Assembly (NCBI GenBank): GCA_903901425.1
Contig: CAIURC010000048.1
Location: 1-46,641, forward strand
Length of the DNA stretch: 46,641 bases
Direction: 5' to 3'
Source of the DNA: an uncultured Spartobacteria bacterium
Lineage (GTDB): Bacteria > Verrucomicrobiota > Verrucomicrobiia > Chthoniobacterales > Chthoniobacteraceae
In this document: positions 1 through 46,641 of the stretch, in pieces
Position numbering within the stretch: position 1 is the stretch's first letter
How the letters are laid out: each line of letters begins with the position of its first letter
The notes under the pieces: generated by a model
Database searches by the model: none
Told to the model about the DNA's origin: nothing
What the model saw: the letters and a program-made list of their open reading frames with translations, nothing else
Translations under genes and position numbers: made by a program

Positions 1-719
1 AGGTGTCGCCTTTGGGGAAAGAAATCCTCATCAACGCGTTGGACCTCAGGCGGCGTGTGGTCCGGGACATCACCACCCCGCGGGGCGAGGTGGTGTTTTT
101 GAACACCGAGCTGTCCTTCGAGGAAAACCTGCGCAGCGCCCAGCAGTCGCGGCATACCCGGTTCCCGCTCTGCGAGGGGCACTTGGACAACGCCGTGGGC
201 CTGGTCCACATCAAGGATTTGTTGACGCTCATCCGGGAGGATCGCCCGGATTTGCACCGGATCCAGCGCACGATTTTTCCCGTGCCGGAAATGATGCCGC
301 TCGAGAAGTTGCTGGGGTTTTTCCTGTCCAAACACGCGCATCTGGCACTGGTGGTGGATGAGTTTGGGGGAACGGTCGGGATTGTGACTCTGGACAATGT
401 GCTCGAAGAGATTGTGGGCGACATCCAGGACGAGTTTGACGCGGAAAAGCCGGAGTTGCGGAAGGTCGGGGTCGAGGAGTTTGAGGTGGAAGGGTCGCTG
501 GGCTTGTACGAGTTGAAGGACTTGATTGGGCTGGAGTTGGAGAGTTCGGATGTCAGTACCGTGGGCGGCTACGTGACTCATCTGATCGGCCATCTGCCGC
601 ACAGTGGGGAGCAAACGCGGATCGAGGATTACTTGGTCACCATTACCAAGACGGACGGACGCCGGGTGATTCAGTTGAACTTCAAGCGGGTCCCTGGCAG
701 CGACTCAGGAGCGGCTTGA
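1..719 (+). CDS. CBS-pair / CorC-HlyC domain membrane protein (hemolysin-C family), 5' partial
   Basis: The frame is open to the left edge, so this is the C-terminal part of a larger protein. About residues 15-140 form a tandem CBS pair, ending in the acidic stretch [13 protein letters not shown] that links CBS2 to the C-terminal CorC_HlyC domain (about 150-232, with the typical [17 protein letters not shown] core). Full members carry an N-terminal DUF21/CNNM four-helix membrane domain of about 200 residues, which must lie upstream of this window. The family is linked to Mg2+/Co2+ efflux or divalent-cation homeostasis, and the old hemolysin name is misleading. The PEGA lipoprotein starts 22 bases downstream on the same strand, so the two may be co-transcribed. 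Family assignment is firm; substrate is unknown. Confidence 0.9.
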
Positions 720-741
720 CCCCGGTTTCCAGACTGGCAGG

Positions 742-1185
742 GTGCACCCCGTGAAAAGGCTGATCTTTGGAATCTGCGGGTCGGTTCTCCTGACTTCCTG
801 CGCAAGCATCTGCGGCGGGGTGGTCAAAAACGTCCGGGTAACCAGCGAGCCCCCGGGTGCCTTGGTGCGCCTGGATGGTGTGACCCGAGGCTTGACCCCG
901 GCTGTCCTCCATCCGTCCACCCGCAACAACCATGTGGTCCGGGTGGAGATGCCGGGGTTCGAGCCAGCCGAGATCCCGCTCCGCCGGGGAATCAGTGCCT
1001 GGGAGTGGGGGAATGTTGTAAACGGCTTTTTCCCGGGGATCCTGTACGACGGCCTCACTGGGGCGGTGTACCGTTTTCATCCGGGCGAGGTGAAGGTGCA
1101 ACTCCAGCCGATTTCGGGCAAAACTGGCAAAACCGGGGGGACTTCGGGGACGCTCCCGGGGCAGCCGGTCGCGGGGCGGGGTTGA
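742..1185 (+). CDS. PEGA-domain lipoprotein
   Basis: This is a 147-aa secreted lipoprotein. A short basic N-terminus and hydrophobic core are followed by the lipobox LTSC at about residues 18-21, so it should be lipidated and anchored in the outer or inner membrane. Residues 28-65 match the PEGA motif: NVRVTSEPPGALVRLDG resembles the family pattern of V-x-SxPxGAxVxxDG, followed by a G-x-TP turn. PEGA domains are small beta domains of surface and cell-envelope proteins with no known catalytic role. The C-terminus is Gly/Thr/Pro-rich and probably disordered. The start is GTG at 742; GTG at 751 gives a more typical signal peptide (VKRLIFG...) and is an alternative. Confidence 0.75.
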   Translation: MHPVKRLIFGICGSVLLTSCASICGGVVKNVRVTSEPPGALVRLDGVTRGLTPAVLHPSTRNNHVVRVEMPGFEPAEIPLRRGISAWEWGNVVNGFFPGILYDGLTGAVYRFHPGEVKVQLQPISGKTGKTGGTSGTLPGQPVAGRG

Positions 1186-1305
1186 CGAGCCTGACCCGGC
1201 CCCCTAGAGAGGGAGAGTTCAGATGAGGGCGCATCGCATTTTGGAGAGATTGATCCAGAGAAAAACCGAGGCCACTCCCGGTCGAACTGAGCGGAGGACC
1301 CGGAA

Positions 1306-2691
1306 ATGAATCCGTTCCCCGACATCGAGCTTTCCGGAGCCAAACTCTCCGCTGTCCCCGGGCCTGCCTCTGCGGGCGGTGAGGGGGAGTCGCACAGGGA
1401 CCTCCAGCGGGACGATTTCTGGCGCGAGGTTCCCGGATATGCGGGTGTGAGCGCCTTGGAGTTCCGGAGCCACCTCTTCCAGCAGCGCAACGCCGTGACC
1501 AATGTGCGGCAACTCCGGGAGGTTGTCGGGAACCGGGTGCCAGACAGTTTTTACGAGGACGTCGCCGCGGGTCTCGCGCACGCCCCGATGGCACTTCGGA
1601 TTTCGCCTTACTTGCTCGCGCTGGTGGATTGGTCGGATCCCGTTCCGGACCAGATCCGGACGCAGTTTTTGCCGCTGCGCTCACGCCAGGTACCTGACCA
1701 CCCGATGCTGCGGTTTGATTCGCTCAACGAGCAGGAGGATTCCCCCGTCCCGGGTGTGACGCACCGGTACCGGGACAAGGCGCTGTTTCTGCCTCTGGAC
1801 TCCTGTCCGGTTTACTGCCGGTTCTGCACGCGCAGTTACGCGGTGGGGGGCGACGTCGAGGCGGCGCCCGAGAAACTCCGGTTGCATGCCAATCACGCGC
1901 GGTGGGAGAAGGCTTTTGAATACATCCAGTCGCGTCCGGAGTTGGAGGACATCGTGGTCAGCGGCGGTGACACGTTCAATTTGAAGCCCGAACACCTCAA
2001 GGCGATCGGGGATCGGTTGCTCGGGATGCCCAATGTGAGGCGGTTGCGCATCGCTACCAAAGGGCTGTGTGTGTTGCCCCAGAAAATCCTGACGGACGAG
2101 GCCTGGCTGGACGCGCTGACCCACGTGGTAGAGTCCAGTCGCCGCATGCACAAAGACGTGGCGGTGCATACCCACTTCAACCATCCCCGGGAGATCACCG
2201 GGATTACCGAGGACGCAATGGCCCGGCTCACGGAACGCGGTATTCTGGTTCGCTGCCAGACCGTGTTGCAGCGCGGGGTGAACGACGAGCCCCGCGTCAT
2301 GCAACTCCACGTCCGGCGTCTGGGGTACGTCAATGTTCACCCTTACTACGTCTATTTCCATGACATGGTGCCGGGTGTTGAGGATCTCCGGACCACGCTC
2401 GGAGCCGGGTTGGCCCTTGAAAAATGGGTGCGCGGCCACACCGCCGGGTTCAACACGCCCGCTTTTGTCGTTGATACCCTTGGCGGCGGTGGAAAACGGG
2501 ATGCCCATTCCTTTGAACAGTACAATCCAGCCACCGGGATTGCGGTGTTCACCAGCCCCGGGGTCAAGCCGGGCCGGAAGTTCCTGTATTTCGATCCGTT
2601 GTCGGCGCTGGATCCGGAGCACCAGTGGCGCTGGAGCCAGCCAGGGGAGCGCCGTGCGATGGTTGAAGAGGCGCTGGGCGGCGACGCCTGA
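1306..2691 (+). CDS. KamA-family radical SAM aminomutase (lysine 2,3-aminomutase-like)
   Basis: This 461-aa protein belongs to the PLP-dependent radical SAM aminomutases, which move an amino group between the alpha and beta carbons of lysine-like substrates. The [4Fe-4S]/SAM motif CxxxCxxC is seen as C167, C171 and C174 in SCPVYCRFC. The PLP-binding lysine is K397 in the GGGGK loop, and the substrate-domain block VSGGD follows the cluster. A strong Shine-Dalgarno GGAGG lies at 1293-1297, eight bases before the ATG. No ablB-like acetyltransferase sits beside it, so a beta-lysine osmolyte role cannot be assumed. EpmB-type modification of EF-P is an alternative, but EpmB proteins are shorter (about 340 aa). 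It converges with the MFS gene with only 3 bases between stops. Confidence 0.88.
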   Translation: MNPFPDIELSGAKLSAVPGPASAGGEGESHRDLQRDDFWREVPGYAGVSALEFRSHLFQQRNAVTNVRQLREVVGNRVPDSFYEDVAAGLAHAPMALRISPYLLALVDWSDPVPDQIRTQFLPLRSRQVPDHPMLRFDSLNEQEDSPVPGVTHRYRDKALFLPLDSCPVYCRFCTRSYAVGGDVEAAPEKLRLHANHARWEKAFEYIQSRPELEDIVVSGGDTFNLKPEHLKAIGDRLLGMPNVRRLRIATKGLCVLPQKILTDEAWLDALTHVVESSRRMHKDVAVHTHFNHPREITGITEDAMARLTERGILVRCQTVLQRGVNDEPRVMQLHVRRLGYVNVHPYYVYFHDMVPGVEDLRTTLGAGLALEKWVRGHTAGFNTPAFVVDTLGGGGKRDAHSFEQYNPATGIAVFTSPGVKPGRKFLYFDPLSALDPEHQWRWSQPGERRAMVEEALGGDA

Positions 2692-2694
2692 GAT

Positions 2695-3942
2695 TTAAGG
2701 GGCGGGGGCTTCAGGAGTCGGTTTCGGCCGGTACTCGGTAAGCCCGTGCCGGATCCGGAACAGGACGAGGGCGGAGCCGGCGGCAAAGCAGCACGCCCCG
2801 GAAAGCATGGCGGTACGCAGACCGATGGTGTCGGCGAGTTTGGATGCGGCAAGGCCTGCAAACGGGAGGACGCCAAAGAAACTGAGCCCCGCCAGGGCTG
2901 AGACCCGGCCCCGGACCGGGTCGGGGGCACGTTCTTGGACCAGAGTGTTGGCGAGTCCGAACAGGGTGGAGTTCCCCAGCGTCATGAGGGCGATGGCGGG
3001 AAGTGCGACAGAAAGCGATCGGGCCTGGCTAAGGACCGCCATGGAGAGGCTGGTAAACGTGGCGGCAGTACCGAGGTAGAACGAGCGGCGTTCGGGGCGG
3101 ATCCGGAGGAGATGCAACGCGCCGAGGAAAGCGCCTCCGCCCGAGGCCCCCATCAGAAGCCCGTGCTGTTCGGGGCCGATTTCAAGGACGTGCCGCGAGT
3201 AGAGGGGCATCAGGATCATGAAGTACGGCGAGATAAACAGGGTGATCTGGGAGATCAGAAGGAGCATGGCCGCGCTGGGCGGGTCCGAGCGGACATGGCG
3301 GAACCCCTCCAGAACTCCTTTGTTTTCCCGGGCAGCCGTTTCCCGCGGCTTGCAACTGGCCGGCGGCAGCGTGGCAAGGGAGATCAGCAGGGCAAGAAAA
3401 CTGGCGGCGTTCGCATGGAAAGCGGACGCGGTTCCGAGGCTGGCGATGAGCCAGCCGCCGACGGCCGGTCCGGCCAGCCGGGTGGCATGGAACACCGCCC
3501 GGTCGATGGCCATCGCATGCCGGATCTGGTCCTTGCCCACCAGTTCCGGCACCAGAGCCGCCGCGGCGGGCATTTCAAACGCGGTGGTGACGCCTAGACA
3601 GATTCCCGCAACGGCCACATGCCAGACCGCGATGTTCCCGGCGGCCACCCGGGTTCCCAACCACACCGACACCGCTGCCTGAAGCAGCACCACGGTTCCG
3701 AGCAGGACGCGTTTGTCGACGCGATCCGCCACGGCGCCTGCCCAGAGGCTCAGGAGAAGCATGGGCGCACCGGAGATGAAGTTGACCGTGCCGAGGGTGA
3801 ATGCAGAGGCGGTGAGCCCGGCCAGAACCCATCCCTGCGCAGTTTGTTGGATCCATGTGCCGAGCATGGAAACGGTTTCCCCGGCCATGTACCGCAGAAA
3901 TGGGCCGCGCAGGGTGCGGGCGGGTTCGGATTGAAGTTCCAT
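2695..3942 (-). CDS. MFS transporter, EntS/MFS_3-type exporter
   Basis: This 415-aa polytopic membrane protein has about 12 hydrophobic segments. The first two helices and the loop GAVADRVDKR (motif A, between TM2 and TM3) identify the major facilitator superfamily. The N-terminal pattern FLRYMAGETVSMLGTWIQQTAQGWV is shared with the MFS_3/EntS (DHA3) group of drug and siderophore exporters (the quoted stretch is split here as FLRYMAGETVS and MLGTWIQQTAQGWV). It is transcribed toward kamA, and its ATG is divergent from the PilT-like gene with only about 90 bases between, which must hold both promoters. Substrate is not predictable from sequence. Confidence 0.85.
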   Translation of the reverse strand: MELQSEPARTLRGPFLRYMAGETVSMLGTWIQQTAQGWVLAGLTASAFTLGTVNFISGAPMLLLSLWAGAVADRVDKRVLLGTVVLLQAAVSVWLGTRVAAGNIAVWHVAVAGICLGVTTAFEMPAAAALVPELVGKDQIRHAMAIDRAVFHATRLAGPAVGGWLIASLGTASAFHANAASFLALLISLATLPPASCKPRETAARENKGVLEGFRHVRSDPPSAAMLLLISQITLFISPYFMILMPLYSRHVLEIGPEQHGLLMGASGGGAFLGALHLLRIRPERRSFYLGTAATFTSLSMAVLSQARSLSVALPAIALMTLGNSTLFGLANTLVQERAPDPVRGRVSALAGLSFFGVLPFAGLAASKLADTIGLRTAMLSGACCFAAGSALVLFRIRHGLTEYRPKPTPEAPAP

Positions 3943-4032
3943 CGGGTTGGGGCTGAGCGTGGGTTCGGGCTGTTGCCAGACTTCCAGAACCCGGTGGAAA
4001 GAGGGAGGATGAAGACACGCTAAAGTTTGAGC

Positions 4033-5235
4033 ATGAATGCTGCTTTAAAAATGGGGATGAGTCTTTCCATAGACGTGGACGCGTTGCTTGGCCGGTTGCT
4101 GGAGAGCGCCGAAAACATCTCCGACCTTCTTTTCATTGTGGGGCGCCCGCCTCAGGTCGAGAGCAGCGGCCGCCTCCGGCCGGTCCCGATTCCCGGGCTG
4201 GAACTCCTCACTCCCGCCCAGACGGTCGAGCTCGGCGCGCATTTCATGCGTCAGAACCCCCGCTTGAACGAGGATTTCCAGGAGCAGGGTTCCTGTGACA
4301 CCAGTTACGCGCTCCACGACACCGCCCGGTTCCGCGTGAATGTGTTCCGCCAGAACGGCGCGCACGGGATCGTGCTCCGAAAACTGCCGGCGCAGATTCC
4401 CTCCTTGGAGGGTCTCGGGTTGGGGGCGGTGTTTCGGGAGATTGTGCGGGAGAAAAACGGGATTGTTTTCGTGACGGGTGCAACCGGCAACGGCAAGACC
4501 ACCACGCTCGCTGCCATGCTCAATGAACTCAACGAGACCGAGGACATCCATGTGGTGACCCTTGAGGATCCCATCGAGTTTCTGCATCCGCACAAGCGTT
4601 CCACGTTCAGTCAGCGCGAACTGGGCAGGGATTACCGGGATTTTGCCACCGGCCTGCGGGCTGCACTGCGTCAGGCGCCCAAGGTGGTTCTGGTGGGGGA
4701 GATCCGGGACCGCGAGACCATGGAGATCGCACTGACTGCTGCCGAAACCGGGCATGTGGTTTACACCACGCTCCACACCATCAGCGCTTCGATGTCGATC
4801 AACCGGATCCTCGGCCTTTTTCATCCGGACGAAGAGCCCCAAGTCCGGCAGCGGTTGTCCGATGCGCTGAGGTATATTGTCAGTCAGCGGTTGGTTCCTA
4901 AGGTCGGCGGTGGGCGCCTTCTGGCCACGGAGGTCATGGGGAGCAGTTTACGGAGCCGGGAGGCCATTTTGCTTGGGGAGACCGACGGCCGGGACTTGCA
5001 CGAGATCATTGAGTCGGCCTCCACCCAGGGCTGGCACAGTTTCGAGCAGTCGCTCCTTGCGGCGCTCAGGGCCGGAAAAATCACCGAGGAGACTGCACGG
5101 TTGCACAGTGTCCGCAAACTGGCGATGAACCGGGCCATCGATCTGCTTCGGAAGGAACTTGGTCCACCGGCCGATGTGGTTCCAGCCGGAGCCGGATTCC
5201 GGCTTGAAAAAGATCAGCGCCGGCCCGGTGCCTGA
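4033..5235 (+). CDS. PilT/PilU-like type IV pilus retraction ATPase
   Basis: This is a secretion-superfamily (GSPII_E) hexameric ATPase of about 400 aa. In order it shows a PAS-like N-terminal domain (about 1-110), Walker A GATGNGKTTT near residue 150, the Asp box (VTLEDPIEF), Walker B VLVGEIRD, and the His box TGHVVYTTLHT. This layout, together with the lack of the tetracysteine zinc domain of PilB/GspE, places it with PilT/PilU, which power pilus retraction. The exact PilT C-terminal AIRNLIR motif is not seen, so a PilU-like or specialised homologue is possible. ATG 4033 is chosen; TTG 4027 and ATG 4054 are alternatives. No other pilus genes are nearby. Two hairpins follow the stop. Confidence 0.87.
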   Translation: MNAALKMGMSLSIDVDALLGRLLESAENISDLLFIVGRPPQVESSGRLRPVPIPGLELLTPAQTVELGAHFMRQNPRLNEDFQEQGSCDTSYALHDTARFRVNVFRQNGAHGIVLRKLPAQIPSLEGLGLGAVFREIVREKNGIVFVTGATGNGKTTTLAAMLNELNETEDIHVVTLEDPIEFLHPHKRSTFSQRELGRDYRDFATGLRAALRQAPKVVLVGEIRDRETMEIALTAAETGHVVYTTLHTISASMSINRILGLFHPDEEPQVRQRLSDALRYIVSQRLVPKVGGGRLLATEVMGSSLRSREAILLGETDGRDLHEIIESASTQGWHSFEQSLLAALRAGKITEETARLHSVRKLAMNRAIDLLRKELGPPADVVPAGAGFRLEKDQRRPGA

Positions 5236-5249
5236 GTGGCAACGGGATT

Positions 5250-5293
5250 GGTTGCCGCTCCGGGGCAACCTGGTTTCCCCCATTATAGGGGGG
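5250..5293 (+). terminator. Two adjacent hairpins after the pilT-like gene
   Basis: GGTTGCC (5250-5256) and GGCAACC (5264-5270) form a perfect 7-bp stem with a 7-base loop. It is followed directly by CCCCC-ATTATA-GGGGG (5277-5292). There is no clear U-tract, so this is a possible transcript end or processing structure, not a classical intrinsic terminator. It lies between the PilT-like stop (5235) and the PSD1 start (5366). Confidence 0.35.
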
Positions 5294-5365
5294 TTGAGCG
5301 GTGGGCGGACTTTGCGCGAGAGTGCACGGTCGCGGGGCCCGGTAGCCTGGCGCCCCCCACTCTTC

Positions 5366-8293
5366 ATGAAAACGTCTGTTCCCCTCCTCACCGCACTTTC
5401 CTTGGCGCCCACCGTGTTTGCGGCCGAACTGCCGATTCCGGACCAGATCCGTTTCAACCGGGACGTGCGGCCGGTGCTGGCTGATAAGTGTTTTGCCTGC
5501 CATGGGTTCGACCCGAAAGACAGGAAAGGCGATCTCCGGTTGGATGTGCGCGAAGCGGCTCTGGAGGCAAAGGCGATCGTGCCGGGCAAGCCCGCGGAGA
5601 GCACTCTGGTGGAGCGGATTTTGACCGAAGACAAGGAGGACCTGATGCCGCCTCCGAAGTCGCACAAGAAACTTTCCAAGCGGGACAAGGAAGTGCTCCA
5701 GCGCTGGATTGCGCAGGGGGCACCCTATGAGCGGCACTGGGCGTTTGACCCGCCCCGGAAAGAGGTGGTGCCGATGCTCAAACAGGTTGGCTGGGTGCGG
5801 AACCCGATTGATGCCTTCCTTCTTGCGGCTTTGGAACAGGCCGGTCTGCAGCCTGCTCCCGAGGCGGACCGGAGGACGCTGGCCCGGCGTCTTTCCCTCG
5901 ATCTGACGGGTCTGCCGCCCAAGCCGGAGGAGGTGGAGGCGTTTGTTTCGGATCCGGCCCCGGACGCCTACGAAAAACTCATGGAGCGCTGGATGGCGAC
6001 GCCGCAGTGGGGGGAACACCGGGGCAGGTACTGGCTGGATGCCGCCCGGTACGCAGACACCCACGGGATCCACATCGACGCCTACCGGGAAATGTGGCCG
6101 TACCGGGACTGGGTGGTCGCGGCGTTCAACCGGAACCAGCCTTTTGATCAGTTCACCATCGAGCAGTTCGCGGGGGATTTGTTGCCGAATCCCACCCGGG
6201 AACAACTCATTGCCACGGGATTTCACCGGTGCAACATGACCACGGGCGAAGGCGGCACGATTGCCGAGGAAAACCTCGCGCTCTATGCGAATGACCGAGT
6301 CACCACCACCGCTTGGGTCTGGCTCGGGCTCACCGCAAACTGCGCGGCCTGTCACGATCACAAGTTCGATCCGGTTACCCAGAAAGACTTTTACGCGATG
6401 GCCGCGTTTTTCCGGAACACCACCCAGGGTGCGATGGACGGAAACGCGAAGGACACGAGGCCGGTGATCTACCTGCCTTCGGCACAGGACGAGGGACGGT
6501 TTGCGGAATTGCCCAAACTGATATCTGCCGGACGAGAGGCTCTGGCCAAGCGCAGGGCTGAGGCCGTCAAGGAGTCCGAGGCATGGGTGGCTTTGGTGAC
6601 CCCCGAGACGCTGGCGATTCTGCCCAAGGCGCTGCAGGACTCCGCTCAGCCTTTGGAAATCAAGAGCCGGCCGGTTTCTGTTTCAGTGCGTTTTGCAGTA
6701 CCCAAAGAGGTCGGTAGGTACGTGCTTGCGCAAGGGCCGGACTGGCAGCTTTTCGTGTACGGCAAGCGGTTCGGGCTCCAGTTGGGTTCGGATCCCAAGA
6801 CCGCCTACCAGTTGGTGACACGGGGCGATGTGCGGACTCCGGGCAAGGAGGAGCACTTTGCAGCGGTTTATGATGGGAAAGGCGGCGTGACCCTTTTCCT
6901 GGATGGCAAGGAACGCGAGGACGAGCGCAAGCCGGTTACCGACGCTGGCTCGGTGGGGAAGCCGGCTGCATTGGCTGCCGGAGTCACGGACCTCCGGATG
7001 TATGGCCGGTTGCTTTCCAAGGACGACGCCGCGATGCTGTTTTCTGAGCCCGAGTTGAAAAAGCATCTCGCCGTCCCTGTGGCGCAGCGCACGCCGGCCC
7101 AGAAGAAGGCATTGGCGGATTTCTACGCCGCCAGCGTTGACGTGGCGTCCGTGGATCTTGCGGCGGCCAGCGAGGCGCTGGTGGCGGAGGAGGCTGCAAT
7201 CCGTGCACGGTCTACAGTGACGCACATTCAGGAGGAGCGGAAGGATTCGCAGCCGATGGCGAACATCCTGATGCGGGGAGCCTACGACAAGCTGGGGGAA
7301 AAGGTTACCCCTGCGGGGTTCAGCGCGCTGCATCCCATGCCCAAAGACGCGCCTGCAAACCGGCTTGGACTGGCGCAGTGGTTGATGGCGCCTGAGAATC
7401 CGCTGACGGCCCGGGTGACGGTGAACCGGTTCTGGCAGGAGTTGTTTGGTACGGGCCTTGTGCGCACCGCGGAGGATTTTGGGATGCAGGGCGAGTTGCC
7501 TTCCAATCAGGCGCTGCTGGATTGGCTGGCTGTGGAGTTCCGGGAGTCAGGCTGGGATATGCGCCACATGTTCAAGCTCATGCTCACTTCCGCGGCCTAC
7601 CGTCAGTCTGCAGTGGTGACGCCCGAAAAACTGGCGCGGGATCCGCAGAACCGGATGGTTTCCCGGGGGCCAAGGTTCCGGATGGATGCCGAGATGGTGC
7701 GGGATTATGCGCTGGCGGCGAGTGGCACGCTGGTGCTGAAGCTGGGCGGGCCAGGGACGAAGCCGTACCAGCCTTCGAACATCTGGGAAGTGGTGGGGTT
7801 GCACGGTTCGAAGTATTCGCAGGACAAGGGGGAAAGCCTGTACCGGAGGACGTTGTACAACTTCTGGAAACGCCAGGCGCCCTCGCCCAACATGGAGGCG
7901 TTCAATGCGCCCTCCCGGGAGAATTGCACGGTGCGCCGTGAACGGACCAACACTCCGCTGCAGGCGCTGGTGACCCTAAACGATCCGCAGTTTGTCGAAG
8001 CGGCCCGGCGCATGGCGGAGTCGGTGCTCAAGACGCATTCTGAGCCGGCCCCGGCGTTGGACGCATTGGCGCGCCGTGTCCTCCTGCGGCCGTTGAATCC
8101 GATGGAGACCCAGATTTTTGCGGCGGCGCAGTCGGACTTCGAGAAGGAGTTCAACCAGTCGCCGGAGCGTGCTGCGGCGCTTTTGAAAACCGGTGAAGCC
8201 CCGGTGGATGCCGGTTTGCCCGCGGCCAGACTGGCTTCATTTTCGCTGGTGGCCAGCCAGTTGCTGAACCTTGACGAAGCTCTCAACAAATGA
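5366..8293 (+). CDS. Secreted PSD1 cytochrome (PSCyt1-DUF1549-LamG-like-DUF1553)
   Basis: This is a 975-aa exported protein. ATG 5366 gives the signal peptide MKTSVPLLTALSLAPTVFA; the longer open frame to 5159 would overlap the PilT-like gene and is rejected. Residues about 25-110 are a PSCyt1 c-type cytochrome with heme motif CFACH and a distal LMPPP methionine. DUF1549 (PSCyt2) follows, with a second CxxCH (CAACHDHKFDP). A concanavalin/LamG-like insert (about residues 435-565) precedes the C-terminal DUF1553 (PSD1) with its LAQWLMAPENPLTARV and NTPLQALVTLNDP blocks. Such proteins are abundant in Planctomycetes and Verrucomicrobia and are thought to couple heme redox to polymer breakdown, but their reaction is unproven. 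The stop overlaps the DUF1501 start (ATGA). Confidence 0.9.
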   Translation: MKTSVPLLTALSLAPTVFAAELPIPDQIRFNRDVRPVLADKCFACHGFDPKDRKGDLRLDVREAALEAKAIVPGKPAESTLVERILTEDKEDLMPPPKSHKKLSKRDKEVLQRWIAQGAPYERHWAFDPPRKEVVPMLKQVGWVRNPIDAFLLAALEQAGLQPAPEADRRTLARRLSLDLTGLPPKPEEVEAFVSDPAPDAYEKLMERWMATPQWGEHRGRYWLDAARYADTHGIHIDAYREMWPYRDWVVAAFNRNQPFDQFTIEQFAGDLLPNPTREQLIATGFHRCNMTTGEGGTIAEENLALYANDRVTTTAWVWLGLTANCAACHDHKFDPVTQKDFYAMAAFFRNTTQGAMDGNAKDTRPVIYLPSAQDEGRFAELPKLISAGREALAKRRAEAVKESEAWVALVTPETLAILPKALQDSAQPLEIKSRPVSVSVRFAVPKEVGRYVLAQGPDWQLFVYGKRFGLQLGSDPKTAYQLVTRGDVRTPGKEEHFAAVYDGKGGVTLFLDGKEREDERKPVTDAGSVGKPAALAAGVTDLRMYGRLLSKDDAAMLFSEPELKKHLAVPVAQRTPAQKKALADFYAASVDVASVDLAAASEALVAEEAAIRARSTVTHIQEERKDSQPMANILMRGAYDKLGEKVTPAGFSALHPMPKDAPANRLGLAQWLMAPENPLTARVTVNRFWQELFGTGLVRTAEDFGMQGELPSNQALLDWLAVEFRESGWDMRHMFKLMLTSAAYRQSAVVTPEKLARDPQNRMVSRGPRFRMDAEMVRDYALAASGTLVLKLGGPGTKPYQPSNIWEVVGLHGSKYSQDKGESLYRRTLYNFWKRQAPSPNMEAFNAPSRENCTVRRERTNTPLQALVTLNDPQFVEAARRMAESVLKTHSEPAPALDALARRVLLRPLNPMETQIFAAAQSDFEKEFNQSPERAAALLKTGEAPVDAGLPAARLASFSLVASQLLNLDEALNK

Positions 8294-9774
8294 ACCCCAT
8301 GAACTGCAACTCCCATCTTTTCAACGGGCTGCCGTATGAAACGCGGCTGGCTTTGACCCGGCGTCAGTTGTTCGCGCGGGGTGGAAACGTGCTGGGGGCC
8401 GTGGCACTCCAGTCGCTACTGGGACGCGGGCTCCGGGCGGAAACGGAGGGGGGCAAGCCGGCGCTGCCGCATCGTCCGGCCAAGGCGAAGAACGTGATCT
8501 ATCTGCACATGGTGGGCGGTCCCTCCCAGATCGACATGTACGATTACAAGCCGAAGATGGAGGAGATGTACGACAAAGATCTGCCCGACAGCATCCGGAA
8601 CGGGCAGCGTTTGACCGGGATGACCTCGGGTCAAAAGCGGTTTCCTGTGGCGCCTTCGAAGTGGAAGTTCAGTCCGGCGGGGCAGTGTGGATTGTGGATG
8701 AACCAAGAACTGCTTCCTTTCACGGCCAAGTCCGTGGATGACATTGCCTTTATCCGGTCCATGCACACCGAGGCGATCAACCACGAGCCCGCCATCACGG
8801 AAATGCAGACGGGTTCCCAGGTGGCTGGGCGCGCCTGTATCGGCTCCTGGCTGAGTTACGGGCTCGGATCCGAGAACAAGGATCTCCCGGCGTTTGTGGT
8901 TTTGGTTGCGGAGCCCTCCCAAGGTGGGGCCGTCCAGGCTATTTCCGGCAAACTGTGGTCCAGCGGATTCCTGCCGGGCGAACATGCCGGAGTCAGTTTC
9001 CGAAGCAGTGGCGATCCGATTCTGTACATCAACAACCCGGACGGAGTGACGGTGCCGACCCGGCGCCGCCAGTTGGATGCGATCAACCAGGTGAACGAGA
9101 TGCTGCACAGGCAGTTGGGGGATCCTGAGACGCATACCCGGATCCAGCAGTACGAGATGGCGTTCCGGATGCAGGCCAGCGTGCCGGAACTGACCGATCT
9201 CGGGAAGGAACCGGCTCACACGTTTGAACTCTACGGGGAGGAAGCGAGGAAACCGGGTACTTTTGCGAATGCGGCGCTGATGGCCAGACGACTCACGGAG
9301 CGCGGGGTGCGTTTTGTGCAGATCTACCTGAACGGCTGGGACCAGCACGGGAACATGGCGGGAAAACTGCCCACGCAGTGCAAGGACATCGACCAAGCCA
9401 CCCATGCGCTCTTGGAGGACCTCAAGCAGCGTGGATTGTTTGAGGAAACGTTGGTGGTGTGGGGCGGCGAGTTTGGCCGGACCATCTATTCCCAAGGCGG
9501 GTTGACCCGGGAGAATTACGGGCGCGATCATCATCCGCGGTGTTTCACCATGTGGCTGGCTGGAGGCGGGGTCAAGGGGGGGACGATCCACGGTGAGACT
9601 GATGATTTTTCCTACAACATCGTCAAGGATCCCGTCCATGTCCGGGATTTCCACGCCACCTTCCTGCACCTGCTGGGGATTGAACATGAACGGTTCACGT
9701 ACCGGGCGCAGGGGTTGGATTTCCGGCTCACCGGGGTGGAGCCGGCGCGGGTGGTCAAAAGCATTCTGGCGTGA
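8290..9774 (+). CDS. DUF1501 family Tat-exported protein
   Basis: This 494-aa protein belongs to DUF1501, a family of the alkaline phosphatase/sulfatase fold. The N-terminus has a twin-arginine motif (TRRQLFARGG) and a hydrophobic stretch, so it is probably exported folded. Family blocks are clear: NVIYLHMVGGPSQIDMYDYK, the RGVRFVQIYLNGWDQHG metal-site region, and WGGEFGRTIYSQG followed by GRDHHPRCFTMWLAGGG. It overlaps the PSD1 gene by four bases (ATGA 8290-8293), so the two are translationally coupled and likely act together outside the cytoplasm. ATG 8299 is an alternative start. The family's hydrolytic activity has not been shown. Confidence 0.9.
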   Translation: MNPMNCNSHLFNGLPYETRLALTRRQLFARGGNVLGAVALQSLLGRGLRAETEGGKPALPHRPAKAKNVIYLHMVGGPSQIDMYDYKPKMEEMYDKDLPDSIRNGQRLTGMTSGQKRFPVAPSKWKFSPAGQCGLWMNQELLPFTAKSVDDIAFIRSMHTEAINHEPAITEMQTGSQVAGRACIGSWLSYGLGSENKDLPAFVVLVAEPSQGGAVQAISGKLWSSGFLPGEHAGVSFRSSGDPILYINNPDGVTVPTRRRQLDAINQVNEMLHRQLGDPETHTRIQQYEMAFRMQASVPELTDLGKEPAHTFELYGEEARKPGTFANAALMARRLTERGVRFVQIYLNGWDQHGNMAGKLPTQCKDIDQATHALLEDLKQRGLFEETLVVWGGEFGRTIYSQGGLTRENYGRDHHPRCFTMWLAGGGVKGGTIHGETDDFSYNIVKDPVHVRDFHATFLHLLGIEHERFTYRAQGLDFRLTGVEPARVVKSILA

Positions 9775-10030
9775 GCAACGCTTGGTTGGAAGCCGTGGGG
9801 CCTTGGGCGGTGGAAGGCTGGGTTCGTCAGGGTGGCGGGCCTTTGCTCGGCTCACCGAGGCTTTTTGGCAAAGCAGTGGGCTCAATTCCGCGCAACTTGG
9901 CCGGGAGGAAATGGACCCTCTGCGCTGGATCGCATGCCGGCCTGTGGAGTGGTGCGGATTGCGCAGAACTTCGGGCGTGCGGGGCCTGCAGAGAACGCGG
10001 GACGCGAGAGAGCGGCGGGAGGCGTGAAAA

Positions 10031-10122
10031 TGGCGGAAGGGGCGGGATTCGAACCCGCGGTGGGAATTACCCCACGTTCGATTTCGAGTCGAGTGCCTTA
10101 AACCGGACTCAGCCACCCTTCC
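10031..10122 (-). tRNA. tRNA-Ser(CGA)
   Basis: On the minus strand this 92-nt sequence folds as a class II tRNA. The acceptor stem is GGAAGGG paired with CCCTTCC, followed by discriminator G and an encoded CCA (10031-10033). The D-arm, a long variable arm (GTGGGGTAATTCCCAC) and the T-arm GCGGGTTCGAATCCCGC are all present. The anticodon loop CTCGAAA (10082-10088) carries anticodon CGA at 10084-10086, which reads UCG serine codons. The outermost anticodon-stem pair is a C/A mismatch. No duplicate of its 3' end is seen nearby, so there is no sign of use as an attachment site. Confidence 0.95.
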
Positions 10123-10252
10123 ACTCGGATCTGGGGGGAGTGTGTTGGAGTCGGACGGGGTGGGCAAGGAGAAAGTCCCCGCGTGCCGAATTCTCAGGGG
10201 GATTGCCGGATGAGGGTTGCGGGGTGGGCAGATGAACGGGTAGAAGTACGGG

Positions 10253-12883
10253 GTGAACAGGGTACTGGCAGAGGTAGTGGTGCGCGGAAGCGAAGGTCAG
10301 CGTCTTTTGGGGGCTGAGTTGAGCGCTGGCGCGTTCATTGTGGGAAGCGGCCCCGCCGCAAGCGTGCGCTTGGAAGGTTCCCGGTTGAGTGGCAACCATC
10401 TGCGACTGTGGGTAGGGGAAGGCGGGGTGAAACTTGAGCGTTTGGAGGGCCAGATCCGCGTGGAGGGCCGTTCGGTGCGGGGCTACGTGGTGCTTCTGCC
10501 TGGCCAGGAGGCGGATCTCGGCGATGGGATGCGTCTTGAAGTGCGGGTGCCGAATCAGCAGGAGGTGACCAAATACGAGGTGGGCGAGTTGCTGGCCGAA
10601 GGGGGGACGGGTCCGATCCACTCGGCCCAGGAGCTGAGCACGGGGCGGGTTGTGGCATTTAAAATGCCAACGGTTGGGGCTTTGGACGAGCAGCGGAGGC
10701 GGCAGTTTTTGCACGAGGCCCGGATCACGGCGCAGTTGGACCACCCAGGAGTGGTGCCGGTGTACGAGGTTGGGGACGGCTCGGACGGGATGGTGTATTA
10801 CACGATGAAGCGGATCCGGGGGATCACGCTTGAGAAAGTGCTCGACCTGATTGCCGCCGGGACCGGGGCGACTGTTGCCAAGTACCCTTTGCAGAATCTT
10901 GTGACCGTCTTTTTAAAGGTGTGCGAAACGGTGGCATTTGCGCACAGCCGGGGGGTGGTTCACAGGAGTCTGCGGCCCGCATCGGTCACGCTGGGCGACT
11001 TCGGTGAGGTGCTCGTGATGGGGTGGGGTACGGCAACCGTTCAGCGGTCGGATGTGAAGGTAGCTTACGGGCTTGTGGAGGTGCCGGTTCCGGAAGAGCC
11101 GTTGCCGGACTTGGAGGTGGGTGACAGCCCGCAGCATCTCAGCCCGGAGCAGGTGCAGTCTGGTTTGCAGACTGTGGATGCTCTCAGCGACGTGTACGCG
11201 CTGGGGGTCATCCTGTATCAGATTCTCAGTTTGCGTGGGCCGATTGAGCCGGGAACGCCGGAAGAAATGCGGGAGCGCGTGGCGCGTGGGGAAACGCTGT
11301 CTTTGACCATGGGGCCGGGGCGGAAGGGGGTGCACCTGCCTGGGGGGCGGATTCCGGCAGCGCTGGCGGCGGTGGTGGCGCGTGCGATGCGCCCGGTCCG
11401 GGAGGAGCGGTACCAGAGCGTGGCGGAGTTGAAGGAGGACGTGGAACGGTACCTTGCAGGGTACCAGACCAGTGCGGAAGGTGGGGGGGCATGGAGAGCT
11501 GCGGCGTTGTTTGTGCAGCGGCATCGGAAAGGTGCGGCGGTGGTTGGGATCGGGGTGGGGGTGGCGCTGGTTTCCTTGGGACAGACGATTCTTGCGGGGC
11601 GCAAGGCGGAACAGGCGCTCTCGGATCTGAGGGGGGCTGCGGGTTTTTTGAAGGATCTTGCGGAGATGGACGCCGGGATGCGCCGGATGGAGCCGGCGTT
11701 GAAGAAACTGGAGCGGGTTTTAGAGTTGGCTCCCTGGGACGTGGAGGCGGAACGTCGCAAGGCGTGGGTCCATGTGGGGCGAGGGAAGTTGCGGGAGGCG
11801 TCCGGGGCGATGCGGGCCGTTCTTGTGCGCCTGCCGACGGATTTAAACGCGAGAAAAGCCTTGGATGTTTTTGAAAGACTCGAGGACCGCTCGTCTGGGG
11901 AGTGGACGGTACCTGAGAAGACTTTGCTGGGGCGGTTGCTGATGGAGAACCAACTGTACGGCGAGGCGCTGGCCTTGGGAGACGCCGTGGTTCTCACTCC
12001 CGCGCAACGCCTCGAGGTGGTGCGGGTCCGGGTTGGGGAATGGCTGGGGCAGAGTCAGGACGGCCAGCCCCGGTTTGAGGTCAGTTTGAATGGGGGCAAG
12101 GAGGTGGAGTTGACCTTGAAGGAGCCGGCCTTGGCCCGCCTGGAACCGGTGACCGCCCTGCCAGTGGATGTGTTGGACTTGCGCGGCACCTCGGTCTCGG
12201 ATCTGGCGCCGCTCCGCGGAATGCGTCTCAAGGGGTTGAAGATCGATAATCTCGATGTTTCAGACCTCGGTCCATTGTCCGGAATGCCGCTTCGGGAGTT
12301 GACAATGAGCTGGGTGCCTGCGGAGGGCGTGGAGGCGCTCCGGGGGTGCCCTCTGGAAACTCTGGATGCGACCGCCAGCGGGGTTTTGGATTACCTCCCC
12401 CTGTACGGACGGCCCTTGAAGGTCGTGAGGCTGGGCTACGCTTCTGGGCGCGTGGATCTGCGCTTTCTTCAGGCCTCCCCCGTGGAGGCGCTCACGCTTG
12501 AACATGCCGGGGTCAGGGATCTAGAGCCTCTGAAAGGGAGGCCGTTGAAGGAACTCGATCTGACAGGGAATCCGGTGGAAAGTTTGAAGCCGCTAGAGGG
12601 CATGGGGTTGGAGCGATTGACTTTGCACTCCGTGGATTCCTTGAAAGGCACTGCGCCGCTGGGGACTCTGCCGAAGCTCCAAGAACTGAGATTCAGCTGG
12701 CGGGTGCCCCGCTGGTTGCCGGAGGAGTTGCGCAAGAGTCCGTCGCTCAAGAAGGTGGTCTTTCAGGGGCGCGCGTTATCCGCGGAGGAATTCTGGGCCA
12801 AACTGGACAACTTGCCAGCCGAGGACAGGGCAGATGGAGAGGGAGCGAGCGCAGGTCCAGTGAAGGAGGAAAGCAAGCCATGA
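10253..12883 (+). CDS. FHA-pseudokinase-TM-LRR receptor-like protein
   Basis: This 876-aa paralogue of the next gene has an FHA-like domain (1-100), a protein-kinase fold (about 108-400), one transmembrane segment (about 428-447), a helical TPR-like region, and an LRR-like tail (about 625-840) of 22-24-residue units with a PL..MPL..L core. The kinase keeps the ATP lysine K137 and helix-C E155. It has lost the catalytic Asp (HRD becomes H237-R238-S239), the Mg-binding Asn (S244) and the DFG-equivalent Asp (MGWG, G257). The glycine loop is also altered (AEGGTGPI). It should therefore be catalytically dead, though it may still bind nucleotide. The GTG start at 10253 is supported by N-terminal alignment with the paralogue. 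Its stop overlaps the next start by four bases. Confidence 0.85.
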   Translation: MNRVLAEVVVRGSEGQRLLGAELSAGAFIVGSGPAASVRLEGSRLSGNHLRLWVGEGGVKLERLEGQIRVEGRSVRGYVVLLPGQEADLGDGMRLEVRVPNQQEVTKYEVGELLAEGGTGPIHSAQELSTGRVVAFKMPTVGALDEQRRRQFLHEARITAQLDHPGVVPVYEVGDGSDGMVYYTMKRIRGITLEKVLDLIAAGTGATVAKYPLQNLVTVFLKVCETVAFAHSRGVVHRSLRPASVTLGDFGEVLVMGWGTATVQRSDVKVAYGLVEVPVPEEPLPDLEVGDSPQHLSPEQVQSGLQTVDALSDVYALGVILYQILSLRGPIEPGTPEEMRERVARGETLSLTMGPGRKGVHLPGGRIPAALAAVVARAMRPVREERYQSVAELKEDVERYLAGYQTSAEGGGAWRAAALFVQRHRKGAAVVGIGVGVALVSLGQTILAGRKAEQALSDLRGAAGFLKDLAEMDAGMRRMEPALKKLERVLELAPWDVEAERRKAWVHVGRGKLREASGAMRAVLVRLPTDLNARKALDVFERLEDRSSGEWTVPEKTLLGRLLMENQLYGEALALGDAVVLTPAQRLEVVRVRVGEWLGQSQDGQPRFEVSLNGGKEVELTLKEPALARLEPVTALPVDVLDLRGTSVSDLAPLRGMRLKGLKIDNLDVSDLGPLSGMPLRELTMSWVPAEGVEALRGCPLETLDATASGVLDYLPLYGRPLKVVRLGYASGRVDLRFLQASPVEALTLEHAGVRDLEPLKGRPLKELDLTGNPVESLKPLEGMGLERLTLHSVDSLKGTAPLGTLPKLQELRFSWRVPRWLPEELRKSPSLKKVVFQGRALSAEEFWAKLDNLPAEDRADGEGASAGPVKEESKP
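12863..12870 (+). promoter_or_regulatory. Strong internal Shine-Dalgarno for the active kinase
   Basis: AAGGAGGA lies inside the last codons of the pseudokinase, nine bases before the ATG at 12880. Most other genes in the window have weak or no such site. It fixes the start of the second kinase and suggests that its translation is boosted independently of coupling through the ATGA overlap. Confidence 0.75.
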
Positions 12884-15414
12884 GTCTGCCACTTGCAAAA
12901 GTTCTGGTGCGGGACGAGACGGGGGAGGTGCTGCTCAGCGCAAACCTCATGGCAGGAATTCATGCGGTGGGCAGTTCGAGCCGGTGCGCCGTCCGGATCC
13001 AAGTGGCCGGGGTGGAACCCGAGCACCTGTGCCTTGAAGTGAGCGAGGGGGGGGTCTGTATCCAAGCTCCGAAAAAGGGATGCGGGCTTTGGCTGGACGG
13101 ATGGGAGGTCGACGGCCGCACCTTGGTGTTGCCGGGACAACAAATCCGGATTGGGGGCGTGGTTTTGGAGGTGCGCGAGGCTGGGCTTGAGGAATCGGGG
13201 ATTGCCGAGGGGAAACTGGAGGTCCGGTCTGAGATTGCGCGGGGAGGGATGGGGTCGGTGTACTTGGCTTGGGACCGCACGGCTGGCCGGGAGGTGGCGA
13301 TCAAGATTTTGAAGGGCGGCCAGGCCGAACCGGTGAACCGCGGGCGGTTCATCACGGAGGCCAAGGTCACTGCGCGCCTCGAGCATCCCGGGGTGGTGCC
13401 GGTGTACGATGTGGGAGCAGGTGAGGCGGGCGAGACCTACTACACCATGAAACTGGTGCAGGGCCGCACCCTTCTCAAGGTGCTGGAGGGGATTTCTGCG
13501 GGCGAGGAGGGAACGGCAGCCCGGTACTCGCTGGCCGTGCTTCTCGGGGCTTTTGTCAAGGTCTGCGATGCAATTGCCTACGCGCACAGCCGCGGGATCA
13601 TCCACCGGGACCTGAAACCGGACAACATCATGCTCGGAGAGTATGGCGAAGTCCTGTTGATGGATTGGGGGGTGGCCAAGAGCCTTTCCGGGAATGAACT
13701 CGGTCTTGGAATGGTGGATCTGGCGGCGGACGCCGTTCTCACGCTGGCCGGGGAGGTGGTGGGCACTCCGCACTACATGAGCCCAGAGCAGGCCCTGGGC
13801 CGCAATGAGCGCGTGGGGCCGCAGAGCGATGTGTATTCGCTGGGATCCATTCTTTACCAAATTCTCAGCCTGCGGCTTTCCGTTGAGCTAGGACCTGTGA
13901 TGGAAGTGCTTCGGCGCGTGGCTTCCGGAGAGGTGCTGCCGCTGGTGGCGCCCGCCGGCCTCCCCGCCAGCCATCTGCCGGGCGGCCGAATTCCGAGTTC
14001 CTTGGTGCCGGTGGTCAAGAAAGCCATGGCTCTTCAGCCGGAGGACCGGTACCGCTCCGTGGAGGAACTCCGGGCAGATGTGGAGCGTTTCCAACAGGGG
14101 TTTCCCACCTTGGCGGAACGTTCCAACTGGTGGCGGCAGGGGGTCTTGATGGTGCGCAGGCACCGGGCAGCGGTTTTCGCCGCATCACTGATGGTTTTGG
14201 TGGGGACTTCTTTTGGCGTGAGTTCGTATATTTCAGGACGGCACGCCAGTCAGGTTCTGGGCCGGTTGCGGGAGACGGCCATTTCGCTGCGGGAGGTCGC
14301 AGAGGCCGACGCGGACTTCCAGCGGCTGGAGGTGGCACTCAAGAAGCTGGATACCGCCGATGCGCTGGATCCGGGGCATCGTTCCTCGAGCGCACGGAAG
14401 GCCTGGCTGCTGGCGGGGTTGGGACGGATTGCCGATGCAGCCGAGGAGATGAAGCGCGCGGTGCCCGGTGACCGCTGGGCCGTGGATGCCGAAAAGTGGA
14501 CGGCATTTTTTCAGAAGCTTGCGGGTGAGCCTGTAGAATCCTGGACGCTGGAAGACCGCGCTGCCTTGCTGGAGGAGTTCGAGCAAAGAAAACTGGGCGG
14601 GGAGGCATTGAGCTTCACCAATCTGCTGCGCGCCAGCGGAACGAACCGCATGGAACTGGTGCGTGCAACTCTGCGGCAGCGGGATGCCAATTCAGTTTTT
14701 GTGGTGTCACAGGATGCCCTTGGGTATGTCTCGGTCCGCTCCAAGGGTTGGGTTTCAACGGTTGAACCTCTGAGGGGACTTCCCATCGCGGAATTGGTGC
14801 TGACCATGCGCGAGGAGGACTCCTTGAGCTTTCTTGAAGGTGTCCCGCTCCGCGTCTTGCGGGTCCGGGGGATGTCTCGGATGAAGAACTTGGAGCCGTT
14901 CCGGGGCATGGCCCTGAGGGAACTCGAATTGAACGGGTGCCGCGTGGCCGATTGCTCGGCTCTGGAGGGGATGCCTTTGAGGAAGCTCGTGCTTGGGGTC
15001 GGCAGCACCATCGATCTGCAGGTGCTGGCAGCCGCGCCTCTCGAGCATCTGGGGGCGCAGGGAGTCCGGATCCAAGATCTCAGCCCTCTGGCTGGGAAAC
15101 CTCTCCGGATTCTGAACCTGAGCCACAGCGGCGTTGCCGACATCTCCCCGCTCCGTCAGTCGAGCGTTCGGAACCTGGATATTTCCGGTTGTGCCGCATT
15201 GGCAACGGCTGAGAAACTGGACCCATTGACCCGGATGCCGGACCTGAATTGGGTGATGCTTCCGAAGGGATCCACGCCGCCGAGCTTGCTCCGGTACCAC
15301 CCCGCATTGCGGCGGATTGGTCGGGAGGGGATGGCCGGCACCAGCGGCCTGATGCCGGTGGAAGCGTTCTGGGTCGCTTACGACAAGGAACGCGCCGCCG
15401 CCAAGGCCCGGTAA
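12880..15414 (+). CDS. FHA-Ser/Thr protein kinase-TM-LRR receptor-like protein
   Basis: This 844-aa protein has the same architecture as its upstream neighbour but an intact PknB-type kinase domain (about 113-395). It shows the glycine loop ARGGMGSVYLA, ATP lysine K142, helix-C E160, catalytic loop IHRDLKPDN (D244, N249), the DFG variant MDWG (D262), and the GTPHYMSPEQ activation/APE region. A single transmembrane helix (about 430-450) follows, then a helical segment and an LRR-like tail (about 630-805, repeats of the type PLRGLPIAELVL). By analogy with bacterial Hanks kinases, the FHA and kinase should be cytoplasmic and the LRR tail extracytoplasmic. Its likely partner is the overlapping pseudokinase. 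Confidence 0.9.
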   Translation: MSLPLAKVLVRDETGEVLLSANLMAGIHAVGSSSRCAVRIQVAGVEPEHLCLEVSEGGVCIQAPKKGCGLWLDGWEVDGRTLVLPGQQIRIGGVVLEVREAGLEESGIAEGKLEVRSEIARGGMGSVYLAWDRTAGREVAIKILKGGQAEPVNRGRFITEAKVTARLEHPGVVPVYDVGAGEAGETYYTMKLVQGRTLLKVLEGISAGEEGTAARYSLAVLLGAFVKVCDAIAYAHSRGIIHRDLKPDNIMLGEYGEVLLMDWGVAKSLSGNELGLGMVDLAADAVLTLAGEVVGTPHYMSPEQALGRNERVGPQSDVYSLGSILYQILSLRLSVELGPVMEVLRRVASGEVLPLVAPAGLPASHLPGGRIPSSLVPVVKKAMALQPEDRYRSVEELRADVERFQQGFPTLAERSNWWRQGVLMVRRHRAAVFAASLMVLVGTSFGVSSYISGRHASQVLGRLRETAISLREVAEADADFQRLEVALKKLDTADALDPGHRSSSARKAWLLAGLGRIADAAEEMKRAVPGDRWAVDAEKWTAFFQKLAGEPVESWTLEDRAALLEEFEQRKLGGEALSFTNLLRASGTNRMELVRATLRQRDANSVFVVSQDALGYVSVRSKGWVSTVEPLRGLPIAELVLTMREEDSLSFLEGVPLRVLRVRGMSRMKNLEPFRGMALRELELNGCRVADCSALEGMPLRKLVLGVGSTIDLQVLAAAPLEHLGAQGVRIQDLSPLAGKPLRILNLSHSGVADISPLRQSSVRNLDISGCAALATAEKLDPLTRMPDLNWVMLPKGSTPPSLLRYHPALRRIGREGMAGTSGLMPVEAFWVAYDKERAAAKAR

Positions 15415-15493
15415 GTTTTTTTGGGGGGTGGGGGAGAGGAGACGGGAGGGAATTTGCGTGACCCGTTTGCAGCGAATGGGTTAAATTTGAAGC

Positions 15494-16270
15494 ATGAAGC
15501 CTGTGAAACGGGTTTTTTGCCCCCCCAGGGCCATCTCCCTCCTCATTCTCCTTGCCGCCGGTCCCCTCTCGGGTTCGGAAAACCAAGGGTCTACACCGGT
15601 TGCCCCCAAGGTCGCTTCGGTTCAGGCCAGAACCCCTGTACGGCCCGGATGGCTGTATGCGCGGCGCAAATGGGATGCCGAGATGGCCGCTTTCGCCAAA
15701 TCCGACGCTGAAAAGGGGGTGAAGCCGGGTGGAATTCTTTTTGTGGGAAGTTCAAGCATCCGGTTGTGGACAACTCTCTCCGAGGATTTCCCGGGGCAGG
15801 GTGTCACCAACCGCGGTTTTGGTGGAAGCCAGATCCCGGACTGTGTGGAGTACATCGACCGGTTGGTGACACCACACATGCCCAGACAGATCGTGTTCTA
15901 TTGTGGTGGAAACGATCTTGCAGCGCATCATTCCCCGGAGGCTGTGGCGGAGAATTTTGCGGTTTTTGTGGAGGAAGCTCGCCGGCGGGTGCCCGGGGTG
16001 CGGGTGGCTTTCATCAGTATTGCACCGAATCCGGCCCGGTGGGCGCAGGTGGATTGGGTCCGGGAGGCGAACCGCCGGATCGCCGGGTATTGCCGGGGCG
16101 CGGAAGGGGTGGAATTCATCGACGTGTTTTCTGCGATGTTGGCAGCCGACGGCAAACCGCGGCCGGAGTTGTTCCGGGAGGACGGTTTGCACATGAACCG
16201 GGCCGGGTACAAGGTGTGGGCGCGGTTGGTGGGGCCGTACTTGGCGCACACGGAGGTTTCGGTCCGGTAA
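15494..16270 (+). CDS. Secreted SGNH/GDSL hydrolase
   Basis: This 258-aa protein has an N-terminal signal peptide (basic MKPVKRVF followed by a Leu/Ala-rich core). It has the SGNH esterase blocks in order: block I LFVGSSSIRLW (nucleophile Ser), block II NRGFGGSQ (oxyanion Gly), block III FYCGGNDLA (Asn), and block V DGLHMNRAGY (catalytic Asp and His). The length is typical for family members such as acetylxylan or rhamnogalacturonan acetylesterases and platelet-activating factor acetylhydrolase-like enzymes. It probably removes acyl groups from a carbohydrate in the periplasm or outside the cell. No clear Shine-Dalgarno precedes ATG 15494. Just downstream lies a beta-helix fragment. Confidence 0.88.
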   Translation: MKPVKRVFCPPRAISLLILLAAGPLSGSENQGSTPVAPKVASVQARTPVRPGWLYARRKWDAEMAAFAKSDAEKGVKPGGILFVGSSSIRLWTTLSEDFPGQGVTNRGFGGSQIPDCVEYIDRLVTPHMPRQIVFYCGGNDLAAHHSPEAVAENFAVFVEEARRRVPGVRVAFISIAPNPARWAQVDWVREANRRIAGYCRGAEGVEFIDVFSAMLAADGKPRPELFREDGLHMNRAGYKVWARLVGPYLAHTEVSVR

Positions 16271-16792
16271 GGGGAGGGGTTTTCGAGGCCTAGCAAGGAC
16301 TTCTGTAGAGTGTTTGGGGGTAGGATTCCTGTCCAACTTCATCCCGAGTGGGAGACGTTGGGGAACAACAACGGCCTTGTGGCTGCACAGACCGGTCTGG
16401 AGTACAAGCCCTTTGGGTACGGAGGGGATCCCGGGACAACCCTGCGGGACATCCGGATCGACGGCGTTGTGCCCGGGCTCCTCAATTTGAAGCCGCGCAC
16501 CGATGGGCCCAAGGGGCAGGTTGTGGCGAGGAAAGTGCCCCGGGCGAGTCTCGGCTATCTGGGTGACCTCACGCTGGAAGGGGTGAGTGTCGATGGCCAG
16601 CAGGGCAAGAGCATCGTGCACGGGGCGCCCGATGCCGCCTCCGATGGACGCGAGGTGTACTGGGTCAAGAACTTGGAGTTCCGCGGGGTTCGCGTGGGCC
16701 GAGAGGATGTGACCGAACAAAATCTGGGGCGGTTTTTTGAGCTGGATCGGAAAACTGTGCAGGGCGTGAAAGTGAGCCCCCTCAAACGCTGA
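16271..16792 (+). pseudogene. 3' remnant of a right-handed beta-helix (polygalacturonase-like) gene
   Basis: The frame is open from just after the SGNH stop but has no plausible start; the nearest is GTG 16310. The roughly 160-aa product reads like the C-terminal end of a secreted beta-helix/GH28-like protein: EWETLGNNNG, then DIRIDGVVPGLLNLKPR, YLGDLTLEGVSV and NLEFRGVRVG, repeated beta-rungs with DI.I/L.GV spacing. No signal peptide or catalytic region is present, so the 5' part appears to be lost. Family assignment is from memory of similar proteins and is moderate. A short standalone protein of unknown function is the alternative. Confidence 0.5.
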
Positions 16793-16959
16793 GGACGGCC
16801 GGGCCTGGCGCTGGGAGTTTTCAATATGCCCGGACGAGGCCGGGTCAGAGTTCAGTTGTAAGCCCAAGGGCTGCCCGGAAAAGGATCCCTGCCAAGATGC
16901 CGGGGGTTGCGGAAACCAAGAGTCTGGGTTTCGAAATCCGCCGTTGTTTTTCGAACGTA

Positions 16960-18138
16960 TCAGCGGGGCGCGGATTTCCCGTGCCCGTTCTTTTTTGCGA
17001 GGTCCAGCAGCCGCTGTGCAAAAACCAGGGCGGGATCGGCAGGGATTTTCTGCCGGATCAAGACTGCAGCGGCTGCGCCGATGGCGGGCCAGTCTTTGCG
17101 CCGGCGCCATGCCCGTGCCATGGCATCGCTGAGCAGAGCGAGCGTTGGAGCGGCTGCAACAAACCCCGTCTCGCCGTCGGAGATAAACTCGGCGTTTCCT
17201 GCAACTTCTGTCGTGATGACGGGACGCCCGCACAGCATGGCTTCGACGATTGCGAGAGGCAGTCCTTCATAACGGGACGGCAGGATGAGGGCGTGATTCT
17301 TTTTCCAGATCCCGGCGACATCTGAAACATGCCCGCAAAACTCAACTTTGGGATCAACCCCGAGTGTGTTGGCGAGCCTTTTAAGTGCGGACTCCATGCG
17401 GCCGGTGCCGTAAAAGGAAACGCGGAGGGGCGCCTCGTTCCAGGGCGGGCTGGAAAGAAGACGCAGGACGAGATCCTGTCCCTTTGCCGAAGGATCAAGC
17501 CTGCCAACGCATGCCAGTCGTGTCACAGGCGCATCGTCTGGCCAGTCGGGAACGAAATCCTGCCGGACGTTGCAGGGGTTCCGCACGATCTCAGAGTTGG
17601 GGAGTTTGCAGCCGACCTGGCATTCCAAGAGGCTCAGGTTGGTCTCAGACACGAAGAAGTTTTGTGCGGCACCGAGGAAGGCTGCTCCCAGTCTTTCAGC
17701 CAAAGAGTCATCGGGCCAGAGGGACTCGGCGTTTGCCTGTGCAATGCTGACGTAAGGCAGCCCGTGTTCCTGACAAATTTCCATGAATTCAATTCCGCAG
17801 GCGATTGCGCCGTGGGAAATGCAGACCAGATCGGGCCTGAAGCACCGGAGAAACCGATGAAGAACCGTTTGTTTCCCGGATCGCACGTGTCGCTTGAGCA
17901 CCCTCCGGCGCACGGCGTCCATCGTGCGTCGGACCAGACCTGGGGCGACCGGGTAGTGGGCAACCGGGATTCCAGCGGCGGAAAGCTCGCAGATTTTGGG
18001 CGGGCGAGGTCTCCAATCCGGCGCGAGGGCCATCACGTCATGACCGAGGATCTTGAGGCGCTGTGCGGTTTGACTCCAGAGTTCCTCCGAACCGCCCCAT
18101 GGGCTTGAAGCCATTCCCGTCGCAAAGAGGAATCTCAT
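16960..18138 (-). CDS. Glycosyltransferase family 4 (GT-B)
   Basis: This 392-aa cytoplasmic GT-B fold enzyme is the last gene of the minus-strand glycan locus. The N-terminal acceptor domain starts with MRFLFATGMASSPWGGSEE, whose Gly-rich loop (WGGSE) is typical of GT4. The C-terminal donor domain has VGRLDPSAKGQDLVL and the EX7E motif EGLPLAIVE, with GNAEFISDGETG after it. It transfers a sugar from a nucleotide-sugar donor to a growing glycan. Donor and linkage cannot be told. It is separated by 52 bases from the GT2 gene. Confidence 0.88.
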   Translation of the reverse strand: MRFLFATGMASSPWGGSEELWSQTAQRLKILGHDVMALAPDWRPRPPKICELSAAGIPVAHYPVAPGLVRRTMDAVRRRVLKRHVRSGKQTVLHRFLRCFRPDLVCISHGAIACGIEFMEICQEHGLPYVSIAQANAESLWPDDSLAERLGAAFLGAAQNFFVSETNLSLLECQVGCKLPNSEIVRNPCNVRQDFVPDWPDDAPVTRLACVGRLDPSAKGQDLVLRLLSSPPWNEAPLRVSFYGTGRMESALKRLANTLGVDPKVEFCGHVSDVAGIWKKNHALILPSRYEGLPLAIVEAMLCGRPVITTEVAGNAEFISDGETGFVAAAPTLALLSDAMARAWRRRKDWPAIGAAAAVLIRQKIPADPALVFAQRLLDLAKKNGHGKSAPR

Positions 18139-18190
18139 CAGGGATTTCTGGGAGAAGGGGTTGTTGGGGTGGTTGAGGAGGCTTGAAAGG

Positions 18191-19180
18191 TCATGGATCC
18201 GTACAGGCCCGTTTGAGCGCTCCGCACAACAAACGGGCGCGTGTCTCCAAGCGAAACCACGGACTCATCTCTTGGATAAAGCAGCGGTTGGCATGCACGG
18301 CTTCCTCAAGTCCCATTCTTCCGAACACCAAAACTTGGTTTTGGGCCATGCTCAAAACCATTCTTTGGAACGTCCAAGAATTGAATTCCGGAAACCGGTT
18401 CCGCAGACACTGGCTCAGGCGGAGGTAATCCCGCAGGTTTTCCGCGGAACGAACCAGTCGGCCGGTGTCGTTGCCGGGATGGATTCTGTAAAATGCGAGG
18501 GGCTCGTTGAGTGCGATGCCTCCGCCTTCGGCAACGGCCCGGATCCACATTTCCCAGTCGGCCACATGAACCAAACAGGGGATGAACCCGCCATGTCTTT
18601 CGTAGAAGGAACGCGGCACAACGGCGCCAGGCGTCCGCAGGGGATTGGAGTAGTAGAGGGGGGATGCGTTCCGGCCGGGGGTCTCGAGGAAGAGGGTTCT
18701 TGGGGACAACTGTTCTGGTTGCCCCTGAGAATCAGATTCGACGCTGCGCACATGGAAGAAGGACAACTCCGGGTGGCTCTGGTGAGCATTCTGCACCGCA
18801 CTGTAGAACCCCGGGGCAACCCAGTCGTCGCCGTGCAGGATGTGGACCAAGTGACCGCGGCTGCGTTCGATGCAGGTGTTGAAATTGGCAATCGCACCGC
18901 CGTTCTTTTCTTTCCGATAAAACCGGACCCGGTCTCCGGCCACCGCGCGCACTACCGCCTCCGGGTTGTCTGCGGTTGAGCAGTCGTCCACGACCTCGAT
19001 CTGCATCTGGTCTGGCCCCGGGTCCTGCGCGAGCACGCTTTCCAGGGTCTGGCGGAGGTACTGCGCGCAGTTGTAGGTCGGGATCATCACCGACCAGAGC
19101 GGGCGTTGGATCTCGGCCGGGACGGGGCCAATCGGGGGTGGCACAAACTGGGGGGCCACGGGGGGCATGGGGGGAATCAC
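18191..19180 (-). CDS. Glycosyltransferase family 2 (GT-A)
   Basis: This 329-aa inverting GT-A enzyme has the GT2 signatures WSVMIPTYNCAQYL near residue 30, EVVDDCST, and the DXD-like metal site HGDDW. The N-terminus is an unusual proline-rich leader of about 25 residues before the domain. The start is GTG 19180, which overlaps the FAD gene stop (GTGA 19177-19180); ATG 19168 is an alternative. It should act in the cytoplasm on the O-antigen-like glycan exported by the neighbouring ABC transporter. Confidence 0.88.
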   Translation of the reverse strand: MIPPMPPVAPQFVPPPIGPVPAEIQRPLWSVMIPTYNCAQYLRQTLESVLAQDPGPDQMQIEVVDDCSTADNPEAVVRAVAGDRVRFYRKEKNGGAIANFNTCIERSRGHLVHILHGDDWVAPGFYSAVQNAHQSHPELSFFHVRSVESDSQGQPEQLSPRTLFLETPGRNASPLYYSNPLRTPGAVVPRSFYERHGGFIPCLVHVADWEMWIRAVAEGGGIALNEPLAFYRIHPGNDTGRLVRSAENLRDYLRLSQCLRNRFPEFNSWTFQRMVLSMAQNQVLVFGRMGLEEAVHANRCFIQEMSPWFRLETRARLLCGALKRACTDP

Positions 19181-20607
19181 GGGGAGTTTCCGGTCTGGGT
19201 TTGCCAGCGGTGAAAGGGCCAGGGATGTTTTCCGGAGTTGGCGTGGTTCGGATCTGGCACGGTGATTTCAGGGCGGCCGTGTACCAGACGTTCCACGATT
19301 TCCACCCCCTGCATGAACGAGTGGTCCTGGTTGCTCACCTCGTATTTCCAGGCACCAAACCGGCCTCTGGACCAGATGCCCTCGCGCTCAAACACGGGCA
19401 GGATCTCAGCCAGGCACGGGTCTCGGTGAAGACCGGGGGTCGGGTAGCCGTGTTCCGCCCGGTAGACCCAGGTGGAAACAATCTCTTCCCGGCTGCAAAT
19501 GAGACGGGTGTTTAGCGCGCCTTGAATGACCTCTTCCAGAAGTCCGGCCCGGTTTACGGGCCGGTGCACGGACTCAGAGACCTCAGCCATCAGCGACCAG
19601 TGCTGGGAAATGTCAGGGACGTTGTGGGGCGAGTAGTTGCTGAAAACTGTGACCCGGTAGAACGGGCAGTTGGACTCGGGAAAATACATCCAGCATTTGG
19701 TGGCCAGTTCCGGAGGTGGCTGGCCCCGGAGACCAAGGCCAAAGATGTGGGACGAGGAATACAGAAGGCCGCGATCTGCGGCGGGTTGGAGGGCGTGCTG
19801 GCCGGTGAATTGGATGAGGTGGCGCAGGGAAAGCGTGGAGATCAGGGAGTCGTAGTGGAATTTCCGGCCATCAGCGGTGGTCACCTCGCGTTGGGCCATG
19901 TCGATGCGCTGGACCCGCGTATTGAACTGGAGGCGGTCGGCGGGCAGTCGGGATGCGCAGGCCTTCCAGATGGCGCCGGTTCCGCCCCGTTTCGGAAACT
20001 GGAAGGTATGGTTGGGGCCCCAGGAAAGGTCGTCCTTTTCAAACGCCAGATTGTGCAGGACCCGGCCGAGGTCGGTGACCGCCACCCGTTCGCCCACCCA
20101 GGAGGTGTTCATCATTTCGGGCGGAAAAGCCCAGACCTTGGCGTTGTAGGGCCGCAGAAACACCTCAGCCAGACCAGGGCCGAACATGGCATCGATCCAT
20201 TCCCCAAAGTTGGCAGGTGTGGGCCGGGGTGTCCGAGTGATCTCCACCAGACCCTGCAGGCAACGGTCCAAGTCTTCCGGGGGGAGGCGTCGGATGTTGT
20301 TCTGGAACGGGTAGGGCACAAACCTGTCCCGGATCCATACCCACGATTCCCTTTGGTGATGAAGCCAGCCATCGGCTCCAAGGAACTCGATCATGGCGCG
20401 ATCGAAGTACTCGTAGTGGGAGAACTGGACATGGCCGCCAATGTCCCACGTGAATCCCTGCGGATCGACAAAGGAGGCTGCAAGACCGCCGGGCTCCGGG
20501 GCGGCTTCCAGCAGAAGCCAGTCCGTGCGGCCCAGCTCCTGAAGCCGGTGCGCGGCACCCAGACCGGTCGGGCCAGATCCGAGGATGAGAAATGGGATGC
20601 GTTTCAT
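19177..20607 (-). CDS. FAD-dependent oxidoreductase, UDP-galactopyranose mutase / protoporphyrinogen oxidase-like
   Basis: This 476-aa flavoprotein begins with the dinucleotide-binding motif ILGSGPTGLGAAHRL and the acidic ribose-binding end LLLEA. It continues with the family block GGHVQFSHYEYFD and a GTGAIWKA middle segment. It resembles the Glf-like amine-oxidase family found in glycan loci, but it is longer than classical Glf (about 370-390 aa), so its reaction on a sugar nucleotide is unproven. Its position inside a glycan operon, with 4-base overlaps on both sides (ATGA with the methyltransferase at 20604-20607 and GTGA with GT2), argues for a role in donor-sugar synthesis and not in heme synthesis. 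Confidence 0.78.
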   Translation of the reverse strand: MKRIPFLILGSGPTGLGAAHRLQELGRTDWLLLEAAPEPGGLAASFVDPQGFTWDIGGHVQFSHYEYFDRAMIEFLGADGWLHHQRESWVWIRDRFVPYPFQNNIRRLPPEDLDRCLQGLVEITRTPRPTPANFGEWIDAMFGPGLAEVFLRPYNAKVWAFPPEMMNTSWVGERVAVTDLGRVLHNLAFEKDDLSWGPNHTFQFPKRGGTGAIWKACASRLPADRLQFNTRVQRIDMAQREVTTADGRKFHYDSLISTLSLRHLIQFTGQHALQPAADRGLLYSSSHIFGLGLRGQPPPELATKCWMYFPESNCPFYRVTVFSNYSPHNVPDISQHWSLMAEVSESVHRPVNRAGLLEEVIQGALNTRLICSREEIVSTWVYRAEHGYPTPGLHRDPCLAEILPVFEREGIWSRGRFGAWKYEVSNQDHSFMQGVEIVERLVHGRPEITVPDPNHANSGKHPWPFHRWQTQTGNSP

Positions 20608-21509
20608 GGCAGCAGTGGCCCGGGTTTCTGGTCCAACGGCTTGAGCCGCGCAATTCCGACCCTGCCATCGGCAGCGACAGATTCAAGGCCCAGGTCCCCG
20701 ATCCGTTCAAACACCGCACGGATTTCAGCCCACGCAGCGTCCACGTCGTCCAACACCACATAGCCACCCGGCCGCAGAAGGGGGCGAAGCGTCTGGAGTT
20801 CCCCGAGCAGATAGGCGGCGTCATGGTTGCCGTCCAGAAAGACGAGGTCGAACGTGCCGGGACAGATCCGGGCGAGGTTCTCGAGCACGTTCTCCGCGGC
20901 GGTTTCCTTGGAAAACTCCGCGGCGGGGTCGTAGCCGTCAAACACCGTGGCATCGTTGCTCACGCTTTTTTTTCCGGAGTACCCGGCCAGCACCAAGCTG
21001 TTGGACTGGAGCCCGGACGCCGACAAAAGGGCGAGCACATGGGACTGCGGTTGGTGGATGCCGCGATGGGGCAGGTTCGGGTCCACGGAGACCATCAGGG
21101 ACTCCGGGTGGAGTCGGACAAGAGCCGCAGTGAGTGAGGCCAGTGACACCCCAACAAAGTTGCCGATGTGCAATGCCCGCAGGGGGCGAGTCCCGTCCCA
21201 CTGTTTCACCACATGTTCCCGAATGAATTCGAGCGATTCCGGCGGGACGCTTCCCTCGCGGATGTGATTCTCGGGAAGGCCCCGGTCCCGCAGGAAACCG
21301 ACGATCTCCTCGTAGTTGTCAGCATTCAGAAGCGGGTCAGACGGGCCGCAGGTTTCTGTGGCCGCAATCTTTTGCTGGCGTGCGGAGTGGTACTGGGCTC
21401 GGGCAGACTCCTCGTTCACCCGGACGAGGAGGGCTTGGCGTCGCAGGTGGAGCGCCACCAAGCCATGCGGGAGAACCGCCTTCAGCAGGGTTTTGAGAAT
21501 CGCTTTCAT
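20604..21509 (-). CDS. Class I SAM-dependent methyltransferase (Methyltransf_24-like)
   Basis: The 301-aa product is read from ATG 21509, which overlaps the ABC ATPase stop by four bases (ATGA); the frame's extension to 21605 lies inside that gene. The Rossmann core has ALHIGNFVGVSLASLTAAL (SAM loop), SVDPN (acidic ribose ligand), and FDLVFLDGNHDAAYLL, followed by LLRPGGYVVLDDVD. This pattern is typical of methyltransferases that cap or decorate glycans. In ABC-dependent O-antigen systems such capping can set chain length and be recognised by the Wzt C-terminal domain, which fits its neighbours. Acceptor unknown. Confidence 0.82.
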   Translation of the reverse strand: MKAILKTLLKAVLPHGLVALHLRRQALLVRVNEESARAQYHSARQQKIAATETCGPSDPLLNADNYEEIVGFLRDRGLPENHIREGSVPPESLEFIREHVVKQWDGTRPLRALHIGNFVGVSLASLTAALVRLHPESLMVSVDPNLPHRGIHQPQSHVLALLSASGLQSNSLVLAGYSGKKSVSNDATVFDGYDPAAEFSKETAAENVLENLARICPGTFDLVFLDGNHDAAYLLGELQTLRPLLRPGGYVVLDDVDAAWAEIRAVFERIGDLGLESVAADGRVGIARLKPLDQKPGPLLP

Positions 21510-22762
21510 TCCACTTTCCAACCCACGCCAACGTAAATGTCCCCCCACCGGTTGTCGTCTGGAAAATTGCCGTGGAGGCTCCCCGCGACATCGAGGAGCG
21601 GGCAATGGAGGACCACATCGTAAAAAGATTGCTTGTCGGGCGAGAAGATGGCGACCGAAACGCCGTAGGAGCCGCGCCTAAGCATCGGCTGTTGGAACTC
21701 GGCAGCGAGCCGGCGCGTTCCCGTGCTGGAGATCGGCTTGGCCAGATCCGAGAGGTGGGTGGTGTAGAGGGGATTCTGACGCCCGTTCTCAAGGACAATC
21801 GCGTAGTCGCAGGGCGCGCCGGTCTCGGCTTCCACTTCGAGCACGATCCGGAACGGTTCACCCTGCCGGAACGCGGCGCACCGGGTGCCGTCCATGGATT
21901 CCGACCAGATGCGCTTGAGGGAAACGGTGCCCGGGATGGAAGCGGTTCGGAACTGCGCAGGGTCCAGGGTTTCGACCGGAGACCTCCGCAGGTAGTTGGC
22001 AACCACGGTGGGCGTGGGTCCATCCTCCAGCACCCGGCCGGACTGGAGATGAATGCAGCGCGAGGTCAGTCGGTCCACGGCTTCAAGATTGTGACTGACA
22101 AAAAGAACGGTGCGTCCGTGTCCTGCCACCTCCCGCATTTTGCCAAGGCACTTGCGCTGGAACTCCGCGTCACCCACGGCCAGCACCTCGTCCACGACTA
22201 GAATCTCCGGTTCGAGATGCGCGGCCACGGCGAACGCGAGCCGGACGTACATCCCGCTGCTGTAGCGTTTGACCGGGGTGTCCAGGAACTTCGATACCTC
22301 TGCAAAGGCCACGATTTCGTCAAATTTGCGCCGGATCTCGGCCCGGGTCATTCCGAGGATTGCGCCATTGAGAAAGATGTTTTCGCGGCCAGTCAGTTCC
22401 GGGTGAAAGCCGGTTCCGACCTCCAGCAGGCTGGCGACGCGGCCCCGGATGGTGATGGAACCCTCGGTGGGCTCGGTGATGCGGCTGAGAAGTTTGAGCA
22501 GGGTGCTTTTGCCCGCGCCGTTCCGGCCTACAATTCCCACCACCTCCCCGGTCTTCACCGAGAACGATACGTCCCGGAGCGCCCAGAAATCGGCCGCTGC
22601 CTGGCTTTCCGGAGGCGGTTTTTCCGTTGAGTTTGGCCGTCTACAGAAGAGCTTTTTGAGCTGCTCTCCCAGGACGTCCCGAAGCGCCGTGTGCCTCAGG
22701 CGCGAGTGCTGGAGTTGGTAGCATTTTCCGACTCCCTCGGATTTGAGGATCCAGTCGCTCAT
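21506..22762 (-). CDS. wzt: Polysaccharide ABC exporter ATPase with C-terminal Wzt-type glycan-binding domain
   Basis: This 418-aa protein has an intact ABC ATPase: Walker A GRNGAGKST, signature YSSGMYVRLAFA, Walker B ILVVDEVLAVGD, and H-loop FVSHN. The LLEVGTGFHPELTGRENI block is diagnostic of the Wzt/KpsT/TagH group. Residues about 260-418 form a beta-rich Wzt_C-like domain that in studied systems binds the capped glycan end before export. It works with the permease transcribed just before it (112-base gap). The pairing supports an ABC-dependent O-antigen or related surface polysaccharide pathway. Confidence 0.92.
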   Translation of the reverse strand: MSDWILKSEGVGKCYQLQHSRLRHTALRDVLGEQLKKLFCRRPNSTEKPPPESQAAADFWALRDVSFSVKTGEVVGIVGRNGAGKSTLLKLLSRITEPTEGSITIRGRVASLLEVGTGFHPELTGRENIFLNGAILGMTRAEIRRKFDEIVAFAEVSKFLDTPVKRYSSGMYVRLAFAVAAHLEPEILVVDEVLAVGDAEFQRKCLGKMREVAGHGRTVLFVSHNLEAVDRLTSRCIHLQSGRVLEDGPTPTVVANYLRRSPVETLDPAQFRTASIPGTVSLKRIWSESMDGTRCAAFRQGEPFRIVLEVEAETGAPCDYAIVLENGRQNPLYTTHLSDLAKPISSTGTRRLAAEFQQPMLRRGSYGVSVAIFSPDKQSFYDVVLHCPLLDVAGSLHGNFPDDNRWGDIYVGVGWKVE

Positions 22763-22874
22763 GGCATCCGGGGCGGTTCGCCTGTGCAGGAGTGGCGGCG
22801 TGGTTCAGCCTCTCCCGGGGCGTTCCAGGCTTTGCGGAATGGGCGGAGAACGGGTTCCATTTTTGGGGGAAGCG

Positions 22875-23693
22875 TCAGATCACGTCGGCAAAGGTGCGTT
22901 CCACCCTGCGGAAATACCAGAGGCCGCCCACGCCCAGCACGGCGGTGAACGCCACTGACGCGACCAGTCCAGGCAGGTAAAGCGCGGATTCCCCCCGGAG
23001 AAGCGCCCAACGGAACCCGTCAATCACACCCACCATGGGGTTGAGCGAATACAGCAGGCGCCATTTTTCCGGGATCAATGCTGAGTCGATCCCGACCGGT
23101 GAGATGAAAAACCCGAACTGCAGAATGAACGGAACGATGTATCGGAAATCCCGGTACCGGACGGTGAGCGCGCAGAGCCAGAGGCCGGCTCCCAGAGCGG
23201 CCCCGGCTGCAAGGAGCAGGAAGAGCGGGAGTGTCAGGAGCCGCCAGTCCGGGCAGAAACGCATCCAGACAAACAGGCCCAGAAGCACTCCAAAGGAGAG
23301 GAGGAGGTCCACCAATCCGGTCATGACGGCACCCGCCGGGATGAGCAGGCGCGGGAAATAGACCTTGGAGATGAGCGGGGCGCTTGAAACCAGGCTGTTG
23401 CTGGCTTCGCTGAGGGCGGAGGAAAAAAACTGCCACGGCAAAGCGCCGGCGCAAACCAGAAGCGCGTAGGGGACGGTTCCGGGCGCTCGAAGCTGCGCGA
23501 CCTTGCCAAACAGGACCGTGAACACCGCCACGGTCATCAAAGGACGGATTACCGCCCAGGCAACGCCGACCACGGTTTGTTTGTAGCGGACGGCGAGGTC
23601 CCTCCAGACCAGGATCAAAAACAGTTCCCGGTACCGCCACAGGTCGCCCCAGTAGTTTTTTTCAGCGCGTCCGGGGGCGAGAATGAGTTCCAT
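22875..23693 (-). CDS. wzm: ABC-2 type polysaccharide exporter permease
   Basis: This 272-aa integral membrane protein, six predicted helices, belongs to the Wzm/KpsM/TagG family. ATG 23693 (MELILAPGRAEKNYWGDLWRY) is chosen because that motif, an amphipathic N-terminus before the first helix, is the family's usual beginning. The frame extends to 23921, but that would add 76 unrelated residues and overlap polX. The conserved VWRDLAVRYKQTVVGVAWAV segment (read as VWRDLAVRYKQ then TVVGVAWAV) and the ISPVGID region near helix 5 are present. It is the first gene of the minus-strand glycan operon and forms the channel for the Wzt-like ATPase. Confidence 0.9.
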   Translation of the reverse strand: MELILAPGRAEKNYWGDLWRYRELFLILVWRDLAVRYKQTVVGVAWAVIRPLMTVAVFTVLFGKVAQLRAPGTVPYALLVCAGALPWQFFSSALSEASNSLVSSAPLISKVYFPRLLIPAGAVMTGLVDLLLSFGVLLGLFVWMRFCPDWRLLTLPLFLLLAAGAALGAGLWLCALTVRYRDFRYIVPFILQFGFFISPVGIDSALIPEKWRLLYSLNPMVGVIDGFRWALLRGESALYLPGLVASVAFTAVLGVGGLWYFRRVERTFADVI

Positions 23694-23852
23694 GCGGGAA
23701 AGGCGGCCGTTGTGCTGGAGAGCAGTCTGAGTTGCTTCTCTTGAGTATGGGCGGGGGATCGCTGCCGGTTCAATCGAATATGGCAGGCGAGACTGCTCAA
23801 TGCAGACTGCAGATCGTTTCGACAGGCTTGCGGTCATCTGAAAGAGTGGCGC

Positions 23853-25604
23853 ATGGCCCAGATCACGAAAGAAGGAATCATCGAGGTGCTCGAGTCGATT
23901 GCGCGGTTGCTCGAGCTGCAAGGCGAGAACGTGTTCAAAATCCGCGCCTACACCAACGCTGCGCGGATTTTGGAAACATTTTCGGGCGACCTTGAAATCC
24001 TGGCACGGGAAGAACGCCTCGGCGAGATCGAGGGAATCGGCAAGGCGCTTTCCGAAAAGATCGCCGAACTCCTAAACACCGGCCGCCTCGAGTTCTATGA
24101 CAAGCTCAAGGCGCAATTCCCGGCCGGACTCTTTGACCTCTTCGAACTCCAGGGACTCGGCCCGAAAAAGATCCGGGCACTCTGGGAGAAACTCGAAATC
24201 ACCTCGGTGCCGGAACTGGAGGCAGCCTGCAAGGACGGCCGGGTGTCCGGCCTGGCTGGATTTGGCGAAAAGACGGCGGCCAACATCCTGGAATCCATCG
24301 CGGCGCGGGCCCGGTATGCAGGCCGGTACCGGATCGGCGACGTGGCCGGGGAAGCGGAACAGATGCTCTCAGACCTGCGCGAACTTCCGGACGTAATGCT
24401 TTCGGCACTGGCCGGAAGTTATCGGCGGCGCAAGGAGGTGGTCGGGGACCTGGATTTCATCGTGGCCACGCGCGAGCCGGGGGTGGTTTCGGATTTTTTT
24501 GTGGGGCATCCGATGGTGGAAACGGTGCTCGTTCACGGTGCCACCAAGTCGAGTGTCCGGTTTAAGTCGGGGATTCAGGCCGATTTGCGTGTGGTAAAAA
24601 CAGGCGAGTACCCGTTTGCACTCAACTATTTCACCGGCTCCAAGGAGCACAACATCGTCCTGCGTTCCCGCGCCCTGGCCCGGGGCTGGACCTTGAACGA
24701 GTACCGGTTGGCTCCCGTTGAGGGGGAGAAGCACGAACCCATTCCGCCCGTGTACGAAGAGAGAGATCTCTACCGGGCGCTGGGGCTGGACTATGTCCCG
24801 CCTGAACTTCGGGAGGACCGGGGCGAAATCCGGGCCGCCGAAACGCACACCCTTCCGGATTTGGTGGAACTGGAAAACCTGCGCGGCACATTTCACAACC
24901 ACACCACCACCAGCGATGGTCGCTCAACGCTCGCCGAAATGGCCGATGCGGCTCAGGAACTGGGACTCCAGTACCTCGGCATCGCAGACCACAGCCGCTC
25001 TTCGTTCCAAGCACACGGTCTCGAACCGGAGCGTCTCCTGGCTCAGGTGGCGGAAATCCGGGAACTCAACGGCACGTTCGGTGGGCATTTTAAGATCTTT
25101 GCAGGGACGGAGTGCGACATCCTCAAGGACGGCACCCTAGATTTTCCAGACGAGATTTTGGGGCAGTTGGATTACGTGGTGGCTTCGGTGCATGCGGCTT
25201 TCACGCAGTCACAGGCGGAGATGACCAAGCGGATCATCCGGGCAATTTCGAATCCATACGTGACCATGCTGGGGCACATGACCGGCCGGTTGCTCCTGGC
25301 GCGGGAAGCCTATCAGGTGGACGTGCCCGCCATTCTGGATGCTGCAGCCGAGACGGGCACCGTGATTGAGCTGAATGCGAGTCCATGGCGGCTGGACATG
25401 GACTGGCGGTGGTGGCCTCTGGCCAAGGAAAAGGGAGTCCGTTGTTCGATCAACCCGGACGCACACCATGCGGACCAGCTCCAAAACCTGTGGTTCGGGG
25501 TCGGCGCAGCCCGCAAGGGGTGGTTGACCCGGGGCGACGTGATCAATTGTTTGCCCCTCGGCAAGATCGAGGCGGAACTCGCCCGGAAACGGAACAGGGC
25601 GTGA
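23853..25604 (+). CDS. polX: DNA polymerase/3'-5' exonuclease PolX
   Basis: This 583-aa protein matches bacterial family X polymerases in length and order. It has an N-terminal helix-hairpin-helix 8-kDa domain (about 1-150, with the GIGKALSEKIAEL and GLGPKKIRALWE hairpins), a Pol beta-type palm with the GSYRR-like motif (AGSYRRRKEVVGDLDFIVA) carrying catalytic aspartates, and a C-terminal PHP phosphoesterase domain (about 345-575) with metal ligands in FHNHTTTSDG and GIADHSRSS. It fills short gaps in base-excision repair and has PHP-dependent 3'-5' exonuclease activity. It diverges from the glycan operon and converges on the peroxiredoxin gene. Confidence 0.95.
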   Translation: MAQITKEGIIEVLESIARLLELQGENVFKIRAYTNAARILETFSGDLEILAREERLGEIEGIGKALSEKIAELLNTGRLEFYDKLKAQFPAGLFDLFELQGLGPKKIRALWEKLEITSVPELEAACKDGRVSGLAGFGEKTAANILESIAARARYAGRYRIGDVAGEAEQMLSDLRELPDVMLSALAGSYRRRKEVVGDLDFIVATREPGVVSDFFVGHPMVETVLVHGATKSSVRFKSGIQADLRVVKTGEYPFALNYFTGSKEHNIVLRSRALARGWTLNEYRLAPVEGEKHEPIPPVYEERDLYRALGLDYVPPELREDRGEIRAAETHTLPDLVELENLRGTFHNHTTTSDGRSTLAEMADAAQELGLQYLGIADHSRSSFQAHGLEPERLLAQVAEIRELNGTFGGHFKIFAGTECDILKDGTLDFPDEILGQLDYVVASVHAAFTQSQAEMTKRIIRAISNPYVTMLGHMTGRLLLAREAYQVDVPAILDAAAETGTVIELNASPWRLDMDWRWWPLAKEKGVRCSINPDAHHADQLQNLWFGVGAARKGWLTRGDVINCLPLGKIEAELARKRNRA

Positions 25605-25653
25605 TTGGAGTTCTTCGACGCCCGTGGGCGGAGAGAACGGGACGTCAAAGACA

Positions 25654-25688
25654 AATGCCGATGACCGCGCAACGCAGTCATCGGCATT
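25654..25688. terminator. Perfect 12-bp inverted repeat between convergent genes
   Basis: AATGCCGATGAC (25654-25665) is perfectly complementary to GTCATCGGCATT (25677-25688) around an 11-base loop. It sits between the polX stop (25604) and the peroxiredoxin stop (25731), so it can serve as a bidirectional transcript end. On the minus strand it is followed by TTTGTCTTTG, a modest U-rich tail; on the plus strand there is no U-tract. Confidence 0.6.
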
Positions 25689-25730
25689 CAAGGGAGTCAG
25701 TGGGTCAGGAGATCTGCCCGGATGGCCGGA

Positions 25731-26240
25731 TTACTTGGAGAGTTGCTCCAGCGCGGCCAGAACGTCTTTGGCGTGGGAGTCAGTCGACGCTTTGGGCATG
25801 GTCCAGACCACCTTGCCGTCCTTGATCAGGAAAGACTGACGCTTGGTAATGGGGCCGAGATGGGGCACCCCGAAAGCATCTGCCACTTTGCTGTCGGAAT
25901 CTGCGATGAGAGTGAAAGGCAGGGTGAACTTGTCGACGAACTTTTTCTGGGACTCCGGTTTGTCGCCGCTGACGCCGAGCACTTGGACGCCCTTGGCCTT
26001 GAGTGTGGACCAGTCGTCCCGGAGGCTGCACGCCTGCTTGGTGCATCCCGGCGTGTCGGCTTTGGGGTAGAAATAGACGAGCGTGGGCCCCTTGGCGTAC
26101 ACGTCCTTGAACTGGACGGTTTTGCCGTCCTGATCCAGAGCGGAGAGGTCCGGGGCGGGCGCGCCGACGTCGAGGGCTTTGCAGAAAGAGGGAGCGGAGA
26201 AGAGGCAGAGAACCGCGCAGAGCAGGGAACGGATTTTCAT
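25731..26240 (-). CDS. Secreted BCP/PrxQ-type peroxiredoxin
   Basis: The 169-aa product is read from ATG 26240, which gives a signal peptide (MKIRSLLCAVLCLFSAPSFC). The upstream extension to 26321 is intergenic. The thioredoxin-fold domain has the peroxidatic cysteine in TPGCTKQAC with a second Cys five residues on, the C-x4-C arrangement of BCP/PrxQ enzymes with a resolving cysteine in the same chain. It reduces H2O2 and organic peroxides. A secretory signal is less usual for this group and implies periplasmic action, needing a periplasmic thiol donor. A lipobox-like Cys near the cleavage site (PSFC) could make it a lipoprotein. Confidence 0.88.
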   Translation of the reverse strand: MKIRSLLCAVLCLFSAPSFCKALDVGAPAPDLSALDQDGKTVQFKDVYAKGPTLVYFYPKADTPGCTKQACSLRDDWSTLKAKGVQVLGVSGDKPESQKKFVDKFTLPFTLIADSDSKVADAFGVPHLGPITKRQSFLIKDGKVVWTMPKASTDSHAKDVLAALEQLSK

Positions 26241-26343
26241 GGTGAGGGTTTTTGAATTGCTGTCCCTAGAGGTAGCCCGAAACACCGGGGATGCAATCCC
26301 GGCTTTTGGGGGGGAAGCCACCAGACCGTCCGCGGAAGGAGAT

Positions 26344-26379
26344 CAAAGACAGAGCGTGTCCCTCAAACCGGGGATTCCA
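26344..26379 (+). repeat. 36-bp direct repeat, copy 1
   Basis: This copy starts with CAAAGACAGAGCGTGTCCCT and ends GGGATTCCA. It matches 28048-28083 at 34 of 36 positions (two adjacent mismatches, CG versus AA). It lies between the peroxiredoxin start and the DUF4143 ATPase stop. Confidence 0.85.
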
Positions 26380-26437
26380 TGGGGCTCGGTGGACACCGGT
26401 TTAACGACTTTGCGTTTGGCCGCAGAATGCTGTGGTT

Positions 26438-27589
26438 TCAGACAGCGCTCCCTGAGGCAAGTCTCAGGCATTCCGATAGCGGCAGAACTCGGGTTTTCTC
26501 TCCGAGTGAATAGCTGCGCGTTCCAGGATAGATCACCCAAAGTTCGTCAAGATCGAGGTCCGCAATGACCGTTTGCATGGAGCGAGTCAGTTTGGGAGCG
26601 TCCGCACGTTTGAACTCCACCCCCACCTTGCGCCCCCGCAGAAACATCAGCAGATCAAGTTCGCATCCGCTGTGAACGGCATAAAAGTAAGCCTCATCGG
26701 GTTGATGGCCCTGCAAGATTTCCTGCAGGGCAAAGCCCTCCCAAGACGCTCCAAGTTTGGGGTGCATCAAAAGATCCCTCTGGGAACGAAGCCCGACCAG
26801 TGCATGAAAAACACCCGAGTCCCTGAAGTAGATTTTCGGAGTTTTTACCACACGTTTTCCGAGGTTTGTGTGCCACGGAAGCAGGCGACGCACCATGAAG
26901 GTCTGTTCCAGCGCATCCAAATAGGATCGGGCGGTGTTCGGAGCGATACCCATGGAAGAGGCAATCTCGTTCCCGTTCCAAGTCTGCGCGTGATAATGAG
27001 CGAGCATGGTCCAGAACCGCCCCATCGCTGCTGGAGCCATGCCAAATCCGAGCGAAGCTAGGTCGCGTTCCAAAAAAGTCCGGATAAAATTCCGACGCCA
27101 GTCAAAGCTGTCTGCTTCATTGGCCGCCAGAAATGATCGCGGAAATCCCCCTCGTTGCCAGAGAGAGTCTGCTGATGGAATTCCGGTTTCCGAAAGGTTC
27201 AGCCCTTGCATTTCAATGATCTCAACGCGTCCGGCCAGGGACTCTGCACTCTGGCGCGAGAGTTCAGGGGAGGCGCTCCCAAGGATCAGAAATGTTGCTG
27301 GGTTCCTGGGGCGGTCCGCCAGGACGCGCAGCACAGGAAAAAGTCGTGGTTGTCGCTGGGCTTCGTCGATGACCACCAGTCCTTGGAGTCCTTCCAAAAG
27401 GATCTTGGGATTCTCCATGAGTCCTGCCACCAGCGGGTCTTCGAGGTCAAAATAGTTGGGGTGGTCTGGGGGCAGAATTTGGCGGGCGAGAGTCGTTTTG
27501 CCGCACTGTCTGGGGCCGACGAGTGCGACGATGGGGTTGCGTCCGAGAGCGCGTTGCAGGGACTGAAGGTACCTTGAACGGGGGATCAT
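26438..27589 (-). CDS. AAA-family ATPase with DUF4143
   Basis: This 383-aa protein is read from ATG 27589 (MIPRSRYLQSLQ...), the usual beginning of this family. The longer frame to 27700 adds residues unlike the family. It has Walker A GPRQCGKTTL, Walker B GLVVIDEAQ, sensor-like LILGSAS, and then a C-terminal DUF4143 domain with a winged-helix-like part and the nuclease-like end VGVEFKRADAPKLTRSM. Such ATPases are common, mobile-looking accessory genes, often compared with toxin-antitoxin or archaeal-type STAND-like ATPases, but their function is unknown. Base composition looks less GC-rich than its neighbours. It is bracketed by 36-bp direct repeats, and a dyad lies just before its start. 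Confidence 0.9.
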   Translation of the reverse strand: MIPRSRYLQSLQRALGRNPIVALVGPRQCGKTTLARQILPPDHPNYFDLEDPLVAGLMENPKILLEGLQGLVVIDEAQRQPRLFPVLRVLADRPRNPATFLILGSASPELSRQSAESLAGRVEIIEMQGLNLSETGIPSADSLWQRGGFPRSFLAANEADSFDWRRNFIRTFLERDLASLGFGMAPAAMGRFWTMLAHYHAQTWNGNEIASSMGIAPNTARSYLDALEQTFMVRRLLPWHTNLGKRVVKTPKIYFRDSGVFHALVGLRSQRDLLMHPKLGASWEGFALQEILQGHQPDEAYFYAVHSGCELDLLMFLRGRKVGVEFKRADAPKLTRSMQTVIADLDLDELWVIYPGTRSYSLGEKTRVLPLSECLRLASGSAV

Positions 27590-27592
27590 TTG

Positions 27593-27625
27593 TTGAAATC
27601 TTGCAATGCCGGTGCAGGATTTCAA
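27593..27625 (-). promoter_or_regulatory. Dyad immediately upstream of the DUF4143 ATPase start
   Basis: TTGAAATC (27593-27600) and GATTTCAA (27618-27625) are a perfect 8-bp inverted repeat. Inside it, TGCA at 27602-27605 pairs with TGCA at 27613-27616 around a 7-base loop. It ends three bases before the ATG and there is no Shine-Dalgarno, so it could be an operator or an mRNA structure over the translation start. Confidence 0.5.
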
Positions 27626-28047
27626 TGTAAAATTCCCTCTCACGGCCTTGGCCTTTCGGTGAAGCCGCGACGTTGGAGGTGCCCACTCTCTCTTTCTCAC
27701 GACGGGACCGGGACTCCAGGAAACCCTTCATCCCTCCGGCGCTGCCGCAGCCGGGCCCGAAGATGCGCCTCGGAGGAACTGCTTTTGATCGTGGTCGAGC
27801 AAAAGAGCCGGGAAAAAGCGTGTGATCCGTTGCGAACTGGGCGAGTCCGATCACCATCTGCAACGTCGAATTGAGAAGCCGTGCATAAAGAACTACTGGG
27901 TGCAACCGCAGAAAACCACTTTCGCGGCCGGGGCACCTGGAACGGTTGGACACCGGAGTTGGATCGAGGGAGTGAGGAATGTGGGGTGATTTCTTGGCGG
28001 CGGGGTTCTGGAGATAGGAGGATGGCGACACGGCGGCGGTGGGAGTC
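27626..28047. other. Gene-free stretch downstream of the repeat-flanked ATPase
   Basis: No frame here has a convincing start, domain or codon pattern. The open frames on the minus strand run through compositionally mixed DNA and share no recognisable family. It may be decayed sequence or a dispersed noncoding element of this genome; copies elsewhere cannot be seen from this window. Confidence 0.5.
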
Positions 28048-28083
28048 CAAAGACAGAGCGTGTCCCTCAAACAAGGGATTCCA
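28048..28083 (+). repeat. 36-bp direct repeat, copy 2
   Basis: Same orientation as copy 1 at 26344-26379, with 34 of 36 identical bases. The two copies enclose the DUF4143 ATPase and the gene-free stretch, about 1.7 kb in all. Confidence 0.85.
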
Positions 28084-28125
28084 AACGCCTGTCCGGGAAG
28101 CCGCAGCTTTGATAGCCTCCGCAGT

Positions 28126-28280
28126 ATGGTTCGCTTGAGTGCGCTGGCGTTTTTTGGGACTGCCTCCGGATTTTTCTGGATGCAGCCCTGGTTGCCGGTG
28201 CCGAGGTGAATGCTGCGCCCGAGGTTACGGCGGTTTTATTGGATGGCGTAAATTCCAGTCCCGGCAGACCCGGACCCTAG
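28126..28280 (+). pseudogene. Possible frameshifted small secreted-protein remnant
   Basis: ATG 28126 opens with a signal-peptide-like MVRLSALAFFGTASGFF and then reaches a stop at 28209. At the T-run 28171-28175 one added T would restore a second frame reading LDAALVAGAEVNAAPEV..., which continues to a stop at 28280. The two halves join smoothly as a signal peptide plus mature start, suggesting a single-base indel in a homopolymer. The product would be only about 51 aa, so this is tentative. Confidence 0.3.
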
Positions 28281-28307
28281 ACCCGGCTCGAACCGTCAAG
28301 AAGCGCG

Positions 28308-28342
28308 CCTAAGGTTTTCCGGGTTTCCCGGGTTTTCTTAGG
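28308..28342 (+). promoter_or_regulatory. Nested palindrome abutting the DUF1592 gene
   Basis: CCTAAG (28308-28313) pairs with CTTAGG (28337-28342). Inside, CCGGG (28319-28323) pairs with CCCGG (28327-28331), with GTTTT on each side as spacer. The outer arm ends directly against the GTG codon at 28343. It could be an operator or an mRNA structure covering the start region. Confidence 0.5.
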
Positions 28343-30322
28343 GTGAATTTGTTGTTGGAGCTCAAGTCTGGCTTTCGTTGTCTGGCGGTCCTCGGTGGCA
28401 TCTTTCTGGGAGTTCTGGATGGACACGCCCAGTCAACAGGGGACACGGGCCATTTGGCTGCGGATTTGGCTGACATCCCTTCGGACCCGGCGGCCGCCCA
28501 GGCGGAGGTCAAAAAGACCTACGACCAGCACATTGCTCCGTTCATGAAGAAATACTGTGTGGACTGTCACGGGCCAATGAAGAGCAAGGGGGGGGTGACT
28601 TTCCATTACGCCACCAAGAGTCCCGGGACACCCACGTTCCGGCGGCTGTGGAAACAGGCGGCGGAGGTGGTCAAAAACCATGACATGCCCCCGGATGACG
28701 CGCCCAAACAGCCCACCCCGGAGGAGAAAGAACGGTTTTCCGCTTGGGTGAGCCGGATGAAGTTTCTCAGTCCCAAGGATCCCGGGCCCGCTGTGATCCG
28801 GCGACTGACCCGGACCGAGTACGGAAATACGCTTCGGGCTCTGTTCGGTGTGGATCCAGGGATTGCTCGCGAACTTCCAGACGAGGTGTTTGGCGAGGGG
28901 TACCTGAATTCCGTCTCGCCGCTGCTCATGGAGCAGTTCCTTGGAATTGCTGCCCGCGTGGTGGATGAGGCATTTCCAAAGGACAAAGCGTCGCCCGCTG
29001 CGGAGCGCTGGTTCGGAACCGCACCGGGCGCGGATCAGGGCGCGGATCCCAGGCGCACCGCCGAAGGGGTGGCCAAGCGTCTGGCTCGGGAAGCCTTTCG
29101 ACGCCCCGCCTCCGAATCGGAACTCAAGGTGCTGCTCTCGGTTTTTGATCAGGCGACAAAAAGCGGTCTCAAAAACGGAGACGCGCTCCGGCAGATGGTG
29201 AAGGCGGTCCTGATTTCGCCCCAGTTTTTGTACATCACGCCCGCATCGGAGGCAGATCCTGGGCAGGTGATTGTTCCGTTGGATCCGCACCATCTGGCGT
29301 CCCGGCTTTCTTATTTTCTTTGGGCAGAACCCCCGGACGCCGCGCTGGCTGCGGAGGCGGATAGCGGACGGTTGTTGGACCCGGCGGTTTTGGAGGCGCA
29401 GACGCGCCGGATGCTCGGGGATCCGAGGGCGCGTGCGTTGTTCGACGGGTTTGGAGCGCAGTGGCTGGGGGTGGGGCGTCTGGCGGAGAAGACGTTTGAT
29501 GCGCAGAAGTTTCCCGAGATGACGCCGGAGCTGCGGCGTTCGATGTACGAGGAGGCGCGTCTGCTGTTTGAGTGTTTTGTTCGGGAAAACCTGAGTCTGG
29601 TCCGGTTCATGGACTGCGATTTCTCGTTCGTCAACGAGGCATTGGCTCCGTTTTACGGGTTGGAGGGGAAAGTCCAGGGGCCGGAGTTGCGCCGGGTGTC
29701 GCTGAGTGACCCGAACCGGGGTGGGATCCTGACTCTTCCAGGCACGCTGGCCATGACTTCGTTCCCGAACCGGACCAGTCCCGTGAACCGCGGGGTATGG
29801 GTGCTCGAACAGGTGCTCGGACAGCATGTGCCTCCGCCTCCTCCGAACGTGCCGTCTTTGGAAAAACAGAACCCGGCCAAGGTGGCCAATCTGACGCTTC
29901 GGCAGCGGACCGAACTCCATCGCAGCAATGCGGTGTGCGCCTCCTGTCACAAGGTGCTGGATCCCATCGGATTCGGGCTCGAAAACTTTGACGCGATTGG
30001 CCGGTGGCGGGACCGGGACGATTCGGGGGGGGCGGTGGATCCGGTGGGGGAACTGCCCGGGGACGGTCGGTTTGGGACGCCGCGGGAACTCAAGGCGTTG
30101 CTGGCGCGGCGGGGGGACGATCTTTGCCGGAATCTGGCGTCTCGGCTTCTGGGATACGCCCTGTGTCGGCCCTCGGAGGGGTACGACGAGGTGGTGTCGG
30201 ACGAAATTGCGGCGGAAACGGCCAAGGACGGGTACCGATTCCAGACGCTGGTGATTCGCGTGGTGACCAGTTATCCTTTCCTCAATCGTCGAGTTCCCGA
30301 AACCCTTCCCACGACCCCATGA
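28343..30322 (+). CDS. Secreted DUF1592/DUF1588/DUF1585-type cytochrome
   Basis: This protein of about 659 aa has an N-terminal signal peptide ending near HAQ (about residue 30). It has a c-type heme motif CVDCHGPM with a distal NHDMPPDD methionine, then the Planctomycete-type domains in order: DUF1587 ([17 protein letters not shown]), DUF1595, DUF1592 ([18 protein letters not shown]), DUF1588 ([20 protein letters not shown]) and DUF1585 at the end. A second Cxx[15 protein letters not shown], lies in DUF1588. Start choice is uncertain: GTG 28343, or TTG 28355, which would sit eight bases after a GGGTGA ribosome-site match. It overlaps the DUF1552 gene by four bases. The reaction is unknown. 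Confidence 0.88.
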
Positions 30323-31701
30323 ACAAACCTTGGTTGATTGATCGGCGCACCTGTCTCAAAGGAGTCGGTGCCTCTCTAGCGCTTCCCCTGCTGGAATCGA
30401 TGGGGTGGGCGGAACCCAGCAAATCGCCTGCGGTCAAGCCGCCGGTCCGGATGGGGTTCATGTACATGCCACACGGGGTGATCATGGAGCAGTTCTGGCC
30501 GGAGAGCCCCGAGACTTTTTTAAGCAAGCCGCAGCCCATTTTGGAGCCGCTGCGGCCGGTGCTGGACCAGTGCCTGGTGGTCAAAGGGATCTCGGGAATT
30601 CCGATCGAGCCGCTCGGATCGGCGCCCCACGCCCTGGAGTTGTCCACCTGGCTGACTGCGGCTTTGCCAGACTCCAACCGGCGCAACCGGATCCAGATTG
30701 CGATTTCTGCGGACCAGATCGCAGCTAACTTTGTGGGCGGGTTTACGGCACTGCCTTCCTTGGAGTTGGCGACGATGCCCCAGACCCACAAGGAGAACCA
30801 AGAGGGCCTGCACGAGGCGTATTATTCGCATTGCAGCTTCCGATCCCCGACCCAGCCTGTTCCTGCCGAAACCAACCCCAGAAATGTCCTCAAACGGCTC
30901 TTTGGAGCGCAGGAGGAAAAGAACGCGGCTCCCCAGTTGAACCCGGCCGACCGTGCCCTGCTGGACTTGGTGCTCAACGGAGCCAAGGATTTCCGGCGGA
31001 AACTGGGGCGGAACGACCAGCAGAAGCTGGACGAGTATTTGGACAGTGTCCGGGCTCTGGAACGCCGGATTGCGGCGATTGAGTACCGTCAGAAGGAGGC
31101 TGCGTTGCAGGCTGCGGGGGTATCGCCGTCGAGCCGGACGGCAGTGGTGCCGATTGAGGTGAAGATTCCGGAGGGCGACAAGCGCAGCGAATACATGCAG
31201 GTGATGTGTGACCTCATGGTGCTTGCGTTTCAGACCGACACCACCCGGGTGAGCACGTACATTGGGTCAACGCCCAATGGGGTTTCCTATCCGGAACTGG
31301 GATTTAGCGACCAGCACCATTCATTGACGCACCACAACCATCAGGAAGACAAGGTGAGCCGGGTGGCCGCAATCAACCGGTTCAACGTGGAGCAGTTTGC
31401 GTACATGGTGAAACGGATGCACGAGTTGAAGGAGGGGGAGGGCAGCCTTCTGGACAACTGCATTTTGATGTGGGGATCCGGGCTTGAGGACGGCAACAAG
31501 CACACCCGCGCGAACCTGCCGTTTGTGATCGCCGGAAAAGGCGGCGGTTCCCTGCAGACGGGCCGTTATCTGCCGGAGGTGAAAGCCAGCCAGGGGGACC
31601 TGCTCACCACGCTGCTCACCTGCGCCGGAATTCCCTTGGACCGTCCGGTGGGGCGCACCAGCCGTGTGCTGGAAGAGCTTCGGGCGCGCGGTGCGGTCTG
31701 A
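30319..31701 (+). CDS. DUF1552 family Tat-exported protein
   Basis: This 460-aa protein is read from ATG 30319, which overlaps the upstream stop (ATGA). Its N-terminus has a twin-arginine signal ([20 protein letters not shown]). DUF1552 is a distant relative of DUF1501, and its family blocks are evident: [39 protein letters not shown], and [10 protein letters not shown] before the C-terminal [23 protein letters not shown]1592-type cytochromes and DUF1552 proteins are commonly paired, and this pair repeats the logic of the two DUF1549/DUF1501 pairs in the window. The frame is open back to 30004, but that part overlaps the cytochrome gene and is rejected. Confidence 0.9.
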
Positions 31702-31712
31702 GTGGAGCACGA

Positions 31713-32579
31713 ATGCTGAACGTCCATCATCTCGAACTGTTTTTTTACGTGGCGCGGCATGGGGGGATCACCGCGGCGCTGCCGCACATTCCGTACGGGA
31801 TCCAGCAGCCCGCGGTCAGTGCACAGATTGCCCAGTTGGAGGAGCATCTTGGGGCGAAGCTGTTTGAACGTCGGCCTTTTGCGCTGACCCGGGCAGGCCA
31901 GATGGCGTACGAGTTCGCGGCCCCTTTTTTTTCGGGGTTGGACGCGCTTGAAAGCCAGTTGAAATCCGAGCCGGAGCAGCATCTGAGGGTGGCGGCGAGT
32001 GCGATTGTGTTGCAGGCCCATCTTCCGGCGCTTCTGGAGCGGCTGGGGGTACAACCGCCGGAACTGCGACTGGCGTTGAGGGAAGCCACCCAAGCGGAGG
32101 CCCAGACTCTCCTGATTGAGCAGCAGGTGGAACTGGCGCTGGTGGCTTTCGATGCGCCCATCCGGGGACTCCAGTCGGAGGTTCTCCTCCGGTTGCCGCC
32201 CCAGTTGGTGGTGCCGGCATCGGATCCGGCCCGGAACGCGGCAACCGTGCTCAAGCGGGAGGATTTGCATTTGGTGGCGATGCCGGAACGGTTCCAGCCC
32301 AGCCGCAGCGTCCTCGCGGAACTTGACCGGCGCGGATTGTCCTACACGCTCGGGGTGGAGGCAGGCAGCCTGGATCTGGTGGACACCTACGTGGGGGCCG
32401 GGCACGGCATCGGCATCTCTTTGGCTGTCCCCAGCCGGCGTTCTGGTTCGGGAGTGCGGTACCTGCCTTTGACCGGATTTGACCCCGTCCAGTTTGGGGC
32501 GCTCTGGAAAGGGCGCCTAGGACCGTTGTCTGAACGGCTCCTTGCCGAGGCCAAGAGCTACATCCGGGATCTGGAGTAA
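31713..32579 (+). CDS. LysR-family transcriptional regulator
   Basis: This 288-aa protein has an N-terminal winged helix-turn-helix of LysR type (about 1-62; HHLELFFYVARHGGITAAL, then QQPAVSAQIAQLEEHLGAKL and FERRPFALTRAG). A periplasmic-binding-like effector domain (about 90-288) follows. The recognition helix carries PAVSAQIAQLE, as usual in the family. A GGAG ribosome site lies shortly before ATG 31713, and the gap from the DUF1552 stop is 11 bases, so it is likely co-transcribed with the cytochrome operon. It converges on the secretion trio. Targets and ligand are unknown. Confidence 0.9.
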   Translation: MLNVHHLELFFYVARHGGITAALPHIPYGIQQPAVSAQIAQLEEHLGAKLFERRPFALTRAGQMAYEFAAPFFSGLDALESQLKSEPEQHLRVAASAIVLQAHLPALLERLGVQPPELRLALREATQAEAQTLLIEQQVELALVAFDAPIRGLQSEVLLRLPPQLVVPASDPARNAATVLKREDLHLVAMPERFQPSRSVLAELDRRGLSYTLGVEAGSLDLVDTYVGAGHGIGISLAVPSRRSGSGVRYLPLTGFDPVQFGALWKGRLGPLSERLLAEAKSYIRDLE

Positions 32580-32669
32580 ACTTGGGGACGAGAACCGGCC
32601 GGCTTGGTGTGAGCGCTCAAGGGAAGAGGACCGGGCGCCCCTGGGATGCATGGGGGCCATCCGGATGAA

Positions 32670-34247
32670 TCACTTGGCCGGTTTTGAGCCTGGTTTCGTG
32701 GCCGGTGCTGAGCTGGGCTTTTGAGCCGCCTTTTCCTGCGCCTTCGCCGCAGCGGCCGCAGGGGGCGGAGGATTGGGGGAGTCGGCTGCGGTGGCTGCCC
32801 GGTAGTTGGCTTGGGCGCGGAAATAATCGGCGAGGGCTTCCACCTCCAGCACTTTGGCGTCAAACGTGGCCTGTTCGCGGATCTGCAGGGCCAGAAGATC
32901 AGCGGCGCCCTGGCGGAACCGCTCATTCTCGGCCTCCTGCAGGGTCTGAGCGAGTTGGACGTTGCGCCGGGATTGGCCGAGGGCGTCAAACGCGGCCACC
33001 AGGGCGCTCATGCTGTCCTGAACATCGGCTCCGATCCGGTCCAAGGCAAAGGACTGTTCTTGGAGAAGCCGCGAAATCTGGGCATTCACGGCATCCAGAC
33101 GGCCCTTGGCCTCCCGCCGCTGGAGCGGCAGCTTGAACTCGAGTTTTGCAGTGACTTCGGTGGGTTCGATGTCTTTGGGGACTCCAGAACCGAGGGATTG
33201 GGACGCTTCGACACCCACGTCGATGTTGGGCAGGAGGTTGTTCTGGGCCAGACGCTTGTCGATGGACGCTTTCTCCAGCGAAAGCGCGATCCGTCGCACT
33301 TCAGGGCGCCGGACCCGGGCACGGGCCAAGTCCGGGTTGAGTTGTTCCGGGTCCGGTCTTGGGTGGGCCGGGAACGATTTTGGGAGCCGCTCTCTCCCCG
33401 CGAGAATGGGGGCGGCGGTCTCTGGTGCGCGGAGGAAGAGCGAGAGTTCGATGGAGGCGGCCTGAAACCGCCGCAAAGCCTGAACCACGCTGATTTCGCG
33501 GCTCACCACGAGCCGCTGGTTATCGATCTGAACGATGGGCGCGGACGCCCCGCTTTTGACCTGCTCGGAAATGGCGGAGTCGCGGTCTTTGGCGATCCTC
33601 AGAAGATCCTCAGAGAGGTCGAGCCGTTGGCCGGAAGCCAACCAGTTGAAGTAAGAAACGGAACCGGCCCGGACAAAATCCAAGTACTGTCGGAGGATCA
33701 ACGGATCCGCGAGGTCCTGGTCGATCCGGGCCTGCCAGAGGGTGGCGCGTCTGCGGTCTACAGTGCCGTCCCGGAGCAGCGGGATCCGGAAACCGAGCAC
33801 GCCTTCGCCGTCGATTCCGGTGCGGTCCTTGTTGTAGTTGGGAAGGAACCCGCTGCTGATGCGGTAGCCGCCGTAGACGTTTCCACCCCAGAAAGGGAGG
33901 GGTTGGTCGAGCGACGCGTAGCCGGTCCGGCCGTCATAGTATCCCATCGGAGTGAGCGCACCTCCCGAGGCCAGTTGCAGGTCGAATGCGCCGAGAGCGG
34001 ACCGGACACGTCCGTTGGCAATGTCCTGTTCCAGAAGCGCTGCCAGATAGGGGGGATAAAGGGATCTGATGCTGGAAAGGACGTCCTCCAGCAGAAGCGT
34101 CGATTTCTGGGAGGCCGGGACTGGCGCAGCCGCCTTCGGCGCGGAGTCCGCAGATTTTTTCGGGGGCGGGGATGCGGCACGGGCGGCAACGGCGGTTCCC
34201 AAAAAAAGTGCGGCAACAATTGCGGCGGTGTGCTGGGAGTGCCTCAT
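32670..34247 (-). CDS. TolC-family outer-membrane efflux protein
   Basis: This 525-aa protein begins with a signal peptide (MRHSQHTAAIVAALFLGTAVAARA) and a short Pro/Lys-rich linker. Two OEP repeats of long coiled-coil helices with beta-barrel strands follow (for example DQPLPFWGGNVYGGYRIS, then LEKASIDKRLAQNNLLPNID). The C-terminal 50 residues are an Ala/Pro/Lys-rich low-complexity tail after the second repeat. TolC proteins trimerise into the outer-membrane channel of tripartite exporters. It overlaps the HlyD gene by four bases (ATGA 34244-34247), so it is the outer part of the ABC/HlyD system upstream. (The signal peptide is split here for length: MRHSQHTAAIVAALF and LGTAVAARA.). Confidence 0.9.
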   Translation of the reverse strand: MRHSQHTAAIVAALFLGTAVAARAASPPPKKSADSAPKAAAPVPASQKSTLLLEDVLSSIRSLYPPYLAALLEQDIANGRVRSALGAFDLQLASGGALTPMGYYDGRTGYASLDQPLPFWGGNVYGGYRISSGFLPNYNKDRTGIDGEGVLGFRIPLLRDGTVDRRRATLWQARIDQDLADPLILRQYLDFVRAGSVSYFNWLASGQRLDLSEDLLRIAKDRDSAISEQVKSGASAPIVQIDNQRLVVSREISVVQALRRFQAASIELSLFLRAPETAAPILAGRERLPKSFPAHPRPDPEQLNPDLARARVRRPEVRRIALSLEKASIDKRLAQNNLLPNIDVGVEASQSLGSGVPKDIEPTEVTAKLEFKLPLQRREAKGRLDAVNAQISRLLQEQSFALDRIGADVQDSMSALVAAFDALGQSRRNVQLAQTLQEAENERFRQGAADLLALQIREQATFDAKVLEVEALADYFRAQANYRAATAADSPNPPPPAAAAAKAQEKAAQKPSSAPATKPGSKPAK

Positions 34248-35533
34248 TTTTTGGAGGTATCGAGTTTGGCTTCGTCGCCGGAAATCAGAGGGGGGAACCC
34301 ATTGATTTGGCGCCAGATTTCAAACCAGAGAGGAACCTGTTCAAGCAAGACCCATGCATTTGCGCGGGACCCCTGACGGAGCCAGCGATCCTTGTCGGGC
34401 CAGCCAAGCCGCACCGGTTTGCCCGAGCGCCGCACGGATTCCTCCGCCGGGGCGATGACCACGCGGAACCGGCCTTTGCCGTCGTCGGTGGCATCCACGA
34501 AAACAACTTCGCCCGGGAACGTGCCCACGGCGACCTGAGGCCAGCCCATGAACTGGACGGCCGGCCAACCCTCCAAGGCGACCCGCACGGGGCTGCCGGG
34601 CACGGTCACGCCATCCATTTCCCGCCGAGCATGCAGGAGCGGGGCATCGTTTCCGTCCAGCCAGATTTCGACAAAGCGGCTGTCGGTTTCGGGGATTAGA
34701 ACGCAGATCAGGGAGCCGGGTCTGAGGTACGTGCCATCGGTGGCGGAGATCTGGAGGATGATGCCGTCGCGTGGGGCTTCCACCACCTGTCGGAGGTTCT
34801 GGTTGATCTGGATGTCGATGGAGGAGAGGTCGCGTTCGGCGGAAGCCACCTCCGAGAGGGCGGTGCCTTTCTGGGCGTGAATGGAGGCGATGGTGCTGTC
34901 GAAATCGTTGTGGGTGCGTTTGAGCGTCGCCTCGGCGGAACGAAGGTCCGCGGTGGTCGAGTCGCGCTGGAGTGTGGCCAGTTCGAGTTCGCGTTTTGAG
35001 GCAAGCCCCTTCGCGGCAAGGTTCTCGGTCCGCGTGTAGTTCAGGAGCGCGGTCTGGGCGGCGATTTTGGCGGCTGCGACCCGTTGTTCGGCGGAGTCGA
35101 GCGCCTGGCCTTTGGCCAGTTCCTGCTGGGTGATCTGTGAAATCAGCGATTCAACCCGGCCTTGGGCAAAGTCGCGGCGGCTTTCCACCGCCTCGCGTTG
35201 GGCACGGAGATTGTTGAGCAGATCCGGATCGTTGTCCTGAATCTCCACCAGCAACTCGCCCTTGCGGACTTTCTGCCCCTCCACTACGTGGAGATGTTTG
35301 ACGCGCCCGGAAACCTGCGCCTCGATGTTGACCCGGCGGTCCAGAGGGTTGAATGCAATGACCCGGCCAGACCCCGCCACAAACTGCCGCCAAGGCAGGA
35401 AAAGAATCGCGGCCACGAGGACGAAAAAACCGGCAATCAATGCGCGGCTCACGAGGTGCGGGGTCCTCCCAGATCCGCAAAGGCTCAGGGCCGGGATGGT
35501 GTCAGAGTGGAAGGTGGTGCTGCGGTTTTCCAT
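34244..35533 (-). CDS. HlyD-type periplasmic adaptor (membrane fusion protein)
   Basis: This 429-aa protein is read from ATG 35533; the longer frame to 35884 lies inside the ABC gene. One N-terminal transmembrane helix (about 30-48) is followed by a lipoyl half-motif (VNIEAQVSGRVKHLHVVEGQ) and KVRKGELLVEIQDND. A long coiled-coil hairpin (about 100-240), the returning lipoyl half (VVEAPRDGIILQISATDGTY) and a beta-barrel domain come next. It bridges the inner-membrane exporter and the TolC channel. It starts 5 bases after the exporter stop and overlaps TolC, so the three are one operon. Confidence 0.9.
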   Translation of the reverse strand: MENRSTTFHSDTIPALSLCGSGRTPHLVSRALIAGFFVLVAAILFLPWRQFVAGSGRVIAFNPLDRRVNIEAQVSGRVKHLHVVEGQKVRKGELLVEIQDNDPDLLNNLRAQREAVESRRDFAQGRVESLISQITQQELAKGQALDSAEQRVAAAKIAAQTALLNYTRTENLAAKGLASKRELELATLQRDSTTADLRSAEATLKRTHNDFDSTIASIHAQKGTALSEVASAERDLSSIDIQINQNLRQVVEAPRDGIILQISATDGTYLRPGSLICVLIPETDSRFVEIWLDGNDAPLLHARREMDGVTVPGSPVRVALEGWPAVQFMGWPQVAVGTFPGEVVFVDATDDGKGRFRVVIAPAEESVRRSGKPVRLGWPDKDRWLRQGSRANAWVLLEQVPLWFEIWRQINGFPPLISGDEAKLDTSKK

Positions 35534-35538
35534 GGGGC

Positions 35539-37710
35539 TCAATGATTCCGGGCCGGAGGGTTGTCCGTGGGAGGGGCCAGTGGGATGACCTGCTGGCAAA
35601 GGCGCGAGATTTCGGGTTCCCGCGAGGAGATGACGAGGGTCCAGGGCAGTTCGGGGTCCAGAACGGCTTTTGACAATGTTTCGAACGACGCCGGGTCGAG
35701 GCCGTCCAGGAGTTCGTCGATGAGGAGGAGCCTCGGTTTCTGCACAATCGCCCGGGCGAGAAGGAGTTGGGTGCACTGGGTGGTGGAGAGGGGTGCCCCG
35801 CCGCTGCGCAGACGCAGGTTCAGGCCCTCGGGACGGTGCAAAAGGTGGTCCAACAGGCCCACCCGCGAAAGCGCGGCGTAACACTCGTCCGTGCCCAGGG
35901 TTTCCTTGCCCAGCTTCAGGTTCTCCAAAACGCTGCCCTCCACAATTTCCCCGCGGCGCAGGAGTTGGACGTTTTCGCGGAGTCCTTCGAGGTACCAGTT
36001 GCGGAGGTCGAGACGGTCAATGGCAAGGTGGCCCGCGGTGGCCGGGCGGATCCCGAAAAGCAGGTCCAGCAGGGAGGATGCGCCAGAGCCGTGGGGACCC
36101 ACCAGCGCGGTCCGGCTGCCGGGGGGCAGCGAGAATGAAAGGTTGGAAAACAGGGGGGCCTGCCCCTCATACGCGAAGCTCAGGTTGCACGCTTCTACCG
36201 AAGCCGCTCCAGAAACGGGCGCCGGAGGGCGTTCGCCGTCTTCGCGTTCGATCGGGAGATCCAGCAGGTGACCCAGCTTGTCCATGGCCGCCATCGCATC
36301 GTACCAAGCCTCGAGCTTTTTCCCAAGCTTGGCCAGAGACGCCGCGATTCCGCCCATGATCAGCTCGGAGGCGGCCAGCTGGCCCACGGTGAGTTGCTGG
36401 TTGAGTACCAGCCAGCCCCCTAGAAGCAGAACCGCACCACTCGCAGAAACCGAAAGAATCAGGAGTCCGGTCACTTGACGGATGACAACCTGGAAATGGC
36501 TGCCCCGTTTTTCGAGGTAGGCTCCGGCCAGCTGGCTGGCACGGTCCGCTGCCAGGGCGTGCCCGCCCGGACCCCGGAACAGCAGGGGAAACGCGGCGAT
36601 CTGTTCGAACCAGTTGACCAGTTCGTATTTGAGCTTGGACTCGGCGATGGAGGTCTGGACGGCGTTCCGGCCCAAGGGCCAGACCACGACCACGATCAGC
36701 AGGAGCAGGATCGCGACCAACGCGAGGAGCGCCGGATGATAAAACGCCAAGAGCAGCATGCCCGACAAACTGCCGAACACTACGTTCACGCCATCCAGCA
36801 GGATCAGCGAGGTGCTTTTCTGGGCGGTGACCACCTCCAGAAAACGGTTTACCAACTCCGGGGCATGCACTTTGTCCACCGCCTCCGCGCGGACCCGGGG
36901 CAGCCGGTAGGCCAGATCCGCCGAAGCGCGGACAAAAATCCGGCGCTGGATGATCTCGGAGAGGTAATACTGGAAGGCGGAAACCACTGCCTGAAGCGCC
37001 AAGCATCCCATCAGGGCGATGGTGAGGATCACCAGCGCCTGCACGTAGGGCGCGGATTGTCCTCCAAATCCCAGATTGCTCACCACGGCATCCACGGCCA
37101 GCGGCGCCGCCAGATACAGGAGGCCGGAAAAAAACGAGAATACCAGCAGTGAGCCCACATGCTGGCGCTCCGTCTTGAGGAGTTCCAAAAAACGGCGGGC
37201 CGGACTGGGGTGCTCATGCGAGTCCCCGTGGTGGCCGGCATCCCCGTGAGGAGCCAGCGGGTTGGGGTGTTCGGTCGCAAGCGCCTGCGCCGGGCGCTCA
37301 GGATGCACCACCCCGGCCTCCAGCACCGTCTCAAGGCTCTCCAACCCCAACCGCCGGAGCAGTTCGGAGCGCGAAATAGTGATCCTCGCCGTGGGGTGGT
37401 CCCCGTCCGCAATCCGGAGGTTGAACCAGCCCGCAGCCGTGATGGTAATCCAGCGGGCCTGTGGTTGCGACCAGATCAGCACCGGGGAGTCCGAACGCGC
37501 CAGCCAGAGAAGTTCACCAAGGGAATGCCGCACTGGGGCGACTGCAATCCCCACCTCGGCCGCCGTCGCAACCAAGCGGCTGAGTGGATCGGGGTCCTCC
37601 GCGAAATGCTGCAAAGCGGTCTTGGCGCGCTCAGCGGGTACAGAGACGCCTGTCAGGGCGGCCAATTGGGACAGAGTGCCAAGGGAGAGAGAGGATGGGG
37701 AAGAAGGCAT
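35539..37710 (-). CDS. Type-I-secretion-like ABC exporter with C39-like domain and degenerate ATPase
   Basis: This 723-aa protein has a C39-peptidase-like domain (about 1-120) lacking the catalytic Cys, a His-rich linker (148-167, HGDAGHHGDSHEH), a six-helix ABC transmembrane domain (about 185-450) and an ABC ATPase (about 505-705). The ATPase keeps the A-loop Tyr (FAYEG) and Walker B with Glu (LLLIDE, E666). The Walker A lysine is replaced (GPHGSGASS, A544), the signature is LSTTQ in place of LSGGQ, and the H-loop His is a Ser (VISSRE). The open frame is clean, so this is not simple decay. It heads the HlyD-TolC operon. It may be inactive, or may act as a half of a heterodimer. Confidence 0.88.
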   Translation of the reverse strand: MPSSPSSLSLGTLSQLAALTGVSVPAERAKTALQHFAEDPDPLSRLVATAAEVGIAVAPVRHSLGELLWLARSDSPVLIWSQPQARWITITAAGWFNLRIADGDHPTARITISRSELLRRLGLESLETVLEAGVVHPERPAQALATEHPNPLAPHGDAGHHGDSHEHPSPARRFLELLKTERQHVGSLLVFSFFSGLLYLAAPLAVDAVVSNLGFGGQSAPYVQALVILTIALMGCLALQAVVSAFQYYLSEIIQRRIFVRASADLAYRLPRVRAEAVDKVHAPELVNRFLEVVTAQKSTSLILLDGVNVVFGSLSGMLLLAFYHPALLALVAILLLLIVVVVWPLGRNAVQTSIAESKLKYELVNWFEQIAAFPLLFRGPGGHALAADRASQLAGAYLEKRGSHFQVVIRQVTGLLILSVSASGAVLLLGGWLVLNQQLTVGQLAASELIMGGIAASLAKLGKKLEAWYDAMAAMDKLGHLLDLPIEREDGERPPAPVSGAASVEACNLSFAYEGQAPLFSNLSFSLPPGSRTALVGPHGSGASSLLDLLFGIRPATAGHLAIDRLDLRNWYLEGLRENVQLLRRGEIVEGSVLENLKLGKETLGTDECYAALSRVGLLDHLLHRPEGLNLRLRSGGAPLSTTQCTQLLLARAIVQKPRLLLIDELLDGLDPASFETLSKAVLDPELPWTLVISSREPEISRLCQQVIPLAPPTDNPPARNH

Positions 37711-37796
37711 GCTTCAAGGATGCTCCGGTCGGATCGCAGCAAAAGATAACCGGGTGAAGGTGTTCGGATATAACTAAAGATCTAACGTTTGAATCG

Positions 37797-37819
37797 AAAA
37801 AACCGCATTTTTCTGGCGG
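37797..37819 (-). terminator. Weak intrinsic terminator after the NHL gene
   Basis: On the minus strand CCGC and GCGG form a 4-bp stem with an AT-rich loop, followed by six U residues. It lies just past the NHL stop at 37828 and before the exporter operon. The stem is short, so the call is tentative. Confidence 0.4.
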
Positions 37820-37827
37820 GCTTTGTC

Positions 37828-38847
37828 TTATACCGGCTCAAGTTTCAGTGGGTAGGTGTTGCCAGACGAAAACTGAGCCACGTACAGGCACCCGTCCGGC
37901 GCCGGCACCGCATCGTGCGGATGCTGGAAAACCGGTTCCGCCGAACGCATGGGAAGCAAGGTGCCGGTTTCCGAGTACTCGGGCGCGGACCCGCCGATGT
38001 TGGACACGACCCGGAACTCGGAATCGAGAACGGAGACAAATCCGCGGCTATTGCGGTCCTTGGGCCAGTTGTCGGCGAGGTGTGCCACGAAAAAATGATT
38101 GTTTAGGAAGCGGATCTGGCGCGGGTTGCCGCCGGGGAGGGGGATGGTGCGAAGGGGGGTGCCATCCAGGGAGAGTTGGAGGAGATGTTGCTGGTCGCTC
38201 ATGGCGATGAGCAGGGAGGGGTTATCGGGGAACCTGGGGTCGGTTATGCCTCCATGGGGGCCCCAGTGTGCGATTCCGCCTTCCTGACCTCCGAAAACGG
38301 AGTGGAGGGTGCCGTCCGGGTTGTGGCGGAGAATGTAGTCCATCCCGTAGCCGTCGAGGGTGAAGAAGCTGCCGTCTTTGAGGTGCAGGGTCCAAGAGGG
38401 CTTGAAATCCGATGGGTTCTGGTACCGCGATTCCGGGGCGCGCCATTCCTGAAGAACTTGACCGTCGAGAGTGGTTTTGAGGACGCGATGGGTGCTGAGG
38501 CAGGTCAGAAAGAGAACCTCGCGGGTTCCTTCCTGAACCAGAGAAAGGCCGTGTGCGCCCGGGAGCGACGTCCCCCATTTGTGCAGGAGTTTCCCGGACG
38601 GTTCGTAAATGAGGACGTTGTTGGCGATGTGATCGGTGAGAAGCACCACATGCCCCTCCCGGCTCACCGCGATGCCGTGACAGTTTTTGACGGGCGTATC
38701 GTTGCCCAGCACGCCCCAGCCCGGCACCACCCGGTACTTGAACTTGCCGTGTCCGAGCACTGGGGAGGCGGCCTCCGCCTTCACAAATGGAGCGGCCAAG
38801 GCAGCGGCCGCTTGGGTTTTGAGAAAGTGTCTGCGGGAGATTTTCAT
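37828..38847 (-). CDS. Tat-exported NHL-repeat beta-propeller protein
   Basis: The 339-aa product is read from ATG 38847 (MKISRRHFLKTQAAAALAAP), which gives a clear twin-arginine signal (SRRHFLK); the extension to 38874 is short and lacks support. The rest is a beta-propeller of NHL-type repeats, with blades such as HGIAVSREGHVVLLTD, GAHGLSLVQEG, FHLGGG-like loops and QHPHDAVPAPDGCLYVA. The layout resembles the peptidyl-alpha-hydroxyglycine amidating lyase/NHL group and surface binding proteins. No catalytic set is established here. It diverges from the second DUF1549 operon and may share its regulation. Confidence 0.8.
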   Translation of the reverse strand: MKISRRHFLKTQAAAALAAPFVKAEAASPVLGHGKFKYRVVPGWGVLGNDTPVKNCHGIAVSREGHVVLLTDHIANNVLIYEPSGKLLHKWGTSLPGAHGLSLVQEGTREVLFLTCLSTHRVLKTTLDGQVLQEWRAPESRYQNPSDFKPSWTLHLKDGSFFTLDGYGMDYILRHNPDGTLHSVFGGQEGGIAHWGPHGGITDPRFPDNPSLLIAMSDQQHLLQLSLDGTPLRTIPLPGGNPRQIRFLNNHFFVAHLADNWPKDRNSRGFVSVLDSEFRVVSNIGGSAPEYSETGTLLPMRSAEPVFQHPHDAVPAPDGCLYVAQFSSGNTYPLKLEPV

Positions 38848-39032
38848 GGGGCGCGGTTCGGTGGACTCCCACAAAAAACCGTCAAAACGGGATGGGCGCG
38901 AGCGGAAACCGCCTTTGGGTGACCCGGAGTGAAGGAGGGGAAGTTTTTTGGGGTGAAAGGAACCCTTCCTTATTTGGCTCGCATCTGGCTAAGAAACCGT
39001 TCATAATCCGCCGCTAAACCGCCCCGACTGCC

Positions 39033-41885
39033 ATGCGCCCCTACCTCCTTGTCCTGCTGGGCTCTGCTTCCGTCTTGGATCCGAATATCGCCCAAGCCGT
39101 CCCCCCTTCCTCGCCCCAACGGAAGCCGATCTCTCGTTCTTATGCCGTCCCGAGTACCCCGGTGGAGCCCAGTTTTCGAAGGCACGTGGTGCCGCTCATG
39201 AGCCGGATGGGCTGTTCCGGGCGCGAGTGCCACGGATCGTTTCAAGGGCGTGGCGGCTTTCAGCTCTCCCTTTTTGGCTACGATTTTGAGAAGGACCACG
39301 AGCAGATGACCGTAGTCGACACCGGGGACGAGGGTGTGGTCCGGGTCAACCGCGAGAACCCGGTGGAAAGTTTGCTGCTCAAGAAAGGGGCGGCGTTGGT
39401 CAGTCACAAAGGCAAGGAGCGTTTTGCCAAGGGTTCCTGGGAGTACAACCTGCTCCTGCGCTGGATTCAGGGCGGGACCCGGATCGATGTGGCGGAGACG
39501 GGCGAGTTCGACCGGCTTGAGGTTTCGCCCGGGGAGATCGTTTTCCGCAAAAAGGGGGATGCGGTCCAGCTCCGTGTTCTGGCGCACTGGAAGGACGGGA
39601 CGGTGGAGGATGTCACGGAGATCACCCGGTTCCGCTCCAATGACGAATCGGTGGTGTCGGTTTCCGAGGCGGGCCGTGTGACGAGCCTAGGCAAGGGGGA
39701 CTCGCAGGTGGTGGCCTTTTATGACAACGGCGTGGTGCCGGTTCCTGTCATGCTGCCGGTATCGGACCGTGCTGCTTATCCAAAGGTGGTGAGTGGCCGG
39801 AACCGGGTGGATGAGCTGGTCAACGCCAAGCTCCGCAAGGTGGGGATCATTCCATCTCCGGTCTGCACCGATGCCGAGTTTCTGCGCCGGGCAAGCTTGG
39901 ATGTGACCGGGACGTTGCCGACGCCAGCAGAGGTGGAGGCGTTCCTGGCCGACCGTTCGCCGGATAAGCGGGACCGGAAGATTGACGAGTTGCTGGGGCG
40001 GCCAGGATACGCGGCGTGGTGGACGACAAAACTCTGCGACTTTACGGGGAACAACCCGCTGGTGTTGCGGGGGAACAATTTGGCGGCAAACGCGAACCAG
40101 GTGAACTTCGGGCCGCAACTGGCACGGCAGTGGTTTGACTGGATTTATTCGCGGGTTGAGCAGAACCGGCCCTACGACGAGCTGGCGGCTGGGATTGTTT
40201 TGGGCGCGATGCGGAGCCGGCCCGACCAGCCCTACGCCGAGTTTGTGGAGGAGATGAGTTCCTATTTCCGCAAGGACGGGGCGCATTTTGGGGAACGGGA
40301 AACCATGCCGTGGTTCTGGGCCCGGCAGAACGTCCAGAAACCTGAGGACAAGGCGTTGGCGTTTGCCCACACGTTTCTCGGCGTCCGGATCGAGTGCGCG
40401 CAGTGCCACAAACATCCTTTCGACCAGTGGACCAAGCAGGATTTCGCCCAGTTTCAGGCGTTCTTTTCCACGATTTCATTCAAGCAGGGGGACGGCAAAG
40501 GCAACAAACCCAGCAAGACCCCGGCAACGCTGCCTCAGGACGCGGGGGAACCAGAGGCGGTGAGTTATGCGAGCCTCCGGGACGGGATCCGTGCCGAGGC
40601 GAAGGGGAAGGTCGATGCCCAGTACCGCGAAAAGGACCTCAAACAGGCCGGGGAACTGCGCGAGGAAAAACTCAAGGAACTGCAGCGAAAACTGGATGCT
40701 ACTCAGGATCCGGGCGCTTGTGATGCGGTGGCTGCAGAAATGACGGCGCTCCGGGAGGCGCCTTTGGAGCCGGTGGTGTTGTCCGAGGCCGAAAAAACGC
40801 GGCGGACCGCCGATCTGCGGGTGGCCTACCAGCGTGCGGAGGAAGCCATTGTTCGGGAGCGGATGGTGAAAGGGGAACCTCTGGCGTGGGCGGATCTGTC
40901 GGCGCAGGCGCCAAAAACGGGGGCAAAGGCTGGCGGCGGATCTCAGGCGTCGGTCCGGGGAAGCAGCCGGGTGATGACGCCGAAGCTTCTGGGGGGCGAG
41001 GCGGTGATGCTGGAGACGTTTGAGGATGTTCGGAGGCCACTCATGGATTGGTTGCGGGCTCCGGAGAACCCGTATTTCGCGAAAGCGTGGGTCAACCGGG
41101 TGTGGGCGAGCTATTTTGGGCGTGGCCTGGTGGAACCTGCGGACGACCTCAATCTGGCCAATGCGCCAAGCAACCCGGCGGTGTTCGACTACCTGGCAGA
41201 AGGCTTTGTGAAGAACCAGTTCGACATGAAGTGGTTGCACCGTGAAATCCTCCGCAGCCATGCGTACCAGCGCAGTTGGCAGACCAACGCCACCAACCGG
41301 GTGGACGAAAAAAACTTTTCGCGTGCCTTGGTGCGCCGGTTGCCCGCTGAGGTGGTCTATGACGCGATCCTGATGGCAACCGAGTCTCAGGAACGGCTGC
41401 AGGAGTTCCCGGCCAATGTGGCGGAGCGTGCGATTGGCGCGGGCGGCACCACCAATTACGCGGCAAAAAAGGGCGCAAAAACTCCCAACGGTTACGCGCT
41501 GGGGATCTTTGGGAAGCCCGCACGTCAGACCAACTGCGATTGTGAGCGGGTCATGGATCCGACGCTGCTCCAGACCATTTTCACCCGGAACGATCCCTCG
41601 CTCCTGAGCCGGATCGAGGACAAAAAGGCCACGGCATGGATTGAGGAAGCGTTTGGCATCCGAGCGGGGGAACGTGGCACACCGGAGGAGTTGAAGGCTG
41701 TTGCCGAGGCCGGTGTGGAAGGCGTGGTGCGCGAGATATTTCTTCGGACCCTGAGCCGGCCGCCCTCGGCGGAGGAGTTAAAGACGGCCCGGGGCGATGT
41801 GCTTGGCCATTCCTCCCCGGTGGCCGGCGCGAAGGAACTGCTGTGGACCATGCTGAACACCCGCGAATTTCTCGTGAACCACTGA
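39033..41885 (+). CDS. Secreted DUF1549/DUF1553 protein with Ig-like domain
   Basis: This 950-aa protein has an N-terminal signal peptide (MRPYLLVLLGSASV...AQA). It has a heme-like CxxxxCH motif in MGCSGRECHGSFQG, typical of this subfamily. A Big_2-type Ig fold (about 165-250, ending RVTSLGKGDSQVVAFY) precedes DUF1549, which carries the second heme motif CAQCHKHPFDQW. A basic/acidic coiled segment (about 500-590) and the C-terminal DUF1553 (WLRAPENPYFAKAWVNRVWA, MDPTLLQTIFTRND) follow. The first PSD1 gene has no Ig domain, so the two differ in domain order. The downstream DUF1501 gene follows after 36 bases. Confidence 0.9.
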   Translation: MRPYLLVLLGSASVLDPNIAQAVPPSSPQRKPISRSYAVPSTPVEPSFRRHVVPLMSRMGCSGRECHGSFQGRGGFQLSLFGYDFEKDHEQMTVVDTGDEGVVRVNRENPVESLLLKKGAALVSHKGKERFAKGSWEYNLLLRWIQGGTRIDVAETGEFDRLEVSPGEIVFRKKGDAVQLRVLAHWKDGTVEDVTEITRFRSNDESVVSVSEAGRVTSLGKGDSQVVAFYDNGVVPVPVMLPVSDRAAYPKVVSGRNRVDELVNAKLRKVGIIPSPVCTDAEFLRRASLDVTGTLPTPAEVEAFLADRSPDKRDRKIDELLGRPGYAAWWTTKLCDFTGNNPLVLRGNNLAANANQVNFGPQLARQWFDWIYSRVEQNRPYDELAAGIVLGAMRSRPDQPYAEFVEEMSSYFRKDGAHFGERETMPWFWARQNVQKPEDKALAFAHTFLGVRIECAQCHKHPFDQWTKQDFAQFQAFFSTISFKQGDGKGNKPSKTPATLPQDAGEPEAVSYASLRDGIRAEAKGKVDAQYREKDLKQAGELREEKLKELQRKLDATQDPGACDAVAAEMTALREAPLEPVVLSEAEKTRRTADLRVAYQRAEEAIVRERMVKGEPLAWADLSAQAPKTGAKAGGGSQASVRGSSRVMTPKLLGGEAVMLETFEDVRRPLMDWLRAPENPYFAKAWVNRVWASYFGRGLVEPADDLNLANAPSNPAVFDYLAEGFVKNQFDMKWLHREILRSHAYQRSWQTNATNRVDEKNFSRALVRRLPAEVVYDAILMATESQERLQEFPANVAERAIGAGGTTNYAAKKGAKTPNGYALGIFGKPARQTNCDCERVMDPTLLQTIFTRNDPSLLSRIEDKKATAWIEEAFGIRAGERGTPEELKAVAEAGVEGVVREIFLRTLSRPPSAEELKTARGDVLGHSSPVAGAKELLWTMLNTREFLVNH

Positions 41886-41921
41886 AAACCGCCCATCCAT
41901 CCATTCAAGGAGCACAGACCC

Positions 41922-43268
41922 ATGAACACATCTCCATCCTATTGTGACGGTGTCCCGCGCCGGGACTTTCTCCGCGTGGGCGCCCTGAGCGGGTTCGGCC
42001 TTGGCCTAACCCTGCAGCGTTTCCTTCAACAGACCGCGATGGCCGCTGCGCCGGGCGTTGCGGGAGCGCCGCTCCAGCAGGGAAGCGGCTTGAGTCTGCC
42101 GGCCCGGGCAAAGGCAGCGATCTTTGTGCGGCTCGGAGGCGGTCCGAGCCACATGGACACGTTTGACCTCAAGCCGGACGCCCCCGAGACGCACCGGGGC
42201 GAGTTCAAGCCGATCTCCACCAACGCCGATGGAGTGCAGATCTGCGAGCATCTCCCGTTGCTCGCAAAGTGCGCGGACAAGTTCGCGGTGGTGCGCGGTG
42301 TTTCCCATACTCTGGCTGCGCACGAGCTTGGCTCGCTGTACATGGGCACCGGGAACCGGCCGATTGCTTCCCTGAGTTTCCCGACATTTGGTGCGGTGGT
42401 GAGCAAGGAACTGGGCAGCGAAAAGGAGTTGCCCGGATTCGTGGCGGTGCCTTCGCAGGGCAATAACCCCACCGGTTACCTCGGAGTCGAGTATGGCCCG
42501 TTTGATACCGGGGCAACTCCGCAGCCCGGAAAGGCGATGGAAGTCCGCGGCTTGGCGTTGCGCGGAGTGACCATGACCGACATTGACCGCCGCCAGGACA
42601 TGGTCCGCAAGTACGACACCGCTTTTGGAGCGTTTGCCAAGGAAGACAAGATCCTCAGCGGCATGGACGAGTTTGGTCAGAAGGCCTACCAGATGATGCG
42701 CTCCACCAAGGCCCGGGAGGCGTTTGACCTCGGACGCGAACCCGCCAGCATCACGGGGCTTTTTGGAACCACGCCCTTCTCCCAGAGCTGCCTTCTGGCC
42801 ACCCGCCTTGTCGAAAGCGGGGTGCGGTTTGTCACGGTACAACTCGGCGGCTGGGACACCCATGCCGACAACTTTGCCACCCTCAAACGGAAGAACCTGC
42901 CGGACCTCGACAACGGTCTCTCGGGCCTGTTTCTCGCTCTTGCCGCAAAGGGGTTGCTTGAAACCACTGCGGTTTACGTGACCGGGGAGTTTGGACGGAC
43001 CCCCAAGGTCAATGCCCGCGCCGGACGCGATCATTATCCGCGTGCCATGTTCTGTCTGCTTGGGGGCGGCGGGATCCGCGGGGGACAGGTGGTGGGTGCC
43101 TCCGATGAAAAGGGGGAGGGGCCCAAGGACAAGGCGATTACGCCGGACGACATTGCAGCGACCTTCTATGGCCTGCTCGGGATCGATGTGCGCAAAGAGT
43201 ACCTGACTCCCAGCGGCCGGCCAGTGATGATCGTCCGCAACGGCGAGGTCATCCGCGAGCTGGTTTGA
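41922..43268 (+). CDS. DUF1501 family Tat-exported protein (second copy)
   Basis: This 448-aa protein has a twin-arginine signal (PRRDFLRVGALSGFGLGL). An AAGGAG ribosome site lies at 41907-41912, nine bases before the ATG. DUF1501 blocks are present: AAIFVRLGGGPSHMDTFDL, CEHLPLLAKCADKFAVVRGV, the VTVQLGGWDTHADNF metal-site region, and EFGRTPKVN then GRDHYPRAMFCLLGGGG. It belongs to a different subtype from the copy at 8.3-9.8 kb, as its insert and C-terminal end differ. It forms an operon with the Ig-containing DUF1549 gene. Confidence 0.92.
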   Translation: MNTSPSYCDGVPRRDFLRVGALSGFGLGLTLQRFLQQTAMAAAPGVAGAPLQQGSGLSLPARAKAAIFVRLGGGPSHMDTFDLKPDAPETHRGEFKPISTNADGVQICEHLPLLAKCADKFAVVRGVSHTLAAHELGSLYMGTGNRPIASLSFPTFGAVVSKELGSEKELPGFVAVPSQGNNPTGYLGVEYGPFDTGATPQPGKAMEVRGLALRGVTMTDIDRRQDMVRKYDTAFGAFAKEDKILSGMDEFGQKAYQMMRSTKAREAFDLGREPASITGLFGTTPFSQSCLLATRLVESGVRFVTVQLGGWDTHADNFATLKRKNLPDLDNGLSGLFLALAAKGLLETTAVYVTGEFGRTPKVNARAGRDHYPRAMFCLLGGGGIRGGQVVGASDEKGEGPKDKAITPDDIAATFYGLLGIDVRKEYLTPSGRPVMIVRNGEVIRELV

Positions 43269-43327
43269 AGATCAGCCTCGGTCTCCAGTTCGGTTTGGCT
43301 GCCCGCAGCCCGGCACCCGCGCTTTTT

Positions 43328-43738
43328 CTAAGCCCTATCCAGCCGGGCCTCGAATTCTCCCAGACTCCAGGGCTGGGATCCAGCCGCGCAACCCACCACA
43401 AACAGTTCGCCGTCGGCCACCCAAAAGATCGCATCCTGAAGAAACTCGCGCCCGATCTGCAGGGCGATGTCGAGCGGAATGCCTGCCGCCCAACCTGGCT
43501 CCGCATGGCCGTCTTCGGGCGAATAGCCCGTGGCGTCGATCATCCAGCAGGAGATGGACTCCAGCGAGCGCTGCAGCTTGGCATTGGCATCTCGGTTGCG
43601 TTCCTCGCTCCAGACCTCGCCTGTGGTGGCAAACGCAGTGAGAATGGCGAATGTGTTCGGTCGATCCGTCTGGCTGATCCCGCCCCGGAACCGGGTCTTG
43701 GCATAGATGGGGTTCATGCGCTTTGAACCTATGGCCAT
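43328..43738 (-). CDS. DUF3293 protein
   Basis: This small cytoplasmic protein (136 aa, or 129 from the second Met at 43717, MNPIYAKTRF) matches the DUF3293 pattern. It begins with an aromatic Y-x-T segment, then has FAILTAFATTGEVWS, followed by N-rich NRDANAKLQ and a C-terminal QIGREFLQDAIFWVADGELFVV. The function of the family is unknown. It is transcribed convergently with the DUF1501 gene and about 60 bases after it. No signal peptide is seen. Confidence 0.7.
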   Translation of the reverse strand: MAIGSKRMNPIYAKTRFRGGISQTDRPNTFAILTAFATTGEVWSEERNRDANAKLQRSLESISCWMIDATGYSPEDGHAEPGWAAGIPLDIALQIGREFLQDAIFWVADGELFVVGCAAGSQPWSLGEFEARLDRA

Positions 43739-43799
43739 CGAAGGGTGCGGGGGAAGCGGCCTGATTCAGAGGCAGCAGGTGCTGCGGACTGTTTTGCGG

Positions 43800-45068
43800 T
43801 CAAAACGCGGAGATCCATGCGTAGACGACTGAATATTTCCAGACCAGCGTTTGAGCCAGGCCGAAGAGAAGCAGGGCTGAAACGTCGCTGAACCCGAACC
43901 GGTCCGCGGAGCCGCGGCTTCTCACAAACGCCAGGAGCGCCCCGGTGGGACACCCGTAATGGCAGTAGGCCATCGGCACAAAACAGGCTGCAACCAATCC
44001 CACCGCAGCAATCCCGATCGTGGCAGCTCCGGCGGCCCGCAGCGAATAAGCATCAAAGGGTTCCAGATGCGCGAGGTCGATGGGCAGCCCCAGGATGCTA
44101 ATCAGCAGAATCGTTCCCAGTAAAAGCCCAGGTGCCCAGCGCAGACCGGCAGCCAAATCCTTGGGGACCGTGATTCGCCACCGTTTCGGAGTCCAGCGGT
44201 GGAGAAGTTCCTGCGCCGCTCCATGGGGACAGATGTGCTGGCAGTACAACGGTTTTCCTGTGGTCCAGGGCACCGCCAGCGCGGCGGCGGCCAGCAGCAC
44301 GAAGCCCGGCGCGGACCGCCACGGAATGCTGGATTGTGTCCATCCCACAAACAGCGACTGGGCCAAAGGCGCCGCCGCATACCAGCCCACGTAGGCAATC
44401 ACCAGAACCTGAAACCCCTGCCGGATCCAGGGCCGGCCATGGGTTCCGCGGAAGGCGAGAACCAAGGCTGCCAGAATCACGGCCGCCAGCCCGATGTCGT
44501 CTGCCCGGAACCGCACGGGGCTGGGGTTGAGTTTGCCGGAGGCGTCGAGCGTCTGCATGCGTTTCATGACCGCCTCGGCAATCGCCAGACTCGTCATCGA
44601 GGCACCGCTTACCCCCTCAATTCCTGCCTCCTCGGGAGTTACTGAGGCCACCTGTTCCGCGGACTTCCCGTTCCACGTTTTGAGGTACTTCCGGTCGGTT
44701 CGGATGTCCTCCACGTGTTCCTTGGTGTCCTGACTGTTCCGCATTTTGACGCTCAGGATCCGCATCCCCGGATCCAGAACCACCAGCGAATCGGTCCAGC
44801 CCCGGTACCCAATCGCGGACTCGCCAACCGGCGAGGTCCGGACGGCGTAACCGATCTGCTGTCCGGCCGCATCGTGGATGAAGAGACCCTGACGTTCCCC
44901 GGGATCCGGTTGGAGGGCGTGTGCCGCAGGAAGAACATGCTGGACCTCCTGGAGGGTTACGGGAACCTGGCCTTCCACCCGGAGCCGGAGATGATGGTGA
45001 TGCACGGTCCATGCAATGGCTGCCAGAACCGCGAGACGGTAGCCTTGGAGGAGTGCGCGTCTCAGCAT
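43800..45068 (-). CDS. NosR-like FMN-binding, polytopic [4Fe-4S] membrane protein
   Basis: This protein of about 422 aa has an N-terminal membrane anchor and an extracytoplasmic FMN-binding domain (about 40-180). The flavinylation motif SGASMTS carries the Thr that is normally linked to FMN by ApbE. Several membrane helices follow, with two CxxxCP ferredoxin-like motifs (YCQHICPHG and YCHYGCPTG) like those of NosR and NapH. It should carry electrons across the membrane. No nos, nap or apbE gene is near. ATG 45068 is chosen over TTG 45104, which would add 12 residues. The upstream FAD oxidoreductase ends 45 bases before this start, so they may be one operon. Confidence 0.88.
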   Translation of the reverse strand: MLRRALLQGYRLAVLAAIAWTVHHHHLRLRVEGQVPVTLQEVQHVLPAAHALQPDPGERQGLFIHDAAGQQIGYAVRTSPVGESAIGYRGWTDSLVVLDPGMRILSVKMRNSQDTKEHVEDIRTDRKYLKTWNGKSAEQVASVTPEEAGIEGVSGASMTSLAIAEAVMKRMQTLDASGKLNPSPVRFRADDIGLAAVILAALVLAFRGTHGRPWIRQGFQVLVIAYVGWYAAAPLAQSLFVGWTQSSIPWRSAPGFVLLAAAALAVPWTTGKPLYCQHICPHGAAQELLHRWTPKRWRITVPKDLAAGLRWAPGLLLGTILLISILGLPIDLAHLEPFDAYSLRAAGAATIGIAAVGLVAACFVPMAYCHYGCPTGALLAFVRSRGSADRFGFSDVSALLLFGLAQTLVWKYSVVYAWISAF

Positions 45069-45112
45069 GCTCAGGAGCGGGGGGGGGACTTCAGATGCAG
45101 GCAACCCAAGGG

Positions 45113-46641
45113 TCAGGGCGCCGGCAGGAGCTGGACCACGTCGGCGTGCACCACGCCATTGGCGGACCCGCTGCCAATCGTGACGGCTGCGGGTTTGCCC
45201 GGCTCGAATTCAAACACTCCGAGAGAGACAAAACCCTGTTCCAGCGGAGCCGCGGTCCGCTGGTTCACGGCGACCGTCTTGGATTCCGAGGCTGCCTCGA
45301 TCAGGAACGGAGCGTTGGTCGCCCGGTTGGCGTGCGGGCTGTGGGTGGCGCGCACTTCGTAGCGGCCTTTCTTCGGAACCTTGAATTCGTAACGGACCGT
45401 TCCAGTCTCGCCGCCGGCACGGTACCGGTAGCCTTCTCCGAAGTAGCCCGGGGTGGATCCGGCAACCAGCCATTTGCCGGTGACCGTGGCCTTGGAGTCG
45501 TCCTGGGCAATGCCGGGGAGGTTTTTGACTTGGAGACCCGGGGTGATGTGAGGGGCTTCCACCAGCGGTGCCGGTGCGGTGAAGCCGCTCGGGTACTGGA
45601 TGGGGCCATCGAGGGAGGCGCGCCGTGCCGCACCGTTGAGGGCGAGGAGTTCCTTCAGTTCAGAGAAGTAACGCTCATAGACGTCACGCGGGGTGCATTG
45701 GTGCCGGACGCAGAGGGAAGCCGCTTTGCCGACGACTTCCCCAATCATCCCGCCAGTTTTCATGACGCGGATCGTGCCAAACGCTTCGTGCGTCACGCTC
45801 ACGTTCCGGCCGGCCATGAACAGGTTGGCGATGTTTTTTGAGTAGAAACAACGGTAGGGCACCGGGTACCCGTGCTTGCGGTCCACGCCCTTTCCAAAGA
45901 CGGCTTTGGAGATGAACGGATTCTCCGGGAACTTCTTCGCGTACTCCTCTTTCGGGTAATGAAGGTCAATGTCCCAGGTCGTGGGAACGGTGCCGTCCGG
46001 GAACTCTTTTTTGGAAGTGATCTCTGGCTCGGTGAGGAGGACGTCGCCCAGCAACTGGCGCGACTCGCGCGGTCCGCCAATATAGGCCACCCATTCGAGA
46101 CGGGCGTTGGGGTGCTCGGTCTTGCCGTCCCGGTTTTTCATGGCATTGAACGCGCCAAAAACCGCCCGAAGATTCCAGTCCCGGATGGCTTCCAGCCCCT
46201 CGGTGGGGTGCACGTTGAAACCGCTCTCCCAGAACCATTCGGCATGGTTGCGTTTCGGGTACGGGAAATCGTCCATGGTGAGATCCAGCGCCCATGGGGT
46301 TTCCGGGAAGGTCTGGGGGGCCTCGGTGTTTTCCCAGCGCCACATGTTGCTCATCCCAAGATGCTCCGTTTCGCGGATGGTGAGTTCCGCCTTCGCGGCT
46401 GCGCCTAGGGAGGCGTGGCCGGTGCAGTCCACAAAAAGTTTTCCGGCAAACACCCGGCGCTGGCCGGTCCGTGTGTCCAGAGCTGTGACCGACGCAATGT
46501 GGGCTGGGTCACGCATCTCGACGTGGGGCCGGCAGACGTGGCCCGCGCTGCGGAGGCCATTGCCTCGTTCCATGACTGAGAACAACACGAACACCGAACA
46601 GGAGAAATCACCGTGACAGCCTGGATGAGATCGATCACGCG
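45113..46641 (-). CDS. FAD-dependent oxidoreductase (xanthan-lyase type) with golvesin-like C-terminus, 5' partial
   Basis: The frame is open to the right edge, so the N-terminal FAD-binding GxGxxG lies outside the window. Visible parts include the TRTGQRRVFAGKLFVDCTGH block of FAD_oxidored (PF12831) enzymes, GPRESRQLLGDVLLTEPEI, and NLFMAGRNVSVTHEAFGTIR, the C-terminal flavin-site motif. After about residue 390 of the part shown, a beta-sandwich (TVRYEFKVPKKGRYEVRATH to VVHADVVQLL) matches the golvesin/Xly carbohydrate-binding-like domain. These enzymes are abundant in polysaccharide-degrading PVC and Bacteroidota, usually secreted; their reaction is unproven. I considered a frameshift near the edge and found the frame continuous. 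Confidence 0.88.
   Translation of the reverse strand, partial: RDRSHPGCHGDFSCSVFVLFSVMERGNGLRSAGHVCRPHVEMRDPAHIASVTALDTRTGQRRVFAGKLFVDCTGHASLGAAAKAELTIRETEHLGMSNMWRWENTEAPQTFPETPWALDLTMDDFPYPKRNHAEWFWESGFNVHPTEGLEAIRDWNLRAVFGAFNAMKNRDGKTEHPNARLEWVAYIGGPRESRQLLGDVLLTEPEITSKKEFPDGTVPTTWDIDLHYPKEEYAKKFPENPFISKAVFGKGVDRKHGYPVPYRCFYSKNIANLFMAGRNVSVTHEAFGTIRVMKTGGMIGEVVGKAASLCVRHQCTPRDVYERYFSELKELLALNGAARRASLDGPIQYPSGFTAPAPLVEAPHITPGLQVKNLPGIAQDDSKATVTGKWLVAGSTPGYFGEGYRYRAGGETGTVRYEFKVPKKGRYEVRATHSPHANRATNAPFLIEAASESKTVAVNQRTAAPLEQGFVSLGVFEFEPGKPAAVTIGSGSANGVVHADVVQLLPAP

Follow-up and report, generated by a model that had tools for sequence, protein, structure and literature searches.

Kinase-like proteins that have lost catalytic residues are well described in bacteria, where they account for up to 67% of some kinomes and where their functions are little known (consulted sections of PMC12599244). 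In MviN (ActPs3), EssB/YukC, CP1, DLHK, SidJ and SelO the kinase fold persists together with catalytic losses, and several of these proteins are membrane-anchored, with a transmembrane (TM) segment after the kinase (PMC12599244, in part). The MviN pseudokinase is phosphorylated by PknB and then recruits FhaA, as set out in the same excerpts, and PknB-type (Hanks-type) kinases dimerise back to back, an arrangement proposed to be allosteric (sections of PMC6333020 and PMC6428115). In plants, the LRR receptor EFR activates its partner BAK1 even as a kinase-dead variant, likely via the alphaC helix (PMC11259431, in part).

The window analysed here, 46,641 nucleotides in length, is the entire contig C48 of a genome whose 224 contigs total 5.1 Mb, and it carries two receptor-type kinase genes in tandem, of which the first (A) is predicted to be catalytically dead and the second (B) to be live. 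The features of the pair, together with a neighbouring tRNA gene, are as follows.

10031-10122, minus strand: tRNA-Ser (cga), between the DUF1501 gene and gene A
10253..12883, plus strand: gene A, pseudokinase receptor of 876 aa with a GTG start; FHA-like part, dead kinase, TM, TPR-like part and LRR
10268..10546, plus strand: degenerate FHA-like domain of A (Pfam score, sequence, AlphaFold2 model), with the phosphothreonine-site Arg and Asn lost
10568..11461, plus strand: kinase fold of A, residues 106-403 (Pfam, PknB alignment, model), with K137 and E155 retained
10967..10969, plus strand: codon 239 of A, Ser replacing the HRD Asp (alignment)
10982..10984, plus strand: codon 244 of A, Ser replacing the catalytic-loop Asn (alignment)
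11021..11023, plus strand: codon 257 of A, Gly replacing the Asp of DWG (DFG) (alignment)
11540..11596, plus strand: TM segment of A, residues 430-448 (hydropathy)
11600..12046, plus strand: TPR-like helical hairpins of A, C-terminal of the TM segment (Pfam below cut-off; AlphaFold2 model)
12101..12697, plus strand: LRR-like repeats of A (Pfam below cut-off; AlphaFold2 model)
12880..12883, plus strand: ATGA, stop of A and start of B, four bases common to both reading frames
12880..15414, plus strand: gene B, kinase receptor of 844 aa with an ATG start; laid out as A, catalytic residues intact
13207..14115, plus strand: kinase domain of B, residues 110-412, with K142, E160, D244, N249, D262 and activation-loop T288 present
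14167..14223, plus strand: TM segment of B, residues 430-448 (hydropathy)
14245..15261, plus strand: TPR-like and then LRR-like regions of B (Pfam below cut-off; AlphaFold2 model)

An earlier note on this DNA had described an FHA-kinase-TM-LRR pair overlapping by four bases. The open reading frames, the ATGA overlap, the kinase and the TM segment were borne out, whereas the FHA domain proved to be degenerate and a TPR-like segment has to be added between the TM segment and the LRRs. Pfam Pkinase (PF00069) scores of 65.8 bits for A and 128.1 bits for B, both above the cut-off of 31.7, place the two proteins in the protein kinase superfamily, and hydropathy gives each of them one TM segment at about residues 430-448. 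The AlphaFold2 models (mean pLDDT 87.3 for A and 88.8 for B) both contain an FHA-like beta domain, a kinase fold, a TM helix, TPR-like hairpins and a strand/helix LRR-like solenoid. Since the LRR_4 scores of the two proteins (21.6 and 21.8 bits against a cut-off of 27) and their TPR scores remain below the Pfam cut-offs, the LRR and TPR labels are drawn from sequence pattern and model only. Translation of A and B is likely coupled via the ATGA overlap.

Upstream of the pair are DUF1549/DUF1553 and DUF1501 genes and the minus-strand tRNA-Ser, over which an open reading frame at 9771-10235 is probably spurious, and a GDSL lipase gene follows. Genes of the DUF1501/DUF1549 type are abundant in this phylum and the surroundings in a second genome (G003) were compared by eye, so nothing was drawn from a possible conservation of functional neighbours. 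Promoter and terminator scans gave results near chance level.

With the PknB-type receptor kinases both proteins share a kinase domain, one TM segment and then a putative sensor. In phmmer searches they matched M. tuberculosis PknB at E-values of 3.5e-27 (A) and 7.5e-36 (B), and their models matched its structure with Z 30.5 and 32.4, that of A superposing with an rmsd of 1.6 over 258 residues. They differ from it in their LRR-like and TPR-like sensor, where PknB-type kinases have PASTA, in the FHA-like N-terminus and in the two-gene arrangement of a dead and a live kinase. Neither protein reached the model for the PASTA kinase PknB/Stk1 (NF033483, cut-off 450; A 134.2 and B 205.0 bits, over the kinase part only) or that for chlamydial PknD (NF009651, cut-off 839; A 172.3 and B 244.5 bits).

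Five residues are expected of an active Ser/Thr kinase, namely the VAIK Lys, the alphaC Glu, the HRD Asp, the Asn and the DFG Asp, the last motif being DWG in this kinase family. In the alignment B has all five (K142, E160, D244, N249, D262). A retains K137 and E155, along with the Gly-rich loop GGTG, and has S239, S244 and G257 at the remaining three positions; this matches exactly the residues that the earlier note had listed for both proteins. The ActPs3/MviN class is defined by three fully degraded motifs, with the Lys among the losses (PMC12599244, in part), and A of the window falls outside it with K137 kept in VAFK. The catalytic positions of MviN, EssB/YukC, CP1, DLHK, SidJ and SelO likewise differ from those of A. 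MviN was not among the structural matches listed for the A and B models, although these listings leave a structural likeness to it possible.

Protein searches covered four genomes of the genus and then 40 genomes of the family, and the matching regions were fetched and read. Four tandem pairs were found in total, the one in the window and three (C4, C13 and C14) in G003, a genome of the same genus whose MAG is filed as Chthoniobacter flavus, and the pair group is placed near Chthoniobacter, Verrucomicrobiota. The HRD Asp is lost in all four first genes (S in the window; N in C4, C13 and C14), as is the DWG Asp (G, N, N and N in the same order), and every second gene has both. Two further residues, the Met of the Gly loop and the Thr of the activation loop, follow the same rule, being gone from the first gene and kept in the second in 4/4 pairs. 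By the sequence definition of a pseudokinase (at least one of three catalytic motifs lost), A qualifies in every pair; first-gene homologues that keep the HRD and DFG residues, which in the earlier note's view would have argued against a conserved pseudokinase partner, did not appear among these pairs. Two first genes have also lost the VAIK Lys (H in C13 A, R in C14 A), and the Gly-rich loops of both are degenerate. The genes of a pair always lie close together on the same strand, with an ATGA overlap in two cases and, in the remaining two, spacings of 6 (or 27) nt and 78 nt. Distant A kinase domains are 46-52% identical and retain the fold.

The distribution of the pair is nevertheless narrower than was implied by the earlier proposal to look for it across Verrucomicrobiota: it recurs with its substitutions in G003, and it is present in two of the four genomes of one genus. 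Of the other two, G002 encodes three relatives that are unpaired and whose motifs are intact, and in G001 the strongest A-like match is a lone intact kinase. A profile search with the four A proteins covered 213 genomes of the order (up to four candidates scored per genome) and a sample of 384 genomes of the class (up to two per genome); within these candidates A-like scores (1109-1480 bits) were obtained only for the four A genes, no pair was seen at such scores in any other genome, and the next-best matches were the G002 singles, at 811 bits or less. The pattern HR[NS]L[KR]Px[NS], when searched in 210 genomes of the order, matched only the three G003 genes; it cannot match A of the window, whose R241 and S244 codons are outside the pattern, and HRS-type genes elsewhere would escape it. 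A plasmid search gave no match.

Outside the pairs, 33 kinases were compared after seven divergent or partial rows, three of them unpaired soluble pseudokinases, had been dropped; in this set both Asp and the Gly-loop Met are present in 33/33 and the activation-loop Thr in 30/33. All 20 class- and family-level relatives retain the motifs, and none has another kinase gene within the fetched stretch. Tandem pairs do occur in other genera of the family (G039 C62, G039 C130 and G032 C51), with both members intact. In a collection of 158 distinct kinase domains, gathered by similarity to the query and not at random, six lack the HRD Asp and the same six lack the DFG Asp; four of them are the A proteins and the other two are soluble FHA-pseudokinases from the genus. 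When kinase domains were counted across all four genomes of the genus, 54 of 83 had the residues K-E-D-N-D, the remaining 29 being a mixture of fragments and misaligned rows with true losses.

Other degenerate kinases were seen in the course of these comparisons. A separate pseudokinase family of 362-461 aa, unpaired and lacking an LRR tail, is represented by L198:7833-9134 (G000 C113), L199:7769-9151 (G001 C27) and L216:7695-8780 (G003 C35), whose HRD/N/DFG positions read A-A-G, C-C-Q and S-Y-N, respectively; an FHA-like part is seen in L198 and L199. As such unpaired pseudokinases occur in the same genomes, a dead kinase alone does not imply a paired partner. A further degenerate family has one member in each genus genome (L019, L252, L257, L260), with HSP/HPV/HAP-like residues at the place of HRD. 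In the Lentisphaeria/Victivallaceae/Lentisphaeraceae kinases L103, L105, L127 and L147 the VAIK Lys is replaced by Ala and HRD by HLD, and the other motifs are intact. Two successive kinase domains, the first of them degenerate, are also found in a homologue of BREX PglW in G002 C45 (L254:1358-5665; PADLOC PglW, 1330 bits), where the first domain reads Y-E-S-S-N and the second was not among the degenerate rows; in PglW, however, both domains belong to a single polypeptide of a defence system and there is no LRR receptor layout. PADLOC matches to PD-T4-6 and similar models cover the kinase domain alone and are not taken to mark a defence system.

In a kinase-domain tree of 46 rows, built with the five catalytic columns removed and with G031_C31 and G003_C48 (incomplete) left out, the eight proteins of the pairs group together in a single clade (99/100), within which the A group is weak (36/40) because C4 A has no settled position. 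A full-length tree (17 rows, midpoint root) separates A (89/91) and B (100/99) as sister groups, in each of which C13 and C14 come out as sisters. Because A and B are sister groups with full-length sequence, the simplest reading would be one tandem duplication followed by loss in A, with the pair then copied as a unit; two separate losses in A are possible.

With the codon model GY+F3X4, omega for the kinase domain was 0.064 in A (4 sequences), 0.063 in B (4 sequences) and 0.067 in the three G002 singles, values that are rough because the synonymous branches are long and the sites near saturation. Fixing omega at 1 costs 216, 229 and 166 lnL units, respectively. On these rough estimates the dead kinase domain of A appears to be about as constrained as the live domain of B. 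The values are far from the dN/dS near 1 that the earlier note had associated with neutral decay, and its suggestion of selection for a non-catalytic role is supported by the low omega of A together with the loss of both Asp from every first gene. Recent decay or a sequencing artefact in the window was rejected as the main reading, since the losses recur in a second genome and omega is low. The rival reading that A is a duplicated kinase heading for loss can point to its absence from two of the four genus genomes and to one of the four A genes, C13 A of G003 (L071:15675-17957), which has an in-frame TAG after an open frame of 479 codons, past the TM segment and in the TPR-like region; this TAG is possibly a broken allele or an assembly error. 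It can also point to the NG86 estimates for the closest pair, C13/C14, which indicate purifying selection in both genes but are higher in A (dN 0.204/dS 0.587, ~0.35) than in B (dN 0.223/dS 0.963, ~0.23); constraint on A may thus be slightly looser. We nonetheless give it very little credence, as omega in A is that of B, the model with omega at 1 is clearly worse, open frames and fold have been kept at the identities given above, and both Asp are gone from all four copies, spanning two species.

The FHA-like domains of the pairs have diverged as well. Their Pfam scores in the window (A 12.2, B 16.3) are below the cut-off of 20.7, and the domain is kept in six of the eight pair proteins, G003_C13_A and G003_C14_A having been omitted from the FHA alignment because neither has an in-frame FHA-like part. 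At the positions that we take to form the FHA phosphothreonine site, the GR Arg is present in 0/6, the SxxH Ser in 1/6 and the NG Asn in 0/6, so that these domains do not qualify as phosphothreonine readers; related proteins outside the pairs, counted over rows with letters at those positions, have Arg in 7/8, Ser in 6/8 and Asn in 8/9. The residues are lost also in B, whose kinase is intact, and this suggests that reading of phosphothreonine is no longer in use in the pair. The loss of these residues in the pairs is new here.

We propose that a receptor kinase with the layout FHA-kinase-TM-TPR-LRR was duplicated in tandem and so gave rise to A and B as subunits of one membrane receptor, in which B would be the catalytic subunit. 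A would have lost phosphotransfer chemistry and the activation-loop phosphosite, retaining a folded and strongly constrained kinase domain, and would pair with B beside the membrane as a non-catalytic partner. The LRR ectodomains of both proteins would respond to a cue, whereupon A would switch or bias the activity of B. The reading towards which we lean, with some confidence, is that of A as a receptor subunit without catalysis whose association with B would set the activity of B. It fits A best because no nucleotide site, catalytic base, metal Asp or phosphosite is conserved, and the fold, the anchor, the LRR tail and the coupling to B are kept. A and B may pair physically, with an allosteric effect that could be activation or restraint, and their LRRs may be periplasmic and sense a ligand; linkage and shared descent are the only pointers to the partnership. 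In the alignment to PknB a Gly adjoins the place of L33 in 8/8 pair proteins, and Arg, Glu or Lys is found there in 28/33 others. L33 presumably has a role in kinase pairing, and L33 mutants of PknB appear in PDB titles; the Gly is offered as a lead only.

The anatomy of A would equally suit a membrane scaffold, or a substrate acted on by B, in place of an allosteric regulator of B. Its TM, TPR-like and LRR-like parts would be able to bind clients, and MviN offers a precedent (PMC12599244, in part). However, a relay within the pair in which an FHA domain reads phosphorylated A is unlikely because the activation-loop Thr of A is lost in all four pairs and the phosphothreonine-site Arg in all six FHA-like domains; a phosphosite elsewhere in A is possible, and a scaffold or substrate role as a whole seems to us rather unlikely. 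A different catalytic activity of A, such as nucleotidyl transfer as in SelO or SidJ, appears very improbable. The GGTG loop, K137 and E155 of A in the window could permit nucleotide binding, but the nucleotide-site residues vary among the A proteins, as in the H and R replacements of Lys and the degenerate Gly loops of C13 and C14. A chemistry common to the A proteins would need a shared site and none is conserved, which disfavours it.

As for the preferred reading, of A as a non-catalytic partner of B, the animal HER2/HER3 pair would be a comparable receptor pair that works in a like manner. Plant EFR/BAK1 would resemble A and B in the same respect, a receptor kinase domain raising the activity of its partner without catalysis (PMC11259431, in part). 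With both systems the likeness would be one of working only and no shared descent is claimed, A and B being sister paralogues in an operon-like pair. The earlier note knew of no described bacterial system of this kind, and for the pair this stands: no bacterial LRR receptor pair of the dead/live type was found in the literature searched, whose coverage leaves out most subscription journals. For bacterial pseudokinases as such it does not stand, although the consulted sections of PMC12599244 describe no LRR receptor pair and its whole text mentions neither Verrucomicrobia nor Planctomycetes nor LRR.

Taken in full, the proposal is of a two-subunit bacterial LRR receptor in which a pseudokinase derived from tandem duplication, and multiplied as a pair with its sister kinase, would allosterically control that kinase, as a separately evolved counterpart of the eukaryotic pairs that has also abandoned FHA phosphothreonine reading; our confidence in this whole is evenly divided. 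Pseudokinases are common in bacterial sequences, and a role is known for few of them. In the present case a dead receptor lies beside its live sister, and pairs with both members intact exist in other genera of the family, so that the function of catalytic loss becomes testable. Such a test of A and B would tell whether bacteria independently evolved the pairing of receptors with a dead kinase partner.

Follow-up and report, generated by a model that had tools for sequence, protein, structure and literature searches.

The sites of ABC exporters are composite, with each nucleotide-binding domain (NBD) giving Walker A and Walker B to one site and the signature to the other. Among the described systems HlyB/HlyD/TolC is closest to the locus reported here. 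Degenerate exporters are known as well and keep one consensus site, either in a heterodimer or in a full-length protein (PMC7756269). The window, that is the whole analysed stretch of 46,641 nucleotides from an uncultured Spartobacteria bacterium, contains an ABC exporter gene together with an adaptor and a TolC-type gene (Table 1). Similar to HlyB/HlyD/TolC, the exporter has the order C39-like domain, transmembrane domain (TMD), NBD and the same fold, and adaptor and TolC lie in one cluster. In contrast to that system, the Walker A Lys, the Q-loop Gln, the signature Gly and the H-loop His are missing, no RTX gene is found nearby, and ion-uptake genes are linked in some lineages. Since the architecture is retained without the defining ATPase feature, we regard the trio as derived from type I exporters, a variant and not a working member. 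TM287/288, TAP and CFTR share degenerate catalytic motifs that are maintained by selection, but keep one consensus site, whereas here the Walker A and signature halves are degenerate in one polypeptide. A third point of comparison is given by SbtA-SbtB, AmtB-GlnK and the DAB CO2-hydration complex, as genes of the same kinds adjoin the exporter in some relatives. SbtA-SbtB resembles the AmtB-GlnK pair (PMC10117731). No exporter or adaptor partner of DAB2 is mentioned in PMC13144422, and the open-access literature searched yielded neither such a partner of SbtA-SbtB nor a description of the degenerate exporter family.

Table 1. Features of the exporter locus in the window (coordinates of the forward strand).
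Feature	Position	Strand	Evidence or remark
LysR-type regulator, convergent with the trio	31713..32579	+	
TolC-type outer-membrane channel (OEP)	32670..34247	-	Pfam OEP 9.5e-17
HlyD-type periplasmic adaptor	34244..35533	-	Pfam HlyD_3 1.6e-10
RTENLAAKGLAS in adaptor, R-x3-L-x6-S	34997..35032	-	
ATPase-degenerate ABC exporter (C39-like domain + TMD + NBD)	35539..37710	-	723 aa
R697 in place of H-loop His	35620..35622	-	Alignment with 17 canonical exporters (all His)
E666, Walker B Glu, kept	35713..35715	-	
Degenerate signature LSTTQ, residues 641-645	35776..35790	-	
R586 in place of Q-loop Gln	35953..35955	-	Column check against 17 canonical exporters
A544 (GCA) in place of Walker A Lys	36079..36081	-	Codon and alignment columns
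Exporter transmembrane domain, about residues 166-483	36262..37215	-	Pfam ABC_membrane; AF2 helices; VIA-align
C39-like domain, about residues 1-150, without Cys	37261..37710	-	AF2 pLDDT 88.7; top PDB match 3zua

The 723-residue exporter is recognised by Pfam as ABC_tran (1.1e-16) and ABC_membrane (2.9e-7), and its AF2 model reaches a pLDDT of 86.4. Foldseek placed HlyB (8dck, E 5.8e-25) first for the whole model, and VIA-align gave a Z of about 26 against exporters with the MsbA/TAP/P-gp fold. TM287/288 and TAP are also among the profile and fold matches. The best named NCBIfam profile, TIGR03375 type_I_sec_LssB, scored 165 bits against a model cut-off of 693, and none of the 25 best models listed attained its own cut-off. 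By fold the N-terminal domain is C39-like, the best PDB match being the C39-like domain 3zua (E 4.1e-4). An earlier note on this DNA had pointed to the lack of Cys in this domain, and indeed residues 1-160 contain none. C39-like domains normally lack the catalytic Cys, so the absence is no sign of decay.

Adaptor and channel genes are intact and as tightly packed as that note had described: 5 bp separate the ABC stop from the HlyD ATG, and the HlyD stop overlaps the TolC ATG by 4 bp (ATGA). The adaptor carries R-x3-L-x6-S, a pattern known from the hairpin tips with which adaptors contact TolC. As in the window, many relatives have LysR genes beside the trio. Neither a second ABC gene nor a Dab-, SbtA-, SulP-type or other ion-transporter gene adjoins the window trio, and no RTX ORF is present in the window. 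Elsewhere the window holds two adjacent protein kinase genes (10253-15414), the second with a weak N-terminal FHA-like (Yop-YscD_cpl) match, and two PSCyt2/PSD1 genes. One of these (5159-9774) is followed by a DUF1501 gene, and the other (39033-43268) lies about 1.3 kb away from the gene for the exporter.

With motif columns set by alignment with 17 canonical exporters, the window exporter deviates at all of the ATPase motifs Walker A Lys, Q-loop Gln, LSGGQ and H-loop His. Walker A reads GPHGSGASS from residue 538 with A544 for Lys, and the signature, its Gly replaced, reads LSTTQ, both as first noted. Walker B (LLLIDE, residues 661-666) keeps its Asp and Glu, again in accordance with the first reading. 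The H-loop His, in contrast, had been read as Ser; the column is occupied by R697, and Ser696 is the preceding residue. The loss of the Q-loop Gln (R586) is a further change that had been overlooked. A conversion of the A544 codon GCA to a Lys codon needs two or three changes, and relatives from other genomes likewise lack Lys in this column, which rules out a sequencing error. For the Walker A K-to-A exporter BmrA K380A no ATPase activity was reported (PMC6488656). As Q-loop Gln, signature and His are gone here in addition, we infer strongly from these motifs that the window protein is very unlikely to hydrolyse ATP; the ATPase is thus very probably disabled, as had been proposed.

Within the order, relatives occur in five genomes of the same organism family and in six from a second family. 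Scanning the genomes of 84,980 species gave 519 relatives, of which the best 80 were kept; these belong to Verrucomicrobiota, Planctomycetota and a few Proteobacteria. About 85 relatives form a clade separate from canonical exporters, and the tree sets this family apart from the 19 canonical exporters included. At the class level it is carried by about 6% of the genomes (23/384). Cultured carriers include Brevifollis gellanilyticus (L091), Paludisphaera soli (L137) and Tautonia sociabilis (L138). Four MAG records (L072, L084, L110, L125) are titled Akkermansia muciniphila, which are likely automatic bin names and not species.

The window exporter falls into a 64-row clade with an SH-aLRT of 100. 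None of its 64 members has the Walker A Lys, the position being taken by A, S, C, T, V, G or M, compared to 17/17 controls with Lys. Arg stands in the H-loop His column in 61/64, and most members retain the A-loop Tyr and the Walker B Glu. The Q-loop Gln is missing throughout the family (0/84 versus 17/17 controls). An order-level group, f13, has kept the Walker A Lys, with the catalytic Glu replaced by Gly and the H-loop His by Thr; its members also lack the Q-loop Gln and the C39-like domain. In a basal planctomycete grade Lys is kept as well, Glu in 7/14 and His in 6/14, again without Q-loop Gln. The earlier note had named as a refutation that Walker A and signature are normal in close relatives; no such relative was found, and the close ones are degenerate too. 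Degeneracy is a trait of the family and not of one disabled copy; neither this nor the recurrent linkage to ion-uptake genes described below had been foreseen in that note. The distribution looks like a stepwise loss of motifs, in which Lys may have disappeared a single time, in the ancestor of the large clade; weak support in the root region makes this order tentative. One relative, split over two contigs (L035, G034:C124; L065, G034:C265), has also lost the D-loop Asp and reads DG at the Walker B Glu, and is among the most degenerate forms.

Between close pairs the dN/dS of the NBD is mostly 0.05-0.1, similar to that of the TMD and below that of the C39-like domain. Identities are 0.70 for the NBD, 0.77 for the TMD and 0.54 for the C39-like domain. 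The degenerate NBD is, judging from these substitution rates, under purifying selection. In addition, 54 residues are invariant or almost so in the family and not in the controls; these include F259, R261, E357, K361, Q412, E449, Y470, R555, P640 and D669. Of 88 non-redundant loci, 85 have a HlyD homologue next to the exporter and 60 a TolC gene, and many of the contigs break off early. The conserved trio and the selection on the NBD support the earlier presumption that the complex is still used.

In a minority of relatives, inorganic-ion transporter genes lie next to the exporter. SbtA and a PII-like gene directly precede it on the same strand in L072 (SbtA, PII-like, ABC, HlyD, TolC, SulP/CA) and L079 (SbtA, PII-like, ABC; PII-family gene PF00543 7.8e-14), and Amt-PII pairs occupy the corresponding upstream position in f13. 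There the order is DabB-DabA-Amt-PII-ABC-HlyD in L069 and DabA-Amt-PII-ABC-HlyD in L071, both on one strand, and Amt-PII-ABC-HlyD in L067 and L068. The f13 adaptor lacks the TolC-tip pattern and no TolC adjoins the f13 ABC-HlyD genes, a coherent pair of absences. SulP-CA fusions, DabA/DabB, carbonic anhydrase (CA) and LysR genes recur in varying orders in a Verrucomicrobiaceae clade. Divergent from the exporter are a SulP-CA gene in a planctomycete (L130) and SbtA in a member of the Opitutae (L122, PF05982 2.9e-89). Other neighbours are DUF47-Pit (L101, L102, L126), a CPA2 antiporter (L108, L111) and Kdp (L226), and many members, the window included, have no ion-uptake gene adjacent. A DUF6268 gene (PF19783) is found among the flanking genes in four cases (L075:15158-16165 and three others). 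L225, L227 and L228 come from three genomes of a single genus, each 99% complete; there the trio is surrounded by putative response regulators and PAS histidine kinases, and genes for a permease and an isochorismatase-like hydrolase lie a few kb off, all named by eye and not by profile.

Neither DabA and CA nor SbtA, Pit and DUF47 occurred in 40 neighbourhoods of canonical exporters. A Dab, SulP or CA gene is nearby in 19/88 family loci, so that linkage is a minority trait. Pooled as any inorganic-carbon (Ci) gene, this compares to 5/40 controls (p 0.33). The five control matches are three weak DabB-like ones (132-137 bits) and two SulP genes, the latter in genomes that carry the family, one of them on the same contig. 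The pooled test is not significant since DabB-like and SulP paralogues occur among the controls; DabA and CA are the cleaner markers. Another 14 loci (L225-L238), some overlapping the first set, had no Dab, SbtA, SulP or CA neighbours. A broad Pfam scan of the genes flanking 107 loci, to which three L226 proteins were added by hand, counted LysR six times, SulP and CA four times each and Amt three times, none of which is among the 25 commonest flanking families of the controls.

At the genome level DabA was present in 14/23 genomes with the family versus 26/361 (p 7.5e-10), and in a first sample in 7/12 versus 8/135 (p 1.5e-5), both statistics ignoring phylogeny. SbtA, by the same phylogeny-blind count, was not associated (4/23 versus 73/361, p 1). 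The window's own genome contains, apart from the exporter locus, an SbtA-family gene, three DabA loci and two genes for CA, of which one is SulP-linked. The DabA loci are at G000 C21:377-2650, C26:13121-15775 and C88:78605-79879, none on the window contig. No large subunit of RuBisCO was found in this genome, making an autotrophic role unlikely; the organism is an apparent heterotroph with inorganic-carbon uptake genes.

The motor parts are gone, the complex is kept in many relatives and some have ion-uptake neighbours, pointing towards a role other than ATP-powered secretion, which we consider probable. Our preferred explanation, to which we give a probability of roughly 0.45, is that of a conserved, non-hydrolysing branch of C39-like type I exporters acting as a trans-envelope accessory for inorganic-ion uptake. 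Gene neighbourhood and co-occurrence suggest this role for the family, and for the window it would follow by analogy with its relatives. The exporter would form a homodimer unable to act as a motor, and the tripartite complex would pump no protein substrate with ATP. It may be a static or nucleotide/PII-gated accessory, scaffold or conduit across the envelope, which would support bicarbonate/CO2 uptake at the inner membrane and, in other lineages, that of ammonium, phosphate or potassium. The full version, a tripartite type I-like assembly turned into a PII- or nucleotide-gated accessory that feeds or organises the uptake of bicarbonate, ammonium, phosphate and potassium, is by itself unlikely. 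Against the ion-uptake explanation count the small share of linked loci, the non-significant pooled test, the missing association with SbtA and the several catalytic motifs that basal members keep.

The main rival is continued type I protein secretion with another source of energy, such as membrane potential, substrate folding outside the cell or slow residual ATP turnover. We consider it improbable, in spite of a best whole-model match to HlyB, retained HlyD and TolC, the hairpin-tip pattern in the adaptor, and the Walker B Glu and A-loop Tyr still present in most of the clade. C39-like domains recruit the substrate in HlyB (PMC11026475), and exporters with such domains are correlated with RTX substrates (PMC8277102). 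ORFs with at least three GGxGxD motifs, however, were found at 1/107 family loci compared to 2/40 controls, a weak test because substrate genes may lie elsewhere, and the f13 group keeps ABC-HlyD with neither the adaptor motif nor an adjacent TolC. More doubtful still is that the pseudo-NBD binds nucleotides, PII or both and so gates partner transporters or signals the state of the envelope. In two unrelated arrangements (L072/L079 and f13) the exporter is directly preceded by a PII or PII-like gene, many loci have LysR genes at their flanks, and A-loop Tyr and Walker B Asp are mostly kept. The PII genes, however, are accounted for by SbtA and Amt, the transporters they belong to, and the retention of TolC is left unexplained.

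About equally doubtful is a degenerate half of a heterodimer, whose other half, a canonical ABC exporter from another locus, would supply one working ATP site in the manner of TM287/288 or TAP. Canonical exporters, for which the earlier note had advised a search, are present elsewhere in the window's genome, heterodimeric exporters often have degenerate sites (PMC7756269), and both TM287/288 and TAP are among the matches mentioned above. However, Walker A Lys and signature Gly are missing from the same subunit, so that a mixed dimer would have no consensus site either, and the lineages share no second ABC gene next to the trio. The missing consensus site favours a homodimeric, non-hydrolysing assembly with the trans-envelope architecture kept, a part of our preferred explanation that is well supported. 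A decaying relic or pseudogene has next to no probability: several motifs are lost, and L035 has in addition neither D-loop Asp nor Walker B Glu, but it is ruled out by an NBD dN/dS of about 0.05-0.1 and by tens of genomes in which the frames are open and the trio is conserved.

The accessory role, if true, would mean that a secretion machine was turned into a part of nutrient uptake. If the motifs are lost in every copy while adaptor and channel are kept, the motor would be shown to be dispensable for the working of a type I scaffold; to our knowledge, one site stays functional in the degenerate ABC exporters described to date. The linkage to SbtA-SbtB, DAB, SulP-CA and Amt-GlnK genes provides a testable function, in phyla in which carbon and nutrient uptake have, as far as we know, been little studied.
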